A DNA stretch of 64,000 nt, taken from the NCBI RefSeq assembly GCF_001463885.1, contig NZ_BBWQ01000022.1, positions 1 through 64,000 of the forward strand, in the 5' to 3' direction. This document shows, in pieces, positions 1-64,000 of the stretch. The DNA is from Aureimonas altamirensis (GTDB taxonomy: Bacteria > Pseudomonadota > Alphaproteobacteria > Rhizobiales > Rhizobiaceae). The notes below the pieces were generated by a model that ran no database searches, was not told where the DNA came from, and saw only the letters and a list, made by a program, of their open reading frames with translations. Positions within the stretch are counted from its first letter, which is position 1. Every line of letters starts with the position of its first letter. The translations under genes and the position numbers were made by a program.

Positions 1-178
1 CGAAGCCAACCGCCGCGACGCCGAGATCACCGCCTTGCTTCAGCGCAATAACGCGCAGGCCGAGGGGCTCGGTCTGCGTGGCACGCCCGTGTTTCTGATC
101 GGTCGGTTTCTCGTCGCCTCCGCCCTCGACGAGGACGGCTTCCGCCAGGTTGTCGCAGACGCTCGCGAAGCGTCTTGA
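1..178 (+). CDS. DsbA-family thioredoxin-like protein, C-terminal fragment
   Basis: Open from base 2 to the TGA at 176-178, giving 58 residues with the start outside the window. The segment contains RGTPVFLIG, the cis-Pro loop (TP) typical of the DsbA/ScsC thioredoxin fold, followed by a final helix. The CXXC motif would lie upstream of the window. It is directly followed by a DsbD-like and a TlpA-like gene on the same strand, an arrangement like the copper-tolerance scs operon (ScsC-ScsB-ScsD). The role as a periplasmic disulfide isomerase or oxidase kept reduced by the DsbD homologue is inferred from this context. Confidence 0.75.
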   Translation, partial: EANRRDAEITALLQRNNAQAEGLGLRGTPVFLIGRFLVASALDEDGFRQVVADAREAS

Positions 179-210
179 TGCATCCCGATCGCGATCATCC
201 GAGTAATTTC

Positions 211-2028
211 ATGTCCTCAATGCCCATACTCCGCCTCCTTGCTGGCCTGTTCTTCGTCTTCCTGTCGCTGCCCGCCGCGGCGCAACAGGAGGATCTCCTG
301 CAAGCCGAGGAAGCCTTCCGTTTCTCGGTTGAGCGGAATGCGGATCAGCAGATCCAACTCCGGTGGGAAATCGAGGAAGGCTATTACCTCTATCGCGATC
401 ATCTGGAAGCGAAGGATGCCGCGACCGGCGAGCCGATCCCGCTGTCGACTGGACCGGGCGTCGTGGAGACAGAGGATGCCAACTTCGGTCCTTCGGAGGT
501 CTATTATCTTGAAGCGGTGGCACGTCTCGGCACTGAAGCGCCCGGGCAGGTCGCAGTCACCTATCAGGGCTGCAAGAAGGATTCGATCTGCTATCCGCCG
601 CTGACCCTGACGGTCAACACGGCAAACCTTCAGGTTTCCGAACCCGTTGTCGGCTTTGGCATAGGTCCAACTCCGGCCGCCCCTGCCGGAGGGACGGGAA
701 ACGGCGGCTTCAGCCTGGCTGAGGACACGCAGGACGGCGGCATGGTCGGCTCGCTTCTCGCCAGCGGCGGTGCGATCTGGGTGATCGTGAGTTTCCTCGC
801 CTTCGGGCTGTTGCTCGCCTTCACGCCCTGCGTGCTGCCCATGTATCCGATCCTGAGCGCGACCCTGGCGCGCGAGGGCGAGGCATTGACGGCCCGGCGC
901 GGCTTCATCCTGTCTTTGGCCTATGTGCTGGCAATGGCCGCAGCGTTTGGCCTGCTTGGCGTGGTTGCCGCGTGGTCCGGCCAAAACCTCCAGATGGTGC
1001 TGCAATCGCCCTACGCCATTGGCGCCGTCGCAGCGCTGTTCGTCGTGCTGGCGACGGCGATGTTCGGCCTGTTCGAACTGCAACTGCCGACCACCTGGGT
1101 CAGCCGGATGGCAGGGGTACAGGCCGGCACGCGCGGCTCGGTGGGCGGAGCCGCCGGAATGGGCTTCCTTTCCGCGCTGATCGTCGGTCCCTGCGTCACC
1201 GCGCCGCTCGCCGCGGCACTTCTCTATATCGCACATACGGGCGATGCCTGGATCGGCGCGAGTGCGCTGTTTGCCCTCGGGCTCGGCCAAGGCATTCCGC
1301 TGATCGCCTTTGGCACGATGGGGAGCCGCGCTCTGCCGCGTGCGGGGGCGTGGATGGTGCAGGTCAAATACGCGTTCGGCTTCGTCTTTCTCGGCGCGGC
1401 GATCTGGATGGTCTCCCGAATCCTGCCGCCGCAAGTGACGCTGGCGCTTTGGGCGGGCCTCCTCTTGATTGTTGCGGTCTTCATCGGCGTCGCTGATCGG
1501 CTCCTGGCCGATGCGGGTGCCTGGCCACGTTTCCGCAAAGCCGCCGGACTTGGGGTTTCCCTCGGCGGCGTCATCCTGGCGATCGGGGCGGCGTCGGGCG
1601 GGACCGACCCGCTACGTCCGCTCGCCCACTTCGTCATGACCGGTTCGGGCCAGCAGATCGCCCAGTCCGAGATGACATTCATCGAGGCAAACTCGACGCC
1701 GCAGGTCGAGCAAGCGATTGCCTCTGCCAACGGACGTCCGACATTGGTCTATTTCACGGCCGACTGGTGCGTCATCTGCAAGACGATCGAACGCGACGTC
1801 TTTTCGAGCACGGAAATCGTTGCCGCACTGAACGACTTCCAGCGTGTCAAGGTGGATCTGACCGGACTGGATGAGGCCAGTCAGGGTCTGATGCGCGATC
1901 TTGCTGTGGTCGGCCCACCGACCATGATCTTCTTCAACCGAAATGCCTCGGAGGCAAACGGCTCCCGCCTCATCGGCGATGTGACAACCGATACGTTGCT
2001 GACATCGGTCTCTCAGGCGAGGCAGTGA
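211..2028 (+). CDS. dsbD: Thiol:disulfide interchange protein DsbD / ScsB-like
   Basis: Membrane protein that would carry electrons from cytoplasmic thioredoxin to periplasmic thiol proteins. The 605-residue product starts with a signal peptide (MSSMPILRLLAGLFF...). It has an N-terminal DsbD-alpha domain with a Cys pair (QGCKKDSICYPP), a central domain of about eight membrane segments holding the reactive cysteines (FTPCVLPMYP and VGPCVTAP), and a C-terminal thioredoxin domain with ADWCVICK. All three Cys pairs of DsbD are present. The ATG at 178 (overlapping the preceding TGA) or a TTG at 175 would add 11-12 residues; 211 is preferred because the signal peptide then begins at once. It sits between DsbA-like and TlpA-like genes, matching the Scs set. 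Confidence 0.88.
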   Translation: MSSMPILRLLAGLFFVFLSLPAAAQQEDLLQAEEAFRFSVERNADQQIQLRWEIEEGYYLYRDHLEAKDAATGEPIPLSTGPGVVETEDANFGPSEVYYLEAVARLGTEAPGQVAVTYQGCKKDSICYPPLTLTVNTANLQVSEPVVGFGIGPTPAAPAGGTGNGGFSLAEDTQDGGMVGSLLASGGAIWVIVSFLAFGLLLAFTPCVLPMYPILSATLAREGEALTARRGFILSLAYVLAMAAAFGLLGVVAAWSGQNLQMVLQSPYAIGAVAALFVVLATAMFGLFELQLPTTWVSRMAGVQAGTRGSVGGAAGMGFLSALIVGPCVTAPLAAALLYIAHTGDAWIGASALFALGLGQGIPLIAFGTMGSRALPRAGAWMVQVKYAFGFVFLGAAIWMVSRILPPQVTLALWAGLLLIVAVFIGVADRLLADAGAWPRFRKAAGLGVSLGGVILAIGAASGGTDPLRPLAHFVMTGSGQQIAQSEMTFIEANSTPQVEQAIASANGRPTLVYFTADWCVICKTIERDVFSSTEIVAALNDFQRVKVDLTGLDEASQGLMRDLAVVGPPTMIFFNRNASEANGSRLIGDVTTDTLLTSVSQARQ

Positions 2029-2029
2029 G

Positions 2030-2830
2030 ATGAACGCAGTCGCCATCGGGCCTTTCGTCTTCGCACCCGACCGCTTCGCCGCGATCCTCGCCATCGCCGC
2101 CTTTCTCCTGCTGAGCGAGATCCTCGCCCGCAAGGTCGATCAGCGCTTTTCGTCCTGGGCCTGGGGCGCGACCGTCGCTTTCGTGGTCGGCGCGCGCGTC
2201 GGGCACGTCATCCAGCACGCGAGCAGTTTCCTCGCCGAGCCGCTGCGCGTATTCTACATGTGGCAGGGCGGCTTCATGATCGAAGCCGGCATTGCGCTGG
2301 CGTTCGCCTACACGTTCTTTCGCTTCCGGCGCGAATTGCGGCTCACATTGTGGACGGCCCTGCCGAGCGCCGCTGCGGCCTATGTCGCGTTCTTCGTACT
2401 GCAGCTCAGCGCCGGCGTGCCGGCGACACCGCTGCCGACCGGAGACATCTACCGCACGCTGGCCGGAGAACGGTTCAATCCAAGTGAACTCGAAGGTCAA
2501 CCTGTGGTCATCAACCTGTGGGCGACGTGGTGCCCGCCCTGCCGCCGTGAAATGCCGATGATGGCGGACGTTGCCGCAAATACGGACGCTGCCGAACTTG
2601 TCTTCGTCAACCAAGGTGAAGGCCAGGAGATCATTCAGCGCTACCTCACAGCCGAGAATCTTGAGCTTGAGCATGTGGTGCTCGACGGACTCGGTGAGTT
2701 CGGTCGTCATTACGAGGTACCGGGCCTGCCGGCTACGTTGTTCCTCAAGAGCGACGGGACGCTGCAATCGGTACACATGGGCGAGATCTCAAGAGAAGCC
2801 CTCGTGAGCGGCATTCAAGGTCTCGAATAG
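2030..2830 (+). CDS. Membrane-anchored TlpA-like thioredoxin (ScsD-like)
   Basis: 266-residue protein starting one base after the dsbD stop, so co-translated. The N-terminal half (about residues 1-135) has several membrane helices and resembles the Lgt-like or DoxX-like membrane domain found in some TlpA proteins. The C-terminal half is a thioredoxin fold with WATWCPPCRREMP and the cis-Pro segment VPGLPATLF. Probably a periplasm-facing disulfide reductase fed by the DsbD protein. In the scs operons this is the ScsD position. The exact client is unknown; copper-related thiol protection or cytochrome maturation are both possible. Confidence 0.8.
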   Translation: MNAVAIGPFVFAPDRFAAILAIAAFLLLSEILARKVDQRFSSWAWGATVAFVVGARVGHVIQHASSFLAEPLRVFYMWQGGFMIEAGIALAFAYTFFRFRRELRLTLWTALPSAAAAYVAFFVLQLSAGVPATPLPTGDIYRTLAGERFNPSELEGQPVVINLWATWCPPCRREMPMMADVAANTDAAELVFVNQGEGQEIIQRYLTAENLELEHVVLDGLGEFGRHYEVPGLPATLFLKSDGTLQSVHMGEISREALVSGIQGLE

Positions 2831-2961
2831 CCGCCGCAGGTCCGGCACGGCTGGCTTTTGCTGACGACCGTGACGAAGCTGCGACCATCCTCATGATGTT
2901 TTGTCATGCAATCCTCATTGAGCCTGCCATTCTCGGACGCTATTGGGCAAGGCAACAGGTC

Positions 2962-3465
2962 TTAGGGCCTTTGATCGAGACGAGCCTTAATTGTCTCCAT
3001 CTGCTCGATCTCGCTGCGCTGGGCTGCGATGATTTCTTCGCAAAGCGTCAGCAATTCAGCATCGCGCAGGTCTGCTTCCCGGCACATGAGGATCGCGCCC
3101 GAGTGGTGCGGGATCATCGAATCGATGAACTGCCCGTCACCGATCAGGGTTTGGCTTCGTGTGGCTGCGAATGAGGCGATCGTCAAGACGAGGAAGACGG
3201 CGTAGAGGGTGATATTGAGCCCTTTTCGCGGAAACATGCCGGGCATCGTTGCCAGCATGAAGATGCCCATCGGCGCCCACATGGTCACGGCCATGTAGAA
3301 CATGTTGAGATTGTTTCGGAAATCTTGAAATCCGTCGATCATCGAGAACATGACGACGTACATGACGATCAGGCCGAGCGCCATGTTGATCCAGAACATC
3401 AGGTAGGGACGTCCTTCGCCGTGATCGGCGTGTTCGTGCTTGCCATTATGGGACGATTGGGTCAT
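2962..3465 (-). CDS. DUF305-family membrane protein
   Basis: 167-residue protein, last gene of a csoR-led minus-strand operon. A His-rich N-terminus (SSHNGKHEHADHGEG) is followed by three predicted membrane segments and a C-terminal DUF305 domain with the hallmark SMIPHHSGAILM and an alpha-helical EIIAAQRSEIEQM stretch. DUF305 proteins are often found in metal-resistance clusters and are thought to bind metal through the HH motif and Met/His residues, but no activity is firmly assigned. This is one of three DUF305 domains in the copper island. Confidence 0.85.
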   Translation of the reverse strand: MTQSSHNGKHEHADHGEGRPYLMFWINMALGLIVMYVVMFSMIDGFQDFRNNLNMFYMAVTMWAPMGIFMLATMPGMFPRKGLNITLYAVFLVLTIASFAATRSQTLIGDGQFIDSMIPHHSGAILMCREADLRDAELLTLCEEIIAAQRSEIEQMETIKARLDQRP

Positions 3466-3487
3466 CTCGTGGCTCCTTGGTTTTCGC

Positions 3488-4255
3488 TTAATGTCCGAGA
3501 CCGATGCCCATGGGCTTGAGTAGCATCCAGATCGCCATTCCGACCATCATCAGGTTCTCCGTCAGCGAGACGAAGCCGAGCGGAACGTTGCTGTCACCGC
3601 CAACGCAGGCGCATTTGAGTTCGCGCTTGTCGATATAGACCGCCTTGAAGACCGATACGGCTCCGACAGTGCCGATGAAGAGGGCAACGGGGATCGACAG
3701 CCACATCAGCGCGCCGGCCATCATCAGGATGCCCGCCAGCGCTTCGGCGAACGGATAGACGTAGGAGTAGCGCACCCAGCGCTGGGCGAACAGATCGTAG
3801 TTGAGGAACATGGTAGCGAAGCTTTCCACGTCCTTGAGCTTCTGCAGGGCGAGCAGACACATGGCGATGGCAATGAACCATTCTGCCGCCGCAACGGTCG
3901 CAAGGGTACCGAACGCGGCCCAACTCGTCGCTAGCGCCATCAACGCAGCCATCGCGAACAACGCGATCACCGGCGTATAGGTGGTGGCGTCCTTGTCCTT
4001 TACCTCCTTGCCGAAGAAGGCGAGAAGATCGTCGTAGCCGCCGATGCGATTGCCGCCGATAAAGGTCTGCGGTGTGGTGTCGACGCCGTGCGTTTTCTTG
4101 AAAGCATCGATCTCGGCGCGCGACGTCAGCTCATGATCGTTGACCTCGTAGCCCTGCCGTTTCAGGAGGTCGAGCGATTTGAGACCGTAGGGACAGGTAT
4201 GTTCGTGGGTCACCATCCTGTGCAGGTCGGCGCGTTTTGCGGTGGAAGTGGCCAT
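3488..4255 (-). CDS. Glutaredoxin-MauE/DoxX fusion membrane protein
   Basis: 255-residue two-domain protein. Residues about 1-85 form a glutaredoxin (HTCPYGLKSL redox motif, TTPQTFIGG cis-Pro loop, GGYDDL glutathione-binding segment). Residues about 90-255 form a MauE/DoxX-like membrane domain of about five helices with an extra Cys pair (KCACVGG). This links a cytoplasmic glutathione-dependent thiol donor to a membrane domain of the type that handles disulfide traffic in methylamine dehydrogenase maturation. It is the middle gene of csoR-this-DUF305, 18 bp after csoR. A role in copper-linked thiol redox transfer is inference; no substrate can be read from the sequence. Confidence 0.8.
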   Translation of the reverse strand: MATSTAKRADLHRMVTHEHTCPYGLKSLDLLKRQGYEVNDHELTSRAEIDAFKKTHGVDTTPQTFIGGNRIGGYDDLLAFFGKEVKDKDATTYTPVIALFAMAALMALATSWAAFGTLATVAAAEWFIAIAMCLLALQKLKDVESFATMFLNYDLFAQRWVRYSYVYPFAEALAGILMMAGALMWLSIPVALFIGTVGAVSVFKAVYIDKRELKCACVGGDSNVPLGFVSLTENLMMVGMAIWMLLKPMGIGLGH

Positions 4256-4273
4256 GTCGTCAGTCCTTCGATT

Positions 4274-4549
4274 TCAGAGTTTTGCTTTTGCGAACACCTC
4301 GACCAACTCGCTGAATTTGCGGCGTTGCGCGTCCGCATCACCTGCCGCTATCGCTTCCTCGACACAGCAAGCGGCGTGGGTCTTGAGGATTTCGGTCTCG
4401 ACCTTGGCCAGCGCCGCCTTGATGGCGTGGATCTGATGCAGGATATCGATGCAGTAACGGTCATCGGCCACCATCTGGCTGACCCCTCGCACCTGTCCTT
4501 CGATTCGCTTGAGCCTCGCGCGGAGGGCTTTGTTGTCCTTCTGGCACAT
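4274..4549 (-). CDS. csoR: CsoR-family Cu(I)-responsive repressor
   Basis: 91-residue CsoR/RcnR-family repressor. Cys33, His58 and Cys62 have the exact 25 and 4 spacing of the C-H-C copper site of CsoR (Cys36-His61-Cys65 in M. tuberculosis), which argues for Cu(I) rather than Ni/Co or formaldehyde sensing. The start MCQKDN is chosen because family members begin with this Lys/Arg-rich helix; longer in-frame starts would run through the operator. A CsoR-like operator lies 10 bp upstream, so the csoR-glutaredoxin/MauE-DUF305 operon is probably autoregulated and released by copper. Confidence 0.9.
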   Translation of the reverse strand: MCQKDNKALRARLKRIEGQVRGVSQMVADDRYCIDILHQIHAIKAALAKVETEILKTHAACCVEEAIAAGDADAQRRKFSELVEVFAKAKL

Positions 4550-4558
4550 GGCCGTAAA

Positions 4559-4575
4559 ATACCCCGTATGGGTAT
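4559..4575. promoter_or_regulatory. CsoR operator
   Basis: ATACCC-CGTAT-GGGTAT is a perfect 6-bp inverted repeat around a 5-bp centre, matching the GC-tract-with-AT-flanks form of known CsoR operators. It is positioned 10 bp upstream of the csoR start. Binding by the adjacent CsoR is inference. Confidence 0.75.
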
Positions 4576-4671
4576 ATTTAAGGTTCGAGAGCCATCTTGG
4601 TTCCCTCCGATCAAAAAATCTCGCCGGCGCTTTCTGTCTGCTTTGCACCATTGTCGCGATCATCAGTGGGG

Positions 4672-4702
4672 TTGACCTTCCAATGGTTGGAACCCTCATC
4701 TT
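4672..4702 (+). promoter_or_regulatory. CueR-type promoter A (drives 58-aa gene)
   Basis: TTGACC at 4672-4677, a 19-bp spacer containing the dyad TTCCAATGGTTGGAA, and -10 CATCTT at 4697-4702. This long-spacer architecture is the hallmark of MerR-family activators, and the -35/dyad sequence is close to the E. coli copA promoter bound by CueR. The downstream gene is the small ORF at 4728. Confidence 0.85.
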
Positions 4703-4727
4703 GGAGGGCCAAACGAAGGAGATGGAC

Positions 4728-4904
4728 ATGAAGATCAGAGCCGAGAATCTGATCGCCGCAGTTGGAGAGCTTCGGGTCGGGTTGCTTGCGGTCAGGGATC
4801 TGGCCGATACGCTGTTATCCCTGGTCGAGGCCCGCGGACGCATCACCATTTTCGAAACAGGGTTCCAGACGTGGTTCAGCGTCCACGCGAGCCGTTTGCC
4901 TTGA
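4728..4904 (+). CDS. 58-residue protein of unknown function behind a CueR promoter
   Basis: Start chosen at ATG 4728 because AAGGA at 4716-4720 lies seven bases upstream; ATG 4722 is too close to that site. The product begins MKIRAENLIAAVGELRVG and is mostly an amphipathic helix (Ala/Leu/Arg/Glu) followed by an aromatic tail (FETGFQTWFSVHASRLP). It has no Cys, no signal peptide and no clear membrane helix. I do not recognise a family. Its only link to function is the strong CueR-type promoter 25 bp upstream, so copper-induced expression is expected. Confidence 0.6.
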   Translation: MKIRAENLIAAVGELRVGLLAVRDLADTLLSLVEARGRITIFETGFQTWFSVHASRLP

Positions 4905-5008
4905 CCGAAGGCGCACCGATGGGGCGCTTGTCGCCTTCGCGGTGGCAACCGTCCTCGTGCTGATGACCGGCAAAGGAAAAGGGCGGAATTGATCCGCCCT
5001 TCACCGTC

Positions 5009-5413
5009 TCATTGGCTGCGCTTGGCCAGCCATTCCTGCATCTGCGCGATTTCCGCCTCCTGGGCGGAGATGACCTCCTCAGCAAGTGCTCGCACCTCGG
5101 GGTCTGATCCGTGTTCGAGAACGACACGAGCCATGTCGATGGCGCCCTGGTGATGGGGGATCATGCCGCGCATGAAATCCTCATCCGCATCGCCCGTAAA
5201 CTCGATCGCCATATCGGCATGCATCTTGTCGTTGACTTGCTGGTAGGCGCGAATGACAGGGTTATCCGAAGGCGCGGTGGCGCCGTGTCCGGCATGTTCG
5301 CCGTGATTCATGGTCGCTCCTTGGCCTTGCTCGTCCATCTGAGACTGTGCGTAGGCGAGTCCGCCAGCAATGACGAACGCGCCGGCAATGAAGATCGGGG
5401 TGAGCTTGTTCAT
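5009..5413 (-). CDS. Secreted DUF305 protein
   Basis: 134-residue protein with an N-terminal signal sequence ([18 protein letters not shown]), a Met/His-rich linker ([10 protein letters not shown]) and a DUF305 domain with [15 protein letters not shown]. Likely periplasmic and metal binding. It lies 14 bp downstream of copZ on the same strand, so it is expected to be transcribed from the copper-inducible promoter at 5685-5655. The family's biochemical role is not established; the Met/His content suggests Cu(I) or Ag(I) binding. Confidence 0.85.
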
Positions 5414-5427
5414 GACACAGCTCCTGG

Positions 5428-5622
5428 TCAGTTTACAGTTGCAGGATAGCCGGCTTCTTCGAGAACCTGCTGAATAGCCCCCGCACTAGCAGTCGTCTCA
5501 ACCTTGACCGCCCGCGCCTCCGGATTCGTCTCCACCCTGGCGGTGGGGTCGACTGACTGGATCGCCTTGGTGACGGATTTTGCGCAGCCACCGCAGGTCA
5601 TGTTCTCGATTCTGAGTTCCAT
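5428..5622 (-). CDS. copZ: Copper chaperone CopZ (HMA domain)
   Basis: 64-residue stand-alone heavy-metal-associated domain with the Cu(I) site [12 protein letters not shown] near the N-terminus (MTCGGC, a CXXC motif) and a C-terminal EEAGYPA segment typical of CopZ. It would bind Cu(I) in the cytoplasm and deliver it to the divergently encoded CopA. It is first gene of a two-gene operon with DUF305, behind a CueR-type promoter. Confidence 0.9.
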
Positions 5623-5654
5623 GAGAATTCTCCTTGTTTGGTCTCACGTTGCCA

Positions 5655-5685
5655 AATGTGGGGCTTCCAACCATGGGAAGGTCAA
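5655..5685 (-). promoter_or_regulatory. CueR-type promoter B (copZ-DUF305)
   Basis: On the minus strand: TTGACC at 5685-5680, a 19-bp spacer with TTCCCATGGTTGGAA dyad, and -10 CACATT at 5660-5655. It points toward copZ (start 5622) and sits back-to-back with promoter C, 25 bp apart. Confidence 0.85.
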
Positions 5686-5710
5686 TGGCGATTTTTCTCT
5701 GTTTGTCCTC

Positions 5711-5741
5711 TTGACCTTCCCATGGTTGGAAATCCCATCTT
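5711..5741 (+). promoter_or_regulatory. CueR-type promoter C (copA operon)
   Basis: TTGACC at 5711-5716, a 19-bp spacer with dyad TTCCCATGGTTGGAA, and -10 CATCTT at 5736-5741. The copA start is 41 bp downstream. The dyad is identical to that of the opposing promoter B. Confidence 0.88.
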
Positions 5742-5781
5742 CTGTCCGAACTGGAATTTCGGGACAAAAAAGGAGGCGGCT

Positions 5782-8340
5782 ATGAATGCCCCCGTTCGAG
5801 CAACAGACCTGTCTGGAACGATATCACTCCCCATTGAGGGGATGACCTGTGCATCCTGCGTAGGTCGTGTCGAAAGAGCCCTCAAGGCCGTGCCTGGCGT
5901 CGCCGATGCGGTCGTCAATCTGGCGACCGAAAAGGCGAGCATCACCACGAACGCTGCGGTCGATCCTGCCACTCTCGTCAAGGCCGTGGAGGATGTAGGC
6001 TATGAGGTTGCGGCAAGCTTCTCCGCGCCGACGGCAGCCTCGCTTGAAGTGGCGATCGAGGGCATGACCTGCGCATCCTGCGTGGGACGCGTCGAAAAGG
6101 CGCTCAAGGCCGTACCCGGCGTCACTAATGCCGTCGTCAACCTCGCGACCGAGAAGGCCACGATCCAGGGCAGCGCCGATGCGGCGGCTTTGGTGGCTGC
6201 CATCGAGGGCGCGGGATACGACGCCAGGGTGATCGCCACGGCGGCAGGAACCAGCCAGGGCGAGACGGATGATCGTACCGAAAAGAAGGAAGCGGAACGT
6301 CGTGAACTGACCCGCGATTTCACCATCGCGGCGGTGCTGACGGTGCCTGTCTTCATCCTGGAGATGGGCTCACACGTCATTCCGGGCATGCATGACCTGA
6401 TCGCTTCAACCATCGGCATGCAGACGAACTGGTATATCCAGTTCGTGTTGACGACCATCGTCCTGTTCGTTCCGGGTATCCGCTTTTACGACAAGGGGCT
6501 GCCCGCCCTGTGGCGGCTCGCCCCCGACATGAACTCGCTGGTCGCGGTCGGCACGCTCGCCGCCTATGGCTATTCGCTGGTCGCGACCTTCGCGCCCGGT
6601 TTCCTGCCTGCCGGAACGGTGAACGTCTATTTCGAGGCTGCCGCCGTCATCGTGACGCTGATCCTGCTCGGCCGTTTGCTGGAGGCTCGTGCCAAGGGAC
6701 GCACCTCCGAGGCGATCAAGCGTCTCGTCGGCCTTCAGGCCAAGATGGCGCGCGTGCGCAGGGACGGCAAGACGATCGAACTGCCGATCGACGCCGTGCT
6801 GTCGGGAGACATCGTCGAGGTTCGTCCCGGCGATCGCATCCCGGTGGATGGCGAGGTCATCGAAGGCCAGAGCTATGTCGACGAATCGATGATCACGGGC
6901 GAACCGATCCCGGTGTCCAAAACGAATGGCAGCGAGGTCGTGGCCGGAACGGTGAACCAGAAGGGCGCCTTTGCCATCCGTGCGACGGCGGTCGGCGGCA
7001 ACACGGTGCTGTCGCAGATCATCCGCATGGTCGAGGAAGCGCAAGGCTCAAAGCTACCGATCCAGGCGCTGGTCGACAAGGTCACGATGTATTTTGTGCC
7101 GGCGGTGTTTGCGGTAGCGATCCTCACCTTCGCCGCATGGATGTGGTTCGGCCCGTCGCCCGCGCTGACCTTCGCTCTGGTCAATGCCGTCGCCGTCCTG
7201 ATCATCGCCTGCCCCTGCGCCATGGGTCTGGCGACGCCGACCTCGATCATGGTGGGCACGGGCCGCGGTGCGGAACTGGGCGTGCTCTTCCGCAAGGGCG
7301 AAGCGTTGCAGCTGCTCAAGGACGCCAGGGTCGTCGCCGTCGACAAGACGGGCACACTGACCGAAGGCAAGCCTGCGCTCACCGATCTGGAACTGGCCAT
7401 CGGATTCAACCGGGCAAATGTCCTCGGTTTGGTTGCGGCCGTCGAAGCGAAGTCGGAGCATCCGATCGCCCGTGCGATCGTGGATGCGGCCGCCGGGGAG
7501 GACATCCCGCTGCCGGCCGTGTCGGACTTCGAGTCGGTGACGGGTTTCGGCGTCAAGGCCATGGTCGGCGGCAGCCAAGTCGAGATTGGCGCTGACCGCT
7601 ACATGGCAGACCTCGGCCACGACGTAGCTGCCTTCGCCAAGATTGCCGAACGTCTCGGCAATGAGGGCAAGTCACCGCTCTATGCCGCCATCGACGGCAA
7701 GCTCGCGGCGATTATCGCCGTGGCCGATCCGATCAAGGAGACGACGCCCGCAGCGATCAAGGCGCTGCACGATCTCGGCCTCAAGGTCGCGATGATCACC
7801 GGCGACAATGCCCGCACGGCAAAAGCCATCGCGGCTCGGCTGGGGATCGACGAGGTGGTGGCGGAAGTGCTGCCGGACGGCAAGGTCGACGCTGTACGCC
7901 GCCTCAAAGCCCAGCATGGCAAGGTCGCTTTCGTCGGCGATGGCATCAACGACGCTCCGGCGCTGGCCGAAGCGGATGTGGGCCTTGCCATCGGCACGGG
8001 TACGGACATTGCCATCGAGGCAGCCGACGTGGTGCTGATGTCGGGCAGCCTGCAAGGCGTGCCGAACGCGATCGCACTGTCCAAGGCGACGATCGGCAAC
8101 ATCCGGCAGAACCTGTTCTGGGCCTTTGCCTACAACACGGCTCTGATCCCCGTTGCCGCCGGTCTGCTCTATCCGGCCTACGGCATCCTGCTGTCGCCGG
8201 TCTTTGCCGCCGGCGCGATGGCCCTGTCGAGCGTCTTCGTCCTCGGCAACGCGCTGAGGCTCAAGACCTTCCGCGCGCCCGCGCAGGCGGAAAGCGGCGC
8301 AGTCCGGCCCCGTCAGCCTGAACTTGCGCCTGCGGAATGA
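5782..8340 (+). CDS. copA: Cu(I)-exporting P1B-type ATPase CopA
   Basis: 852-residue inner-membrane pump that uses ATP to move Cu(I) from cytoplasm to periplasm. Two N-terminal HMA domains carry GMTCASC (Cys23/Cys26 and Cys97/Cys100). The membrane metal site is CPC at residues 477-479, the phosphorylated Asp is D521 in DKTGTLTEG, and GDGIND is near residue 720. Start is ATG 5782 after AGGAGG; the open frame upstream runs through the promoter and is not coding. It leads an operon copA-glutaredoxin-ferredoxin reductase-cueR-small ORF under CueR-type promoter C. Confidence 0.95.
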
Positions 8341-8346
8341 GAAACA

Positions 8347-8372
8347 GGCGAGCCTGCTTCGGCAGGCTCGCC
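8347..8372 (+). other. Strong stem-loop between copA and glutaredoxin gene
   Basis: An 11-bp perfect stem GGCGAGCCTGC / GCAGGCTCGCC closes a TTCG tetraloop. No T-run follows, so it is less likely a full intrinsic terminator than an mRNA-stabilising or attenuating element that separates copA output from the downstream genes. Confidence 0.65.
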
Positions 8373-8392
8373 ACATGTAAAGGAATGAAGCG

Positions 8393-8656
8393 ATGACCAA
8401 TACGGGAACTCCGTCAGTGGTGCTGTATACCACGCCAACCTGCCCCGATTGCCATGCCGTCAAGCGATGGCTTGCTGACCAGGGTGTCCCATTCGAAGAG
8501 CGTGACCTGTCAGATCCGCAGATCGCCGAAGAGGCGAAAGCGCGGACCGGCGTGCGCGTTGCCCCGATCACGATTGTCAACGAACAGGTCTTCTATGGCA
8601 CCTTTGCTGACCAGAAACCTCGTCTGGCGGAAGCCCTGTCATCGGGCGCCGCCTGA
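8393..8656 (+). CDS. Glutaredoxin-family protein
   Basis: 87-residue small glutaredoxin (NrdH-like size) with redox motif TTPTCPDCHAVK (CPDC), cis-Pro loop VRVAPITIV and a C-terminal helix. It would reduce disulfides or bind thiols in the cytoplasm. It lies in the copA-cueR operon immediately before a ferredoxin-reductase gene, suggesting that the two form a thiol-repair or Cu(I)-handling pair; that pairing is inferred from position only. Confidence 0.85.
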   Translation: MTNTGTPSVVLYTTPTCPDCHAVKRWLADQGVPFEERDLSDPQIAEEAKARTGVRVAPITIVNEQVFYGTFADQKPRLAEALSSGAA

Positions 8657-8667
8657 GGGAGATTGTC

Positions 8668-9683
8668 ATGGGAAGACAAATCGAAATTCGGCAGGCGGGC
8701 GCATCATCGACGTGCCGGATGGCCGAACCATTCTGGAGAGAGCGCTAGAAGAAGGGATCGCATATCCTCATGGATGCCGTTCGGGCCGCTGCGGCTCGTG
8801 CAAGTCCCGACTGGTCAGCGGCGAGGTCGATCTTCTGCCGCACACGCGCTTTGCCCTGACGGACGATGAGCGGTCTCAGGGACTGATCCTTGCATGCCGC
8901 GCGCAGCCGCTCACGGATTGCACGGTCGCATGGCTCGATGAGGAGGAAGAACAGCTTGATCTTCCCGTCCGCACCTATCGCACGCGGGTTGTCGCGATCG
9001 ATGACGCAACCCACGACATCCGGCAAATCAGGCTGGAGGTCGAAACGGGAGAGGCCGTCGCGTTCAAGGCGGGCCAGTATGCGCAGGTGACGTTCGATGG
9101 CGTTCCGGCGCGCGACTATTCGATGGCGAACCAGCCGGGTCGAGACCATCTCGAATTCCACATCAGGCATGTGCCCGGTGGAGCGACGAGCGAACACGTC
9201 GCCAGGTCACTCAAGGTCGGCGACGAGGTTTCGGTTCGCGGGCCGCTCGGCAGTTCGTTTCTGCGCGAACAGCATACGGGTCCAATTCTGGCGGTCGCCG
9301 GCGGATCGGGACTGGCGCCGATCAAGTCGATTGTCGAAACGGCGCTGGCAAGCGGCCTGCGGCAGCCGATCCATCTCTATTTCGGGGCACGGACGGAACG
9401 TGATCTCTATCTCGTCGATCATTTCAGTCTTCTGGCGAGCACCTACGACAACCTCACCTTCATGCCCGTGCTTTCGGAGGTGAGCCGATCCGATCACTTC
9501 CGAACCGGCCTGGTAACGGATGCGATCGTGAGTGACGTGCAGGACCTCAATGGCTGGAAGGCATATATGGCCGGACCGCCTGCCATGATCGATGCTTCCG
9601 GCATCATGCTTCGCGAACTGGGCTTGCGCGGCGAGGACATACATGCGGACGTGTTTTTTACGCCCGAAGAAGCGCCTACATAA
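8668..9683 (+). CDS. 2Fe-2S ferredoxin/FAD/NAD(P) oxidoreductase with apparent N-terminal frameshift
   Basis: The protein has an N-terminal plant-type 2Fe-2S domain (HGCRSGRCGSCKS plus LACRAQP supply the four Cys), an FAD domain (ARDYSMANQP) and an NAD(P) domain (VAGGSGLAPIKS), like phenol-hydroxylase or CDP-glucoseen reductases. The natural start looks like ATG 8668 (after GAGGGAGA), which reads MGRQIEIRQAG but then leaves frame and stops. The ferredoxin frame resumes at about 8691 (GGRIIDVPDG). One base appears to be missing near 8690-8700. The only in-frame start is GTG 8712, which would remove the first beta strand. Function in copper resistance is unknown; the gene lies between glutaredoxin and cueR. 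Confidence 0.75.
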
Positions 9684-9703
9684 GTCGAAGAAAGGAACCA
9701 GCG

Positions 9704-10219
9704 ATGAACATCGGTAAAGCAGCGGCGGCATCAGGCGTCTCGGCGAAGATGATCCGCTACTACGAATCGATCGGATTGATCGCGGAAGCGTCGCGGACGG
9801 ATAGCGGATACCGGGATTACTCCGATAAGGACGTGCATACGTTGCGTTTTATCAGGCGTGCGCGCGATCTCGGTTTCTCGGTCGAGAAAATGACGGAACT
9901 GCTTGCGCTCTGGCGAGACCGAGACCGGGCGAGCGCGGACGTCAAGCGCGTGGCGCTCGAGCATGTCGAAGAACTTGAACGGAAGGCGCGTGAACTCAGG
10001 GAGATGAGCATGACGCTCAAGCACCTTGCCGAGAACTGCCGGGGCAATGCCCGGCCGGACTGCCCGATCATCGATGAGTTGGCGACGACTGATGACCCTG
10101 AGACCAGCCCCACACACACCCGCGATCGTTCCGGCGCGACAGGGAACAGGTTCGAGCACACGAGGCCCGTCGTGTCGGCGAAGGCGGAAAGAAGCGGTCA
10201 CGGTGCCAGGGAGCAATAG
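9704..10219 (+). CDS. cueR: Cu(I)-responsive MerR-family activator CueR
   Basis: 171-residue MerR-family regulator: N-terminal winged helix (MNIGKAAAASGVSAKMIRYY), dimerisation helix, and metal loop with Cys112 and Cys120 separated by seven residues and followed by PII, exactly as in E. coli CueR. It would activate promoters with 19-bp spacers such as the eight found in this island. Its C-terminal tail is about 35 residues longer than usual and rich in Thr/Arg; the extra part may be dispensable. It is the fourth gene of the operon it probably controls. Confidence 0.92.
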   Translation: MNIGKAAAASGVSAKMIRYYESIGLIAEASRTDSGYRDYSDKDVHTLRFIRRARDLGFSVEKMTELLALWRDRDRASADVKRVALEHVEELERKARELREMSMTLKHLAENCRGNARPDCPIIDELATTDDPETSPTHTRDRSGATGNRFEHTRPVVSAKAERSGHGAREQ

Positions 10220-10221
10220 CC

Positions 10222-10428
10222 ATGACGCTTGCCGGCGAAATCCTGCACCTGTTCAAACGGGCATGTTCGGACGGCGACATGGAAGTTGCCGAGAAGCTAT
10301 TGCAGGCTCTTGAACTGATTGATGCGCGAGGGCTCGGCGTCGCAGCTTCGCACAAGCCGTTGTCTCAAGCTTATCTGGCTATCGGAGAACTTCCTGTGCC
10401 TCCGAAAAAATGTCAGCGGCATCACTAG
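10222..10428 (+). CDS. Small protein of unknown function following cueR
   Basis: 68-residue protein starting two bases after the cueR stop, so likely translated from the same message. Helical and rich in Leu/Ala/Glu (MTLAGEILHLFKRACSDG), ending in a basic, His-containing tail (PPKKCQRHH). I do not recognise the family. Its position as the last gene of the copA-cueR operon is the only functional clue. Confidence 0.6.
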   Translation: MTLAGEILHLFKRACSDGDMEVAEKLLQALELIDARGLGVAASHKPLSQAYLAIGELPVPPKKCQRHH

Positions 10429-10534
10429 GACATCATCCGTTCAATGAGGCCCAAGGATGGATGAGCCGGAAACGGGACGGGTCAATGCCGACTTCGCAGG
10501 TCAACAACTGCCCGCGTAGGCGGGACTCCGAAAC

Positions 10535-11005
10535 TCAGCGGCGGCGGGAGACCTCCTCCTGATATCCGCGCTCTCGTTCCGGCCAAGTACTCTTAATAAA
10601 AGCGAGGACAGCCCGGATCTCGCCGTCGCTCAGGGCATCGGCAAAACCAGGCATGTCGCTCTCATAGCTCCCTCCGACGATGGCCGCTGTACCCTCCTTG
10701 ACGATGCGGAACAGCATCTCATCGGCATGGTGCCAGGTGTGGCCGCTCTCGTCGTGCGGCGGTGCGGGCAGCCGACCGGAGGGAGGCGGCGAGCGCCAGT
10801 CCGGCTGCCCTTCGAGATTCGCACCGTGGCAAGACGCGCATTGATCCGCATAGACTTGTCGGCCCTGCTCGACGACCTCCGCTGATGCCGCAGCGATGGA
10901 TTCGGAACGGGCGTAATGCCACCCAGCCAATGTCGCCACGATCGCACCTGCGAGGAGCGACCCTGCCCAGAATGTATTTAGGAGCTTCTTTCGCATGGCA
11001 CGCAT
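10535..11005 (-). CDS. Membrane-anchored c-type cytochrome
   Basis: 156-residue protein with an N-terminal membrane anchor (FWAGSLLAGAIVATLAG) and one class I cytochrome c domain. The haem site is CASCH and a probable axial Met lies in SDMPGFADAL. It is transcribed away from the multicopper oxidase group. The start MRAMRKK at 11005 was preferred to an upstream ATG at 11083 because it places the anchor at the N-terminus and stays clear of the divergent gene. It could feed electrons to or from the multicopper oxidase, which is inference from proximity. Confidence 0.8.
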   Translation of the reverse strand: MRAMRKKLLNTFWAGSLLAGAIVATLAGWHYARSESIAAASAEVVEQGRQVYADQCASCHGANLEGQPDWRSPPPSGRLPAPPHDESGHTWHHADEMLFRIVKEGTAAIVGGSYESDMPGFADALSDGEIRAVLAFIKSTWPERERGYQEEVSRRR

Positions 11006-11111
11006 GTTCAGTAACGAGGAATTGCAACGCACGAGATGGCAAGGAGGATTTGCCAGTGGTGCGACACCATTTGCAATAGACATTCCGGTGAGTAGTACCT
11101 ATCGTTCCAGT

Positions 11112-11471
11112 ATGTTTGCGCGCGTTGTCTCCATGCTTGCCATAATCGGCGTCGCCGTCATGACGATGGCATTCTCCGCGCACGCGGCACGAATGAGCAT
11201 ACCGCCGGAACAGGCTGTGCATGTGGGCGAGATTACAAACTCTGCAGCCGGCATTGAGCCTGCATGCACCAGCAAACACTGCGGATCGGCAGACATGGAT
11301 GCGGGAACCTGTGAACTGGTTTGTGCAGGTTTTTCAATCTTTCTCGTATCACCGAGCGGTGGTTCTGGAAACCAATACACGTCAACCGCCTATGTTCTGC
11401 CGCCTGATGCCAGCATTCCCGGTCGGGCGCTCGGACTGAACGAACGCCCTCCGAAGATCCGTCTCCTCTGA
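11112..11471 (+). CDS. Small secreted Cys-containing protein
   Basis: 119 residues: signal peptide (SMLAIIGVAVMTMAFSAHA), a region with CTSKHC and CELVC, and a Pro-rich C-terminus. No family recognised. It shares its plan (export signal, two paired-Cys motifs about ten residues apart, Pro-rich end) with the product at 17549-17959, so the two may be distant paralogues. It is 73 bp upstream of the multicopper oxidase gene. The start is uncertain because in-frame ATG 10995 and GTG 11088 exist; 11112 is chosen for its signal peptide. Confidence 0.5.
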   Translation: MFARVVSMLAIIGVAVMTMAFSAHAARMSIPPEQAVHVGEITNSAAGIEPACTSKHCGSADMDAGTCELVCAGFSIFLVSPSGGSGNQYTSTAYVLPPDASIPGRALGLNERPPKIRLL

Positions 11472-11544
11472 TCGCGCCCGGGCATTCGGCCCGCGGCCTT
11501 CCGACAGCTTTGAGGAACGGGACTGCGGTCCCGAGGAGACGACC

Positions 11545-13053
11545 ATGAATACCCTTTCACGACGCGGCTTTCTCGCCGCTGGCGCGGCCATGCTGGCCTA
11601 CGCTCAGGTGCCCCGGATGGCGGCAGCGCAGGACGCCACGCCGCTATCGCTTCGCGCCGCCAGCCGCACGCTCGACATCGACGGACGCGCCGCCACTGTC
11701 TGGGGCCTTGCCGGGCCATCCGGACAGGGCCTGACACTCGATCCCGGCATGCCGTTCCGGGTGGATCTAACGAACGAACTCGACACCGCCACACTGATCC
11801 ACTGGCACGGCCAGATCCCGCCCAATGCGCAGGATGGCGTGCCCGACATGCCCTTGCCGATGCTCGCCCCCGGCGAGACTCGCGCCTATGACTTCGCACC
11901 GCTGCCCGGCACCTATTGGATGCACGCGCATGTTCCGCTGCACGAGATGCGCCTTCTGGCCGCGCCCCTGATCGTGCGCAGCGCCGAGGATGTCGCCGCT
12001 GACCGGCAGGAGGTGGTACTGTTTCTGCATGATTTCTCATTCAAGGCACCCGAAGAGGTGATGGCGGAGATCAAGTCCGGCCATGGTGCCACGGGCAATC
12101 ACGGAAGCGGCACAGGCACAGGCACGGGCGGAATGTCAGGTATGAACCACGGCGCGATGGGAAACATGCCGATGACTGGCATGGATCACGGCGCCAAGGG
12201 CGGCATGATGGGAATGGGGACCATGGACGGCATGACGATGGACCTCAACGACTACGACTGGGACGCCTATCTTGCCAATGATCGTACGCTCTCGGACCCG
12301 GAAGTGGTGCAGGTCGAGCGCGGCGGGCGTATCCGCCTGCGGGTCATCAACGCCGCTGCGGCGACGGTGTTCTGGCTCGACACCGGCGAAGCGCAGGCCC
12401 GGCTCGTCGCGGTTGATGGCCATGCCGTTCAGCCGCTCTCCGGCACGAGGTTCGGTCTGGCCATGGGCCAACGGCTCGACCTTGAGATCGACCTGCCTTC
12501 GGAGGGCGGTGCCTGGCCGATCCTCGCGCTGCGAGAAGGCGCGCGGGAGCGCACCGGTCTGATCCTTGCCACTCCGGGCGCCGAGATACGGCACATTGAT
12601 GCTTTGGCAGAGACCGAAGCACCGGCCTTTGACACCGACCTTGCGCAGGAGACGCGCCTGATCGCTTCCGAATCCTTGCCGGAGCGGCCGGTGGACCGCA
12701 GCCACATGGTGATGCTGGGCGGCTCGATGCAGCCCTATGTGTGGACGATCAACGGTGCCGTCTGGGGCCAGCATCGCCCGGTTACCGCGAGGCGCGGCGA
12801 ACGGATCGTGCTGTCCTTCCACAATATGTCGATGATGGGTCACCCGATGCATCTCCACGGCCATGTGTTCCAGGTCGTCGGGCTGAATGGACGTGCGGTC
12901 ACGGGCGCGCAGCGGGACACGGTGTATGTGCCGCCGATGTCGATGGTCGACGTGGCACTCGATGCCGGAGAAGCCGCGCGCTGGATGCTGCATTGCCATC
13001 ACATGCCGCATCTTGAAACAGGCATGATGACCGAATTCGCGGTCAGCGCATAG
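11545..13053 (+). CDS. Tat-exported multicopper oxidase (copper-resistance CopA/PcoA type)
   Basis: 502 residues with a twin-arginine signal (SRRGFLAAGAAM) and three cupredoxin domains. Copper ligands are visible as LIHWHGQIP, WMHAHVPLHE, HPMHLHGHVF and MLHCHHMPHLETGMM, which give the type 1, 2 and 3 sites. A Met/Gly/His-rich insert (about residues 178-232, e.g. GMSGMNHGAMGNMPM) resembles the Met-rich copper-binding regions of PcoA and CueO. It would oxidise Cu(I) to Cu(II) in the periplasm. It is shorter than the usual PcoA (about 600 residues). SD GAGGAG precedes the ATG. Confidence 0.93.
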   Translation: MNTLSRRGFLAAGAAMLAYAQVPRMAAAQDATPLSLRAASRTLDIDGRAATVWGLAGPSGQGLTLDPGMPFRVDLTNELDTATLIHWHGQIPPNAQDGVPDMPLPMLAPGETRAYDFAPLPGTYWMHAHVPLHEMRLLAAPLIVRSAEDVAADRQEVVLFLHDFSFKAPEEVMAEIKSGHGATGNHGSGTGTGTGGMSGMNHGAMGNMPMTGMDHGAKGGMMGMGTMDGMTMDLNDYDWDAYLANDRTLSDPEVVQVERGGRIRLRVINAAAATVFWLDTGEAQARLVAVDGHAVQPLSGTRFGLAMGQRLDLEIDLPSEGGAWPILALREGARERTGLILATPGAEIRHIDALAETEAPAFDTDLAQETRLIASESLPERPVDRSHMVMLGGSMQPYVWTINGAVWGQHRPVTARRGERIVLSFHNMSMMGHPMHLHGHVFQVVGLNGRAVTGAQRDTVYVPPMSMVDVALDAGEAARWMLHCHHMPHLETGMMTEFAVSA

Positions 13054-13066
13054 GCAGCGTGCTGGC

Positions 13067-13094
13067 AGGAGGACGCCGGCACCGGCGTCCTCCT
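13067..13094 (+). other. Stem-loop after multicopper oxidase
   Basis: A 12-bp perfect stem AGGAGGACGCCG / CGGCGTCCTCCT around GCAC. It lies 14 bp after the oxidase stop and about 20 bp before the next start codon, with no T-run. Probably an mRNA 3'-stabilising or partial terminator structure. Confidence 0.6.
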
Positions 13095-13116
13095 GTGCAA
13101 CAAGGAGGTGAACCCT

Positions 13117-14088
13117 ATGTCAATGTCTCACGGCGGTCATGCCGGCCACATGCCGGCGAGTGGTGATCGCAAAGCGCTCGTCATTTCGGGCTGGCTTACC
13201 GGCCTTTACTTCATCGTGGAACTCGGGATCGGCATCTGGACGGGCTCAGTCGCCGTCATGTCGGATGCCTTCCACACCTTCTCGGCCGTGGGCGGCGTGC
13301 TCATTGCGCTGGTCGCCATGCGTCTGGGTGAGCGAAAATCCAGCCCCTCGCGCACCTTCGGCTACATTCGGGCGGAGATCCTGGGGGCCCTCTTCAACGG
13401 CCTCTTCCTCGTCGCCATGGCTCTCTACGTGCTGTGGATGGGCGCGATGCGCCTCATGGAGCCCATCGAACTGGCCACGACGCCGATGTTGATCGCCGCA
13501 GCGGGCGGCATCGCCACCGAGCTTGTCGCGCTCTGGCTCATGTACGAGCGCCAGAAGGACAACCTGAATATGCGGGGTGCGTATTGGCACATCCTGCAGA
13601 CCTTCGTCGGCAGCTTCCTCATCATCGTCTCGGCGCTGGTGATCCGATTCACGGGCTTTGTGGCCATCGATCCGCTGCTTGGCATGGCCTTCGGACTGCT
13701 GCTGCTCTGGGCTTCCTGGGGTATTATGCGCGAGGCATTGCACATCCTGCTGCAAGGCACGCCCGAAGACCTCGACTTGGAGGCCGCCATCGAGGCCATA
13801 CGGCAGCTAGAGGGGGTTACCGACGTGCACCACGTCCATGCCTGGAGTCTGACATCCGGGCGCAATGTATTCTCAAGCCACGTCTGCGTTGGGGACTTTC
13901 AGGAAGGCGAACGGGTGCTGCGACAAGCAAGCAATCTCCTGCGCGAGCGTTTCAACATCTACTTCTCGACGTTGCAGATCGAGGAATACTGCCTCGACGG
14001 CGAGGACTCTGCGGCCGAGATTGACATCATGCAGTCTCAGACGGGGCAAGAACGGACCAGCATCGGAAAGATCCACGACAATCACTGA
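13117..14088 (+). CDS. Cation diffusion facilitator (CDF) family exporter
   Basis: 323 residues, six membrane helices. Metal-site residues are seen in MSDAFHTFS (helix 2) and in the helix 5 region, followed by a cytoplasmic ferredoxin-like domain with HHVHAWSLTSG. Members exchange Zn(II), Co(II) or similar ions for protons; the exact metal cannot be read here. ATG 13117 is preferred over GTG 13108 because AAGGAGG (13102-13108) is correctly spaced for it. It follows the multicopper oxidase, with an IR in between. Confidence 0.88.
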   Translation: MSMSHGGHAGHMPASGDRKALVISGWLTGLYFIVELGIGIWTGSVAVMSDAFHTFSAVGGVLIALVAMRLGERKSSPSRTFGYIRAEILGALFNGLFLVAMALYVLWMGAMRLMEPIELATTPMLIAAAGGIATELVALWLMYERQKDNLNMRGAYWHILQTFVGSFLIIVSALVIRFTGFVAIDPLLGMAFGLLLLWASWGIMREALHILLQGTPEDLDLEAAIEAIRQLEGVTDVHHVHAWSLTSGRNVFSSHVCVGDFQEGERVLRQASNLLRERFNIYFSTLQIEEYCLDGEDSAAEIDIMQSQTGQERTSIGKIHDNH

Positions 14089-14118
14089 TTGGCAGGAACC
14101 CCGGATTCCGATCACCTC

Positions 14119-14149
14119 TTGACCTTCCAACGGTTGGAAGGCGCAGAAT
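14119..14149 (+). promoter_or_regulatory. CueR-type promoter D (YHS-ATPase)
   Basis: TTGACC at 14119-14124, a 19-bp spacer with dyad TTCCAACGGTTGGAA, and -10 CAGAAT at 14144-14149. The ATPase start is 45 bp downstream. Confidence 0.85.
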
Positions 14150-14193
14150 AGGCGAAGAGCAAGCTTAGGATAAGACGCCGAGGAGGCGTGAAA

Positions 14194-16581
14194 ATGGCCA
14201 GCAAGACCGAACACGATCACCAGAATCAGAGTCACGCTCATTCCGCCCAAGGTCATGCGCATGATCACGGGGCCGTCGCGCAGGACGACACGCACAAGGT
14301 CAAGGACCCGGTCTGCGGCATGATTGTCGATCCCCACACGGCCCAGCACAAGGCCGAGCATGCGGGCCGGCCCTATTATTTCTGCTCGGCCGGGTGCCGC
14401 GCGAAGTTCCTGGCCGAGCCCGAAAGCTATCTCGATCCGGCGGCGGCGGAGGTAGTACCGATTCTCGAGGGGACGGTCTATACCTGCCCGATGCATCCTG
14501 AGATCCGGCAGGACGGCCCCGGATCATGCCCGATCTGCGGCATGGCGCTGGAGCCGGTACTGGTCAGCCTTGAGGCCGAGCCCAATGTCGAACTGATCGA
14601 CATGACACGCCGCTTCTGGATCGGCCTCGTTCTGGCGATCCCGGTGTTCATTCTCGAGATGGGCGGGCATCTGTTCGGGCTGACTCATGCCATCGGGCAG
14701 CAGGTCTCGAACTGGCTGCAACTGATCCTCGCAACGCCGGTCGTTCTCTGGGCGGGCTGGCCGTTCTTCCAGCGTGGCTGGCAGTCGCTCGTCAACCGCA
14801 GCCTCAACATGTTTACACTGATCGCCATGGGCACGGGAACGGCGTGGATATACAGCGTCGTCGCCACGCTGGCGCCGGGCATCTTCCCAGATGCATTCCG
14901 CCAGCATGACGGCTCGGTCGCGGTCTATTTCGAGGCGGCCGCGGTCATCACTGTGCTCGTGCTGCTCGGGCAGGTGTTGGAATTGCGGGCGCGCGAGAGC
15001 ACCAGCGGCGCGATCCGGGCGCTGCTCGACCTCGCCCCCAAGACCGCCCGGATCATTCGTGACGACGGCACCGAGGAGGAGGTTCAACTCGACACCGTTC
15101 GGGTCGGCGACCGCCTGCGGGTGCGTCCCGGCGAGAAGGTGCCGGTCGATGGCGAAGTTCTGGAAGGACGCAGCGCCGTCGATGAATCGATGGTGACTGG
15201 CGAGTCGATGCCGGTCACCAAGGAGGTCGGCGCCACCGCCATCGGCGGCACCATGAACCAGTCCGGCGCGCTGGTGATCGAGGCGAAGAAGGTCGGCCGC
15301 GACACCATGCTGTCGCAGATCGTCCAGCTCGTCGCCGAGGCGCAGCGTAGTCGCGCGCCGATCCAGCGCCTCGCCGATCAGGTGTCGGGCTGGTTCGTGC
15401 CGGCGGTGATCGTGGTCGCAATCCTTGCCTTCATAACCTGGTCGATCTGGGGTCCGGAGCCGCGCTTCTCCTTCGGTCTGATCGCGGCGGTTTCCGTGCT
15501 GATCATCGCCTGTCCCTGTGCGCTCGGGCTGGCAACGCCGATGTCGATCATGGTCGGCGTCGGGCGTGGCGCACAGGCGGGCGTGCTGATCAAGAACGCC
15601 GAGGCGCTGGAGCATATGGAGAAGGTCGATACCATCATAGTCGACAAGACCGGTACGCTGACCGAGGGACGACCCGCCGTCACCGCAATCGTGCCGGCGC
15701 CGGGGTTCACCGAGGACGAGGCTTTGCGGCTTGCCGCCAGCGTGGAGCGGGCCAGCGAGCATCCGCTGGCGCTGGCCATCGTTCGCGCTGCCGAGGAGCG
15801 GGGGATCGTGACCGCACCGGTCGCGGATTTCGACTCGCCGACCGGCAAAGGCGCCTACGGCACGGTCGAAGGCAAGCGCATTCCCCTTGGAAATGCCAAG
15901 TTCCTAGCCGAGCAAGGCGTTGATGTCGCCCCACTGGCGGATGAGGCCGACCGGCTGCGCGAGGACGGGGCAACCGCGATCTTCATGGGAGTGGACAACC
16001 GCATCGCTGCCATCTTCGCCATCGCCGATCCGGTCAAGCCCTCGACGCCCGAGGCGCTTGCCGCGCTGAAGGCGCAGGGAATCCGCGTTGTCATGCTTAC
16101 GGGTGATAACTGGACCACGGCCAAGGCGGTCGCCCGCCGGCTCGGCATCGACGAGGTCGAGGCCGAGGTCCTGCCCGACCAGAAAAGCGCGGTCGTGCAG
16201 CGTCACAAGGCGGCAGGCGAGGTGGTGGCGATGGCAGGCGACGGCGTGAACGACGCACCGGCGCTGGCGGCGGCCGATGTGGGCATCGCCATGGGCACCG
16301 GTACCGATGTGGCAATGGAAAGCGCAGGCGTCACATTGCTCAAGGGCGATCTCACGGGCATCGTCCGCGCGCGCCGGCTCTCGGAGGCTGTCATGCGCAA
16401 CATCCGCCAGAACCTATTCTTCGCCTTCATTTACAACGCGCTCGGCGTGCCGGTGGCGGCCGGGGTGCTCTACCCGTTCTTCGACATCCTGCTGTCGCCG
16501 ATCATCGCGGCCGCCGCCATGGCGCTGTCGTCGGTGAGCGTCATCGCGAACGCCTCCCGGCTGCGGGTCACGAGATTGTAG
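14194..16581 (+). CDS. Cu/Ag P1B-type ATPase with YHS and HMBD N-terminal domains
   Basis: 795-residue pump. Instead of HMA domains it has a His-rich start ([20 protein letters not shown]), a YHS domain ([10 protein letters not shown] ... [12 protein letters not shown]) and an HMBD motif (YTCPMHPEI ... [10 protein letters not shown]). The membrane site is CPC at 440-442 and the phosphorylated Asp is D484. This layout is common among copper/silver exporters of resistance islands (CopP/SilP/CopB-like). ATG 14194 is chosen over GTG 14188 on spacing to GAGGAGG. A CueR-type promoter precedes it, so this is the second copper-induced pump beside CopA. Confidence 0.92.
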
Positions 16582-16747
16582 GAGGCTGACGTGGGCGAAG
16601 GTCCTCCATCTGGAAAAATTGGTGACGATGGTGGCGCCAACAGCCCGGATACCGTCCCATCCTTGCGCTAAGTCAAAGTCTGCGGCGAAGGGGGCCGCTA
16701 TGAGTATCTTTGCGACGGAAGGGCAGAACAGGCCATGATGCAATGTC

Positions 16748-16840
16748 ATGATGTCGGGCGGGATGATGTGGGGCATCGTTCTTCTGGTGCTCGTGCTCCT
16801 TACCGCCGCCGCTTTGATCAAATACGTATTTTTCCGGTGA
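16748..16840 (+). CDS. 30-residue Met-rich single-span membrane peptide
   Basis: Too short for normal gene finding. Reads MMSGGMMWGIVLLVLVLLTA then AALIKYVFFR: a Met-rich start, one hydrophobic span and a basic end. Similar tiny Met-rich membrane proteins occur beside copper pumps. The ribosome-binding site is weak, and there are two tandem ATG codons (16748 and 16751). Coding status is plausible, not proven. Confidence 0.45.
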   Translation: MMSGGMMWGIVLLVLVLLTAAALIKYVFFR

Positions 16841-16881
16841 TCCAGCTTTGACGAAGTTGCGGCCCAGATGGAGGAACTGAG

Positions 16882-17370
16882 ATGCAAACCATCCATATGA
16901 TCAGCAGGCGCTCCTTCCTCGCCAGCGCCACCGCGTTCCCCCTCCTGCTCTCAACGGCGGGAACGGTTCGCTCGGCAGGACTGCCTCTGGTGACCGTCAC
17001 CAAGGATACGAATTGCGGGTGCTGCGGCGCATGGGTCGAGCATATCGAGGCGGCCGGCTTCCCGGTGAGCGTCGTGGAATCGAGCGAGGTCGAAAGCCTC
17101 AAGCAGCGGCTCGGCGTCCCGGCGGCGTTGTACTCCTGCCATACGGCCGAAGTGGACGGCTATGTCATCGAAGGACATGTGCCGGCCGCCGCGCTTCGCC
17201 GCCTCCTGGCCGCGCGCCCGCTCGCGACAGGGCTTGCGGTTCCCGGAATGCCCGCCGGCTCCCCCGGCATGGACTTTCCCGGCGTGGTCCCCGAGCCATA
17301 CGAGGTGTTCCTGTTCGGCCCTTCCGTCCAGAAAACCTTCGGGCGTTTCCGCGGCGCGCGGGAGATCTGA
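16882..17370 (+). CDS. DUF411 (CopG-like) metal-binding protein
   Basis: 162 residues with a Tat-type signal (SRRSFLASATAF) and a DUF411 domain: TKDTNCGCCGAWVEHI carries the CXCC cluster, YSCHT another Cys, with EGHVPAAALRRLLA further on. DUF411 proteins are small periplasmic thioredoxin-like copper proteins, called CopG in some copper operons, where Cys clusters hold Cu(I). It follows the YHS ATPase by 300 bp on the same strand. GGAGGAACTGAG precedes ATG 16882. Confidence 0.85.
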   Translation: MQTIHMISRRSFLASATAFPLLLSTAGTVRSAGLPLVTVTKDTNCGCCGAWVEHIEAAGFPVSVVESSEVESLKQRLGVPAALYSCHTAEVDGYVIEGHVPAAALRRLLAARPLATGLAVPGMPAGSPGMDFPGVVPEPYEVFLFGPSVQKTFGRFRGAREI

Positions 17371-17548
17371 GTGGAACGGTGCTCATGATCCATCCGGTCG
17401 CCATCAGTCCGATCCAGAACCGGGCCTGCGGGGCAGACCCTGCCTTTGTCAGGAGCTCTGGTTGCCTGGGCTCGGATACTGACGGCCGCAAGGATGTCAT
17501 CTGGTGCGTGGCAACTCTCCATCCCGACCTCGACAAAGAAGCCAAGCC

Positions 17549-17959
17549 ATGAGCAGGAGCTCGACTGCGGCTTTCGGATCGAAAGGCGACTGGCTCCGCC
17601 AGTTCCTGACAGGCCTGCTGCTGCTTGCGTTCAGCGCTTTTGTTTTCCTGGCAGCGGCGCATGCCAGCCCGGGCACACACGGCTCGTATCAGGATCAGAC
17701 CGTTGCGGGTGCACAGCATGAGGCCCATTCGAATTACTCCGACGACCGAAGCAAGGCTGCGGACGAACGATGCTGTCACACTGAAACGGCGCCGGACCGC
17801 GATTGCGGCCAGCTCTGCACCATTGTTGCCCTGCTACCCGAGGCGCCGCCTGTGATGCCATCCTCGGACGGCGAGCCATTGCTCGGTTTCCAGGCCAGCG
17901 ATCTGGGCCGAAATCCTTCAGTCCTCCTGACACCACCGCGTCTGACCGCCCCTGCGTAG
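17549..17959 (+). CDS. Secreted Cys-rich protein of unknown function
   Basis: 136 residues: N-terminal hydrophobic signal or anchor (FLTGLLLLAFSAFVFLAAA), His-containing linker, ERCCHTE and DCGQLC cysteine motifs, and a Pro-rich end (VLLTPPRLTAPA). Its plan parallels the product of 11112-11471. The family is not recognised. Between a DUF411 gene and a DUF305/propeller gene, a periplasmic metal-binding role is likely but unproven. Confidence 0.55.
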   Translation: MSRSSTAAFGSKGDWLRQFLTGLLLLAFSAFVFLAAAHASPGTHGSYQDQTVAGAQHEAHSNYSDDRSKAADERCCHTETAPDRDCGQLCTIVALLPEAPPVMPSSDGEPLLGFQASDLGRNPSVLLTPPRLTAPA

Positions 17960-18077
17960 TGAACGCATCGGCCGGGAGGTGTTCTTCTCGGCACTCAAGC
18001 AGCAAACAGTCAGACGAAGCCACGGTAGGCGCGCGTCCAGAAATTAGACGCGGCTCTCCGGTGCCAAAGGATGAACC

Positions 18078-19631
18078 ATGACGTACCGAACAATAGTTGC
18101 CCTTTCTGCCAGTCTCTTGATGGGAGTCTCCGGCGCTGCTCTGGCGCAGCAGGCAGAGCATGACGCCCATCACCCTCAGACGCCGCAGGCCCAGGAGGAA
18201 CGGGCCCCTGCCTCCATGTCCCCTTCAGGACAGATGCCTTCGATGCAGGACATGCCGAAGGAATGCCGGGCCATGATGGAGACCATGCCCCAAGCGTGCA
18301 TGGACGCCATGCAGCAGATGATGCAGGGCGGCATGATGCACGGTGGGATGGCCGCTCCCCAAGGCGGAGAGTCGGCTCCAGCCGACGCCGATGTCGCCGA
18401 CTTCACCAAGGCCTATGTCGATGCGATGGAGGAGATGCACGGTCCGATGATGGAGGGCGTCATGGCCGAGGACCCGGACGTCGCTTTCATCCGGGGCATG
18501 ATCCCGCACCATCAGGGTGCGGTCGACATGGCGAAGATCGTGCAGCGATACGGAGATGACCCGCAGACAAGAGAGTGGGCGTCTCAGATCATTGAAGCAC
18601 AGGAACGTGAGATCGCCGAAATGCAGGCGTGGCTGGACAGGAATGCCGGCCAGCAGCCTGCCGGCTTGGTCGAGACAGGCGGAACCGTGTACTCCGCCAA
18701 CGAGGGCGACAATTCGATCAGCGCCATCGAACTCGGCACGGGTTCGGTCGAGACGGTGCAGATCGGAGTCTCACCGCACAATGTCGATCGGACACCGGAC
18801 GGGAGGCTGTTGCTCGCCGTCGGGAGCGCTGCCTCCGATCACGCTCACGGATCGGATGACCAGGGACATGCCGATGCCGGCAACGGGCTTCTGGTGGTGC
18901 TCGATCCGCAGCAGCTGTCACAACCCGTCGGCACTGTAGAAGTCGGTGCGCATCCGGCGCATGTCGTCGCCGATCGTAGCGGCCGCGCCTATGTTTCGCT
19001 GTCCGGCGGGAACGAGATTGCGGTCGTTGATCTCGCAGCGGCTTCGGTGATCGAGCACATCACGACCGGAGCCTATCCGCACGGGCTGCGCCTCAACCCG
19101 GATGAGAGCGAGCTCTATGTGGCCAATGTCGAGGACGGCTCGGTCTCCGTCATCGACACGCAGGAGCTGACCGAGGTTGCGCGCATTCCGGTGGGCGCAG
19201 CGCCTGTTCAGGTCGGGTTCACGCCCTCGGGCGATCAGGTCTACGTCTCTCTTCGAGACGAGAACCGGGTGGCCGTCATCGACACCGCATCCCGCGAGGT
19301 GACGAACAGGATCGACGTCGGGCCGAACCCGATCCAGATGTTCGCCACCCCGGATGGAGCCTACGTCTATGTGGCCAATCAGGGCACCGAGGCGGAACCG
19401 AACGACACGGTCTCCGTGATCGAGATTGAGTCCGGAAACGTGATCGAGACGATCACCACCGGGAGCGGCGCCCACGGCGTCTCGGCATCGGCTGACGGGG
19501 CATTCGTGTTCGTAACGAACATTGCCGATGACAGCGTTTCGATCATCGACGTGGCGAGCCAGGAAGTGCTCAAGACCGTGCCGGTCGGCGATCGCCCGAA
19601 CGGCATAGTCTACGCCGGATCGAACCAGTAA
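18078..19631 (+). CDS. DUF305 fused to a YVTN-type beta-propeller, secreted
   Basis: 517 residues. Signal peptide (LSASLLMGVSGAALA), Met/His-rich linker with MMQGGMMHGGM and scattered Cys (ECRAMM, QACMDAM), DUF305 domain at about 110-195 ([15 protein letters not shown]), then a seven-bladed propeller at about 200-517 built of YVTN-like repeats (YVANVEDGSVSVIDT, YVYVANQGTE, VFVTNIADDSVSIIDV). DUF305 is usually alone; coupling it to a propeller suggests a metal-handling domain tethered to a protein- or surface-binding scaffold. No catalytic residues are evident. Confidence 0.85.
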   Translation: MTYRTIVALSASLLMGVSGAALAQQAEHDAHHPQTPQAQEERAPASMSPSGQMPSMQDMPKECRAMMETMPQACMDAMQQMMQGGMMHGGMAAPQGGESAPADADVADFTKAYVDAMEEMHGPMMEGVMAEDPDVAFIRGMIPHHQGAVDMAKIVQRYGDDPQTREWASQIIEAQEREIAEMQAWLDRNAGQQPAGLVETGGTVYSANEGDNSISAIELGTGSVETVQIGVSPHNVDRTPDGRLLLAVGSAASDHAHGSDDQGHADAGNGLLVVLDPQQLSQPVGTVEVGAHPAHVVADRSGRAYVSLSGGNEIAVVDLAAASVIEHITTGAYPHGLRLNPDESELYVANVEDGSVSVIDTQELTEVARIPVGAAPVQVGFTPSGDQVYVSLRDENRVAVIDTASREVTNRIDVGPNPIQMFATPDGAYVYVANQGTEAEPNDTVSVIEIESGNVIETITTGSGAHGVSASADGAFVFVTNIADDSVSIIDVASQEVLKTVPVGDRPNGIVYAGSNQ

Positions 19632-19638
19632 GCAGCGC

Positions 19639-19666
19639 GGCGCCGGAGCGAAACAGCTCTGGCGCC
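19639..19666 (+). terminator. Stem-loop after the propeller gene
   Basis: GGCGCCGGAGC pairs with GCTCTGGCGCC (one G-T) around GAAACA, eight bases after the stop codon. No long T-run follows. It probably ends or stabilises the transcript. Confidence 0.5.
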
Positions 19667-19699
19667 AGACTTGAGAATTGAGAATAGCTATTGGCGTCG

Positions 19700-20203
19700 A
19701 TGAGCAGAGCCGGCGTGCATGACGAACTTCGAGGCAGCACGGCATTGGTTGCAGACATCGGAACTGATCTTGTCGCATATGCCGCCCTTTTCGTAAGCGC
19801 GTTCACGTCGGCGACCCTCCTACCAGGGTCGTCCGAGGCAGCGCTCCTGACTCTTCTAACAATGGGACAGGCCAACCTCGTCACCCTAGTGGGCGTCGCA
19901 ACGGCAGGAAATGTGCTCGGCTCCTTGGTGAACTGGGCGCTGGGCAGGTTCCTCTCAGGGTTTCGAGACCATCGCTGGTTTCCGATTGACGACAGGTCAT
20001 TTAGCCGTGCATCAGATTGGTACGGACGTTATGGCGTGTGGTCTCTACTCTTGTCCTGGCTGCCGATTATCGGCGATCCGCTGACAGTTGTGGCAGGAGC
20101 ACTGCGAGTTGACCTTTCTCGTTTTCTCATATTCGTGTCGATCGGCAAAGCGGCACGCTATCTCTTTGTCGCCGGCGCATTTCTCTGGTGGAGCGGTTCT
20201 TGA
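19700..20203 (+). CDS. DedA/YqaA-family membrane protein
   Basis: 167 residues with several membrane helices. Recognisable YqaA-type features: FLPGSSEA-like segment LLPGSSEAAL, GNVLGSLVNW and GDPLTVVAGALRV. DedA-family proteins are linked to lipid scrambling and membrane fitness, and YqaA relatives are frequent riders on metal-resistance islands. ATG 19700 was chosen; TTG 19691 is an alternative. No CueR-type site precedes it, so it may be read through from upstream. Confidence 0.75.
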   Translation: MSRAGVHDELRGSTALVADIGTDLVAYAALFVSAFTSATLLPGSSEAALLTLLTMGQANLVTLVGVATAGNVLGSLVNWALGRFLSGFRDHRWFPIDDRSFSRASDWYGRYGVWSLLLSWLPIIGDPLTVVAGALRVDLSRFLIFVSIGKAARYLFVAGAFLWWSGS

Positions 20204-20284
20204 GTGTACTTGCACGTCGAGTCGAGCTGTTGAGAATGGCGGAGACGAAGGGGCGCAGCCGAGCCGCCACCGCGCCCAGAAGCC

Positions 20285-20500
20285 TCACGCGGCCGCCGAC
20301 TGGTCCTTGCGTTCGGCCGGATAGCCTGCCTCGGTTAAGGCGGCGGGGAGTACCTGCTCGTCCACCTTCGTGGTGACCGTCACTTCGCGGGTGGGTGGAT
20401 TGGTGGTGACATCAGCCGCCGGATCGACGCTCAGAAGCGCGTTGTTGACCCGGCGCGCGCAGCCGCCGCAAGTCATGTCGGGAGCAGTGAATCGGAACAT
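20285..20500 (-). CDS. copZ: Second CopZ-like copper chaperone
   Basis: 71-residue HMA domain with APDMTCGGCARRV as the Cu(I) site and EAGYPAERKD at the end. Start at ATG 20500 after AGGAGAG. It is clearly distinct from the CopZ at 5428-5622 (about 45-50% alike by eye). It has its own minus-strand MerR-type promoter at 20563-20533 whose dyad differs from the others. Confidence 0.88.
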   Translation of the reverse strand: MFRFTAPDMTCGGCARRVNNALLSVDPAADVTTNPPTREVTVTTKVDEQVLPAALTEAGYPAERKDQSAAA

Positions 20501-20532
20501 GCGAACTCTCCTCTGTTGGGCGTTCACGGACA

Positions 20533-20563
20533 AATCTGGTCCTTGCCACGTTGGCAAGGTCAA
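20533..20563 (-). promoter_or_regulatory. CueR/HmrR-type promoter E (second copZ)
   Basis: On the minus strand: TTGACC at 20563-20558, a 19-bp spacer with the dyad CCTTGCC-AACGT-GGCAAGG, and -10 CAGATT at 20538-20533. The dyad is the rhizobial HmrR form, unlike the CTTCC/GGAAG form of the other seven sites. Confidence 0.8.
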
Positions 20564-20602
20564 GGGTCAACGAGGAAAAATGATATCGCGGCCAAGGCGG
20601 CC

Positions 20603-20633
20603 TTGACCTTCCCATTGTTGGAAGCCCCATCTG
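20603..20633 (+). promoter_or_regulatory. CueR-type promoter F (orphan)
   Basis: TTGACC at 20603-20608, a 19-bp spacer with dyad TTCCCATTGTTGGAA, and -10 CATCTG at 20628-20633. Only a 12-18 codon ORF lies directly behind it, so the gene it once drove seems to be lost. Confidence 0.8.
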
Positions 20634-20640
20634 GGGTGCA

Positions 20641-20697
20641 ATGGATCAGGAAGGAAGCATGTCAAGACGAACCTTGTTCCGGCGAATTTGCTGCTAG
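20641..20697 (+). pseudogene. Possible truncated Tat-signal ORF behind promoter F
   Basis: A short ORF reads MDQEGSMSRRTLFRRICC and stops. From ATG 20659, which follows GGAAG, it starts MSRRTLF, like the opening of a twin-arginine signal peptide. It may be the stub of a copper-inducible exported protein removed by deletion. From 20698 to 20894 I see no gene. Confidence 0.3.
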
Positions 20698-20894
20698 GAC
20701 CGTCTGACCGCCGCCCGTTCCTGCCGCGCCAGGCCGCTCGGCCCGTCCGTGAACGACGAATCTGGTCATGTCATGGCCAGCTAGACCACTGATCGCCATT
20801 GCCTGATCGGCGCTTCTCGCATGCAAAATGTGGGCGATGTGCAGCTCATCGGCTTATAGATCAAGTTTCAGCGGATTTGGGAAGCAATTTGTTC

Positions 20895-20925
20895 TTGACC
20901 TTCCAGCCGTTGGAAGGATTAGGGG
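20895..20925 (+). promoter_or_regulatory. CueR-type promoter G (MFS pump)
   Basis: TTGACC at 20895-20900, a 19-bp spacer with dyad TTCCAGCCGTTGGAAGG, and -10 TAGGGG at 20920-20925. The MFS start is 44 bp downstream. Confidence 0.8.
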
Positions 20926-20969
20926 TCTGCGACATCTGAACGCCCCATGAAAAATAACAGGAACTCCGG

Positions 20970-22475
20970 ATGTCTACGCTCTCCCCCCAAACGCCGAAGC
21001 CTCCGGTGGCTTCGTCACCTGCAAGCACGACATTGCCGCTGGCCGTCATTGCGACGGCTCAGCTCATGGTGGTGCTTGACGATACCATCGCGAACATCGC
21101 CCTGCCGACACTCCAGAACGAACTCGGAATGTCGGCTGCGAGCCTGCCTTGGGTGATCAACGCCTACGTTCTCGCCTTTGGTGGACTGCTGCTGTTCGGC
21201 GGCAGGTTGGGCGATATCTATGGCCGGCGGCGCATGCTGCAGGCGGGCATGGCGATCTTCACCATTGCTTCCCTGTTCGTCGGGCTTGCCCAGGACAGCA
21301 TGAGCATAATCGCGTCACGCGGTCTACAGGGCGTGGGTGCGGCGCTGACGGCCCCCAATGCTCTTGCCTTGATCGCGACGACCTTCCCCGAAGGCAAGGC
21401 GCGCAACGGAGCGATGGCCGTTTACGGAGCAATGTCCGGCCTTGGTATCATCGCCGGGCTGATCCTCGGCGGGCTGCTGACGGGGCTGCTGGGCTGGCGC
21501 TGGGCCTTCTTCATCAACATTCCCATCGGCCTGGCTGTGCTGGCGGGGTCAAGAACGCTTGTCGAGGCGGAACTGCACAAAGGCCGCCCGGACTTCACCG
21601 GCGCGCTCACCAGCATTGTGGGCATGGCCGCGCTCGTCTATGGGATCACCCGTGGCGGCGAACATGGCTGGACGGACAGCATCACGCTCGCCTCGTTCGC
21701 TACCGCCGCGATCCTGCTGCCGCTGTTCCTGATCTTGCAGTCGCGCAGCAAAGACCCGCTTCTGCCGCCACGTCTGTTCAAGGAGCGCAACCGGGCGGGT
21801 TCCTACCTCGCCATGCTGCTGCTGGGCTTCGGTCCGATGGGGATGATCTATCTGCTGACGCTCTATTTGCAGCACATCCTCGGCTACAGCCCGATCATGA
21901 CCGCGCTGGCGTTCCTGCCATTCGGTGCGGGTATTATCGTTGGGGCCATTGTCAGTTCCAAGCTTGTCACGCGGTTTGCGCCGCGCGAGGTGGCAGCGCC
22001 CGCCGCACTAATAGGCGGCGCTGCCTTGTTCTGGCTCGCCAATATCGGACAGGAACTCAACTATATGTGGCACTTCATGCCCGCGGCCTTCCTCACCGCT
22101 TTCGGTTTCGTGGGGGCCGTGATTGCACTGGCGCTGACCGCCGTCAAAGGCGTGCAGACACAGGAGACGGGCATCGCATCGGCGCTCTTCAACGCCTCGC
22201 AACAGATCGGCGTCGCCTTGGGGCTGGCCGTCCTTTCGACCATCGCAGTCTCTGCCACGGCTGGCAGGTTGCCGGGTGCACTCGCCGCCCTCTATCGCGG
22301 GCGGGAGACGGGTGACGCCGGGCTAGTGAGATCGGCCAGCGATGCGCTGATCCACGGTTATGGTCTTGCGCTTGCGGGAGCTGGAGCTGCCCTCGTGATT
22401 GCCGCAGTCATTGCCGCGGTTCTGGTCAACGCTAAGAGGGGACAGGTTTCTACCGGCACGATCGCTGTCCATTGA
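20970..22475 (+). CDS. MFS efflux pump, DHA2 (EmrB/QacA) family
   Basis: 501 residues with 14 predicted membrane helices. Motif A is LGDIYGRRRMLQ and motif C-like glycine-rich segment AMSGLGIIAGLILGGLLTG is seen. The N-terminal LDDTIANIALPTLQ is the family's D1 motif (V-D-x-T-I-x-N-x-A-L-P). DHA2 pumps expel drugs, dyes or siderophores by proton antiport. Here a CueR-type promoter lies 44 bp upstream, which would make it copper-inducible; its substrate is unknown. Confidence 0.9.
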   Translation: MSTLSPQTPKPPVASSPASTTLPLAVIATAQLMVVLDDTIANIALPTLQNELGMSAASLPWVINAYVLAFGGLLLFGGRLGDIYGRRRMLQAGMAIFTIASLFVGLAQDSMSIIASRGLQGVGAALTAPNALALIATTFPEGKARNGAMAVYGAMSGLGIIAGLILGGLLTGLLGWRWAFFINIPIGLAVLAGSRTLVEAELHKGRPDFTGALTSIVGMAALVYGITRGGEHGWTDSITLASFATAAILLPLFLILQSRSKDPLLPPRLFKERNRAGSYLAMLLLGFGPMGMIYLLTLYLQHILGYSPIMTALAFLPFGAGIIVGAIVSSKLVTRFAPREVAAPAALIGGAALFWLANIGQELNYMWHFMPAAFLTAFGFVGAVIALALTAVKGVQTQETGIASALFNASQQIGVALGLAVLSTIAVSATAGRLPGALAALYRGRETGDAGLVRSASDALIHGYGLALAGAGAALVIAAVIAAVLVNAKRGQVSTGTIAVH

Positions 22476-22490
22476 CAGGATAGTCATTAA

Positions 22491-22530
22491 GCCTACGGCG
22501 CGGTTCCGTGGCGCGCTACCCGCCGTAGGC
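22491..22530 (+). terminator. Inverted repeat after MFS gene
   Basis: GCCTACGGCG at 22491-22500 pairs with CGCCGTAGGC at 22521-22530 around a 20-base loop. It lies 16 bp after the MFS stop. There is no T-run, so termination is a moderate-confidence reading. Confidence 0.5.
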
Positions 22531-22571
22531 CTTGCGCAGACGCCTGCTTGGACGAATTGCAAGCGGAGCGG

Positions 22572-22615
22572 TTGACATACAACATATGAACACATATTCA
22601 TGTGTTGTATGTCAA
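22572..22615 (+). promoter_or_regulatory. ArsR/SmtB-type operator embedded in a promoter
   Basis: A 44-bp palindrome has 13-bp perfect outer arms (TTGACATACAACA / TGTTGTATGTCAA) and a centre TGAACA-CA-TATTCA, the 12-2-12 style core of SmtB/ZiaR operators. TTGACA (22572-22577) and TATTCA (22595-22600) are -35 and -10 boxes spaced 17 bp inside it, so a bound repressor would block RNA polymerase. Confidence 0.85.
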
Positions 22616-22619
22616 CCGC

Positions 22620-23678
22620 ATGAGCCCTGAAATGTCCCATTCACACAGCCATGGTCATTCTCATGATGACCATTCCCATGATCACTCCCATGCGCCGACC
22701 GTCACGAGCGATAATGAGCGCAAGGTCCTTCTCTCGTTCTTCCTGATCCTCACGTTCATGATCGTGGAGGTGATCGGCGGTCTGATCTCAGGATCGCTGG
22801 CGCTGCTCGCCGACGCTGGACATATGCTGAGCGACGCGGCTGCGCTGGCGCTAGCTTATGCCGCCTTTCGGTTCGGACGGCGGGCGGCAGACTCCAAGCG
22901 GACCTTTGGCTATCTGCGTTTCGAGGTCCTTGCCGGTTTTATCAACGCAATCACGCTATTCGCGATCGTCGTCTGGATTGTCTATGAAGCCTGGCAGCGC
23001 TTTCAGGAACCGCATGTTATCCTCGCGGGTCCGATGCTTGGCGTCGCCATTGCGGGGCTCCTCATCAATATTCTCGTGTTCTGGATTCTGACGCGCGGAG
23101 ATACCGAGCACGTGAACATCAAGGGTGCCATCCTTCATGTGTTGGGCGACCTCCTCGGCTCTGTGGCAGCGGTTTCAGCCGCCATCGTGATCATGTACAC
23201 GGGTTGGACGCTGATCGATCCTATCCTCTCGGTGTTTGTCTCCCTGCTGATCCTGCGCGCCGCGTGGAATCTCCTCGGCAAGTCGATACATATCCTGCTT
23301 GAAGGTGCGCCAGATAACGCGACGCCCGAGAAGATCGAACGCCATCTTGTCGAGAACATCGCTGGCGTGGCGTCGGTGAGCCACATCCATGTCTGGTCGA
23401 TCACGTCCGGGCGGACCTTGGCCACCCTACATGTGCGGCCGAAAGCCGATGTCGATGCTCGCTCGGTGATGCGCGCGGTCGAGCGTGAGTTGAAGTCACA
23501 GTTTAAGATCGAACATCCGACCATCGCCATCGACTGGAATGACGATGCGGACGCGTGCAGCCTGTCGCAAGCCTCTGCCTTGACGGGGCACGCGCATGGG
23601 GATCGACACGACCATGATGGGCATCACCACAACCATGGGCCTGAGCATGTCCACAGCAAGCAGGAGCATGAACGTTGA
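22620..23678 (+). CDS. czcD: Zinc-type CDF exporter (CzcD/ZitB-like)
   Basis: 352 residues, six membrane helices. His-rich N-terminus (HSHSHGHSHDDHSHDHSH) and His-rich C-terminus (HNHGPEHVHSKQEHE) flank the CDF core. ALLADAGHMLSDAAAL in helix 2 and HVLGDLLGSV in helix 5 give the HxxxD metal sites. Zn(II)/Cd(II)/Co(II)-proton antiport is likely. Starts at ATG 22620 or 22632 are both possible; the message leader would be only about 13-25 bases. It forms an operon with the overlapping ArsR gene and has an SmtB-type operator. Confidence 0.88.
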   Translation: MSPEMSHSHSHGHSHDDHSHDHSHAPTVTSDNERKVLLSFFLILTFMIVEVIGGLISGSLALLADAGHMLSDAAALALAYAAFRFGRRAADSKRTFGYLRFEVLAGFINAITLFAIVVWIVYEAWQRFQEPHVILAGPMLGVAIAGLLINILVFWILTRGDTEHVNIKGAILHVLGDLLGSVAAVSAAIVIMYTGWTLIDPILSVFVSLLILRAAWNLLGKSIHILLEGAPDNATPEKIERHLVENIAGVASVSHIHVWSITSGRTLATLHVRPKADVDARSVMRAVERELKSQFKIEHPTIAIDWNDDADACSLSQASALTGHAHGDRHDHDGHHHNHGPEHVHSKQEHER

Positions 23679-23989
23679 AGCAAGCCCCGTCCCTGTCGCA
23701 GAACGACGTAACCGTACTGGCAGAGACTTTTCGCCTGCTGGGCGATCCTACACGGCTGAGAATTCTGCTCTTTTGCCTGCCGGGTCCAAAGTCCGTCGGC
23801 GACATTGTTGAGAGCCTGGGACTGTCGCAGACACTGGTTAGCCACCATTTACGCCTGCTCAGAGGTGCACGGCTCGTCAGGGGGGAGCGTCGGTCAAAGC
23901 AGGTTTTCTACGAAGTGGCAGACAGTCACGTGAGCGACATGCTGATCGACATGGCAACCCACATCGACGAGGAGCACTTTGATGACTGA
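23675..23989 (+). CDS. SmtB/CzrA-type ArsR-family repressor
   Basis: 104-residue winged-helix repressor. Asp83, His85, His96 and Glu99 (DSH ... HIDE) reproduce the alpha-5 zinc site of SmtB/CzrA, so Zn(II) sensing is likely. The DNA-reading helix is LSQTLVSHHLRLLR. Translation begins at TTG 23675, overlapping the exporter's stop codon by four bases, with GGAG upstream; no ATG or GTG is available. Expected to bind the operator at 22572-22615 and to repress the czcD-like gene and itself. Confidence 0.9.
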   Translation: MKQAPSLSQNDVTVLAETFRLLGDPTRLRILLFCLPGPKSVGDIVESLGLSQTLVSHHLRLLRGARLVRGERRSKQVFYEVADSHVSDMLIDMATHIDEEHFDD

Positions 23990-24132
23990 CAAACAAGGCT
24001 TCTTGGCGATGTGATGCCTGTACCGCTGAAGAGCGGGCCGCTAATGCGTTCGTTGAAGCAGGCAGCAGCACTTATCGCCGACACGGCAATCTTCACGCTG
24101 CGGTTAAGACCGGGACTTAAGCAATTTCGGTC
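23990..24132. other. Intergenic remnant after the ArsR gene
   Basis: No convincing gene. A 10-codon ORF (MTDKQGFLAM) overlaps the repressor stop, and another frame reads CDACTAEERAANAFVEAG before a stop. These could be debris of a lost gene. Confidence 0.3.
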
Positions 24133-24163
24133 TTGACCTTCCAATGGTTGGAGGCTGCACGAT
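24133..24163 (+). promoter_or_regulatory. CueR-type promoter H (second 58-aa gene)
   Basis: TTGACC at 24133-24138, a 19-bp spacer with dyad TTCCAATGGTTGGAGG, and -10 CACGAT at 24158-24163. The spacer dyad is nearly that of promoter A, which also drives a 58-codon gene. Confidence 0.8.
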
Positions 24164-24202
24164 CTTGCTTGATACCCGTTTCGTCAATGCAAGGCGGCAG
24201 AA

Positions 24203-24379
24203 ATGAAGGACCAAGCGAAGAACCGTTCGTCCGTCGACAAATTATTCGGCTCGCTGATCGCGGAAGGGTACGTTTATGCAGATGATGCCGCGGACCTCGA
24301 TGATGGTGCCGACATACGGATTCGTTTGGGCTTTCTCCAGACATTGATGTTGGCGACCAGAAGCAAGGTGGCCGCATAA
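24203..24379 (+). CDS. 58-residue protein of unknown function, coupled to LysR gene
   Basis: Reads MKDQAKNRSSVDKLFGSLIA and ends LGFLQTLMLATRSKVAA; mostly helical, acidic in the middle, with no Cys and no signal peptide. Its stop TAA shares its last A with the ATG of the LysR gene, so the two are translationally coupled. It is the first gene behind CueR-type promoter H. Family not recognised. Confidence 0.6.
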   Translation: MKDQAKNRSSVDKLFGSLIAEGYVYADDAADLDDGADIRIRLGFLQTLMLATRSKVAA

Positions 24380-25326
24380 TGCGGAAAGGGGTCAAGTGTT
24401 CGGATAAAGTCGAGCTTCGCCATCTCCGCTATTTCGTGGCTGTGGTCGAGCATGGCAGCTTTCGCAAAGCAGGAGCTGCGGTTGGACGGTCGCAAGCTGC
24501 AATCAGTCGGTCCATTGCCAAGCTGGAAGACGAGATTGGCGCCTCCTTGTTTCACCGGCATACATGGGGCGTATCGCAAACCTATGCCGGCCAGCGATTC
24601 CTCGTACACGCCCGCAGGGTCATCAGGACTGTTGGAGAAGGCGCTCGAGAGGTTGCCTCCGCAGGTCGTTCTGAAAAGGGACGTGTCCGGATCGGTATTT
24701 ATTCCTCGATCGCTTCCGGCTTTTTGGCGGAGTTGCTGGAAGTTTACGGCAGGCGACATAGCGCGGTGAGAATCGAAGTGGCTGACGGGAACCCCGCAGA
24801 GCATGTCGCAGCGATCCGGCAACTCAATCTCGACGTCGCCTTCATCACTGGAACACGAGACTGGCCGGATTGCGAACGCGTCCTCTTGTGGTCGGAGCGT
24901 GTGTTCGTGGTCTTGCCTGACCATCATGCCTTAGCCAACAGGGAGGAAGTCGTATGGCGCGATCTGGCCGACGAGTCCTTTATCGTCAGCGAGACTGCTC
25001 CGGGACAGGAAATTTACGATCATCTGGTGCGGCGGCTGGCGGATCTCGGCAGGCATCCCGAGATCCAGGTGCAATATGTCGGTCGGGATAATCTGGTGCC
25101 GCTTGTCGCCCTCGGCCGAGGGCTGACTTTGGTGAGCGAAGCCATCACCGTCGCACAATTTCCGGGTGTGGTTTACCGACCGATCCTCGGCGAGGTTCTG
25201 CCCTTTTCGGCCGTCTGGTCGGCGAGCAACGACAATCCCGCCTTCCGTCGCTTTCTCAGTCTGGCGAAAGCAATGGCCGTCAGACCTGCGACTTCGGAGA
25301 CAGGACGGAGCGCCGTGCTTTCGTGA
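24379..25326 (+). CDS. LysR-family transcriptional regulator
   Basis: 315 residues: an N-terminal winged helix (LRHLRYFVAVVEHGSFRKAG, helix QAAISRSIAKLEDEIG) and a C-terminal effector-binding domain. LysR genes occupy this position downstream of trbI-DUF2274 in many related elements. The gene overlaps the convergent DUF2274 gene by 47 bp. Because it is coupled to the 58-residue gene, transcription from promoter H would make it copper-inducible, an unusual link between metal sensing and the transfer region. Confidence 0.85.
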   Translation: MRKGVKCSDKVELRHLRYFVAVVEHGSFRKAGAAVGRSQAAISRSIAKLEDEIGASLFHRHTWGVSQTYAGQRFLVHARRVIRTVGEGAREVASAGRSEKGRVRIGIYSSIASGFLAELLEVYGRRHSAVRIEVADGNPAEHVAAIRQLNLDVAFITGTRDWPDCERVLLWSERVFVVLPDHHALANREEVVWRDLADESFIVSETAPGQEIYDHLVRRLADLGRHPEIQVQYVGRDNLVPLVALGRGLTLVSEAITVAQFPGVVYRPILGEVLPFSAVWSASNDNPAFRRFLSLAKAMAVRPATSETGRSAVLS

Positions 25327-25519
25327 ACCCCCTGTCAGTGGCGATAAAGCGCTCCAACATTGGCACGATCAGCCTGACAGGATCAGCGGCGGGTTGGCCG
25401 GTCTCGCGGGCCAGCACCTCGGCATAGGTCGCAAGATCGCGATGAAGCGGCCCCGGCAGCTCTACCGTAACCTTGACGGGCTTGTCCTCGACGATGGGAC
25501 CGAGTTTCAGTTTTGTCAT
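25280..25519 (-). CDS. DUF2274 protein
   Basis: 79 residues (MTKLKLGPIVEDKPVKVTVE...), a short Arg/Leu-rich protein of the DUF2274 family, which consistently follows trbI in Rhizobiales/Burkholderia-type trb operons. It may be a ribbon-helix-helix protein (beta strand KVTVELP then helices). Function unknown. Two bases separate it from trbI. Confidence 0.85.
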   Translation of the reverse strand: MTKLKLGPIVEDKPVKVTVELPGPLHRDLATYAEVLARETGQPAADPVRLIVPMLERFIATDRGFTKARRSVLSPKSQV

Positions 25520-25521
25520 GC

Positions 25522-26649
25522 TCAACCTCCTGCGGGCTCGAATACCAGGTCGCGGGTCACAATAATCCTGACCGGAAAGCCGGGCCGGATGGTGAGCGTC
25601 GGCGCGACCTGCAATTGGCGCTGGACGATCTGCTGCCCGGCCTGATTGACGGTATCCTGTGCGCCGTCGCGAATGGCGCGGATCAACCGGTCCTCGTCGC
25701 TGGTCGCCAGCTCTGTACCGACCGCGAGCAGTGTGGAAAGCCCTGCCGCTTTCATCAGATCCCACCAGTGATAATCGACGCCATCCTCAAGCCCGGCGTA
25801 ACCGGAAGCGTCCGCGCCCGGCAGGCGCTCCAGAACGATGGAGCGGCCGCCCGGCAGGATCAGGCGATTCCACACCAGCAGGACGCGGCGCTGGCCGAAG
25901 GTCACGCCGTCATCATATTGGCCGATGATGCGCGTTCCCTGCGGGATCAGAAGCAGCGAGCCGGTCGGGCTGTCATAGACGTTTTCGGTGACCTGCGCGG
26001 TGATCTGGCCCGGCAGATCGGAGCGGATTCCGGTGATGAGTGCGGCCGGAATGACGGCTCCAGCCTGAAGGATGTAGGGCGATGCCGGCGGCGTGACGCG
26101 ATCTGGCGCAACCGTCTGTCGGTCGACCGGGCTATTGAGGAAAGCCGCGTGCCTGTTCTGCCCTGTGCCGTCCGGCTGCAAGCCTATCCCGGCTATTCCT
26201 GGCATGGCCGTTCCCGCTGTCCCGCCAGAACGCGACCCGGACTGGAAGAACACGTTGCTCAAGCGCGCGGCCTCTTCCTCGGCGCGGCGGCGCTCCTCTT
26301 CGGGATCGACGGCTGGTGTGGTGATTGCCGGAGGCGCGACTGGCTGCCCCCGGTTCTGCGCGTCGAGGATCGGACGGCCAAGGTCGCCCGGCAATGCCGG
26401 TCCCAGGACGGGGCCGGTATAGTCGCGCGGCAGACCGGCGAGGCCGTCAGCCGTGGGTCGGTTTTCGGTCGAATAGAGTTCGCCGCCACCCGGCCCCGCA
26501 TCGCGGGTCTGGAGCGCATAGATCAAGGTTCCGGCGATGCCGAGAAGCGCGACCGCGCCAACGCTTGCCAGCAACTTTCGGGACAGGCGGGTGACACGAG
26601 GCGGCTCGGCGCGCAGGCGCATGGGGGCGGCGGTATCGGTATCGCTCAT
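25522..26649 (-). CDS. trbI: Conjugal transfer protein TrbI (VirB10-like)
   Basis: 375 residues: short cytoplasmic N-terminus, one membrane helix (LLASVGAVALLGIAGTLIYAL), Pro-rich linker and C-terminal beta-barrel domain (LIPQGTRIIGQYDDGV, GLEDGVDYHWWDL). TrbI/VirB10 spans the envelope and links inner and outer parts of the type IV secretion channel. The start at 26649 overlaps the trbG stop by four bases. Confidence 0.93.
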   Translation of the reverse strand: MSDTDTAAPMRLRAEPPRVTRLSRKLLASVGAVALLGIAGTLIYALQTRDAGPGGGELYSTENRPTADGLAGLPRDYTGPVLGPALPGDLGRPILDAQNRGQPVAPPAITTPAVDPEEERRRAEEEAARLSNVFFQSGSRSGGTAGTAMPGIAGIGLQPDGTGQNRHAAFLNSPVDRQTVAPDRVTPPASPYILQAGAVIPAALITGIRSDLPGQITAQVTENVYDSPTGSLLLIPQGTRIIGQYDDGVTFGQRRVLLVWNRLILPGGRSIVLERLPGADASGYAGLEDGVDYHWWDLMKAAGLSTLLAVGTELATSDEDRLIRAIRDGAQDTVNQAGQQIVQRQLQVAPTLTIRPGFPVRIIVTRDLVFEPAGG

Positions 26650-27674
26650 GACGACGATCCTCCCGTGGTCGTGCTGGCTGGTTCTGCTGCGGCCTGCGTC
26701 GGGTTGATGCGGACGATCCTGACCACTTGCTGCCGATCGCCGCTGCCAAGGCGCAGTTCGGCCGCACCGAACAGGCGGTCCACGATCAGGACATTCTGGT
26801 GGACACGGCTGTTGACGATCTGCGTTTCTCCGTCCGACCCGATGACGAACAAAGGCGGCATTTCGCCCTGCACGATGCCGCGCGAGAAAATGACATAGAC
26901 GCGGCGGCCATCGTCGAAGACGGAGAGCGGCCGCCATGGCGGGCTGTCGCCCCGCACCTGCAATCCGTAGCGATAGTTCCGCGCCGCCTCGGCGGGGATG
27001 ATGGGCGCGGCGGGCGTGGTGGCACGGCTTCCCGCCGGCGCCGCGGGATAGGCCCATGCGACGGAAGGCATGTAGAGCGATTCCCGCGCGCGCAGCTCGA
27101 TCATGTAGGTGCGCCGGTCGGTGGTCACGACAAGGTTGGTGGAAATGTCCGGGCGTGTCGGCTTCACGAGGATGTGGACGCGGCGGTTCGCGCCCGAACC
27201 GGATTCGGTGTCGCCAATGATCCATCGTGTCGTATCCCCGGCCGCAATAGGTCCCGCGCCGGTCAGGCTTTCGCCCGGCGCCAGCGCGATATTTGTGATC
27301 TGGCCGGGGGCCGCATAGACCTGATAGAGCGCGCCTTCGCTCCACGGATAAATCTGGATGGCGTTGTAATAGCCCTCACGGCGAGGTTCGACACGGGCGG
27401 CGGCATTGGCGTTTTCGACACGGCCGTCCGGAGTGCTGGCAGCAGGTCCGCCCCGCGCGACCGTCCAGGCCGGCGGCGTGTGAAGCGGCCGGGGCCGGTC
27501 GTCGGTGGCGACCGTCTGCACGGTGGGCAGCGGCGGCACGTCGGCGTCATAGTTGAATTGCGGCGTCCGGTTGGTCGCGCAGCCGGCCAACATGGTCGCG
27601 GAAAGCAGCAAAGCCGCGAAAGCGGGTTTACGGAAAACCGGAAAACCGGCTCTACGGAAAGTCGTGCGGGTCAT
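26646..27674 (-). CDS. trbG: Conjugal transfer protein TrbG (VirB9-like)
   Basis: 342 residues with a lipoprotein signal (LLLSATMLAGCAT, lipobox LAGC) and a VirB9-type beta domain (YPWSEGALYQVYAAPGQITN; RDYGF-like YRYGLQVRG). It forms the outer-membrane core of the mating-pair channel with TrbI and a lipoprotein partner. Four-base overlaps join it to trbI and trbF. Confidence 0.92.
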   Translation of the reverse strand: MTRTTFRRAGFPVFRKPAFAALLLSATMLAGCATNRTPQFNYDADVPPLPTVQTVATDDRPRPLHTPPAWTVARGGPAASTPDGRVENANAAARVEPRREGYYNAIQIYPWSEGALYQVYAAPGQITNIALAPGESLTGAGPIAAGDTTRWIIGDTESGSGANRRVHILVKPTRPDISTNLVVTTDRRTYMIELRARESLYMPSVAWAYPAAPAGSRATTPAAPIIPAEAARNYRYGLQVRGDSPPWRPLSVFDDGRRVYVIFSRGIVQGEMPPLFVIGSDGETQIVNSRVHQNVLIVDRLFGAAELRLGSGDRQQVVRIVRINPTQAAAEPASTTTGGSSS

Positions 27675-28360
27675 TGGCTCATCTCCCGCGACCATGAAAT
27701 TGCGTTGATGTAGATTCCCAGCGGATTGGCGCGTAATCGTTCGGCATCGCGCGGGGGCTGGATCACGACAGTCAGGATCGCGGTCCATCGCTCGGTCGTG
27801 GAAAGCTGGCCGTTCTCGAAATGGCGTTCGGTCCAGGCGACGCGGAAACTGTCCGGCGAAGCCCGGATGACGCTCGACACCTCGACGGCGATCTGCTGGC
27901 GGCCGACCTTGGTGAAGGGATCGTTGGCCCGCGCATAATCGTTCAAGGCCGCCGCGCCCCGGTCGGTGGTGAACTCGTAAGCCCGAAGCCAGTTCTGCCG
28001 GACGATGATCGCGTCCGCCGGGATCGCGCGGACCTGCTCGATGAAGCGGCCGAGATGGAAGGCGATCTGCGGATCGGTCGGGCGATAATCGGCGTTCGCG
28101 GGCGCGACAGCCTGCGCCTGACCGAGATTGTCCACCTGCACCACCCAGGGCACGACGGTTCCACGCGCCGATTGCCAGACGAGCGCGGCGGCAAAGCCGG
28201 CCGAGAGGATCAGACAGCCGAACGCCATATAGCGCCAGTTCTTCGCCTGCACGCGGGCCGAGCCGATGCGTTCGTCCCAGACCTGTGCGGCTTTTTGATA
28301 GGGAGTCTCGGGTTCCGGCACCTTGCCGTAATGGGTCGTCGGTCGTTTGAAGATGTTCAT
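27671..28360 (-). CDS. trbF: Conjugal transfer protein TrbF (VirB8-like)
   Basis: 229 residues with one N-terminal membrane helix (YMAFGCLILSAGFAAALVW) and a periplasmic NTF2-like VirB8 domain (NDYARANDPFTKVG, WTAILTVVIQPP). VirB8-type assembly factor in the inner membrane. Four-base overlaps with trbG and trbL. Confidence 0.92.
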   Translation of the reverse strand: MNIFKRPTTHYGKVPEPETPYQKAAQVWDERIGSARVQAKNWRYMAFGCLILSAGFAAALVWQSARGTVVPWVVQVDNLGQAQAVAPANADYRPTDPQIAFHLGRFIEQVRAIPADAIIVRQNWLRAYEFTTDRGAAALNDYARANDPFTKVGRQQIAVEVSSVIRASPDSFRVAWTERHFENGQLSTTERWTAILTVVIQPPRDAERLRANPLGIYINAISWSREMSQ

Positions 28361-29715
28361 GTGCGGTCACTTTCGGAAAGGCTGACGGAGGAGCCGCCGC
28401 CGTGGCTGTCGCCGGATCGGACAGCATGAGCAGCAGCCGTGACGCCGTGGCTCATGGCCCGGCCACGCCGCATCTGCTGCGCCCAGGCCGGCGGCCCATC
28501 AGGGGTTGAGGGGGTTGACGGCGCAGGCGACGAATCTCTGCCGACGGTGCCCATGGTCGACGTGCCGCCGGATGCCGCGAATCCGGCTTTCGCACCATCG
28601 GAATAGCTGGATTTCAGGCTGTCGCTGGCGCGGGAGGCGGCGCGCTTGAGTGGTGAAACGGCGGCGGAGGCTCCGGCGCGCGCCACACCGCCAAGGCCGG
28701 AGGCGACCCCGGCCGTGCCGGACCCGCCCAAGGAGCCGAGGGTATAGGCGGACGAAGCCGCACCGGCGGCCGAGGCACCGCCGCGGGCAAGTGCTGCCCC
28801 GCCCGAGAGTGCGGCTGCGCCACCCCGCGCCGCGAGCATGGTCGCGCCACCGGCTGCGATCGCAGCGCCGCCAACCGCAAGGCCAGTCCCGACGGCGGCG
28901 CCGGCACTGAGTTGCGGGCCTCCGGAGACGAGGCCGGTGGCGATGCCGGGGCCGAAGATGCCGAGGCCGAGAAGGGAAAGGGCTGCCAGCACGATCGCCA
29001 TGGCGTCGTCGATTGTCGGGGTCGCACCGCCGAAGCCTGCGGTAAACTGGCCGAAGAGCGTGGAGCCGATGCCGATGATGACGGCGAGGACCAGCACCTT
29101 GATACCGCTGGAGATCACATTGCCCAGCACCCGCTCGGCCATGAAGGCGGTCTTGCCGAACAGGCCGAATGGAATCAGCACGAAGCCGGCCAGCGTGGTC
29201 AGCTTGAACTCGATCAGCGTGACGAAAAGCTGGATTGCCAGGATGAAAAAGGCCAGCACCACCAGCGCCCAGGCGAACAACAGGCACGCGATCTGGATGA
29301 AGTTCTCGAAGAAGGCGATCCAGCCCATCAGGTCCGAAATAGATTCCAGCAGCGGGCGACCGGCGTCCAGCCCGGTTTGGGCAACGCGGCCGGGGCGCAG
29401 CAGATCGGCAACCGAGAAGCCAGTGCCGGACGCCATGAGCCCGAGCCCGGCGAAGCTCTCGAAGACGATCCGTGCGAGATTGTTCCAGTTGCTGATGAGA
29501 TAGGCGAAGACGCCGACGAACAGCGTCTTTTTCACCAACCGCGCAATGATGTCGCCGTCGGCGCCCCAGGCCCAGAACAGTGCGGCGAGCGTCACGTCGA
29601 TGACGATCAGCGTCGTGGCGATAAACGCCACCTCGCCGCCGAGCAGGCCGAAGCCGGAGTCGATATAGCTGGTGAAGATGCCGAGAAAATTATCGATGAC
29701 CCCCGTTCCGCCCAT
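28357..29715 (-). CDS. trbL: Conjugal transfer protein TrbL (VirB6-like)
   Basis: 452 residues. The first 290 contain about six membrane helices typical of VirB6/TrbL (e.g. FILAIQLFVTLIEFKLTTLA). The rest is a low-complexity Gly/Ala/Ser-rich tail (GGAALARGGASAAGAASSAY), common in TrbL. Forms part of the inner-membrane translocation pore. Confidence 0.92.
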   Translation of the reverse strand: MGGTGVIDNFLGIFTSYIDSGFGLLGGEVAFIATTLIVIDVTLAALFWAWGADGDIIARLVKKTLFVGVFAYLISNWNNLARIVFESFAGLGLMASGTGFSVADLLRPGRVAQTGLDAGRPLLESISDLMGWIAFFENFIQIACLLFAWALVVLAFFILAIQLFVTLIEFKLTTLAGFVLIPFGLFGKTAFMAERVLGNVISSGIKVLVLAVIIGIGSTLFGQFTAGFGGATPTIDDAMAIVLAALSLLGLGIFGPGIATGLVSGGPQLSAGAAVGTGLAVGGAAIAAGGATMLAARGGAAALSGGAALARGGASAAGAASSAYTLGSLGGSGTAGVASGLGGVARAGASAAVSPLKRAASRASDSLKSSYSDGAKAGFAASGGTSTMGTVGRDSSPAPSTPSTPDGPPAWAQQMRRGRAMSHGVTAAAHAVRSGDSHGGGSSVSLSESDRT

Positions 29716-29718
29716 GGC

Positions 29719-30006
29719 TCACGGTCTCCCGTTCTGTGCGGGGGTCGCTGGCGCGGGTGTCTTGCCGAGGAAGCGATCGCGGGTCTCGGCCCAGGTTCGG
29801 AGGCAGTCGGCATCATTGGCCGCCGCCTCGCCCAATGCCTGGCAACGCCGCTGTTCCAGACGCAGCGGATCGGTGGCGGGCTGAAGCGCTGGGACGGAAG
29901 GTGCTGGCGCGGGGCCTTCCTCACGCGACATCTCGATGATCGCCGCCGTGATGGCCACGGCCACGAACACAATGGCCGCGATCCGGGCCAGCACCTTCCC
30001 CTCCAT
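29719..30006 (-). CDS. TrbK-alt, putative entry-exclusion protein
   Basis: 95 residues with one N-terminal membrane segment (IAAIVFVAVAITAAIIEM) and a small periplasmic domain with two Cys (EQRRCQALG ... DADCLRTWAETRDRFLG). This is the TrbK-alt family placed between trbJ and trbL. It is thought to be an entry-exclusion factor by analogy with TrbK, though it lacks the TrbK lipobox. Confidence 0.85.
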   Translation of the reverse strand: MEGKVLARIAAIVFVAVAITAAIIEMSREEGPAPAPSVPALQPATDPLRLEQRRCQALGEAAANDADCLRTWAETRDRFLGKTPAPATPAQNGRP

Positions 30007-30022
30007 ACTCCGCCTCCTTTCC

Positions 30023-30805
30023 TCAGTTGAACATTCGCGCGTTGCCGGGCTGATAGCCTGACCCCGGCGTCAGGAAACGCTCGCGCTGAATGCGTCCCTG
30101 TTCGGCTGCCGTGGCGCGTTCGGCCTCGGTCAAGGCATTCGCCCGGCCATTGGCCGAGATGACAGCGATCAGGTCCGAAAGCTGCTGCGACTGGAGGGCG
30201 AGAAGCTGGTTGCCAGCCTGGGTCGCCTGAAGCGCGCCGGTCGCCCCCTGGCTTTGGCCGACAAGCTCCGACATTTGCGTGCGATTGCTGTCGATATTGC
30301 CGACGACGCCGGCCTGGACGCGCATGGCGTCCTGCAGGCCGCCGACGGTGTTTTCCCAGCGCGAGCGCGCATCGGCGATCATCTGGGTGTCGGTCGCGGT
30401 CAAAGACAGCTTGCCGTAGTCCTGCTGGAACATCTGATCGATGTTCTGAACGTCGAACGCAATGTTCTGGGCCTGCCCGAGAAGCTGCTGGGTCCGCTGG
30501 ACGTTCTGCTGAAGCGCCTGAAGCGAGCTGTGAGGCAGGCTCGCGAGATTGCGGGCCTGGTTGATCAGCATCTGCGCCTCGTTCTGAAGCGAGGTGATCT
30601 GGTTGTTGATCTGCTCCAGCGTACGGGCGGCGGTCAGCAGATTCTCCGCGTGGTTGGTCGGATCATAGACGATCCGGCCGAACCCGCCGAAGAAGGCATG
30701 GGCCGGGGTGATGAAGTCCGGCGCGAGCGCCAGCGGCGCGGCAAGCGAAAGGGCGAGCGCCGAAGCGCTGGCCATGCGGGAAATCCGGGTCTTTGTGCGC
30801 GTCAT
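30023..30805 (-). CDS. trbJ: Conjugal transfer protein TrbJ (VirB5-like)
   Basis: 260 residues with a signal peptide (ASALALSLAAPLALAPDFI) and long coiled-coil helices (TLEQINNQITSLQNEAQML; QQNVQRTQQLLGQAQNI). VirB5-type minor pilus component. Four-base overlap with trbE. Confidence 0.92.
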   Translation of the reverse strand: MTRTKTRISRMASASALALSLAAPLALAPDFITPAHAFFGGFGRIVYDPTNHAENLLTAARTLEQINNQITSLQNEAQMLINQARNLASLPHSSLQALQQNVQRTQQLLGQAQNIAFDVQNIDQMFQQDYGKLSLTATDTQMIADARSRWENTVGGLQDAMRVQAGVVGNIDSNRTQMSELVGQSQGATGALQATQAGNQLLALQSQQLSDLIAVISANGRANALTEAERATAAEQGRIQRERFLTPGSGYQPGNARMFN

Positions 30806-33324
30806 GGGGTACTTTCCTCTTCTTCCAGGGTGAGCTCGAACGCGTCCTCATCGAAAATGACGGACGGCAGATCCTCGCTTTCGGTCGCGAGATTGCTGAG
30901 GTCCGGGATCAGTTCTGCGGCCCATTCGACGCCACGCGCCTTGAGCCAGGCGGCGAGGAACCCGTCGCGGCCATGCTCGGTGAGGATTTCGCTGATCAGG
31001 GCCTGATCGGATTTGGCCGATGCGGCGCAAAGCGCCAGCCCGACTTCCGACAATCCGAGGTCAAACAGGCGGTTGCCGCGCCGCGACTGGCAGTAGTAGT
31101 CCCGCTTGGGCGTGGCCCGTGCGAGGATCTCGATCTGCCTGTCATTGAGGCCGAAACGGCGATAGATCGCGGTGATCTGGGGTTCGATGGCGCGCTCGTT
31201 GGGCAGCAACAGCCGCGTTGGGCAGCTTTCGATGATCGCCGGCGCGATGGCTGAATTGTCGATGTCGGACAGTGACTGCGTGGCGAAGATGACGCTGGCG
31301 TTCTTCTTTCGCAGGGTTTTGAGCCATTCCCTGAGTTGGTCCGCGAAGCCTTCGTCGTCGAGCGCCAGCCAGCCCTCGTCGATGATCAGCAGCGTGGGCC
31401 ACCCGTCTAGCCGGTCGCCGATGCGGTGGAAGAGATAAGAGAGGACCGCGGGCGCCGCGCCGGTCCCGACAAGGCCCTCGATTTCGAATGCCTGCACGTC
31501 TGCTGAACCAAGATGTTCGGTCTCCGCATCGAGCAGCCGGCCATAGGGACCACCGACGCAATAGGCGCGGAGCGCCTGTTTCAGATCATTCGACTGGAGC
31601 AGCACGGCGAGGCCGGTGATGGTGCGTTCCCCGACCGGGGCGGAGGCGAGCGAGGTCAGGGCCGTCCAGATGTGCTCCTTCACCTCCGGGGTGATCTGGA
31701 TGTTCTCGCGCGTCAGGATCGCCACGATCCAGTCGGCGGCCCAGGCGCGTTCGGCCGTCTCGTGAATGCGCGCCAGAGGTTGCAGCGAGACGGATGTTTC
31801 GGAAGCGTCGGTCAGCTCGCCACCAAGATCGTGCCAGTCACCTTGCATCGCGAGGGCGCAGGCCCGGATCGAGCCGCCGAAATCGAAGGCAAAGACCTGT
31901 GAGCGCGCGTAGCGCCGGAACTGCAAGGCCATTAGCGCCAGCAGCACCGATTTGCCGGCACCCGTCGGCCCGACGACAAGCGTATGGCCGACATCGCCGA
32001 CATGGAGGGAAAACCGGAACGGGGTCGATCCTTCGGTCCTGCCATACAGCAGCGGGGGCGCGCCGAAGTGATCGTCCCGTTCCGGTCCCGCCCACACGGC
32101 GGACGAAGGGACCATGTGGGCAAGGTTGAGCGTCGAGACCGGCGGTTGCCGGACATTCGCATAGGCATGTCCGGGCAAGCTGCCGAGCCAGGCGTCGACG
32201 GCGTTGACCGTTTCGACCATGACGCTGAAATCGCGGGACTGGATGATCTTCTCGACCAGCCGCAGCTTTTCGTCGGCGCGGCGGGCGTCCTCGTCCCAAA
32301 CGGTGACGGTCGCCGTGACATAGGCCATGCCCGCCATGTCGGCGCCAAGTTCCTGCAGGGCCATGTCGGCATCGGCCGCCTTGTTGGCGGCGTCGGTGTC
32401 GACGAGCGCGGATTGCTCGTTGGTCATCACCTCTTTCAGGATGGCGGCAATCGACTTGCGCTTGGCGAACCACTGGCGCCTGATCTTCGTCAGCAGCCGG
32501 GTCGCATCGGTCTTGTCCATGAGGATGGCGCGGGTCGACCAGCGATAGGGAAAGGCCAACCGGTTCATTTCGTCGAGCAGGCCGGGGGTGGTGGTTGCCG
32601 GAAAGCCGGTGATCGTCAGCACCCGGAGATGCTGATTGCCCAGGCGCGGCTCCAGCCCGCCGGTCAGCGGCTGATCGGCCAGCAGCGCATCGAGATAGGT
32701 CGGGGTTTCGGGCACGCGGACGCGATGCCGGTTGATCGAAATCGTCGAATGCAGGTAAGTCAGCGTCCCGGCGTCATCGAGCCAGCGGCATTCCGGCATA
32801 AAACCGTCGAGCAGCGCCAGCACGCGGTCGGTGCGGTCGGCAAAGCCGCGCACCAGTTCCCAAGGGTTCACGCTCGACGTTTCGCGGCCCTCGTAAAGCC
32901 AGGACTCGGAGCGGGCGGCATCCTCGGCGGGCGGAAGCCAGAGGAAGGTCAGGAAATAGCCAGAGACGAAATGGCTGCCTTTCTCCTCGAAATCGGCCTT
33001 GCGCTCGGCATCGACCAGCGCCGATGCGGGATCGGGGAAGCGGCTCGCCGGATAGGTGGCGGCTTCCGACCGCTGTGCTTCGACGAAGATCGCCCAGCCG
33101 GAGCCGAGGCGACGGAAGGCATTGTTAAGGCGGCCAGCGACCGCGACCAGCTCGGCCGCGACGGCGGAATCCAGATCGGGACCGCGAAACTTCGCGGTGC
33201 GCTGGAACGAGCCGTCCTTGTTGAGGACAACGCCGAAGCCGACCAGCGCTACCCAGGGAAGGTAATCGGCGAGGCGGGATGCGGTACGGCGGTATTCGGC
33301 GAGATTCATCATGGGCTTCCTCAC
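30802..33324 (-). CDS. trbE: Conjugal transfer ATPase TrbE (VirB4-like)
   Basis: 840 residues, VirB4-class ATPase energising pilus assembly. Walker A is GPTGAGKSVLLA, Walker B is LLIIDEGWLAL, and the C-terminal motif FATQSLSDIDNS is conserved. GTG 33324 overlaps the trbD stop as GTGA; ATG 33312 is the alternative start. Confidence 0.95.
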   Translation of the reverse strand: MRKPMMNLAEYRRTASRLADYLPWVALVGFGVVLNKDGSFQRTAKFRGPDLDSAVAAELVAVAGRLNNAFRRLGSGWAIFVEAQRSEAATYPASRFPDPASALVDAERKADFEEKGSHFVSGYFLTFLWLPPAEDAARSESWLYEGRETSSVNPWELVRGFADRTDRVLALLDGFMPECRWLDDAGTLTYLHSTISINRHRVRVPETPTYLDALLADQPLTGGLEPRLGNQHLRVLTITGFPATTTPGLLDEMNRLAFPYRWSTRAILMDKTDATRLLTKIRRQWFAKRKSIAAILKEVMTNEQSALVDTDAANKAADADMALQELGADMAGMAYVTATVTVWDEDARRADEKLRLVEKIIQSRDFSVMVETVNAVDAWLGSLPGHAYANVRQPPVSTLNLAHMVPSSAVWAGPERDDHFGAPPLLYGRTEGSTPFRFSLHVGDVGHTLVVGPTGAGKSVLLALMALQFRRYARSQVFAFDFGGSIRACALAMQGDWHDLGGELTDASETSVSLQPLARIHETAERAWAADWIVAILTRENIQITPEVKEHIWTALTSLASAPVGERTITGLAVLLQSNDLKQALRAYCVGGPYGRLLDAETEHLGSADVQAFEIEGLVGTGAAPAVLSYLFHRIGDRLDGWPTLLIIDEGWLALDDEGFADQLREWLKTLRKKNASVIFATQSLSDIDNSAIAPAIIESCPTRLLLPNERAIEPQITAIYRRFGLNDRQIEILARATPKRDYYCQSRRGNRLFDLGLSEVGLALCAASAKSDQALISEILTEHGRDGFLAAWLKARGVEWAAELIPDLSNLATESEDLPSVIFDEDAFELTLEEEESTP

Positions 33325-33602
33325 ACCGAAAGATGACCGGGGATGCGGAGGTGGCGGCGCGCGACCTCGACGAAGAGCGGATCGCGCTTGGCGGCCCAGA
33401 CGGCGGCGATGTGACCGACGGCCCAGATCAGGATGCCGGCCAGCCAGAGCTGGAGGCCGAGGCCCACGGCTCCGGCCAGCGTGCCATTGAGGATCGCGAC
33501 GGAGCGTGGCGCTCCGCCAAGCAGGATCGGTTCGGTCAGGGCGCGGTGAACCGGCACACTGAATCCCGGAACCGCGTCGAGCGCCTCGAAACTCACCGCC
33601 AT
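33321..33602 (-). CDS. trbD: Conjugal transfer protein TrbD (VirB3-like)
   Basis: 93 residues with a VirB3-type N-terminus (VPVHRALTEPILLGGAPR) and two membrane helices. Inner-membrane partner of TrbE. The start shares its first base with the trbC stop. Confidence 0.92.
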   Translation of the reverse strand: MAVSFEALDAVPGFSVPVHRALTEPILLGGAPRSVAILNGTLAGAVGLGLQLWLAGILIWAVGHIAAVWAAKRDPLFVEVARRHLRIPGHLSV

Positions 33603-33931
33603 CAGACCAGCGCTCCGCCGCCGAAGCTGAAGAACGAGAGGAAGAAGCTGGACGCCGCGAAGGCGATGGAGATACCGAAGACGATCTGGATGAGGCGACG
33701 GAAGCCGCCGCCGGTATCGCCGAATGCGAGCGTCAGGCCGGTGACGATGATGATGATCACTGCCACGATCTTGGCCACCGGGCCTTCGACGGATTCAAGG
33801 ATGGATTGCAGCGGCGCTTCCCAGGGCATGGAGGAGCCAGACGCTTGGGCGGGGGCAGTCATCAGGCTCGCCCAGGTGAAGGCGGCGGCGGTCGCCAGAT
33901 GATGACGGATACGAACGGCGCAACGGATCAT
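33602..33931 (-). CDS. trbC: Conjugal transfer pilin TrbC (VirB2-like)
   Basis: 109 residues: long signal peptide ending ...TAPAQASG, then two hydrophobic helices (IVAVIIIIVTGLTLAFG; FGISIAFAASSFFLSFF) as in VirB2/TrbC prepilins, which are cyclised in IncP-type systems by a TraF peptidase such as that at 54117-54662. Four-base overlap with trbB. Confidence 0.92.
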   Translation of the reverse strand: MIRCAVRIRHHLATAAAFTWASLMTAPAQASGSSMPWEAPLQSILESVEGPVAKIVAVIIIIVTGLTLAFGDTGGGFRRLIQIVFGISIAFAASSFFLSFFSFGGGALV

Positions 33932-34926
33932 GCAGGTTCTCCTGGAACGTGAGGGATTGAGGTGTCGGGAAAAGCGAGGGAAATCCGGTAATCGCCGTCG
34001 GGGCCGAGCCCTTCGACGCAGGCAAGTTCGGCCAGCCGGCGCGCGGAGCCGCGGCCAGCGAGGACGGCCACGAGGTCGATGGTCTCCGCGATCATCGCGC
34101 GCGGCACAGTGACGACGGCTTCCTGGATGAGTTGTTCGAGGCGGCGCAGGGCGCCGATGCCGGAACCAGCATGGATGGTGCCGATGCCGCCCGGATGGCC
34201 GGTGCCCCAGGCTTTGAGGAGATCGAGCGCCTCGGCGCCGCGCACCTCACCGATCGGAATGCGGTCCGGACGCAGGCGCAGCGAAGACCGCACCAGTTCC
34301 GACAAGGTGGCGACACCATCCTTGGTGCGCATCGCCACGAGATTCGACGCTGCGCATTGCAGTTCGCGGGTGTCCTCGATGATGACGACCCGATCCTGCG
34401 TCTTCGCCACCTCGGCGAGCAGCGCATTGGTCAGCGTCGTTTTACCGGTGGACGTGCCGCCTGCGACAAGGATGTTGGCGCGGGACGCGACGGCCGCGCG
34501 GAGCGTTTCCGCCTGATCGGCGGACATGATGCCGGCGGCCACATAGTCGTCTAGCGTGAATACTGCGACCGCGGGCTTGCGGATGGCGAAGGCGGGTGCG
34601 GACACGACCGGCGGCAGCAACCCCTCGAAGCGCTCGCCGGTTTCGGGCAGTTCGGCCGAGACGCGCGGGCTGCGCGCATGGACTTCGACGCCGACATGGT
34701 GGGCGACCAGCCGCACGATGCGCTCACCGTCAGCGGCGGACAGTATTTCGCCCGTATCGGCCAACCCTTCGGACAGCCGGTCCACCCAGATGCGTCCGTC
34801 CGGGTTCAGCATGACCTCGACGACAGACGGGTCTTGCAGCAGGGTTGAGATGGCAGGCCCGAGCGCTGTCCGGAGCATGCGCGCGCCGCGGTCCACATTT
34901 GCCTGTTTGTGGTTGATGCCTGGCAT
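33928..34926 (-). CDS. trbB: Conjugal transfer ATPase TrbB (VirB11-like)
   Basis: 332 residues, VirB11-class hexameric ATPase. N-terminal domain followed by Walker [13 protein letters not shown], Asp box [10 protein letters not shown] and Walker B/His box region [19 protein letters not shown] with [11 protein letters not shown]. First gene of the trb operon. Its promoter must lie in the 34927-35350 region, where inverted repeats occur. Confidence 0.95.
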
Positions 34927-35323
34927 CTCGTCCCCGTTCCACCGGGGAGGCGAGAGACGATCCCCGGATGGGGATCACTAAAAGAGACACAAAACAGGTC
35001 GTTTCAACAAGTTTCGGTCGTCGTAGTAGTGTGGGATAAAATTACAGGAGAACGGCGGTGTGCCTGACCAGTCGGATGATCTGCAGGCACACCGGCATGC
35101 TCTCGACTGATTCGACCGGCCCGTGGCGTCAGGCCGCCTCGCCGGGACCGAGCCGACGTTCGCCCCAGGTGGTCCGCTCTCGGAAATCATGTCGCAAGTG
35201 GCTTAGCACTTGCGATAAAGTCTTGTGAAACGAATAGCCGCGACTTTCCGGGTGCAGCCGATCTATTGCGGGTTTCAGGAATTGCGCGAGATTGAGGCGC
35301 GCGCGCTCCATCTATAAGCAATA
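34927..35323 (-). promoter_or_regulatory. trb leader region with two inverted repeats
   Basis: No convincing gene here. Just upstream of trbB are TCCCCG/CGGGGA (34931-34936 with 34943-34948) and GATCCCC/GGGGATC (34959-34965 with 34970-34976). They could be operators for the trb promoter. The rest (34980-35320) looks like remnant sequence at the boundary with the arsenic island; a 60-codon minus-strand ORF (35129-35311) is not supported. Confidence 0.4.
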
Positions 35324-35351
35324 ATTTCAACAAAACATGAAACGTTGAAAT
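35324..35351 (+). promoter_or_regulatory. ArsR operator 1
   Basis: ATTTCAAC at 35324-35331 and GTTGAAAT at 35344-35351 form a perfect 8-bp inverted repeat with a 12-bp spacer, ending four bases before the arsR start. A second copy with the same TTCAAC-N12-GTTGA form precedes the other arsR at 42967. Confidence 0.75.
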
Positions 35352-35354
35352 GAT

Positions 35355-35720
35355 ATGGACGAAAACGACGCGCTCGCGGGCTTCGCCGCGCTCTCTCACA
35401 AGGACCGCTTGCGGATAATCCGCATGTTGGTCGTCGCGGGGGCTGACGGCATGGCCGCTGGTGCCATCGCCGGCGCGCTCGATGATGCGCCGCCGTCGCG
35501 CGTCTCCTTCCATCTCAAGGAACTGGAGCGTGCCGGACTCGTGCAGGGGCGGCGAGATGGCAAGTCGATCATCTACAGCGCCAACTGGCCGGCGCTCTCC
35601 GATCTCGTCGCCTTCCTCATGCACGACTGCTGCCAAGGTCACTGCAAATATTGCGATCAAGCGATTGCCCTGTTCGCGAAATGCGAGGGCCGCCCAACCG
35701 GTACGATCCGCTGCGAATAG
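35355..35720 (+). CDS. arsR: ArsR-family repressor (arsenic type)
   Basis: 121 residues: winged helix with SRVSFHLKELERAGLV and C-terminal Cys cluster DCCQGHCKYC (Cys92, 93, 97, 100), the kind of site used for As(III) in C-terminal Cys-pair ArsRs. Similar in sequence to the ArsR at 42967-43326. It precedes a BASS transporter by 8 bp, so it probably controls that gene and itself through the operator at 35324. Confidence 0.9.
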   Translation: MDENDALAGFAALSHKDRLRIIRMLVVAGADGMAAGAIAGALDDAPPSRVSFHLKELERAGLVQGRRDGKSIIYSANWPALSDLVAFLMHDCCQGHCKYCDQAIALFAKCEGRPTGTIRCE

Positions 35721-35728
35721 GACTGCCG

Positions 35729-36664
35729 ATGCAGAAAGCCCTCGCCTTTGTTGAAAACAATCTCCTGCTGCTGGCCGTTGTAACGGCCGCGCTTGGCCTG
35801 CTCGTCCCTTCGCTCGGCATGGTCCTTGAAAGCGGCATAAGCCCGCTTCTGGCATTGCTGATGCTGGTCATCAGCCTGACATTCGACGCTCACGCCGTGA
35901 AGCTGGTTTTCCGGAAGCCGAGCCGGCAGCTTTGGGCGCTTGGCCTCGTCTATGGTCCCATGTCGCTCGCCGGATGGCTCACCGGGCGGCTGTTCTTCGG
36001 CTCTGGGCCGCTGGCCGCCGGTCAAACCCTTGTCGGCACTCTGCCGACTGACGTTTCCGCTCCGTTGCTGGTCCTGCTCGCACGCGGCAATGTCGCCCTC
36101 GCGGCGGTCCTCAATGCGGTCAACACAGTGCTTTCGCCCTTCATCGTGCCGATCCTGTTCCTGCTTCTCACCGGAATCGAGCTGCAAGTTCCCATCGGGG
36201 CGATCATCATGGAATTAGTGCTGATCGTGGTGCTGCCGACCGTGATCGGGGTCTACCTACGCACGCGATACCCGGAAGCGGTCGGCCGACACGATGGCCT
36301 CTATCCCTCTCTTGGTTCGGTGCTCTACCTGCTCCTGCTTCTGGCGGTCGTGGGTCCAAACGCCGAAACAATCCTCGGCTATGGCTGGTTCGCCCTCCTA
36401 ATCGCGCTGGCCGCGCTCACGCTGAACCTGATCGGCTATGCGGTCGGGTCCATCGCAAAAGTCTTTGTGGCCGACCGGCAAGAGCTGATCGCCTACCTGT
36501 TCACGGTGAGCAAAAAGGAGTTCTCCATTGCGGCGGCGTTCGTAGCGGCGTCCGGGTTGCCCTCGGAAATCGCCGTGCCTGCCGCCTTCTTCGCTGTGAT
36601 CCAGATGATTACGTCACCGATCGCCGCAAAGATTTTGGCATCGAGAGGCCCGGCGCTGCGGTGA
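35729..36664 (+). CDS. Bile acid:sodium symporter (BASS) family transporter
   Basis: 311 residues with about ten membrane helices. BASS signatures include LPTDVSAPLLVLLARGNVALAAV and the C-terminal KEFSIAAAFVAASG. BASS proteins are relatives of the ACR3 arsenite exporter but this one lacks ACR3 motifs. Cotranscription with an arsenic-type arsR implies a role in arsenic or metalloid transport, which is inferred. Confidence 0.8.
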   Translation: MQKALAFVENNLLLLAVVTAALGLLVPSLGMVLESGISPLLALLMLVISLTFDAHAVKLVFRKPSRQLWALGLVYGPMSLAGWLTGRLFFGSGPLAAGQTLVGTLPTDVSAPLLVLLARGNVALAAVLNAVNTVLSPFIVPILFLLLTGIELQVPIGAIIMELVLIVVLPTVIGVYLRTRYPEAVGRHDGLYPSLGSVLYLLLLLAVVGPNAETILGYGWFALLIALAALTLNLIGYAVGSIAKVFVADRQELIAYLFTVSKKEFSIAAAFVAASGLPSEIAVPAAFFAVIQMITSPIAAKILASRGPALR

Positions 36665-36671
36665 GCAGTCA

Positions 36672-37088
36672 TTAGGTTCTGGCTGGCAGCGGAGACAGGC
36701 TCTCTATTATCCTACAATCTGCGACCAGCCCGCATCCACACTGGTCTATCATCCTGTCCAGTTCCGACTTGAGCGCAGTTAGGTCTTCGATTTTTCGCTC
36801 GACTTCCTTCCGGTGCTCCTTTGCAATCGCATCAATCGCCGCGCAGGACTGCGAACGATCGTCGGCCAGCTTGAGAAACTCCCTGATCTGATCGAGCGAG
36901 AAACCAAGCTCGCGCGCACGCCTGATGAAGCTGAGGCGGTTGAGGTGGCCCGGCTCATATGCACGGTAGTTGCCATCGGTACGCGAGGGTGCGGGCAGGA
37001 GACCGTTCTTCTCGTAGAACCGGATCGTCTCGACCTTGGTCCCCGTTCGTCTAGCCAATTGGCCGATCATCAGAATTCTGTCGTTCAT
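36672..37088 (-). CDS. cadR: CadR/PbrR-type MerR-family regulator
   Basis: 138 residues: MerR winged helix (IGQLARRTGTKVETIRFYEK), dimer helix and metal residues Cys82, Cys117, Cys119, Cys125 (DQCGCGLVADC), the pattern of Cd/Pb-type sensors such as CadR and PbrR. Divergent from cadA with the target promoter between them. Confidence 0.9.
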   Translation of the reverse strand: MNDRILMIGQLARRTGTKVETIRFYEKNGLLPAPSRTDGNYRAYEPGHLNRLSFIRRARELGFSLDQIREFLKLADDRSQSCAAIDAIAKEHRKEVERKIEDLTALKSELDRMIDQCGCGLVADCRIIESLSPLPART

Positions 37089-37091
37089 CTC

Positions 37092-37122
37092 TTGACCCTA
37101 TAGTTACTACAGGGTCTATCTA
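37092..37122 (+). promoter_or_regulatory. CadR-controlled promoter of cadA
   Basis: TTGACC at 37092-37097, a 19-bp spacer with the dyad ACCCTATAG-TTACTA-CAGGGT, and -10 TATCTA at 37117-37122. Typical of CadR/PbrR/ZntR promoters, and its dyad differs from the copper-type sites in this window. Confidence 0.9.
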
Positions 37123-37154
37123 CAATGTCACATCGGGAAAGTCGAGGTGACATC

Positions 37155-39287
37155 ATGGCGGCAGCGAGCCCTTACAGACTGCGTGTAGAAGGCATGGACT
37201 GCGCCTCCTGCGCGTTGAAAATTGAAACGGTGATGCAACGCCTGCCGGGCGTTAGCGACATTCATGTCAGCTACGCCAACGAGACGCTCGCATTGCAACT
37301 GGATGAGGACCGTACGGCTCTCGGCACCATTGAGCAAAAGATCCGAGCGCTCGGCTACACACCAGTGATCGAGCAGACCGAGGCAAAGGCGAGCCCACCT
37401 CGGAAACGCAGCACGGAGGCGTGGTGGAAAGGCAGCAAGGGTCGGCTTGTGCTCCTTACCGGCGCGTTGTTCATCCTTGCCTTCGCCCTCGCGCGTGTCC
37501 TGCCCGAATCGGAGCAATGGCTATACTCGGGCGCTGCATTGATCAGCATCATCCCGTTCGCGAGGCGGGCGGTCGCCGGCGCGATGTCCGGCTCCCCCTT
37601 CACCATCGAGACGCTGATGACGGTCGCGGCACTCGGCGCGGTCGCCATCGGCGAGGCCGAAGAAGCTGCTGTCGTGATCTTTCTGTTCGCAGTGGGCGAA
37701 TTGCTTGAAACCGTGGCGGCCGGCCGTGCGCGCGCTGGCATTGAAGCACTGATCGATCTCGTGCCTCGGGCCGCGTTCCGCGAGCGTGATGGTGTTGTTG
37801 AGAAGGTCGCCGCAGAAGATCTGGCCGTCGGTGATGTTGTCGTTGTTCGGCCTGGTGACCGTGTGCCGTCTGACGGCACGGTGATTGACGGCGTTTCTGA
37901 GGTCGATGAGGCCCCGGTGACAGGCGAATCCGTGCCCGTGCTGAAAGAAGCCGGCGCAAACGTCTATGCCGGCAGCATCAATGCAAATGGCGAGTTGCGG
38001 GTGTCGATTAGCCATGTCGCGGCCGACAACACCATCGCCCGTATCATCCACATGGTCGAGGAAGCCCAGGAATCAAAGGCCCCGACGGCGCGTATGATCG
38101 ACCGTTTCAGCCGCTGGTACACGCCGGGCGCGATGGTCGTCGCGGCTCTGATCGTTGTCGTGCCGCCGCTCGCCTTCGGCGGTGACTGGATGACATGGGT
38201 GTATCGGGGTCTCGCGACGTTGCTGATTGCTTGTCCCTGCGCGCTCGTGATTTCCACACCGGCGGCTATTGCTTCGGGTCTTGCCGCCGGTGCGCGTCAG
38301 GGACTGTTGATCAAGGGCGGCGCGACGCTGGAAACACTTGGCAAGGTCGTAACCGTTGCCTTCGACAAGACGGGAACGCTGACGCGTGGCCACCCCCAGG
38401 TGACGGACATTGTGCCGATCAATGGTGATGAGAACTCCGTCCTTGCCATCGCGGCGGCCGTCGAGCGCAGCACCAGCCATCCTCTCGGGATTGCAATCGT
38501 GGAGGCGGCAAAGGTGCGGGGGCTCGAACTGCCCGCCACCTTCGGGGGCGGCGTTGCCACACCCGGCAAAGCGGTCACAGCGCGGTTGAAGGACGGCTTC
38601 GCTTCGGTCGGGTCTCCCCGTCACGCCGCCGAACAAACGGGCCTCGAAGAGAGCATCGTTGACACGATCACCGGGCTGGAGAGCCAGGGCAAGACGGTCG
38701 TCGTGCTCATCAAGGGCAAGACCATCGAGGGATTGATCGCCTTGCGCGACGAGCCGCGCGACGACGCTATCGAAGGTGTGAAGCGGCTGACAGATCGCGG
38801 CGTGCGCCCTCTGATGCTGACCGGCGACAACAAGCGCACGGCCGACGCCATTGCGGCTCATCTCGGCCTTGAGGCGAGCGCCGAACTTCTGCCCGACGCC
38901 AAGCTCGCCGAGATCGGCCGCCTCAGGGCTGATGGACCGATTGCCATGGTGGGAGACGGTATCAACGACGCTCCGGCGCTCGCTGCTGCCTCCGTTGGCG
39001 TTGCCATGGGTGCGGGCACCGACGTCGCGCTGGAAACCGCTGATGCCGCGCTGCTCAGAAACCGGGTGACGGGTATCGCTGATCTCATCGGATTGTCGCA
39101 GGCGACGCTCGGCAATATCTGGCAGAACATCGCAATAGCGCTTGGTCTGAAGGCTGTCTTCCTCGTGACGACTCTATTCGGCATTACCACGCTCTGGATG
39201 GCCATCCTCGCCGATACGGGCGCTACTGTCCTCGTTACGGCCAATGCGCTGCGCCTGCTGACCTGGCGCGGCACCCGCGACAAATGA
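37155..39287 (+). CDS. cadA: Cd/Zn/Pb-exporting P-type ATPase CadA
   Basis: 710 residues with one HMA domain (VEGMDCASCALKIE, Cys16/Cys19), membrane site CPC at 360-362 and phosphorylated Asp D404 in DKTGTLTRG. The divergent CadR and CadR-type promoter argue for Cd/Zn/Pb rather than copper. ATG 37155, behind GAGGTGAC, is chosen: ATG 37125 would lie upstream of the expected transcription start near 37129. Confidence 0.92.
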   Translation: MAAASPYRLRVEGMDCASCALKIETVMQRLPGVSDIHVSYANETLALQLDEDRTALGTIEQKIRALGYTPVIEQTEAKASPPRKRSTEAWWKGSKGRLVLLTGALFILAFALARVLPESEQWLYSGAALISIIPFARRAVAGAMSGSPFTIETLMTVAALGAVAIGEAEEAAVVIFLFAVGELLETVAAGRARAGIEALIDLVPRAAFRERDGVVEKVAAEDLAVGDVVVVRPGDRVPSDGTVIDGVSEVDEAPVTGESVPVLKEAGANVYAGSINANGELRVSISHVAADNTIARIIHMVEEAQESKAPTARMIDRFSRWYTPGAMVVAALIVVVPPLAFGGDWMTWVYRGLATLLIACPCALVISTPAAIASGLAAGARQGLLIKGGATLETLGKVVTVAFDKTGTLTRGHPQVTDIVPINGDENSVLAIAAAVERSTSHPLGIAIVEAAKVRGLELPATFGGGVATPGKAVTARLKDGFASVGSPRHAAEQTGLEESIVDTITGLESQGKTVVVLIKGKTIEGLIALRDEPRDDAIEGVKRLTDRGVRPLMLTGDNKRTADAIAAHLGLEASAELLPDAKLAEIGRLRADGPIAMVGDGINDAPALAAASVGVAMGAGTDVALETADAALLRNRVTGIADLIGLSQATLGNIWQNIAIALGLKAVFLVTTLFGITTLWMAILADTGATVLVTANALRLLTWRGTRDK

Positions 39288-39353
39288 GCTTGAACAGTGC
39301 GCACATGCAGGTCGCGGCTTCCACTTCTCGCCAAGAAAGCCGAGGTATAATTT

Positions 39354-39971
39354 ATGAGTAATCAGTCCCAGGGCAGTGCCAATTCATCCGAGAAGAGCGA
39401 ACAATGGGCGCTCGCATGGGTACTTGCGATTAATACTGCCCAGGCAGCCATTGTGGGAGGATTAGGTTGGTGGGCTCAGTCAACAGGATTGATGGGCTCT
39501 GCACTCGATAATCTTGGCGATGCCGGTGTCTACGCCATCAGCCTTTTCGTCGTAGGTCGCGGTTTGGCGGCGAAGGTTCGCGTTGCGCGGCTGTCGGGTA
39601 TGCTCCTGATAGTATTCGCCGGTTTGCTTCTGTTTGAGGTTGGCCGACGCTTCTTCACTGGCTCCGATCCGATCGGGCCGGTCATGATCGCCGTGGCAAT
39701 CGCGAGCGCGCTTACGAATATGATCTGCATGTGGTTCCTGAAATCACATCGGGAAAGTGGCGTGCATCTGCAAGCCTCATGGATATTCACGACAAACGAT
39801 ATGCTCGTGAACTCGGCGATCGCTGTTTCTGGTCTTGCAGTAATTCTTTTCAATTCGCCTTATCCGGATCTGATCATTGGCTTGGGTGTGGTTGTAGTCG
39901 TTGTCAGAAGCGGCTTCGAAATCCTTGAGAAGGCCGGCGAAGCTGGAAAAGGAGAAAAGGAACATGACTAG
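39354..39971 (+). CDS. CDF-related cation transporter
   Basis: 205 residues, six membrane helices with LMGSALDNLGDAGVYAIS in helix 2 and FTTNDMLVNSA in helix 5, the CDF metal-site regions. It is shorter than normal CDF proteins and lacks the C-terminal cytoplasmic domain. Member of the cadA operon. Overlaps the PCuAC gene by eight bases. Confidence 0.75.
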   Translation: MSNQSQGSANSSEKSEQWALAWVLAINTAQAAIVGGLGWWAQSTGLMGSALDNLGDAGVYAISLFVVGRGLAAKVRVARLSGMLLIVFAGLLLFEVGRRFFTGSDPIGPVMIAVAIASALTNMICMWFLKSHRESGVHLQASWIFTTNDMLVNSAIAVSGLAVILFNSPYPDLIIGLGVVVVVVRSGFEILEKAGEAGKGEKEHD

Positions 39972-40467
39972 TTTGCGAGCCCTATCCGCCGCCTTCCTTG
40001 CCCTTGCAGTGTCGATCTCTCCTGCTGTGGGTCACGACTTCCAAGCTGGTTCGATCACCATCAATCACCCGTGGTCACGCGCGACTCCGCCGGTCACGCC
40101 GGTAGCCGGCGGCTATCTGACGCTGACAAACGATGGCGATATGGCCGATCGCCTGGTTTCAATCTCATCACCTCTGTCAGACCGGGTGGAAATCCATGAG
40201 TCGACCGTGAGCGATGGGGTTGCCAGCATGAGGCCTGTGCAAAATGGCATCGAAATTGGAGCTGGCGAGACCGTCGAGCTTCAACCTGGCGGTATGCACA
40301 TCATGTTCTTGAAGCCATCGCGCCCTTTGAAGGATGGGGAGCGGTTTGCCGCGACTCTTGTGTTCGAGCAGGCCGGTGCGATCGACGTTGAGTTCGTTGT
40401 GCAGAACATGGGCGCTCGTCCGGAATCTGCGAACGAACATGACGGACACGGAGAGGCTGTCCAATGA
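39964..40467 (+). CDS. Periplasmic copper chaperone PCu(A)C
   Basis: 167 residues with a signal peptide (ALSAAFLALAVSISPAVG) and the PCuAC Cu(I) site made from H-E-S-T-V-S-D-G-V-A-S-M and HIMFL (HX9-10M ... HXM). PCuAC feeds copper to cytochrome oxidase with SCO, whose gene follows. Finding this pair behind cadA rather than a copper ATPase is unusual. Confidence 0.88.
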   Translation: MTSLRALSAAFLALAVSISPAVGHDFQAGSITINHPWSRATPPVTPVAGGYLTLTNDGDMADRLVSISSPLSDRVEIHESTVSDGVASMRPVQNGIEIGAGETVELQPGGMHIMFLKPSRPLKDGERFAATLVFEQAGAIDVEFVVQNMGARPESANEHDGHGEAVQ

Positions 40468-41084
40468 GCGGCGTCAAACTTTTCCGCCTTGTTGCATGGG
40501 TTGCCGTCGCCGCTGTCGGCGGGCTTTTCATCGGCCTGTCCGTATCCAAGCCTTGGCAACAGCAAACCGTGGCGGTCGCGTCCTCGACAGGCACGGCAGC
40601 CATCGGCGGCCCGTTCCAGCTCACATCCCATCGAGGCGAAACGATCGACAATGCTGCGCTGGCCGGAAAGCCTTATCTCGCCTTCTTCGGCTTCACCCAT
40701 TGTCCCGATGTGTGCCCGACGACGCTCTATGAACTGAGCGATCTCATGAACGAGCTCGGGCCGGTGGCCGACCAGTTCAACGTCCTGTTCTTCACCGTCG
40801 ATCCCGAACGGGACACACAAGAATTGCTGGCTCAGTACATGACAGCCTTTGATAACCGCATCCTCGCACTGCGGGGAAATCGACAGGAAACGGACGCTGT
40901 GGTGAAGGCCTTTGCGGCCTATGCGCGAAAAGTGCCTCTGGAAGGGGGCGAATACACAATGGATCATACCGCCGGCGTTTACCTGATGGATGCCGAGAGC
41001 CAATTCGTCGGCACGCTCGACATGCACGAGCCGCGTGAGATTCGATTGCAGAAGCTCCGCCGCCTGGCGGGCGAGATTGGCTGA
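40464..41084 (+). CDS. SCO1/SenC-family copper protein
   Basis: 206 residues with an N-terminal membrane anchor and a thioredoxin-like SCO domain. FTHCPDVCPTTLYEL gives the CX3C copper site and MDHTAGVYLMD the distal His. Delivers copper to or reduces cysteines at the CuA site of cytochrome oxidase. Overlaps PCuAC as ATGA. Confidence 0.9.
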   Translation: MSGVKLFRLVAWVAVAAVGGLFIGLSVSKPWQQQTVAVASSTGTAAIGGPFQLTSHRGETIDNAALAGKPYLAFFGFTHCPDVCPTTLYELSDLMNELGPVADQFNVLFFTVDPERDTQELLAQYMTAFDNRILALRGNRQETDAVVKAFAAYARKVPLEGGEYTMDHTAGVYLMDAESQFVGTLDMHEPREIRLQKLRRLAGEIG

Positions 41085-41827
41085 TGGAGTTCTCCAGTAT
41101 CGGAATAGCGACGGCTTTCGCCGCAGGTGTCGTATCCTTCCTGTCGCCCTGCGTCCTTCCGCTGGTGCCGGGCTATATCTCCTACGTCGCAGGCCGCACG
41201 ATTAGCCCGGATGGCACTGCGGCCGATGCCGAATTCAAGGCGGCAAGCCGAACTCTCGGCCTCAGCCTCTGCTTCGTGCTCGGCTTTACGACCGTGTTCG
41301 TCCTCCTTGGGGCCAGCGCAACCGTGTTGAGCCGGCTCCTGCGCATGTATCTTTTCGAAGCGAACCTGATCGGAGGCGTAATCGTCGTCCTCTTCGGTCT
41401 GTTCACGACAGGCCTCGTACCAATGCCCTGGCTCAATCGTGAAGCGCGGTTCCATGCCAATCCGGGCAGCGGAAGCGCCGGCGCGGCTTATCTCCTCGGT
41501 CTCGCTTTCGCGTTCGGCTGGACTCCCTGCATCGGACCAGTGCTGGGCGCGATTCTGACCCTGTCCGCCGCCAACGCCACGGTCGCAAGCGGAACGACGC
41601 TGCTCGCCGTCTACTCGCTCGGCCTTGGCCTCCCTTTCATCTTGGCCGCTTTGTTCATGCGCGGGTTCATGGCGCGGATGATGTCGATGCGCCGTACTGG
41701 CCGGGTGCTCAAAATCGTCGCTGGTGGGGTGATGGTGGTGATGGGCATCGCCATGATCACCGGCCATCTAACCAGCTTTGCGATATGGCTGCTCCAGACT
41801 TTCCCGGCCCTCGGCCGGATCGGCTAA
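41084..41827 (+). CDS. CcdA-family disulfide-reducing membrane protein
   Basis: 247 residues, six membrane helices of the CcdA/DsbD-beta type. FLSPCVLPLVPGYISYV and GWTPCIGPVLGAIL hold the reactive Cys pair. Moves reducing power from cytoplasmic thioredoxin to periplasmic partners such as SCO or PCuAC. Its ATG overlaps the SCO stop (TGATG). Confidence 0.88.
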   Translation: MEFSSIGIATAFAAGVVSFLSPCVLPLVPGYISYVAGRTISPDGTAADAEFKAASRTLGLSLCFVLGFTTVFVLLGASATVLSRLLRMYLFEANLIGGVIVVLFGLFTTGLVPMPWLNREARFHANPGSGSAGAAYLLGLAFAFGWTPCIGPVLGAILTLSAANATVASGTTLLAVYSLGLGLPFILAALFMRGFMARMMSMRRTGRVLKIVAGGVMVVMGIAMITGHLTSFAIWLLQTFPALGRIG

Positions 41828-41852
41828 GCCGGAGTTTAAAGGACATTTGGAC

Positions 41853-42317
41853 ATGCTCAGGCTCGGCCTTCCCATCGCCCTTGGCGGATTTTTCCTTGAT
41901 CAGGCGACGAAGTGGTGGGTCCTGAACCATGTTATGAACCCGCCTCAGGTCATCCCCGTCACCGGCTTCTTTAATCTCGTGCTCGGCTTCAATACCGGCG
42001 TGAGCTTCGGATTGTTCGGCCAGGCGCCGGCTTGGCTCCTGATGGCGTTCACGCTCGCTATAGTCGCTGGCCTCCTTGTCTGGATCCATCGAAGCGACAG
42101 CCGCCTGACGGCATCCGCCCTCGGGCTCGTGGTTGGGGGGGCGCTCGGCAATCTGCTCGACCGGCTGCGGCAGGGTGCGGTGGCGGATTTCCTGGATTTT
42201 TACATTGGCAGCTATCATTGGCCCGCCTTCAACCTTGCCGACGTGGCGATTGTCTGTGGGGTCGGGCTTTTGCTGGTGGAGAGCGTTCTGGCACGAGGCA
42301 AAACAAAGGCTGCATGA
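41853..42317 (+). CDS. lspA: Lipoprotein signal peptidase LspA
   Basis: 154 residues, four membrane helices. NTGVSFGLFG, GGALGNLLDRL and the catalytic Asp of FNLADVAI identify type II signal peptidase. lspA copies travel with cad/pbr transport genes on many resistance elements, where the peptidase may modify metal-binding lipoproteins. AAGGACATTTGGAC lies upstream. Confidence 0.88.
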   Translation: MLRLGLPIALGGFFLDQATKWWVLNHVMNPPQVIPVTGFFNLVLGFNTGVSFGLFGQAPAWLLMAFTLAIVAGLLVWIHRSDSRLTASALGLVVGGALGNLLDRLRQGAVADFLDFYIGSYHWPAFNLADVAIVCGVGLLLVESVLARGKTKAA

Positions 42318-42422
42318 ACAGAAGTCCTCGCCAGCTATCCGAAACTATCGCCGCAAAATTCCCGGAACCTGCAACGTAGCGGGCTTTAGAAGTAGTGCGA
42401 CATGGCAATGGCTCGGGCGGGC

Positions 42423-42920
42423 TTAGCCGCAGCAGGCAGACGCTCTCGTCTGCTGCGCGCGATGCCTCGGCTTGCAGATTGCGGGGCGCGGGCTGAGACG
42501 CACAATCGTCCGGTCTTTCTCGATCTCGATTCCGGCCCCGTCATAGACCTGCATCGGCTCACCGGGCCGGCTCACCTCCCATGTCAACCGCGCGTCCGTG
42601 TCAAGCTGGACCCTGCTGCCGACCTTTCCCAAGATTGACCGGAACTTGGCGACGGTCATCGGCATGCTGCCTTCGGTCGGGGGAATATCCTCGACCTGCA
42701 AGACCGTCTCCCGCCACGCATCGGGATTGCCGCCGCAATCGAGCGTGACGAAGGAACCGGCCTTGACCTCCGTGATGTGATAGCCGGCCTGCACCTGCTG
42801 CCCGTCGCCATAGGCGAGCACAAGAACCTTGTCGGCATGGCCCTCCAAAATATCGAGGATCGCCCCGAGCGAGGCAACATCAGGAAATTCTGTGATTAAG
42901 GGGCTGGCGTAAGCGTTCAT
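42423..42920 (-). CDS. Arsenic-cluster protein of the DUF6428 type
   Basis: 165 residues beginning MNAYASPLITEF. Beta-rich segments (YHITEVKAGSFVTLDCGGNP; TWEVSRPGEPMQVYDGAGIE) resemble DUF6428 proteins, which are found beside ArsR genes in Alphaproteobacteria. Two or three Cys occur, including a terminal CCG. Divergent from arsR at 42967 with the operator in between, so repressed by the same ArsR. Function unknown; family assignment is from memory and moderately sure. Confidence 0.6.
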   Translation of the reverse strand: MNAYASPLITEFPDVASLGAILDILEGHADKVLVLAYGDGQQVQAGYHITEVKAGSFVTLDCGGNPDAWRETVLQVEDIPPTEGSMPMTVAKFRSILGKVGSRVQLDTDARLTWEVSRPGEPMQVYDGAGIEIEKDRTIVRLSPRPAICKPRHRAQQTRASACCG

Positions 42921-42936
42921 GTCCGTGTATCCATGA

Positions 42937-42960
42937 TTCAACTACTCTTGAGATGTTGAG
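42937..42960 (+). promoter_or_regulatory. ArsR operator 2
   Basis: TTCAAC at 42937-42942, 12 bp spacer, GTTGAG at 42955-42960, ending six bases before the arsR start. Same geometry as the operator at 35324-35351. Shared by the divergent DUF6428 gene. Confidence 0.7.
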
Positions 42961-42966
42961 GCATAC

Positions 42967-43326
42967 ATGAACGAAAAGCAAGCCCTCTCTGCCTTCGCGG
43001 CGCTCTCGCAGGAAACCCGGCTGCGCATCGTGCGCCTGCTGGTGACGGCCGGCCCGGAAGGGATGCCGGCCGGCGCGATCGGGGAAGCGATGGACGGCGC
43101 ATCGTCGTCGCGCATGTCCTTCCACCTGAGCCACCTTGAACAAGCCGACCTCATCGAGTCGCGGCGCGACGGGCGCTCGATCATCTACAGCGCCTCCTAT
43201 CCGGCGCTGTCCGGCCTGCTCGAATTTCTCATGCGCGATTGCTGCCAAGGCCACCCGGACGTGTGCAACCCGGCAGTCGCCGCGCTGTCCTGCTGCAAAC
43301 CGACGAAAGGCGTCACCCATGCCTGA
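42967..43326 (+). CDS. arsR: ArsR-family repressor (arsenic type), second copy
   Basis: 119 residues, winged helix with SRMSFHLSHLEQADLI and Cys sites DCCQGHPDVC (Cys92/93/100) plus SCCKP. Leads the arsR-arsC-arsC-acr3-arsH-MFS operon. Overlaps arsC by eight bases. Confidence 0.92.
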   Translation: MNEKQALSAFAALSQETRLRIVRLLVTAGPEGMPAGAIGEAMDGASSSRMSFHLSHLEQADLIESRRDGRSIIYSASYPALSGLLEFLMRDCCQGHPDVCNPAVAALSCCKPTKGVTHA

Positions 43327-43867
43327 GCCTATGGCCAATCACTCCGATAGAATCTTCAACGTGCTGTTTCTTTGCACCGGAAATTCCGCCCGCTCGATCC
43401 TTGCCGAAAGCATCTTGAACAAGGATGGTGCGGGTCGCTTCCGGGCCTATTCGGCTGGAAGCCAGCCCAAAGGCGAAGTGAACCCGCTCGCCCTGAAGGT
43501 ACTCGAAAGCTACGACTACCCGGCTGAAGGCTTCCGATCGAAAGGATGGGAAGAATTCTCCGGCCCCGACGCGCCGGTGATGGATTTCGTGTTCACCGTC
43601 TGCGACAACGCGGCCGGCGAAGCCTGTCCGGTCTGGCCGGGCCAGCCGATGACCGCGCATTGGGGTATCGAAGACCCCGCCACCGTCGAGGGCACCGAGA
43701 TTCAGCGCATGGCGGCTTTTGTCACGGCGTTTCGCTACATGAAAACCCGGATTTCGGTCTTCGTGGCCTTGCCCGTCGCCAGCCTCGATAAATCGTCGCT
43801 CAATATGAAGCTCAACGAAATCGGTCAATCCGAAGGGGCAGCCTCGCCCCGCTCTGGCGCGGCGTGA
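43319..43867 (+). CDS. arsC: Arsenate reductase, low-molecular-weight phosphatase family
   Basis: 182 residues with the phosphatase loop FLCTGNSARS (catalytic Cys19). This class reduces arsenate to arsenite using a thiol cascade. The usual later Cys pair is seen as FTVCDNAAGEACP. Start 43319 overlaps arsR by eight bases; ATG 43331 is an alternative. Confidence 0.9.
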   Translation: MPEPMANHSDRIFNVLFLCTGNSARSILAESILNKDGAGRFRAYSAGSQPKGEVNPLALKVLESYDYPAEGFRSKGWEEFSGPDAPVMDFVFTVCDNAAGEACPVWPGQPMTAHWGIEDPATVEGTEIQRMAAFVTAFRYMKTRISVFVALPVASLDKSSLNMKLNEIGQSEGAASPRSGAA

Positions 43868-43875
43868 GGCAATCC

Positions 43876-44301
43876 ATGGATGTCATTGTCTACCACAATC
43901 CCGATTGCGGCACCTCGCGCAATACGCTCGGCCTGATCCGCAATTCCGGCGTCGAGCCGCATATCATCGAATATCTGAAAACCCCGCCCTCACGGGCGCT
44001 GCTCGCGCAACTCATCGAGCGCGCCAGCCTGACGGCCCGCTCGATCTTGCGGGAGAAAGGAACGCCCTATGCCGACCTCGGCCTTGGCGATCCAGAATTG
44101 AGCGATGACGCATTGCTCGACGCCATGATGGCGCACCCGATCCTCATCAATCGCCCCCTCGTCGTCACCCCCCAAGGGGTCAAGCTCTGCCGACCGTCCG
44201 AAGCCGTTCTTGATCTGCTGCCCCCACAACGGGGCGAGTTCGTCAAAGAGGATGGCGAGCGGATCATTGACGAACATGGACGGCGCGTTGCTTCCGCCTG
44301 A
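43876..44301 (+). CDS. arsC: Arsenate reductase, glutaredoxin-coupled ArsC
   Basis: 141 residues, the same length as ArsC of plasmid R773. Catalytic Cys11 lies in YHNPDCGTSRNTL, and the downstream Arg cluster is seen in HPILINRPLVVTP. Uses glutathione and glutaredoxin. GAGG precedes the ATG. Unrelated in fold to the arsC just upstream, so two reduction routes are encoded. Confidence 0.92.
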   Translation: MDVIVYHNPDCGTSRNTLGLIRNSGVEPHIIEYLKTPPSRALLAQLIERASLTARSILREKGTPYADLGLGDPELSDDALLDAMMAHPILINRPLVVTPQGVKLCRPSEAVLDLLPPQRGEFVKEDGERIIDEHGRRVASA

Positions 44302-44328
44302 CTTTCAGCCTGCGATTGGAGAATACTG

Positions 44329-45417
44329 ATGGCTTCCCTCAAGCCAGCTTCCCGCCTTGGTTTCCTCGACCGCTATCTGACGGTGTGGATTTTCGCCGCG
44401 ATGGCACTCGGCGTCGTGCTGGGCACGATATTCACCGGCTTGCCGGAAGCTCTCAACGCCATGTCGGTCGGCACCACCAACATACCGATCGCCATCGGCC
44501 TGATCCTGATGATGTATCCGCCGCTCGCCAAGGTGCGCTACGAAGAACTGCACCGGGTCTTTTCCGACAAGCGAGTGCTGATCCTTTCGCTGGTACAAAA
44601 CTGGATCATCGGCCCGACGCTGATGTTCGCGCTGGCCGTGATCTTCCTGCGCGACCACCCGGAATACATGACAGGACTGATCCTGATCGGACTCGCCCGC
44701 TGCATCGCTATGGTGCTGGTCTGGAACCAACTCGCGCGCGGCGACAATCAATATGTCGCCGGTCTGGTTGCCTTCAACTCGATATTCCAGATTCTGTTCT
44801 TCTCCACCTATGCGTGGTTTTTCCTTTCCGTCTTGCCACCCCTCTTCGGCCTTGAGGGCAGCGTCATAGACGTGAGCTTCTGGACCATTACCGAAGCGGT
44901 GCTGATCTATCTCGGCATTCCCTTCCTCGCCGGGTTCCTGACGCGCCGCATCCTCATCGCTCGCAAAGGCGCGGGCTGGTATGAGCACGAATTTCTGCCG
45001 CGCATCAGCCCCATAACGCTAGCCGCGCTGCTGTTCACCATTGTCGCCATGTTCAGCCTCAAGGGCGCGGACGTGGTGTCGCTGCCTCTCGATGTCCTGC
45101 GCATAGCCATTCCCCTGGCGCTTTATTTCGTCATCCAGTTCCTCATCAGCTTCGCGATGGGCCGGCTGATCGAGGCGGATTATCCGCGCACCACGGCCAT
45201 CGCCTTCACCGCTGCCGGCAATAATTTCGAGTTGGCCATCGCGGTCGCCATCGCGGCATTCGGTCTCGCATCGCCGGTGGCCTTCGCCGCCGTCATCGGC
45301 CCGCTCGTGGAAGTGCCCGCACTGATCCTGCTCGTTCATGTCGCGCTCAGGCTCGGCGCGAAGTGGTTTCCCGAGAAAGGGACGCCCGTTGCCGTTCCGG
45401 CCGAGGCCAAGCCATGA
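44329..45417 (+). CDS. acr3: Arsenite exporter ACR3
   Basis: 362 residues, ten membrane helices. ACR3 landmarks: [31 protein letters not shown] (the essential Cys) and [15 protein letters not shown]. Extrudes As(III). Its end overlaps arsH as ATGA. Confidence 0.94.
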
Positions 45418-46130
45418 CGGTTTCCGACCTTCCTAATGTGGTCCGCGCGGTGCTCGACAGCCCATCGGCTGAACGCCTACGAACGACGCCCTCTGCTCAT
45501 CCGCCGCGCATTCTCCTGCTCTACGGCTCGTTGCGTGAACGCTCCTATAGCAAGCTGCTCACGCTCGAAGCCGAACGGCTCCTCAACCACTTCGGCGCGG
45601 AAACCCGTGTGTTCGATCCGCACGGCCTGCCGCTGCCTGATGGTGCGCCCGTTGATCATCCGAAGGTGCAGGAGCTTCGGAAACTTTCGGAATGGTCCGA
45701 AGGGCAGGTCTGGACCAGCCCCGAACGTCACGGTGCCATGAGCGGAGTCCTCAAGGCGCAAATCGACTGGATACCGCTCGCGGTTGGCGCAGTTCGCCCC
45801 ACCCAGGGCCGCACATTGGCCGTGATGCAAGTCTCTGGCGGCTCGCAGAGTTTCAACGCCGTCAACCAACTTCGCGTCCTCGGCCGCTGGATGCGGATGA
45901 TCACCATCCCCAACCAGTCCTCGGTCGCCAAGGCATATCAGGAGTTCGACGAAGCGGGTCGAATGAAGCCTTCATCCTATTACGACCGGGTGGTCGATGT
46001 GATGGAGGAACTGGTGAAGTTCACGCTTCTGACCCGCGACGTCGCTCCTTACCTCACCGACCGCTACAGCGAGCGCAAGGAAACCGCCCAAAAGCTGGAA
46101 GAGCGTATGGCGCTCAAGCGCGTCCGGTGA
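45414..46130 (+). CDS. arsH: Arsenical resistance NADPH-dependent FMN reductase ArsH
   Basis: 238 residues of the flavodoxin-like family. [16 protein letters not shown] gives the FMN-binding loop and [18 protein letters not shown] the ArsH signature. It oxidises methylated trivalent arsenicals or acts as an NADPH:FMN reductase. Four-base overlap with acr3. Confidence 0.92.
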
Positions 46131-47353
46131 CGACAAACCTGCCGGCTCAAACGGGCCTGTCTCCCGACGCGAGAAGGTGGCCCGTCATCTCCGCGCTCGG
46201 CATCGTACAGATATTTGCATGGGGCAGCTCCTATTACCTGCTCGCCGTTCTCGCCGCCCCGATCGCGGCCGATACGGGTTGGCCGCTTTCATGGATCGTC
46301 GGCGCTCTCTCCATTGGCCTGCTCGCGGCCGGCGTCGTTTCCCCGCGCGTGGGTGACGCCATTGGCCAGCACGGCGGGCGTCCCATCCTTGCTCTGGCTT
46401 GCCTGCTGTTCGCTGCCGGCCTCGTCATCCTTGCGGCTGCGCCGTCCCTATGGGTATTCGTCGCCGGATGGATCGTGCTCGGTATCGGCATGGGGGCCGG
46501 CCTTTATGATGCGGCATTTGCCACGCTCGGGGGCTATTATGGCCGTTCCGCGCGATCCGCCATCACTACACTGACCTTGTGGGGCGGCTTCGCAAGCACG
46601 GTCTGCTGGCCGCTCTCGGCCTTGTTTCTGGAGCATCTGGGATGGCGCGGGGCCTGCATGGCCTATGCCGGCATTCATCTCGCGATCTGCCTGCCGCTCG
46701 TGCTGCTGGTCCTTCCGAGCAACGGCAAGCCCAGGCCGATCGGTGGCAAAGACCAAGCTCCTGCGATCAAGCTGCGCGACCATGAGCGCCGGGCCTATCT
46801 GATCATGATGGCGATCGTGGTGCTGGCCGGATTGGGCGTCACCATCATATCGGTGCATCTGCTGACCCTGTTGCAGCAACGCGGGCTGTCGCTGGGCGAA
46901 GCTGTAGCCCTCGGCGCGCTGATAGGCCCGGCCCAAGTCGCCGGCCGAATTGGCGAAATGGCGAGCGGGGGGAGGCATCATCCCTTCTGGACACTCGCGG
47001 CCGCCTCCGTCCTGAGCGCGGCAGGGGTGACGATGCTCGCGGCAGGTTTTCTCATCATCGGCCTGTCGCTCATCCTCTACGGGGCCGGCAATGGCATCTT
47101 CTCGATCGCCAAGGGTGCGCTCCCGCTCGCCCTGTTCGGACCTTCCCGCTATGCGCCGATCATGGGGCGGCTTGCCCGGCCCAGTCTCGTCGCCCAAGCT
47201 GCCGGCCCAACCGTGGGTGCGATCCTGCTTTCGGTCGGGGGCACCGATCAAACTCTTGTGGCGCTGGCAGCTCTCGCCATCGCCAATCTCGCCCTCGTCG
47301 CGCTGTTATGGGGGCCGATCAAAGGAGAAGCGGGAAGCAACGATAAGTTTTGA
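46127..47353 (+). CDS. MFS transporter of the arsenic operon (ArsK-like candidate)
   Basis: 408 residues, 12 membrane helices. Motifs include [20 protein letters not shown] and [15 protein letters not shown]. Starts at GTG 46127 overlapping the arsH stop (GTGA). Last gene of the ars operon. MFS members in such places include ArsJ, ArsP-linked and ArsK pumps; no GAPDH gene is adjacent, so ArsJ is less likely. ArsK-like As/Sb export is an inference. Confidence 0.75.
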
Positions 47354-47421
47354 GAAGCCGTCACGAAGATCCCTGATTTTTGTAGCAGGTCAGGCCAACG
47401 TTGAATTTTCAGGGGAATTTC

Positions 47422-47474
47422 TGTCGCAAATGTCGCGTGCGAAAGTCAAAATTGTGCGACTGATTTTTGCGACA
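47422..47474. repeat. Inverted TGTCGCAAA repeats at the island edge
   Basis: TGTCGCAAA (47422-47430) and its complement TTTGCGACA (47466-47474) lie 35 bp apart, with a further TGTCGCG and TGCGACT in between. The layout resembles multi-copy recombinase (resolvase) or transposon-end sites. No recombinase gene is near, so it may be a remnant. Confidence 0.4.
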
Positions 47475-47478
47475 CGTC

Positions 47479-47499
47479 GCGGCCCGGAATCCGGGCCGC
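47479..47499. terminator. Stem-loop between MFS and minus-strand gene
   Basis: GCGGCCCGG / CCGGGCCGC with loop AAT, lying just beyond the stop codon of the minus-strand gene and 130 bp after the MFS stop. Could end transcripts from both sides; no long T-run. Confidence 0.5.
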
Positions 47500-47505
47500 A
47501 ATGGA

Positions 47506-48081
47506 TTACCGCTCTTCCCGCTGCTGTGGTGCTGGACCGATTGTAGCGGGTTCCCCTTCGATGATGCGGATCGGCACGCCCAAAGCAGCCGAAAGGGATG
47601 CTTCGCTGCCACCGGCAAGCTCTGTTCCGGGGAGAACCGTAAGAACCACATATCCGGTGCGCTCATCGACATATCCGCCGTAGCCATCGGGAAGAACGCG
47701 CGTAATCATCTGGCGGTCATCCAACGCGGCGACCAGTTGATCGACGGTATGGGATGCGCCTGTCAGGACTTCGACACGCACCCGATCTTCGCCCAATTGG
47801 TACTGAAGCGTGCCCGCATCCCGGTCTCCCGTTAGCCTGACGACGACATGGAAATCGGGCTCGCGCTCGATGAAGATACCGGCGATACGGTCGCGGAAAC
47901 GCTCCTGTAGGGCGGCCGAAAGCGGGCCGGTGTCCGGCTCCATCTCATGCGAGGGGATTTCAGGAACATAGTTCTCAGGCAACCCGGCCGGTCTGGCGGA
48001 CGTGGGCGCCTCCGCGCCTGCCACGGATGCTGCCGCGACAAACACCGTTGCGCCAAAAGCCCCCGCCCATACCCTATTCAT
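47506..48081 (-). CDS. Secreted protein of unknown function, perhaps truncated
   Basis: 191 residues with signal peptide (FGATVFVAAASVAGAEA). The body (RDRIAGIFIEREPDFHVVVR ... LTGASHTVDQLVAAL ... VLTVLPG) resembles the pro-region of alpha-lytic/streptogrisin-type serine proteases, which pack with a C-terminal protease domain that is missing here. The gene stops next to a stem-loop and the TGTCGCA repeats, so the 3' part may have been lost. It overlaps the EF-hand gene by eight bases. Confidence 0.6.
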   Translation of the reverse strand: MNRVWAGAFGATVFVAAASVAGAEAPTSARPAGLPENYVPEIPSHEMEPDTGPLSAALQERFRDRIAGIFIEREPDFHVVVRLTGDRDAGTLQYQLGEDRVRVEVLTGASHTVDQLVAALDDRQMITRVLPDGYGGYVDERTGYVVLTVLPGTELAGGSEASLSAALGVPIRIIEGEPATIGPAPQQREER

Positions 48082-48358
48082 TTGTGGTTTTGCCGCGTGC
48101 TTCGAAGAGCGCGGCCTTGTCTTCCGCGGGGCTGATGAAACCGTCGCCATCGGTGTCGATCTGGTCGAAGACTTCATCGGTCATGTTCGGATTCCCGGCT
48201 TTCGCCTCTTCCCGGCTCAGCTTGCCGTCGCCATCCGTGTCGCCCGCGTCCCATTCGGCCTGCCATGCGGCTTCGTCAAAATCTGCGGGCGGTTCCGTCT
48301 GGGCGAAGGCAGGGACGGCGAGACCGATGGCGAACAGGCTGGCAATGGCAAGTCTCAA
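48074..48358 (-). CDS. Secreted EF-hand calcium-binding protein
   Basis: 94 residues with a signal peptide (LAIASLFAIGLAVPAFA) and two EF-hand loops, DTDGDGKLSREE-type at residues 40-51 and DTDGDGFISPAE at 68-79. TTG 48358 is the preferred start because GGAGG lies seven bases upstream; ATG 48394 has no such site. Likely periplasmic Ca(II) binding. It is the first of two minus-strand genes at the edge of the arsenic island. Confidence 0.75.
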   Translation of the reverse strand: MRLAIASLFAIGLAVPAFAQTEPPADFDEAAWQAEWDAGDTDGDGKLSREEAKAGNPNMTDEVFDQIDTDGDGFISPAEDKAALFEARGKTTNE

Positions 48359-48498
48359 GGCTGTTCCTCCAAAGTCGAGTGAATATACAGCCATCACCTT
48401 AGGATAATTCGCGAAAATCCCAAAGACCGCGACAGTCGCGAAGGCCGCTTCCGGCGGATCCTTGTTACTGCTCAGCCAACCGGGAGCGGGAACTCGTG

Positions 48499-48948
48499 TC
48501 AACGACTAAGGCGGCCAAATTCAACTCTCTGATCCGTCACATCCTCCGACACCTCCTGCCGCAGCTTCGGTCCCTGTGCGAGGCGGCGACCGAGCGCGGT
48601 GATGAACGCCTCGTATCGCTCCGCTGATTTGGCCTTCGCGGCCTTTGCCGCCGGCTCAGGCAAGGCCGGTGTGGTGTTGACCCAGAAGCGGATGAAGACC
48701 GCCAGGCTTTCGACGGCGATGCCGACGTCTCGTTCAAGCCGGTCCATGCGGCGATCGAGTCGATCGAGGCGCTTGGCGATTATCGCCTCTCGGCGTTCGG
48801 CATCGTCGGGAGACAGGAATGAGGCGATGGCCGCCTCGCCGATCATCGACTGCGACCGGTCCCGCCGCGCGGCAAACTCGGTCAGGGCTTTTTCGACATC
48901 GGGGTCCAGATAGACGGTGAGTTTTTTCTTCTTCCGGAGATTGGCCAT
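48499..48948 (-). CDS. CopG-family (ribbon-helix-helix) protein of the tra region
   Basis: 149 residues: a basic start and RHH fold (KKKKLTVYLDPDVEKALTEF) then a coiled-coil (KRLDRLDRRMDRLERDV). Such genes sit between traG and trbB in related elements. Probably regulates transfer or aids relaxosome assembly. Four bases separate it from traG. The trbB gene, its usual neighbour, is now 13.6 kb away. Confidence 0.8.
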   Translation of the reverse strand: MANLRKKKKLTVYLDPDVEKALTEFAARRDRSQSMIGEAAIASFLSPDDAERREAIIAKRLDRLDRRMDRLERDVGIAVESLAVFIRFWVNTTPALPEPAAKAAKAKSAERYEAFITALGRRLAQGPKLRQEVSEDVTDQRVEFGRLSR

Positions 48949-48952
48949 GGCG

Positions 48953-50938
48953 CTACAGCTCCATGCCGTCGTTCGGGTCCATGGCAACCTGCCGGGCAAT
49001 GCCCTGCACCTGGCGGATCATGCGCCGATTTTGCATGGCCTCTTCCTCAACTTCATCGGGCGGCGCGATCTCGAATTCGTTCTCGAGGGGCTTTTTCTTC
49101 TCCACGGGCTTTACGCGGCTGAGTTCAGGCTGCAATCGGCGTTCGGATTCGGTCGGATCTTCGTCATTGGTTCTCTGGTCGCCGTGATCCGTGGCGCCTT
49201 CCGGTCGCGCCGGGATCGGAAGCTTGGTCCAGTCGTCGGGCCGCGTTTCTTCGGGACCTTTCAATTCAGGCGGTGACAGAACGCGCTCGCGAAACCGGGC
49301 GTCCTCGTAATAGCGCGCCTTCGTCGCCCGGATCGGGGGGATGCCCGCCACCATGACGATCTCCTCATGTGGGGGAAGCTGCATGATCTCGCCCGGCGTC
49401 AGCAACTGGCGCGCGGTTTCCGAGCGCGAGACCATAAGGTGCCCGAGCCAGGGCGACAGGCGATGGCCGGCATAGTTCTTCATCGCCTTCATCTCGGTGG
49501 CGGTGCCGAGCGCATCCGACACCCGTTTCGCCGTGCGCTCGTCGTTGGTGGCGAAGCTGACGCGGACATGGCAGTTGTCGAGGATCGAGTTGTTCGGCCC
49601 GTAGGCTTTCTCGATCTGGTTCAGCGACTGCGCGATCAGGAATGATTTCAGACCGTAGCCGGCCATGAAAGCCAGCGCGGTCTCGAAGAAATCGAGCCTG
49701 CCCAGCGCCGGAAACTCGTCCAGCATCAGAAGGAGCCGATGCCGCCCGGCGTTCGCCTGCAGGTCTTCGGTCAGGCGACGGCCGATCTGATTGAGCAGCA
49801 ATCGCATCAGCGGCTTGGTGCGGTTGATGTCGGAGGGCGGCACGACGAGGTAAAGCGTGACCGGCTGATCGCCTCCCACAATATCGCTGATGCGCCAGTC
49901 GGAGCGGCGTGTGACTTCGGCCACGACCGGATCGCGATACAGGCCGAGAAACGACATCGCCGTCGACAACACGCCGCTGCGCTCGTTCTCGGACTTGTTG
50001 CGCAGCTCGCGCGCGGCGCTGGCAACGACCGGGTGCGGCCCCGCTTCGCCCAGATGCGCGGTCTTCATCATGGCGCGCAACGTGGAATCCACCGGGCGCT
50101 TCGGATCGGACAGGAATTTGGCCACACCTGCCAGGGTCTTGTCGGGTTCGGCGTAAAGCACATGCAGGATGGCGCCCACCAGCAGCGAATGGCTGGTCTT
50201 TTCCCAATGGTTGCGCTTGTCGAGACTGCCTTCCGGATCGACGAGGATGTCGGCGATGTTCTGGACGTCGCGCACCTCCCACTCGCCGCGGCGCACTTCC
50301 AGCAGCGGATTGTAGGCCGAGGATTTCGGGTTGGTCGGGTCGAAGAGCAGCACGCGGCCGTGCTGCGAGCGGAAGCCGGAGGTGAGCTGCCAGTTCTCAC
50401 CCTTGATGTCGTGGACGATGGCCGACCCCGGCCAGGTCAGCAGCGACGGGACGACGAGGCCGACGCCTTTGCCCGAACGTGTCGGGGCAAAGCACAGGAC
50501 ATGCTCCGGCCCGTCATGGCGTAGATAGTCCTTCTCGTAACGGCCGAGAACAACACCATCGGGATCGAGCAGGCCCGCCGCCTTGATCTCTCCTTTCCCG
50601 GCCCATCGCGCCGAGCCATAGGTGGCGACGTTTTTCGCCTCGCGCGCCCGCCAGACCGACATGCCGATGGCGACGGCAATGGCGATGAAGCCGCCCGATG
50701 CCGCGATGATCCCGCCCTTGGCGAAGATCGGCGGCGCATAGGCTTCGTAGAAATACCACCACCAGAAGATCGCGGGCGGATAATAGATCGGCACGCCGAA
50801 CATCACGAACCAGGGCGGCCCGAGTTGCGCCTGATAACCGAGGCTCGAGGCGACATACTGGGTCGCGCCCCAGGTGGTGGCGAGGATGATGAGGAAGACG
50901 ATGGTGATCTGTCCCCAGAGGATCTTGGTCGCGGACAT
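48953..50938 (-). CDS. traG: Type IV coupling protein TraG (VirD4-like)
   Basis: 661 residues. Two or three N-terminal membrane helices, Walker A APTRSGKGVGLVVPS, and Walker B LLMLDEFPALGRLD. Brings the relaxase-DNA complex to the TrbBCDEFGIJL channel. Upstream relaxase gene on the same strand, 24 bp away. Confidence 0.94.
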   Translation of the reverse strand: MSATKILWGQITIVFLIILATTWGATQYVASSLGYQAQLGPPWFVMFGVPIYYPPAIFWWWYFYEAYAPPIFAKGGIIAASGGFIAIAVAIGMSVWRAREAKNVATYGSARWAGKGEIKAAGLLDPDGVVLGRYEKDYLRHDGPEHVLCFAPTRSGKGVGLVVPSLLTWPGSAIVHDIKGENWQLTSGFRSQHGRVLLFDPTNPKSSAYNPLLEVRRGEWEVRDVQNIADILVDPEGSLDKRNHWEKTSHSLLVGAILHVLYAEPDKTLAGVAKFLSDPKRPVDSTLRAMMKTAHLGEAGPHPVVASAARELRNKSENERSGVLSTAMSFLGLYRDPVVAEVTRRSDWRISDIVGGDQPVTLYLVVPPSDINRTKPLMRLLLNQIGRRLTEDLQANAGRHRLLLMLDEFPALGRLDFFETALAFMAGYGLKSFLIAQSLNQIEKAYGPNNSILDNCHVRVSFATNDERTAKRVSDALGTATEMKAMKNYAGHRLSPWLGHLMVSRSETARQLLTPGEIMQLPPHEEIVMVAGIPPIRATKARYYEDARFRERVLSPPELKGPEETRPDDWTKLPIPARPEGATDHGDQRTNDEDPTESERRLQPELSRVKPVEKKKPLENEFEIAPPDEVEEEAMQNRRMIRQVQGIARQVAMDPNDGMEL

Positions 50939-50962
50939 TGCGATGGTCCTTTCTGGTTGAGG

Positions 50963-52702
50963 CTAAAGGCCGAGGGAGCGCTTGCGCCCGAAGTCCCAAT
51001 CTACGCCGCCATCATCGCGGGCTACGCCGGAGACGTGACGGCCGATCTGTTTTTCGAGAGAGGGCGACCAGGGCACGAGCTGGAAGCCGAGGCCGTCGTC
51101 GATCATGGCGAAGCGGCCGGAGGCGAGCGCGAAACGCTGGCGATAGGAGCCGGCGACATATTCGCCGCTGGCTGCGCGCTCGAAGGACATGCCGGTCTCG
51201 GTTGCGAGCTTCTCGCCGAGGTTGTCGAGTTCGCGTTGGCGCAAGGTGCTGAGCAGCCGGCGCGCGAAGACGACGCGACCGCCCTGCCGCTCGGCAAAGC
51301 CCTCGCCGATCAGATGTTCAGCGCGTTCGTCCAGAGCCTGACGGACCTCAGCGCCGAAACCGCTGTCCGACAGCGCGATCGGATCGCGGGCGATGGCCTG
51401 CCGGTCGAGCCAGGTCGCGCCCGAGGCGCCGACTTGCGCACCAAGATCGAGATCGGCGCGGACGGCGAGCGCGACGCGGCGCTGCCCCTGCGGGTCCTCC
51501 CAGGATCGCAACTCGACGATGGAACCGGGCGGACTGTCGCCGGCGGCGTCGAGATGCGGCAGCTTGATGTGATGGGTCCGCCCGTCGGTGCCGTCGACCA
51601 CGGCATAAGCGGTGCCCTTCAACTCGTCGTCGAGGCCGCGCTCGACCAGGCGGCCGATGACGGGAACGTCAAGGCTTTCGCCGGCGAGGACATAGCTGGC
51701 CGAGCCGCGTTCGATGCCGCGTTCGGTCAGGGCACGGTGCATGCGCTTGATGATGTCGCCGCGCTCGCCCAGTTCACGCAGGACCGCTTCGGCTTCGGGC
51801 TTGATGAACCATTGCGAGAGGCCGATCTCTTCGGCAAGCCCGCGGATTTCAAGGGTTCGCAGCCGCCCCACCTTCAGAGTATGAAACTCGTCCGGCTGGC
51901 GGTCGGGAAGCGGGGCAAGGTCGATGATGCCGGACTTGCCGGCGTCGCGCACAAGCTGCCGGTCGAGCTGCGTCCAGCGTTCCGCCTCGACCTGCCGCTC
52001 CAGATTGCGGTGGATCTCCAGATCGGTGCGGGGCCCGAGTTCCTGCGTGACCAGATCCTGCGCACGGGCGCGCATGCCCTCCTTGATGTAGTCGCGGGAA
52101 ATCACCAGGTCCTGGCCATCGTCGGTGCGGCCGCGCAGGATGATATGGATATGGGGATTGTCGGTGTTCCAGTGATCGACGGCGACCCAATCGAGGCGCG
52201 TGCCGAGATCCTTCTCCATCTGCCCCATCAGCTCGCGGGCGTGATCCTTCAGATTGGCCATGTCCACCGCGTCTTCGGGCGAGACGATGAAGCGGAAATG
52301 ATGCCTGTCGTCCTGGCACTTTTCCGCGAAAGCGCCGACATCCATGTCGTCCCTTTCCGGGCCGAACATCCGCGCCTTTTCCCCGTCGCGGGTCACGCCA
52401 TCGCGGCGCAGATAATTAAGGTGTGCGCCGAGCGGAGCCGAGCGTGCCGTTTGGCGAACCACGCGGGTCTTGATGACGGCGATGCGCGAGCGTCCGGTGA
52501 GAAGCCGGTTGGCCTGGATGCTGGCGCGCTGACCGCGCCCGAAGCGTGAGCGGTTGCCCGAGGTGATCTTGCCGGAGCGCGAGACGCGTCCGCCGGCTTT
52601 CTGGGCGGCGGCGAGCGCCTGGGCGACAAAGGGCCTCGCCTGTTGCGCGCGGGTCGAGCGGATACGGCCCGGACGGATGCGGAACTCGTTGTCATCGGAC
52701 AT
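50963..52702 (-). CDS. Conjugative relaxase (VirD2/RlxS-like, DUF3363)
   Basis: 579 residues. The N-terminal relaxase domain has the metal-binding HxH triad region DNPHIHIILRG and a candidate catalytic Tyr in HLNYLRRDG. The C-terminal half is DUF3363. Nicks oriT and leads the transferred strand. The GCACSGTGC palindromes 10-140 bp upstream mark a candidate nic/oriT. Start MSDDNEF at 52702 has an appropriate upstream sequence; GTG/ATG further up lies in the palindromes. Confidence 0.9.
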   Translation of the reverse strand: MSDDNEFRIRPGRIRSTRAQQARPFVAQALAAAQKAGGRVSRSGKITSGNRSRFGRGQRASIQANRLLTGRSRIAVIKTRVVRQTARSAPLGAHLNYLRRDGVTRDGEKARMFGPERDDMDVGAFAEKCQDDRHHFRFIVSPEDAVDMANLKDHARELMGQMEKDLGTRLDWVAVDHWNTDNPHIHIILRGRTDDGQDLVISRDYIKEGMRARAQDLVTQELGPRTDLEIHRNLERQVEAERWTQLDRQLVRDAGKSGIIDLAPLPDRQPDEFHTLKVGRLRTLEIRGLAEEIGLSQWFIKPEAEAVLRELGERGDIIKRMHRALTERGIERGSASYVLAGESLDVPVIGRLVERGLDDELKGTAYAVVDGTDGRTHHIKLPHLDAAGDSPPGSIVELRSWEDPQGQRRVALAVRADLDLGAQVGASGATWLDRQAIARDPIALSDSGFGAEVRQALDERAEHLIGEGFAERQGGRVVFARRLLSTLRQRELDNLGEKLATETGMSFERAASGEYVAGSYRQRFALASGRFAMIDDGLGFQLVPWSPSLEKQIGRHVSGVARDDGGVDWDFGRKRSLGL

Positions 52703-52713
52703 GGGGCGCCCCC

Positions 52714-52842
52714 GCACGGTGCAAATCATCAAGGAAAATCAGGAAGAGGAGCGCGCAGCGCACGGTGCGCGCCAGCGCCGCACGGTGCGGGACGCGCCGG
52801 AAACCTGAACAAAAACAACCGCCCGCCACAGCCGCACCGTGC
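52714..52842. other. Candidate oriT or relaxase-operon operator
   Basis: Between the transglycosylase and relaxase genes are four copies of GCAC(G/C)GTGC starting at 52714, 52760, 52780 and 52834, two of them extended palindromes (CCGCACGGTGCGG, GCCGCACCGTGCGGC). A further copy lies at 55739 in the methylase gene. Position beside the relaxase gene suggests oriT or autoregulation. Confidence 0.5.
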
Positions 52843-52945
52843 GGCCTTTTATCTCGCCATCTTTCGGTCGTGGTGCCTGCCGCCACCCTCTGCGCCCTCC
52901 ATGACACGCCAGCGCCCGATGGGATGCGAATTGCGGTGCCGCTGC

Positions 52946-53710
52946 TCATGGCCGGTCCCCACCGGCATCGCGGGCGACGAACAGCCCCTCCGACTGCAAG
53001 GCGGTGAGTGCGTCCGGTGCCGCCGGGACGAGCGAAGGGGCATCGTCCGGCGTGCGGTCGGGGGACGCGGGATCGGCAGCGGAAGCGCCGATTTCACGCG
53101 CGACGAAGAGCGCCGCCTCGCGCCAGTCGGGCGGCGGAGCGACCGTCGAGCCGCTGCCGGAAGGCCGCTCGCCGAGCAGGATCGGCGTCAAAGCAGCGAC
53201 ATAGGCGCGCGTCTCGGCAGGCAGCGGACGAGCCGTCGCGCGGTATTCATCGTAGCGACCGGGACCGGCATTGTAGGCCGCGAGCATCGCGGCAACATTG
53301 CCGTAGCGATCCCACATCTCGCGTAGGTAGGCGGTGCCCGCGAGGATGTTGTCGCGCGGCTCGAAGGGGTCGCGGCCGAGAGCATGGCGGATGCGCAGCT
53401 CCGCCCAAGTCGAGGGCATGACCTGCATCAGCCCCATCGCGCCGGCAGACGATATGGCGTGCATATTGCCCGCGCTTTCGACCTGCATCACGGCGATGAT
53501 CCATGCCGCCGGGATGCCGAACCGCTGCGAAGCCTCTTCGATATGGGCGCCGTGCGGATGCACGGCGACGGCACGACCCATCACGGCGATCTGCGCCAGG
53601 CCGGGCAGCGGGGCAATGGCTGTGACGAACAGGCCGGAAAGAAGAAGGAGGAGGATGCGGCGGCGGGCGCCACATCTCCCCGAGGCGGGACGGATGCAGG
53701 ACGTGACCAT
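52946..53710 (-). CDS. Lytic transglycosylase (VirB1-like)
   Basis: 254 residues with signal peptide (LLLLLSGLFVTAIAPLPGLA) and SLT fold: catalytic Glu in VMQVESAGN, then GAMGLMQVMPSTWAELR and AYNAGPGRYDEY. Opens peptidoglycan for the conjugation channel. ATG 53710 is preferred over GTG 53716 because AGGAG lies five bases upstream. Confidence 0.92.
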   Translation of the reverse strand: MVTSCIRPASGRCGARRRILLLLLSGLFVTAIAPLPGLAQIAVMGRAVAVHPHGAHIEEASQRFGIPAAWIIAVMQVESAGNMHAISSAGAMGLMQVMPSTWAELRIRHALGRDPFEPRDNILAGTAYLREMWDRYGNVAAMLAAYNAGPGRYDEYRATARPLPAETRAYVAALTPILLGERPSGSGSTVAPPPDWREAALFVAREIGASAADPASPDRTPDDAPSLVPAAPDALTALQSEGLFVARDAGGDRP

Positions 53711-53712
53711 GA

Positions 53713-54048
53713 TCACTCCTGCTCGTCGCGCTTCTTTTGGCGGGTCCAGTGCAAGCCCCAGTCGCGGCCGTCTTCGTCCGACTGGAACAGGCGGGCGCGG
53801 ATCGGCTGCTGGAAAACTGGATCGTCGAGAAGCACGGAGACGAACGGTCCCGCGCGCTCGCCGGAATGTTTCCAGCCTGCGCCGACTTCCGGCCCATACT
53901 CATCGCCGAGATGGATGCGATAGGCAGGCGCCTTGTCGGCGTCCGCATTTTCCGACGGCGTGAAGGTCAGCTCGACGTCCAGCGAGAGCGTGCGGAGTCG
54001 CCCGGAATAGCCGGACGGGGTGCGGGTAAACTGGCCGATCTGTGCCAT
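53713..54048 (-). CDS. DUF736 protein
   Basis: 111 residues, MAQIGQFTRTPSGYSGRLRT opening is characteristic of DUF736. Common in alphaproteobacterial conjugative elements near traF and the transglycosylase; function unknown. Small basic/acidic beta-rich domain. Confidence 0.88.
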   Translation of the reverse strand: MAQIGQFTRTPSGYSGRLRTLSLDVELTFTPSENADADKAPAYRIHLGDEYGPEVGAGWKHSGERAGPFVSVLLDDPVFQQPIRARLFQSDEDGRDWGLHWTRQKKRDEQE

Positions 54049-54116
54049 GGAAGGCTCCTTTCCTATGCGGTGGAGAAGACGCGGGACGGCTCAACGGCCC
54101 CGCTCTGGACGCGCTG

Positions 54117-54662
54117 TCACCGCATCGGCGCGCGCCAGACAAAGCGGCCCTCGCCGTCTTCGTCGGTGAAAAGCGGGATCGCGTGGCCGATCACCGCCGA
54201 GGCGGGGAACGGGCCGAAATAGCGGCCGTCGAGGCTGTCGCCGACGTCCGGGTTCATCAGGAACACTTCGCCCTCGGCGATGACGCGACAGCCCTGCCAG
54301 ACCGGCAGGTCTCGGCCGAAGCTGTCGTGGTCGCGCGCCTCGCCGAGCGGAACGCCGTCGACGATAATGGCGCGGCCATCGCGGCACAGGCGCTGTCCGG
54401 GCAGGCCGAGAACGTGCTTCAGAAGCGGCACGTCGCGTGCGACGTAGCCGCGCTCGACCATAAACGAGGCGAAGGGTTCGGGTGGGATGACGGCGACCAG
54501 ATCGGGCACCGCGATCCGGTCGTCGGGTGCGACAGTATAGAACCCGATCGGCACGCTGGCCGATGCGTTCCAGACCAGCCTTGGCGCAGTCGGAACGAAT
54601 CCGGCAAAGGCGATCCCGAGCGTGGCAACCGTCGTCACCATGACATAGCGAAAGCGCGTCAT
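54117..54662 (-). CDS. traF: S26-family signal peptidase TraF
   Basis: 181 residues: one N-terminal membrane helix, catalytic Ser36 in NASASVPIGFY and Lys82 in PLLKHVLGLPGQ. TraF in IncP plasmids processes and cyclises the TrbC pilin, whose gene is here at 33602. Four-base overlap with the DUF2840 gene. Confidence 0.9.
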   Translation of the reverse strand: MTRFRYVMVTTVATLGIAFAGFVPTAPRLVWNASASVPIGFYTVAPDDRIAVPDLVAVIPPEPFASFMVERGYVARDVPLLKHVLGLPGQRLCRDGRAIIVDGVPLGEARDHDSFGRDLPVWQGCRVIAEGEVFLMNPDVGDSLDGRYFGPFPASAVIGHAIPLFTDEDGEGRFVWRAPMR

Positions 54663-55144
54663 GGGGCGATCTCCCGCCGCCAGAGCCATGCCTGATGACG
54701 CTCCGCGGTGTAGGGACGCGGCGCTTCGCCTGCGTTTATCCAGTGGGAGACGTGCCGCCAATGATCGGGATCGACTTGGGCCGGATCGACACCTATGGCC
54801 TCGATCCCGTCGACATGGCGAAGGACAGCCTCGACCTTCGGCCAGCCTTCGATCTTCAGCAGGATTTCGCCGCCTGGACGGACGAAGGGCAGCGTCTGAT
54901 AGGACTGGCCCGGCGCAACCGCGCGCAGGATGTCGAGGCGCGAAATGATCGTGCCGTGGTCGTTCGCCGCCCAGCGGACGAACGCAAACACCGTGCCGGG
55001 ATGGAAGAATACAACACGCCGGTTGCGATCGAGGATCTGCTCACCAGTCGCATGGCCGAATCTGATCCAGTATTCGGTCTTGCCTTCCACCCAGGTCAGT
55101 TCCGCGCGGGTCAGATCGCCGTCATGGGCGTCGATGCCGATCAT
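54659..55144 (-). CDS. DUF2840 protein
   Basis: 161 residues (HPGTVFAFVRWAANDHGT; GWPKVEAVLRHVDGIEAIGVDPAQVDP). DUF2840 sits in tra regions between parA and traF in many elements. No function known. Linked by 4-bp overlaps on both sides. Confidence 0.85.
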   Translation of the reverse strand: MIGIDAHDGDLTRAELTWVEGKTEYWIRFGHATGEQILDRNRRVVFFHPGTVFAFVRWAANDHGTIISRLDILRAVAPGQSYQTLPFVRPGGEILLKIEGWPKVEAVLRHVDGIEAIGVDPAQVDPDHWRHVSHWINAGEAPRPYTAERHQAWLWRREIAP

Positions 55145-55395
55145 GGGCGGTCTCCCCCTATGTCGGGAAACTCGCGCGCCAGCAGGTCGCGCAGCATGTC
55201 GGCGACGGTGATGCCGCGCTGGAAGGCCGCGATCTTGATGCGGCCGCGCAGCGCCGGCGTGATGTCCACGGTCAGCCGCGCCGAATAGGCGTCGGCGGTA
55301 TCCGTGCGCTTTGGCGGCGCGTCGCCGGCCTTGATCCAGCTATCGGGATCGGCCGGGCGCGTAGCGAAGCTGCGCTTCTCGGTGCGCGCCGTCAT
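55141..55395 (-). CDS. Ribbon-helix-helix-type DNA-binding protein
   Basis: 84 residues with basic, disordered N-terminus and the RHH-like AYSARLTVDITPALRGRIKI/AAFQRGITVADMLRDLL. Lies three genes downstream of repA, one below parA (a methylase separates them). It could be a ParB-like partner or a regulator. Four-base overlaps on both sides. Confidence 0.75.
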   Translation of the reverse strand: MTARTEKRSFATRPADPDSWIKAGDAPPKRTDTADAYSARLTVDITPALRGRIKIAAFQRGITVADMLRDLLAREFPDIGGDRP

Positions 55396-56135
55396 GACGA
55401 AATTCCGTCATGGAATGGCAGCACGGTGGCGATGCGCGCCCGCGCGCACTCGGCCATGTCGGGGTCGATCTCGCAGCCGAGATAGCGCCGGCCGGAAAGC
55501 CGGCAGGCTTCCCCGACCGCGCCGGAACCGGCGAACCAGTCGCCGACCAGGCCGCCTTCGGGGCAGCTCGTGCGGATCAGGATCTCCAGGAGCGCCGACG
55601 GCTTTTCGGTCGGATGGATGGCGCGGCCGTGGCAGTTGCGCAGGTAGATGACCGAGCGCATGAGGCGCGGCCCGCCGTCATGGCTGACATAATGGCCGGC
55701 GTCGATCTGGCCGGTATGGGGCGGGCGCTGCTTGCGCCGCACCGTGCGGGCCGTCGCGTCGGGCGTGGTCTGGACGTCGTTGTAGATGTCACGCCAAGCG
55801 GTCTCGGCGGGATAGAACTGGACGGCCAGTTCATGCACCCGCTTGAAGCGGTCGGCATGAAAGCCGGTGCCGTTCTGCTTTTCCCAGACGATCTCCTGCG
55901 CGATCCGCAAGCCGGCGTCAGTGAAGCGGTCGGCGGTCGCCATGAAGCTGCGCAGCGAGCCGAAGACCCAGAGCGAGCCGGTCGGCCTGAGGGCGGCGCG
56001 CGCCAGCACGACCCAGCCCTCGACGCGCCGATCCCAGGCGAGCGAAGTGTCGCCATAGGGCGGATCGGCGATGATCATGTCGTAGGGTGCGTGCCAGGGC
56101 ATTTCTTCGCGGCAGTCGCCGGTAAGGATCGTCAT
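55392..56135 (-). CDS. Orphan DNA methyltransferase (N6/N4, beta-class)
   Basis: 247 residues. Catalytic DPPYGDTSLAW is N-terminal and the AdoMet loop WFAGSGAVGEAC is C-terminal, the order of beta-class DNA methylases. No restriction enzyme gene is adjacent. It may shield the element from host restriction or alter methylation state at transfer. Recognition sequence is unknown. Confidence 0.88.
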   Translation of the reverse strand: MTILTGDCREEMPWHAPYDMIIADPPYGDTSLAWDRRVEGWVVLARAALRPTGSLWVFGSLRSFMATADRFTDAGLRIAQEIVWEKQNGTGFHADRFKRVHELAVQFYPAETAWRDIYNDVQTTPDATARTVRRKQRPPHTGQIDAGHYVSHDGGPRLMRSVIYLRNCHGRAIHPTEKPSALLEILIRTSCPEGGLVGDWFAGSGAVGEACRLSGRRYLGCEIDPDMAECARARIATVLPFHDGISS

Positions 56136-56785
56136 GCCGATACCCTCCCGATCCCCAGCAGGCCGATCTCGGCGGCCAGGGCGGCAATCTCGCGCGCGGC
56201 GGGTGATCGGCGCCCGATCTCGCGGACGAGCCGCCCGGTCTGCGCGGCGTCGGCGAAGACGACGCGCTGGCCGATGGCGCTGGTGAGCACGGGAGGATCG
56301 TGGTCCGCCAGCGTCTCGGCGGTCTCGCGGGCGATGACGGTGCGGGCACCGCAGCGGTTGAGCACGAAGCGGGCAACGAGCTGGGGCCGGTAGATGCGCG
56401 CCTCCGCCAGGAGGGCGAGCATCTCCGCCGAAGCCCAGCCGTCGAACGGCGATGGCTGCACCGGGATCAGCACGAGATCGGCGGCGAGCAGCGCGGAGCG
56501 CATGAGGCCGGCGACGCGCGGTGGCCCGTCGATGACGATGCGATCGACATCGCGGGCGAGTTCGGGCGCTTCGCGATGCAGCGTGTCGCGGGCCAGGCCA
56601 ACGGTGCCGAAGGCGCGTGGCAGGCCCTCACGCGCGCGTTGTTGCGACCAGTCGAGGGCGGAGCCTTGCGGATCGGCGTCGATCAGGGTGACGCGCTTGC
56701 CACCCTGAGCCAGTTCACCGGCAAGATGCAGCGCCAGCGTCGTCTTGCCGACACCGCCCTTCTGGTTGAGGAGCGCGATGATCAT
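56132..56785 (-). CDS. parA: ParA-family partition ATPase
   Basis: 217 residues, deviant Walker A LNQKGGVGKTTLALHL, Walker A' VIDGPPRVAG. ATPase for segregation of the replicated or excised element. ATG 56785 overlaps the repA stop; no clear parB follows, though the RHH protein may serve. Confidence 0.92.
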   Translation of the reverse strand: MIIALLNQKGGVGKTTLALHLAGELAQGGKRVTLIDADPQGSALDWSQQRAREGLPRAFGTVGLARDTLHREAPELARDVDRIVIDGPPRVAGLMRSALLAADLVLIPVQPSPFDGWASAEMLALLAEARIYRPQLVARFVLNRCGARTVIARETAETLADHDPPVLTSAIGQRVVFADAAQTGRLVREIGRRSPAAREIAALAAEIGLLGIGRVSA

Positions 56786-57957
56786 TTGCACCCCCCCGGC
56801 AGATCGAGAGGCAGGCGGGGTCTTTCTGCAGATTCAGGAGCCTCGGTTGCGCCTCGATCAGATGCCGGTCGAGGCGATGCCGGGGCGTCGGATGCCCTCT
56901 TCTTAGCGGCTCTACCAAGGCTTCTGGCGGTGTCGCGGATGAGGTTTTCCACATCGCGCGCGCGCTCTTCAAAGTTAGACTCTTTGTTAGACTCTAAGTT
57001 AAGGGCGCGATTTCCTGAATGGGTTCCGGGTGTTAAGCCCGGTTTCGGTTCCTGATAGCACGAGCCTCCGGTTCCCGATAGCACGATAGTCCGGGTTCCT
57101 GATAGCACGAGGCCATCCACAGGTTTTCCACAGGGCGCGACCGGCTCGAAGGCCAGCAGCATCCGCCCGCCAACCTCAGCTTCGAGAAACAGCGAATAGC
57201 CCGGCAGAGGCTGGCGCCGGATGATGTCGCGCAGCTCGAAGGCGAAGCGCTTGAACGGCGACAGGCTGCCGGATTTCTGGTGAAGGTGACGGAAATCGAA
57301 CCGCCAGCCATCGCGCTGGCGGCCGCCGTGCTTGCGCACCAGGCGGTAGAGCCAGCGGTCGAGGCCGCCGGTGAGATCGAAATAGGTCCGGTCGATGGTC
57401 AGCACGAGCGCATCGTCGAGGACGGCTTGGTAGAACCAGTCCGGCACGATCATCTCGATGCCGTCGGGTCGGCCGTTGCGGTCGGTGCGCTCCTGCCATT
57501 CGTTGATCCACGAGAAACGATGACGGCGGCCTTCGGTCGGCTGGCGGATCGAGGTGGAAATCGTGGTCGATTGCAGCCGGTCGAGCGCCGCCTTCAGCCG
57601 CTGGTAGTCGCGAAGCGACGTGCCGCGCCCGACATAGGTGAGAATCTCATAGGGCGTGGCGGCCATCAGCCGGGAGGTGCGAAGCCCGGCATCGCGGGCT
57701 TCGACGATCTGGCTCGCGGCCCAGATCAGGATGTCGGCGTCCCAGATCGTGGCCATGCCATGATCGGGAACCGCCTCGACCCGGATGGTCACGCTGCCGG
57801 CAGCGAAGTCGATGGGCGCGATGCGCTTCGACTTGGCGAGGGAGAAGAAGGGATAGGCCATGAGATCCTGCGCGTCTCGTGGCGCGAAGTCGCCGGGGAG
57901 CGCCCGGAACAGGTCGAGCTGCCCGCGCTCAGAAAGGGATCGGCGTCGCACCGTCAT
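56782..57957 (-). CDS. repA: Replication initiator RepA
   Basis: 391 residues of the plasmid RepA initiator type (SLAKSKRIAPIDFAAGSVTI; RDYQRLKAALDRLQSTTIST). The C-terminal part is low-complexity and its DNA carries iteron-like repeats and DnaA-box-like sites. Replication could occur after excision or as a plasmid. Four-base overlap with parA. Confidence 0.9.
   Translation of the reverse strand: MTVRRRSLSERGQLDLFRALPGDFAPRDAQDLMAYPFFSLAKSKRIAPIDFAAGSVTIRVEAVPDHGMATIWDADILIWAASQIVEARDAGLRTSRLMAATPYEILTYVGRGTSLRDYQRLKAALDRLQSTTISTSIRQPTEGRRHRFSWINEWQERTDRNGRPDGIEMIVPDWFYQAVLDDALVLTIDRTYFDLTGGLDRWLYRLVRKHGGRQRDGWRFDFRHLHQKSGSLSPFKRFAFELRDIIRRQPLPGYSLFLEAEVGGRMLLAFEPVAPCGKPVDGLVLSGTRTIVLSGTGGSCYQEPKPGLTPGTHSGNRALNLESNKESNFEERARDVENLIRDTARSLGRAAKKRASDAPASPRPASDRGATEAPESAERPRLPLDLPGGCK
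57047..57110 (-). repeat. Three iteron-like repeats within repA
   Basis: GGTTCC(T/C)GATAGCACGA occurs at 57047, 57070 and 57094 (plus-strand writing), 23 and 24 bp apart. DnaA-box-like TTTTCCACA lies at 56945 and 57124. Suggests a replication origin inside the initiator gene. Confidence 0.6.
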
Positions 57958-57975
57958 GAAGGGAACCGGCTGCGA

Positions 57976-58257
57976 TCAGCGGGCGTAACGACCGGCCTGC
58001 GGGCCGGACGGAAGCGACTGACGCTTGGCGGGCAGCACTGAGCCACGCGGATCGGAGGTGGAGGTCACCGCGCCGCGCTCGGTCCAGGCCTCGAGATCGT
58101 CGATGGCATAGACCACACGGCCGCCGAGCTTGCGATAGGCAGGCCCGGTTCCGTAGGTGCGGTGCTTTTCGAGGGTCCGGGCCGAGAGGCTGAGAAAGGT
58201 CGCGGCCTCCTTGGTCCGTAGAAAACGCGGCGGCAGGACGACGGGTTCATGTGGCAT
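57976..58257 (-). CDS. rdfS: AlpA/RdfS-like excisionase or DNA-binding protein
   Basis: 93 residues with a winged-helix MerR/Xis-type motif (RFLRTKEAATFLSLSARTLE) and GGRVVYAIDDLEAWTERG. AlpA-like proteins here are recombination directionality factors; RdfS of ICEMlSymR7A is such a protein, activated by FseA. An fseA-like gene lies immediately upstream. The name is tentative. Confidence 0.65.
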   Translation of the reverse strand: MPHEPVVLPPRFLRTKEAATFLSLSARTLEKHRTYGTGPAYRKLGGRVVYAIDDLEAWTERGAVTSTSDPRGSVLPAKRQSLPSGPQAGRYAR

Positions 58258-58396
58258 GATCGGGCCTCCGTGGGGTTGCAAGCGGCCGCTGCGGATCAGC
58301 GGCGGGCAATGACCACGGTGGCGCAGGAAGAGCGGCGAGTTGCAGGGCGAAGTTGGGGGGTATCGAAATCGCCCACCATCAGGGCAAAGGATCGCG

Positions 58397-59168
58397 TTAT
58401 CGTGGGCGGCGATGACGAAGGAGTTTCCGATAACCGCCGGCGACCATGGAACGGGCGTCGCGCAGGAGTGCCTTGATGGCATGACGGGCCGAGGACGCCT
58501 GCCATTCGTCCCGCTCAAGCCGGCCGGTGTTCAGAAGAACCCGCGCGATCTCCTGCTGCGTGACGCCGGCCCGATGGCCATCGAAGGCCCGCAGCATCCG
58601 TCGGAGGCGTGCGCGTTGCTGGCGTGTCAGGCGCGTATCCGGCGGGATCGCGCGACCATGCAGGGCCGAAAGGAAGCGTTGAATGGCCTCGATCCGGTCG
58701 AAACCGGCGAGGCTGAGAGGGACGATGGCGACCGCGATCGCGTCCCCCTTGATGGCACCGTCGAAAATCTGGAGCTTCTGCCCGTTGCCGAGCGGAAAGT
58801 GAAACTCCGCACCTGCATTCTCGACCGCGTAGTCGATGCGCCAGTTCTGCGGAGTGACGTCAGCGCTGTCGCCAAGTTCCGAAGGGACCCCGGTCAGCAC
58901 CACCACACTTGTGTCCTCCGCCGGGAGCCAAAAGACCGGCGCATCGGGTGGCGGGACCAACGGATCGACAGGGAAATCGCAACCCCCATCGCTGCCGGAT
59001 CCGTTCGGTCAGCGGTTGGGGGTCTCCATGGTCGGCAATTGAGGCTTCAAAATCTGCGTCATAATCGTCATTGCGGCGCAGCCATTCCCAGGCCAGATCG
59101 GATGCCGTCAGTTCATCCAGATGGTCGTATTGCGCCGACGAACGCCAAGTCGATGCGTCAGGGGTCAT
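58397..59168 (-). CDS. fseA: DUF6499-DUF2285 regulator split by +1 frame (FseA-like)
   Basis: Two reading frames form one protein. The first frame (59168-58971, 66 residues) is a DUF6499-type domain (MTPDASTWRSSAQYDHLDEL ... WGLRFP). The second frame (58969-58397, 190 residues) is a DUF2285 domain (TRQQRARLRRMLRAFDG ... MVAGGYRKLL). The join is at CCC-T (58973-58970) where skipping the T restores frame. In ICEMlSymR7A FseA is made in this way by programmed +1 ribosomal frameshifting and activates rdfS, which here is the next gene downstream. Either the gene is frameshifted by design or it has mutated; single-frame homologues also exist. Confidence 0.75.
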
Positions 59169-59280
59169 CGCGGCCTCCCGGGTCTACTCAAACGAATTGA
59201 GAAGGGTCAGGATTCCCGCACGCGTTGAATTGAGGAAGTCAGGCGATGGTCAACAGGTGATGCGCGGCACGCATCACGCG

Positions 59281-59556
59281 TCAGGAATTGCGCTGGCTTT
59301 CGCGGACCAGCTCGCGGTAGCCGTGTTCGGTCATCCAGTGCGCGCGGGCGAGGTGAGCGTCATGGATGGACCGGCAATGCTCGGGGTCATGTTCGGGATC
59401 GAGGCCAAAGAGAACCTGCACAGCTTCGCGCCAATCGGCGCCATCACGCTCGGCATCGAGCAGGCGCATGTAGAGTTTCATATGCTCGCGATCATAGGAC
59501 GTCAGCGTCTGGCTGGACGGTGGCTTGTCGAGGAAAGTCTGTGTCGGGCGTCCCAT
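59281..59556 (-). CDS. Single-domain DUF2285 protein (QseM-like antiactivator candidate)
   Basis: 91 residues: LYMRLLDAERDGADWREAVQ, VLFGLDPEHD and HLARAHWMTEHGYRELV show the same pattern as the DUF2285 half of the FseA-like protein (RMLRAFDGHRAGVTQQEIA ... GYRKLL). In ICEMlSymR7A a small DUF2285 protein, QseM, blocks FseA and TraR by binding. The role here is inferred by domain and position. Confidence 0.6.
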   Translation of the reverse strand: MGRPTQTFLDKPPSSQTLTSYDREHMKLYMRLLDAERDGADWREAVQVLFGLDPEHDPEHCRSIHDAHLARAHWMTEHGYRELVRESQRNS

Positions 59557-59652
59557 CATTCGCTCACGTTTGGGTAACGTATTTGTTAACCATCTTCGGC
59601 GGAAGACAGCCATTCCTTTTGACGAGAACCTGACATCACGCTGGCCGCTGTT

Positions 59653-59904
59653 TCACCGTTTGTCGGTGTTGACCGTATCGTGTTGCAGCAACACGCCCTC
59701 GCCCTTATCCGTCGACAAGAAAACGATCCCGGCCGCTTCGAGAGCGCGGCGCACCTGGTCGCGGGTGGACTCGAACACCTCGAGCCCGCTTTGGGATTCG
59801 AGGCGTTTGAGTGCGGTCAATGCGACCTGGGCCTTGTCGGCGAGCGTCTCCTGTGTCCATCCCAGTAACGCGCGCGCAGCCCGAGATTGGCGAGCGGTGA
59901 TCAT
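59653..59904 (-). CDS. XRE-family helix-turn-helix regulator (QseC-like candidate)
   Basis: 83 residues with an HTH (GWTQETLADKAQVALTALKR) and a short tail. XRE protein next to a single-domain DUF2285 gene parallels qseC-qseM of ICEMlSymR7A, though there the two are divergent, here both face the same way. Probably controls excision or transfer gene expression. Confidence 0.7.
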   Translation of the reverse strand: MITARQSRAARALLGWTQETLADKAQVALTALKRLESQSGLEVFESTRDQVRRALEAAGIVFLSTDKGEGVLLQHDTVNTDKR

Positions 59905-60136
59905 ACATGATCACCTCCCACCGGGATACGCACGCACTCCAGAACTACGGCTATAATAGTCGTTCTCGCTGTGAGCACCAGCCGAAATTCAGGTGCAATT
60001 ATCAAGGATAGAGAGACGACGCTCCCGTCCATGCCCGTCTGATTCGGTCGCTGGACCTTGCCAGAAGCGGCGGGCGCGATCCGGTGAAGCAGGAGGGAAA
60101 CCCGGCGGCTTGCGCCGCCGGGCCTCGGGTTCCCGA
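59905..60136. other. Gap between the XRE gene and ssb
   Basis: No gene seen. It is bounded by the 5' end of the XRE gene and the 3' end of ssb. It may hold the promoter of the XRE gene; no clear boxes were recognised. Confidence 0.4.
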
Positions 60137-60538
60137 TCAGAACGGAATGTCATCGTCGTCGATGAACTTGCCGTCGTCGTTCTGGGTCTGCTTCGCCCGG
60201 CTCAGGAAATCGACCGTCTCGGCGATGATCTCGCAGCCGTAGCGATCGACCCCGGCGGCATCGGTCCATTTCGTGTAGTGGATGCGGCCGCGAACCAGAA
60301 CCTTCATGCCCTTGTCGCAATGCTGCTGGACCGTCTTGCCGAGGCCGTTGAAGCAGGTGATGCGGTGCCATTCGGTGTCCTGGACCCGATAGCCGTTCTC
60401 GTCGCGCAGGACGCGGCCTTCCGAATAGCGGGGGCGCGAGGTGGCCAGGGTGAAGTGGGTGATGCCGGTGCCGCCCTGGGTGGTGCGGGTTTCGGGGGCC
60501 TGGCCGATGTTGCCGGCGAGGATGACGATGTTCTGCAT
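60137..60538 (-). CDS. ssb: Single-stranded DNA-binding protein
   Basis: 133 residues, OB-fold SSB (MQNIVILAGNIGQAPETRTT; EWHRITCFNGLGKTVQQHC) ending in DDDDIPF, the conserved acidic tip. It probably coats the transferred or replicating strand. A 9-bp stem-loop lies 20 bp upstream of the start. Confidence 0.93.
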   Translation of the reverse strand: MQNIVILAGNIGQAPETRTTQGGTGITHFTLATSRPRYSEGRVLRDENGYRVQDTEWHRITCFNGLGKTVQQHCDKGMKVLVRGRIHYTKWTDAAGVDRYGCEIIAETVDFLSRAKQTQNDDGKFIDDDDIPF

Positions 60539-61241
60539 TGTAGGTCTCCGTTGCTCCTCGGAGGGACCGTCCCTCCGACGAGACCCGGCCAAGGCCGTCG
60601 GAAGACTCCTGCAACTGCCGCCCTTGCTGCAGCTTGCCCCCAAGGCCCCAGGTGGGGCGGGCAGCCGCGTTTGCGCGGCAACACGGCTGGGAGCCGCGGG
60701 GGTTGCTGGTGGAAGCCGAACGGACTTAGGGGATCAGTCAGGCGGAGGGATGGTGCTTTCGAAAGCAGATCGGGGACGCACAGCAGAACCATCGTCCTTG
60801 CTGGCGACAGCGACCAGGCAGGCCCCCATGCGAACCGAGACCACCGGCATGGCACTCCTTCAACCGTCTTTGCCGGTCACCGTCGTGTCCGCCGCCGGAA
60901 GGCCATGTCATCCGCGATGTGATCGGACAGGCTATCGGGTTCTCGGGTCCGGTATGGCGCCGCCCTGCTTCATCGGCCAAAGGCTCGGTCCCTCAGCATC
61001 GTGAAGGGACAAGGAAGGTGTTCGCGAAGGCCCCACGAAACGACGTGGACCGATGCAGCGGGGCATCGACCGCACGGGACCACGGTTCGCACCGCAGACC
61101 ATTTCAAGCGCCGCGAGAAGCAGACCGGGTGCGATGGTGACATGCTGCGACGAACTGCTTTTCCGTCTTGGGCGAAACGACCGGGGCTCGGCGGCGCAAG
61201 CTGCCGGCCTTCCTCAGAAGTGGCTGATCGCGTCTGCCGTT
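60539..61241. other. 703-bp region without a clear gene, upstream of ssb
   Basis: No supported coding region on either strand; long ORFs here are shadows of neighbouring genes. Contains a stem-loop (TCGGAGGGA/TCCCTCCGA at 60558-60578) in the ssb leader, GC-rich repeats (CGCGTTTGCGCG) around 60675, and otherwise nothing recognised. Could hold a promoter, an untranslated RNA or an old gene scar. Confidence 0.4.
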
Positions 61242-61658
61242 TCAGCGCGAGAACACCGACTCGCCGAGGGCGTTCAGATTGACGATGGCCGAGATGCCGA
61301 TGACGAGACCGCCCATGCCGCCGAACAGGTTGAGAACCAGCCCCGAGTCGATGGCGTTCTTGGTGATGCCATAGACAAGGGCATAGCCGGCGATGACGGC
61401 GGGCACGGCGAAGAGAGCGAGCGCAATGAGCCGCAGGGCCGGGTTCTTCGCGAAGCCAAGAGTCACGATCACAAGCGCGATCGAGAGCACGGCGGCGCCG
61501 ATGGCCATGAGGCCGGACATCACGACCCCGGCGCCCGCGCCCCAGGCATATTGCGCGGCCGTGATGGCTGCCATGACGGGCAAGGCATAGATCGCGAGAT
61601 TCCAGGCGATCACGCAGGCCGCGATGGTGAGCGAGATGGCGAGCAGGATCAGCGTCAT
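61242..61658 (-). CDS. Small membrane protein of unknown function
   Basis: 138 residues with about four membrane helices (LILLAISLTIAACVIAWNLA; MAIGAAVLSIALVIVTLGFA; LRLIALALFAVPAVIAGYAL). Start after GGAGG at 61658. No family recognised. It lies between ssb and the DUF2493 gene in the element backbone, so it probably belongs to the element. Confidence 0.7.
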   Translation of the reverse strand: MTLILLAISLTIAACVIAWNLAIYALPVMAAITAAQYAWGAGAGVVMSGLMAIGAAVLSIALVIVTLGFAKNPALRLIALALFAVPAVIAGYALVYGITKNAIDSGLVLNLFGGMGGLVIGISAIVNLNALGESVFSR

Positions 61659-61818
61659 GGAAACCTCCAGAGAACGGTTGGGGATCACGACAGGCTGCCG
61701 GGAGATGCGCTCCGCCTGCGACTATGCTGCTTCGCCGGTTCTGCAAGGATGTTCCATCAAAGGCGCGGCCTTGCATCTTGTCAAGTATCGGCGGCCGAAA
61801 GCCGCCAGGCGGCGGCGC

Positions 61819-62754
61819 TTACGCGCCGCCGTCGAACTTCATGACCGGGATGCCGAGCTTGCGGGCCTTGTCGGCGAGATTCTCCTGAATCCCGGTGCCG
61901 GGGAAGACGAGGACGCCGACCGGCAGCACGTCCAGCATGGCATCGTTTCGCTTGAACGGCGCCGCCTTGGCGTGCTTGGTCCAGTCGGGCCGGAAGGCGA
62001 CCTGGGGCACCTTGCGGTGATCTGCCCAACGGGAAGCGATCAGTTCGGCTCCCTTCGGCGACCCGCCGTGCAGCAGCACCATCTCGGGGTGCTTGGCATG
62101 GACCTGATCGAGCTTCGCCCAGATCAGGCGGTGATCGTTGAAGTCCGCGCCGCCAGTCACGGCAACCTTCGGGCCGGCGGGCAGCATCACCTCGGTCTCG
62201 GCCCGGCGCTTCGCGGCAAGGAAGTCGCGGCTGTCGATCATCGCGGCGGTCAGGTTGCGATGGTTGACCATCGAGCCGCTGCGCGGCCGCCAGGCACTGC
62301 CGGTGTGGTGCTCGAAAGCCTCGGCCGCGAGGTCGCGGAAGAGTTCCATGCTGGCGCGCCGTTCGATCAGGGTCTGCCCCTCGGCCGTGAGGCGTTCGAG
62401 TTCGACCGACTTGACCTCGCTGCCGTCCTGTTCCCGCTGAAGCCGGCGCTGCGCCTGCTCGTTGTCGTCGAGATCGCGCTCCACCCGGCCGGTGGCGCGG
62501 TGGAAGAGATTGACGGTCCCCCAGAGCAGCTCTTCGAGGTCGGGCTCTAAGCGGGTGTCGCCGAGCGTCGCGACGAGGGCGTCGAAGATGTCGGTGACGG
62601 CGGCGGCGACGGTGTTGCCCTCGGGCAGCGGCCTCGGATCGGGTTCGTCCTGGAACGGGCGCCAGCCGTAGAGCTGGAGTTCGGTGAGGGTGTGATCGGT
62701 CTGGGAGGAGGTGTGGACCGGCTCGTCGCCTGCGGAATAGGTTTCGTTCGTCAT
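61819..62754 (-). CDS. DUF2493 (SLOG-like) protein
   Basis: 311 residues. A helical N-terminal region (LERLTAEGQTLIERRASMEL) precedes a Rossmann-like domain with KVAVTGGADFNDHRLIWAKL and MVLLHGGSPKGAELIASRWA, the DUF2493/YspA-type SLOG fold that binds nucleotides. Common on conjugative elements and possibly a nucleotide or DNA-stress sensor. The start at ATG 62754 was chosen; the frame is open further upstream. Confidence 0.82.
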   Translation of the reverse strand: MTNETYSAGDEPVHTSSQTDHTLTELQLYGWRPFQDEPDPRPLPEGNTVAAAVTDIFDALVATLGDTRLEPDLEELLWGTVNLFHRATGRVERDLDDNEQAQRRLQREQDGSEVKSVELERLTAEGQTLIERRASMELFRDLAAEAFEHHTGSAWRPRSGSMVNHRNLTAAMIDSRDFLAAKRRAETEVMLPAGPKVAVTGGADFNDHRLIWAKLDQVHAKHPEMVLLHGGSPKGAELIASRWADHRKVPQVAFRPDWTKHAKAAPFKRNDAMLDVLPVGVLVFPGTGIQENLADKARKLGIPVMKFDGGA

Positions 62755-63092
62755 CGGGAGCGTCCTTCGTCTGGAGACCGCGCCCATCGCGGCCTTCGCA
62801 GGCGTCGAAGCGCACGGGCGGGACGGGTTGGCAGCCCTCGCCCGCTCCGCGAGGGCCTTGATGGCCGGGGGTGGGCTATTTTGACTTTCGCGATGCAAAG
62901 GCGGGGTTCGTCCCCGCCGGCGGAAAATAGTCCAAACCCGGCCATTGCCTGCCCGGCCCGTTTGTGCGCCGATCGCCCTCTCCGAAGGCCGTGGGCGCGG
63001 GACTCTCCGACGATGGATGCACCTGCCGATGGCGAAAGACTGAAACCGGCAGAGGATGACGCTGGGCCGCGCCTCCGGGACCGATCACGACC
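62755..63092. other. Structured intergenic region between DUF2493 and toprim genes
   Basis: No gene seen in 338 bp. GGGCTATTTT at 62873-62882 pairs (one G-T) with AAAATAGTCC at 62924-62933, enclosing GGCGGGG-TTCGT-CCCCGCC at 62900-62918: a nested hairpin, possibly a structured RNA or single-strand initiation site. Confidence 0.4.
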
Positions 63093-64000
63093 TCACCTCT
63101 CCATGAACCGGCGGACGTCTTCAGGATGAAGCTGATCCTTCAGACGCGCCCGGAGGGCATCGGCGCCGTGGCGTCGCAGATCATCGTTGAAATCGCCGTT
63201 GAGCGGCGTGAGCGACATCGCCTCGATCCCGAGGCTCTCTGCTCTGGCGGCCAGGCCGTCTCTTGCACCGTCCCCGGCCGGGTCGCGATCCCTGACGACA
63301 TAGAGCCGGCGCAGCGACGGCGGGAACAGGATGGCAGCGAGGTGAGCGGCCGAAAGCGCCGCCAGCATCGGCATGCGGGGCAGAACCTGACGGGGCGACA
63401 GCACGGTCTCGATGCCCTCGCCGGCGGCGAGAACCTCAGCGGCGGTTCCGAAGCGGACAGCGTGCCCGAGAAGGACGCCCATCGCCCGCCGCGGTGTTTC
63501 GACAGCCGCCTTGCCGGAACCGTCCGGGGCGAGCCAGGTGCGATGCGCGCCGGTCTGCTGGCCCGCAAGATCGGTGACGGCGGCAACGAGTGCCGGCCGG
63601 ATCTCGGTGGGTGAAGACTCGTCGGGTCTATAGTAGCACCTCGGATGGTAGCGCAGCGCGGTGGTGTCCGAGAGGGAGGTGATCGCCCGCCCGTTGAGGT
63701 AGATCGCCGCAAGGGTGCCGTGGATCGGCTGCGCCATGGCGAAGAGGCGGCGCGACGCTTCAGGCGAACCGGGCACGCTGCTGGATGTGCTGCCGGTCGG
63801 CGTCCTCGTCTTCTCCGGTTCAGGATGCGGGAGGGCAAGGAAACGGCGCGCTTCCTCGGCCACTTCCTTGAAGTCGACAAGGCCAAGCGCCTCGCGGATG
63901 ACGTCGAGCAGATCGCCATGCTCCCCGGTGGCCATGTCGGTCCATTTCCCCGCCGCGCCCTTGCCGGAACCCGGGCCGGTCAGGCGCACGAACATCGAGC
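63093..64000 (-). CDS. Toprim-domain protein, 5' end outside window
   Basis: Minus-strand frame open to the right edge (about 302 residues visible). Zinc/primase-like start (MFVRLTGPGSGKGAAGKWTD; GEHGDLLDVIREALGL) and a toprim domain (VLAAGEGIETVLSP; LYVVRDRDPAGDGARDGLAA). These plasmid/ICE toprim proteins resemble DnaG/LtrC primases. It lies on the same strand as DUF2493, and is probably involved in replication of transferred DNA. Its N-terminus continues past 64000. Confidence 0.85.
   Translation of the reverse strand, partial: SMFVRLTGPGSGKGAAGKWTDMATGEHGDLLDVIREALGLVDFKEVAEEARRFLALPHPEPEKTRTPTGSTSSSVPGSPEASRRLFAMAQPIHGTLAAIYLNGRAITSLSDTTALRYHPRCYYRPDESSPTEIRPALVAAVTDLAGQQTGAHRTWLAPDGSGKAAVETPRRAMGVLLGHAVRFGTAAEVLAAGEGIETVLSPRQVLPRMPMLAALSAAHLAAILFPPSLRRLYVVRDRDPAGDGARDGLAARAESLGIEAMSLTPLNGDFNDDLRRHGADALRARLKDQLHPEDVRRFMER

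Follow-up and report, generated by a model that had tools for sequence, protein, structure and literature searches.

Within the 64,000-nucleotide stretch of Aureimonas altamirensis DNA analyzed here (hereafter, the window), two adjacent minus-strand reading frames, encoding a DUF6499 and a DUF2285 domain, very probably specify one protein, the activator FseA, which would be produced by a +1 shift of the translating ribosome. Provided that FseA is made in this way, comparison with relatives suggests that the slip is probably that of a tRNA-Phe moving from UUU to UUC. The gene content, the two frames, the conservation of the site and an inverted repeat in front of the neighboring gene were observed directly. 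The locus is an addition to the FseA family, whose members are activators of ICEs and in which programmed +1 frameshifting has already been published.

The DUF6499 frame (59168-58971) and the DUF2285 frame (58969-58397) stand in a +1 relation to each other next to a WGL motif, as is characteristic of the FseA family. The former matches PF20109 over 59168-58971 (E 7.4e-25) and contains the sequence AWEWLRRN, which is similar to the AWEFLRRN motif of the family; the latter matches PF10074, the C-terminal DUF2285 domain, over 58969-58400 (E 8.5e-33) and stays open as far as 58397. When the DUF2285 frame was compared with PDB sequences, no match emerged at E up to 1. The 0-frame context of the junction is CGG CAG CGA TGG GGG TTG CGA TTT CCC TGT, where TGG occupies 58988-58986 and is followed by GGG, TTG, CGA (58979-58977), TTT (58976-58974), CCC (58973-58971) and T 58970, after which the minus strand continues with GTC GAT CCG. 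The earlier note proposed that the frames join when T 58970 is skipped after CCC. The joining itself stands, as does the +1 relation of the DUF6499 and DUF2285 frames, which is confirmed by the sequence, by Pfam and by relatives (see below); T 58970 as the necessary base does not, since the removal of any single base of TTTCCCT (58976-58970) yields the same R-F-P-V-D peptide. It follows that the window alone is unable to tell which base is skipped.

The 772 bp between 58397 and 59168 are unchanged in two other genomes (G005, locus L003; G012, locus L004, within L044, Aureimonas altamirensis). Two Paracoccus contigs (L041 and L048) have the identical 120-bp junction as well. The frame break is therefore not a sequencing error, which contradicts the possibility, raised in the earlier note, that the extra T could be one. 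The presence of an identical fseA in two genomes of the genus and of an identical junction in Paracoccus indicates recent spread across genera. Of 16 genomes whose rpoB was compared with that of the window's genome, the one with L044 (A. altamirensis) is the nearest, at 95% identity, ahead of the runner-up at 85%, and Aureimonas is very likely the host.

Table 1. Features of the window related to the FseA-like locus and to the element that carries it.
Feature	Position	Strand	Basis or remark
0-frame ORF, N-terminal part of FseA	58860..59168	-	ATG 59168, through the junction, to stop 58860; DUF6499 (PF20109) as far as 58971 and 36 out-of-frame codons beyond; 102 aa if unslipped
UGGGGG (W-G), putative internal Shine-Dalgarno-like stimulator	58983..58988	-	GGG usage and anti-Shine-Dalgarno duplex energy
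CGA preceding the slip codon	58977..58979	-	CGA usage among Arg codons of split and unsplit loci
TTTCCCT slip region	58970..58976	-	UUU-C (58976-58973) is the likely slip; sequence and relatives
+1 frame, C-terminal part of FseA	58397..58969	-	Central region plus DUF2285 (PF10074), the DNA-binding domain
FseA-box-like inverted repeat GGCGAT-N16-TTCGCC	58346..58373	-	Repeat scan; between fseA and the rdfS-like gene
rdfS-like recombination directionality factor (HTH_17)	57976..58257	-	PF12728 E 2.6e-9; PDB 8dgl RdfS E 2.3e-10
QseM-like antiactivator, DUF2285 alone	59281..59613	-	PF10074 E 8e-9; PDB 7uqt QseM E 1.6e-18
HTH_3 regulator at the place of qseC, weak	59653..59904	-	22.1 bits (cut-off 23); TIGR03070 26.3 bits (cut-off 71.65)
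RepA-like replication initiator, downstream of rdfS	56782..57957	-	Profile match
TraF-like signal peptidase	54117..54761	-	TraF_Ti 89 bits, below cut-off 100.25
RlxS-like relaxase	50963..52732	-	594.6 bits, below model cut-off 850
TraG coupling protein	48953..50938	-	Profile match
trb conjugation genes (TrbI, TrbG/CagX, TrbL, TrbE-like, TrbB-like)	25522..34926	-	ORF limits mechanical

The genes around the split locus, together with the two Pfam matches and the frame relation, support its identification as an FseA-like gene. The ORF downstream resembles the solved RdfS structure, in agreement with the RdfS-like neighbor proposed in the earlier note, and of the 142 distinct split loci, 116 are followed by such a gene, the other 26 being without an rdfS-like match that has a start. 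The protein encoded upstream contains DUF2285 without DUF6499 and resembles solved QseM. The whole group sits in a conjugation region that also encodes an RlxS-like relaxase, TraG, a TraF-like protein and the trb products. The trb genes are flanked, at 5638-23675 and 37125-41824 of the window, by metal-related cargo (P-type ATPases, cation efflux, multicopper oxidase and DsbD-like proteins). In R7A, FseA is under the control of TraR and AHL. A search of the genome with the Autoind_synth profile gave no AHL synthase match, but the control was equally silent; one Autoind_bind gene was found on another contig of the genome.

The inverted repeat between fseA and the rdfS-like gene resembles the FseA box in inversion and spacing, its hexamers being 16 bp apart. 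The published box, as described in the text of PMC10359603, consists of two inverted hexamers 15-16 bp apart, the gene-proximal one being located 62-67 bases ahead of the start codon, nearer than in the window, where the distance exceeds that of the published logo. Strict repeats were present in 43, and loose ones in 55, of 112 distinct regions upstream of rdfS-like genes, while simulated sequences gave on average 0.05 strict and 0.135 loose matches, with a maximum of 2. The strict repeats have their 5′ end 113-117 bp ahead of the start codon (ca. 117 bp in the window). Even the loose repeat was absent from 57 of the 112 upstream regions. A second FseA-box-like match lies at 51139-51166, inside the relaxase ORF and with TraG downstream; it could be due to chance.

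To compare the junction with those of relatives, 224 loci were classified, namely, the best 80 of at least 567 confirmed in a scan of genome contigs and 144 from further genomes. A DUF6499 match was found in 222 of them (all except L035 and L190), and removal of duplicates, judged on the first 300 bp, left 194 distinct loci, the window's included. The two frames are split and in a +1 relation in 142 of the 194, joined in a single frame in 46 and in another relation in one, while five lack a DUF2285 match; the frame break is thus conserved among homologues. Codons were counted in 140 split and 40 single-frame loci, two split and six unsplit ones having been dropped because they have no W motif; the five loci without a DUF2285 match and L124, the one in another frame, were also excluded. 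The sample tilts toward near kin of the window's locus, and as a guard against this bias, separate counts were made for representatives with less than 60% identity (52 split, 17 unsplit). One family is strongly represented in the unsplit set.

Several loci of this set deserve separate mention. L124 has a usual-looking +1 junction, yet its DUF2285 lies in the third frame, owing to either a later frame change or an assembly error. L121 has the usual site, but a stop precedes the opening of its +1 DUF2285 frame (overlap -159), and it is possibly a decayed copy. In L136, L025 and L039, the two frames overlap by 804, 708 and 708 bases, respectively, so that annotation may choose the wrong long ORF. 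The 0-frame tail past the slip codon has a median length of 18 codons, vs 25 in the third frame (140 loci, p 0.024), a weak difference that was not used as evidence.

The fourth codon past the W is TTT in 135 of 140 split loci, and in one more (L029), TTT is displaced by one codon. All 135 Phe codons at the site are TTT, while elsewhere in the same genes, TTT accounts for 209 of 874; in single-frame homologues, TTT occupies that codon in 0/40 loci and in 0/3 of those that have Phe there. TTT is followed by C in 130 and by T in 5 of the 135 loci, as tRNA-Phe re-pairing on UUY requires, and UUU could thus slip to UUY every time. The next codon is CCC in 90/140 and CGC in 33/140 split loci, and its third base is C in 130/140, while the base that follows is free. 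When the sequences past TTTC are read in the +1 frame, the same positions encode Pro (90/135) or Ala (34/135) with a free third base. Site-by-site entropy of 135 aligned loci likewise revealed that the wobble position switches, and +1 codon periodicity begins, directly past TTTC, which implies that the codon after TTT would be read by ribosomes that have shifted before reaching it. Among the 52 diverse split representatives, counts were 49/49 for TTT, 27/30 for CGA and 35/51 for GGG.

TTT is missing both from the site and from the places next to it in four of the 140 split loci. The codon pairs are CGA TGT in L179 and L183, which together with L181 (AAG TAT) belong to one family, and CGG TGT in L018. 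tRNA-Cys and tRNA-Tyr are unable to re-pair at these TGT and TAT codons, and the exceptions may represent a different slip or decay. In the single-frame homologues L009 and L158, TTT is found one codon further along; TTT near WGL alone is therefore no mark of shifting.

The codons ahead of TTT are biased as well. The Gly of WGL is encoded by GGG in 95 of 129 split loci, as opposed to 256 of 2000 Gly codons elsewhere in those genes and 6/39 in unsplit loci; 9 of the 11 split loci without this Gly have AGG, which creates GGAGGU. The Leu is TTG or TTA in 103/133 split loci (449/3694 elsewhere), and in unsplit loci TTR (17/37) is likewise above its own background (172/1087). An Arg that precedes TTT is encoded by CGA in 106/112 split loci, vs 293/2954 (10%) elsewhere and 0/29 in unsplit loci. 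The calculated energy of the duplex between the anti-Shine-Dalgarno sequence and the 12 bases over WGLR is -8.48 in split loci, with a synonymous expectation of -5.34; in single-frame loci, the corresponding values are -5.50 and -5.48. In 62% of split but only 3% of unsplit loci, this pairing is among the strongest 5% of synonymous versions. As in prfB, the internal Shine-Dalgarno-like run is thus selected beyond coding, and the difference in synonymous codons between split and unsplit loci implies that the codons used here most likely matter for the shift rather than for the protein.

The complete signal, [GA]GG-TTR-CGA-TTT, is not universal, being present in only 69 of the 140 split loci. 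Across 372 whole alphaproteobacterial genomes, among them that of the window, a strict motif, TGGRGGTTRCGATTTC, turned up at four places, all of them fseA loci with the +1 relation. In a draw of 385 genomes similar to that set, 24 have DUF6499 above the cut-off; judging from these numbers, most family members carry variants of the motif. The composite motif also matched viral contigs 22 times, with 0/22 matches adjoining DUF6499, and these were taken as chance. No conserved RNA structure was detected 3′ of the site in 52 representatives: the mean z of -0.17 resembled that of a control stretch further down (-0.20), and 3′ structure was rejected as a stimulator.

An alternative location of the slip is CGA-U, where tRNA-Arg would sit on CGA and the next tRNA would take the overlapping +1 codon (UUC, or GUU, AUU or GUC in the exceptions) without any slippage on UUU. 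tRNA-Arg reads CGA through a weak I-A wobble pair, and the distance between the Shine-Dalgarno element and the slip codon of prfB is 3 nt, which would make CGA the P-site codon here; indeed, GGGGG is separated from CGA by 3 nt and from UUU by 6 nt. The strong preference for CGA in split loci described above also speaks for such a slip, and CGA is retained next to TGT in L179 and L183, so that two of the exceptions would be covered. However, 34 of the 140 split loci have a codon other than CGA, and in 22 of the 52 representatives the codon is not even one for Arg, whereas TTT is present in 49/52; besides, a move from CGA to GAU affords no re-pairing. We regard a slip at CGA-U as possible but unlikely. 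The earlier note favored CCC-U and tRNA-Pro. The window does have CCC-T, and a slip there would give an identical peptide, but CCC followed by T is found in just 22/140 split loci (the base after CCC is G in 42, T in 22, C in 17 and A in 9), CGC replaces CCC in the 33 loci noted above, and the fixed third base of this codon with a free base after it is the pattern of a +1 codon rather than of a slip codon, TTT being the constant element. CCC-U is accordingly very improbable and is not the family's slip codon. The comparative case against it appears solid; the choice of UUU-C over CGA-U is less certain.

Two further explanations dispense with the shift altogether. If the gene were decayed or misread, a single extra base would suffice to split it, and every copy is indeed split by one; yet, apart from the identical copies in other genomes, the +1 relation recurs in 142 of the 194 distinct loci, and coding periodicity is evident on both sides of the site in the 135 aligned loci, which leaves decay or error with a negligible probability. 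The DUF2285 frame could also be a separate, self-starting protein, the GGGGG run serving as its ribosome binding site. TTG 58960 is a possible start with a Shine-Dalgarno-like run upstream, but the run ends 22 nt ahead of it, and no ATG, GTG or TTG is present in the +1 frame 5-10 nt past the run. Since, moreover, the single-frame homologue L153 (WGLRFGADPD) fuses both domains at equal spacing, the existence of two independent proteins is highly unlikely.

We infer the occurrence of the shift, its rate and the identity of the slipping tRNA from these comparisons, while the regulatory steps are carried over from ICEMlSymR7A. According to the preferred scheme, with the slip at UUU-C, the majority of ribosomes would keep to the 0 frame and yield only the short DUF6499 product. 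Within GGGGG-UUG-CGA-UUU-C, pairing would form between 16S rRNA and the internal Shine-Dalgarno-like run, and a small fraction of ribosomes would slip by +1 base as tRNA-Phe re-pairs from UUU to UUC, continuing in the +1 frame to make full FseA with both DUF6499 and DUF2285. FseA would then bind the inverted repeat and turn on rdfS, and RdfS would drive excision; the adjoining QseM-like protein would bind DUF6499 and restrain FseA.

The proposed site shares with that of prfB (release factor 2) the +1 direction and an internal Shine-Dalgarno-like run a few nucleotides ahead of the slip codon. The prfB frameshift takes place on CUU with a stop codon in the A site and is autoregulated by release factor; the window has neither an A-site stop codon nor release-factor autoregulation, and its slip codon would be UUU (or CGA). 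The +1 site of influenza A PA-X is not known to have a Shine-Dalgarno element. Its sequence, UCC_UUU_CGU, also contains UUU followed by C (PMC3498833). The 33 split relatives with CGC past the slip codon resemble it, though PA-X is viral and read by the eukaryotic ribosome. Yersinia RovC is read in a single frame. It belongs to the same family by the Pfam name of PF10074 and is called a distant relative in the main text of PMC10359603, where it differs in being a regulator of a type VI secretion system.

The closest known counterpart is FseA of ICEMlSymR7A (msi172-msi171 of Mesorhizobium japonicum R7A), for which passages of PMC10359603 describe the same DUF6499 and DUF2285 domains in two frames with a +1 relation, UGGGGG encoding WG beside the site, an RdfS-like gene with an inverted-hexamer box, a DUF2285-only QseM-like protein and RlxS-, TraF-, TraG- and trb-like genes. 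The box of the window is further from the rdfS start than that of R7A (PMC10359603). Gene order also differs: in the window, fseA has the QseM-like gene immediately ahead of it and rdfS, then repA/parA, immediately after it, while in R7A, according to the text of PMC5882170, fseA comes after traI2, and rdfS shares an operon with traF. The same passages of PMC10359603 report that ca. 61% of 4709 FseA homologues need a +1 shift and remark on UGGGGG beside the site as a possible stall signal. Further support comes from passages of PMC5882170, PMC8627217, PMC5009743, PMC9601964 and PMC11963761; Azorhizobium rihF1b/rihF1a are stated to be without a shift in those of PMC9601964. The slip codon is not stated in the main-text passages of this literature; the UUU-C, CGA and Shine-Dalgarno-like details of the site may in part already be in print.

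The residues of FseA bound by QseM form helices at positions 15-55, within DUF6499 (PMC10359603, main text). The unshifted product contains these helices and could therefore soak up QseM. One can thus imagine, although we consider it rather doubtful, that the unshifted DUF6499 protein is a QseM sink and that the frameshift ratio sets the amounts of activator and decoy made from one mRNA, with a prfB-like composite signal (UGG(G/A)GGUU, rare CGA and UUU-C) conserved among the mobile elements of alphaproteobacteria. Consistent with this, a search of 1 kb upstream revealed a QseM-like DUF2285-only gene within 900 bp of 109/138 split but only 1/45 single-frame loci. A quick tree of 161 of the 188 loci (those with a C piece of at least 70 aa) contained 2 contrasting pairs on supported branches and 9 on all branches; the link between the split state and a QseM-like neighbor is not established, as the tree lacks enough independent changes.

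The comparison yields a base-by-base prediction for the site, consisting of the Shine-Dalgarno-like run, TTR, CGA and UUU-Y, which can be tested with reporters and searched for by annotation pipelines. FseA governs excision and spread of the element, as demonstrated in print for R7A, and the element in the window would, in addition, carry its metal-related genes along.
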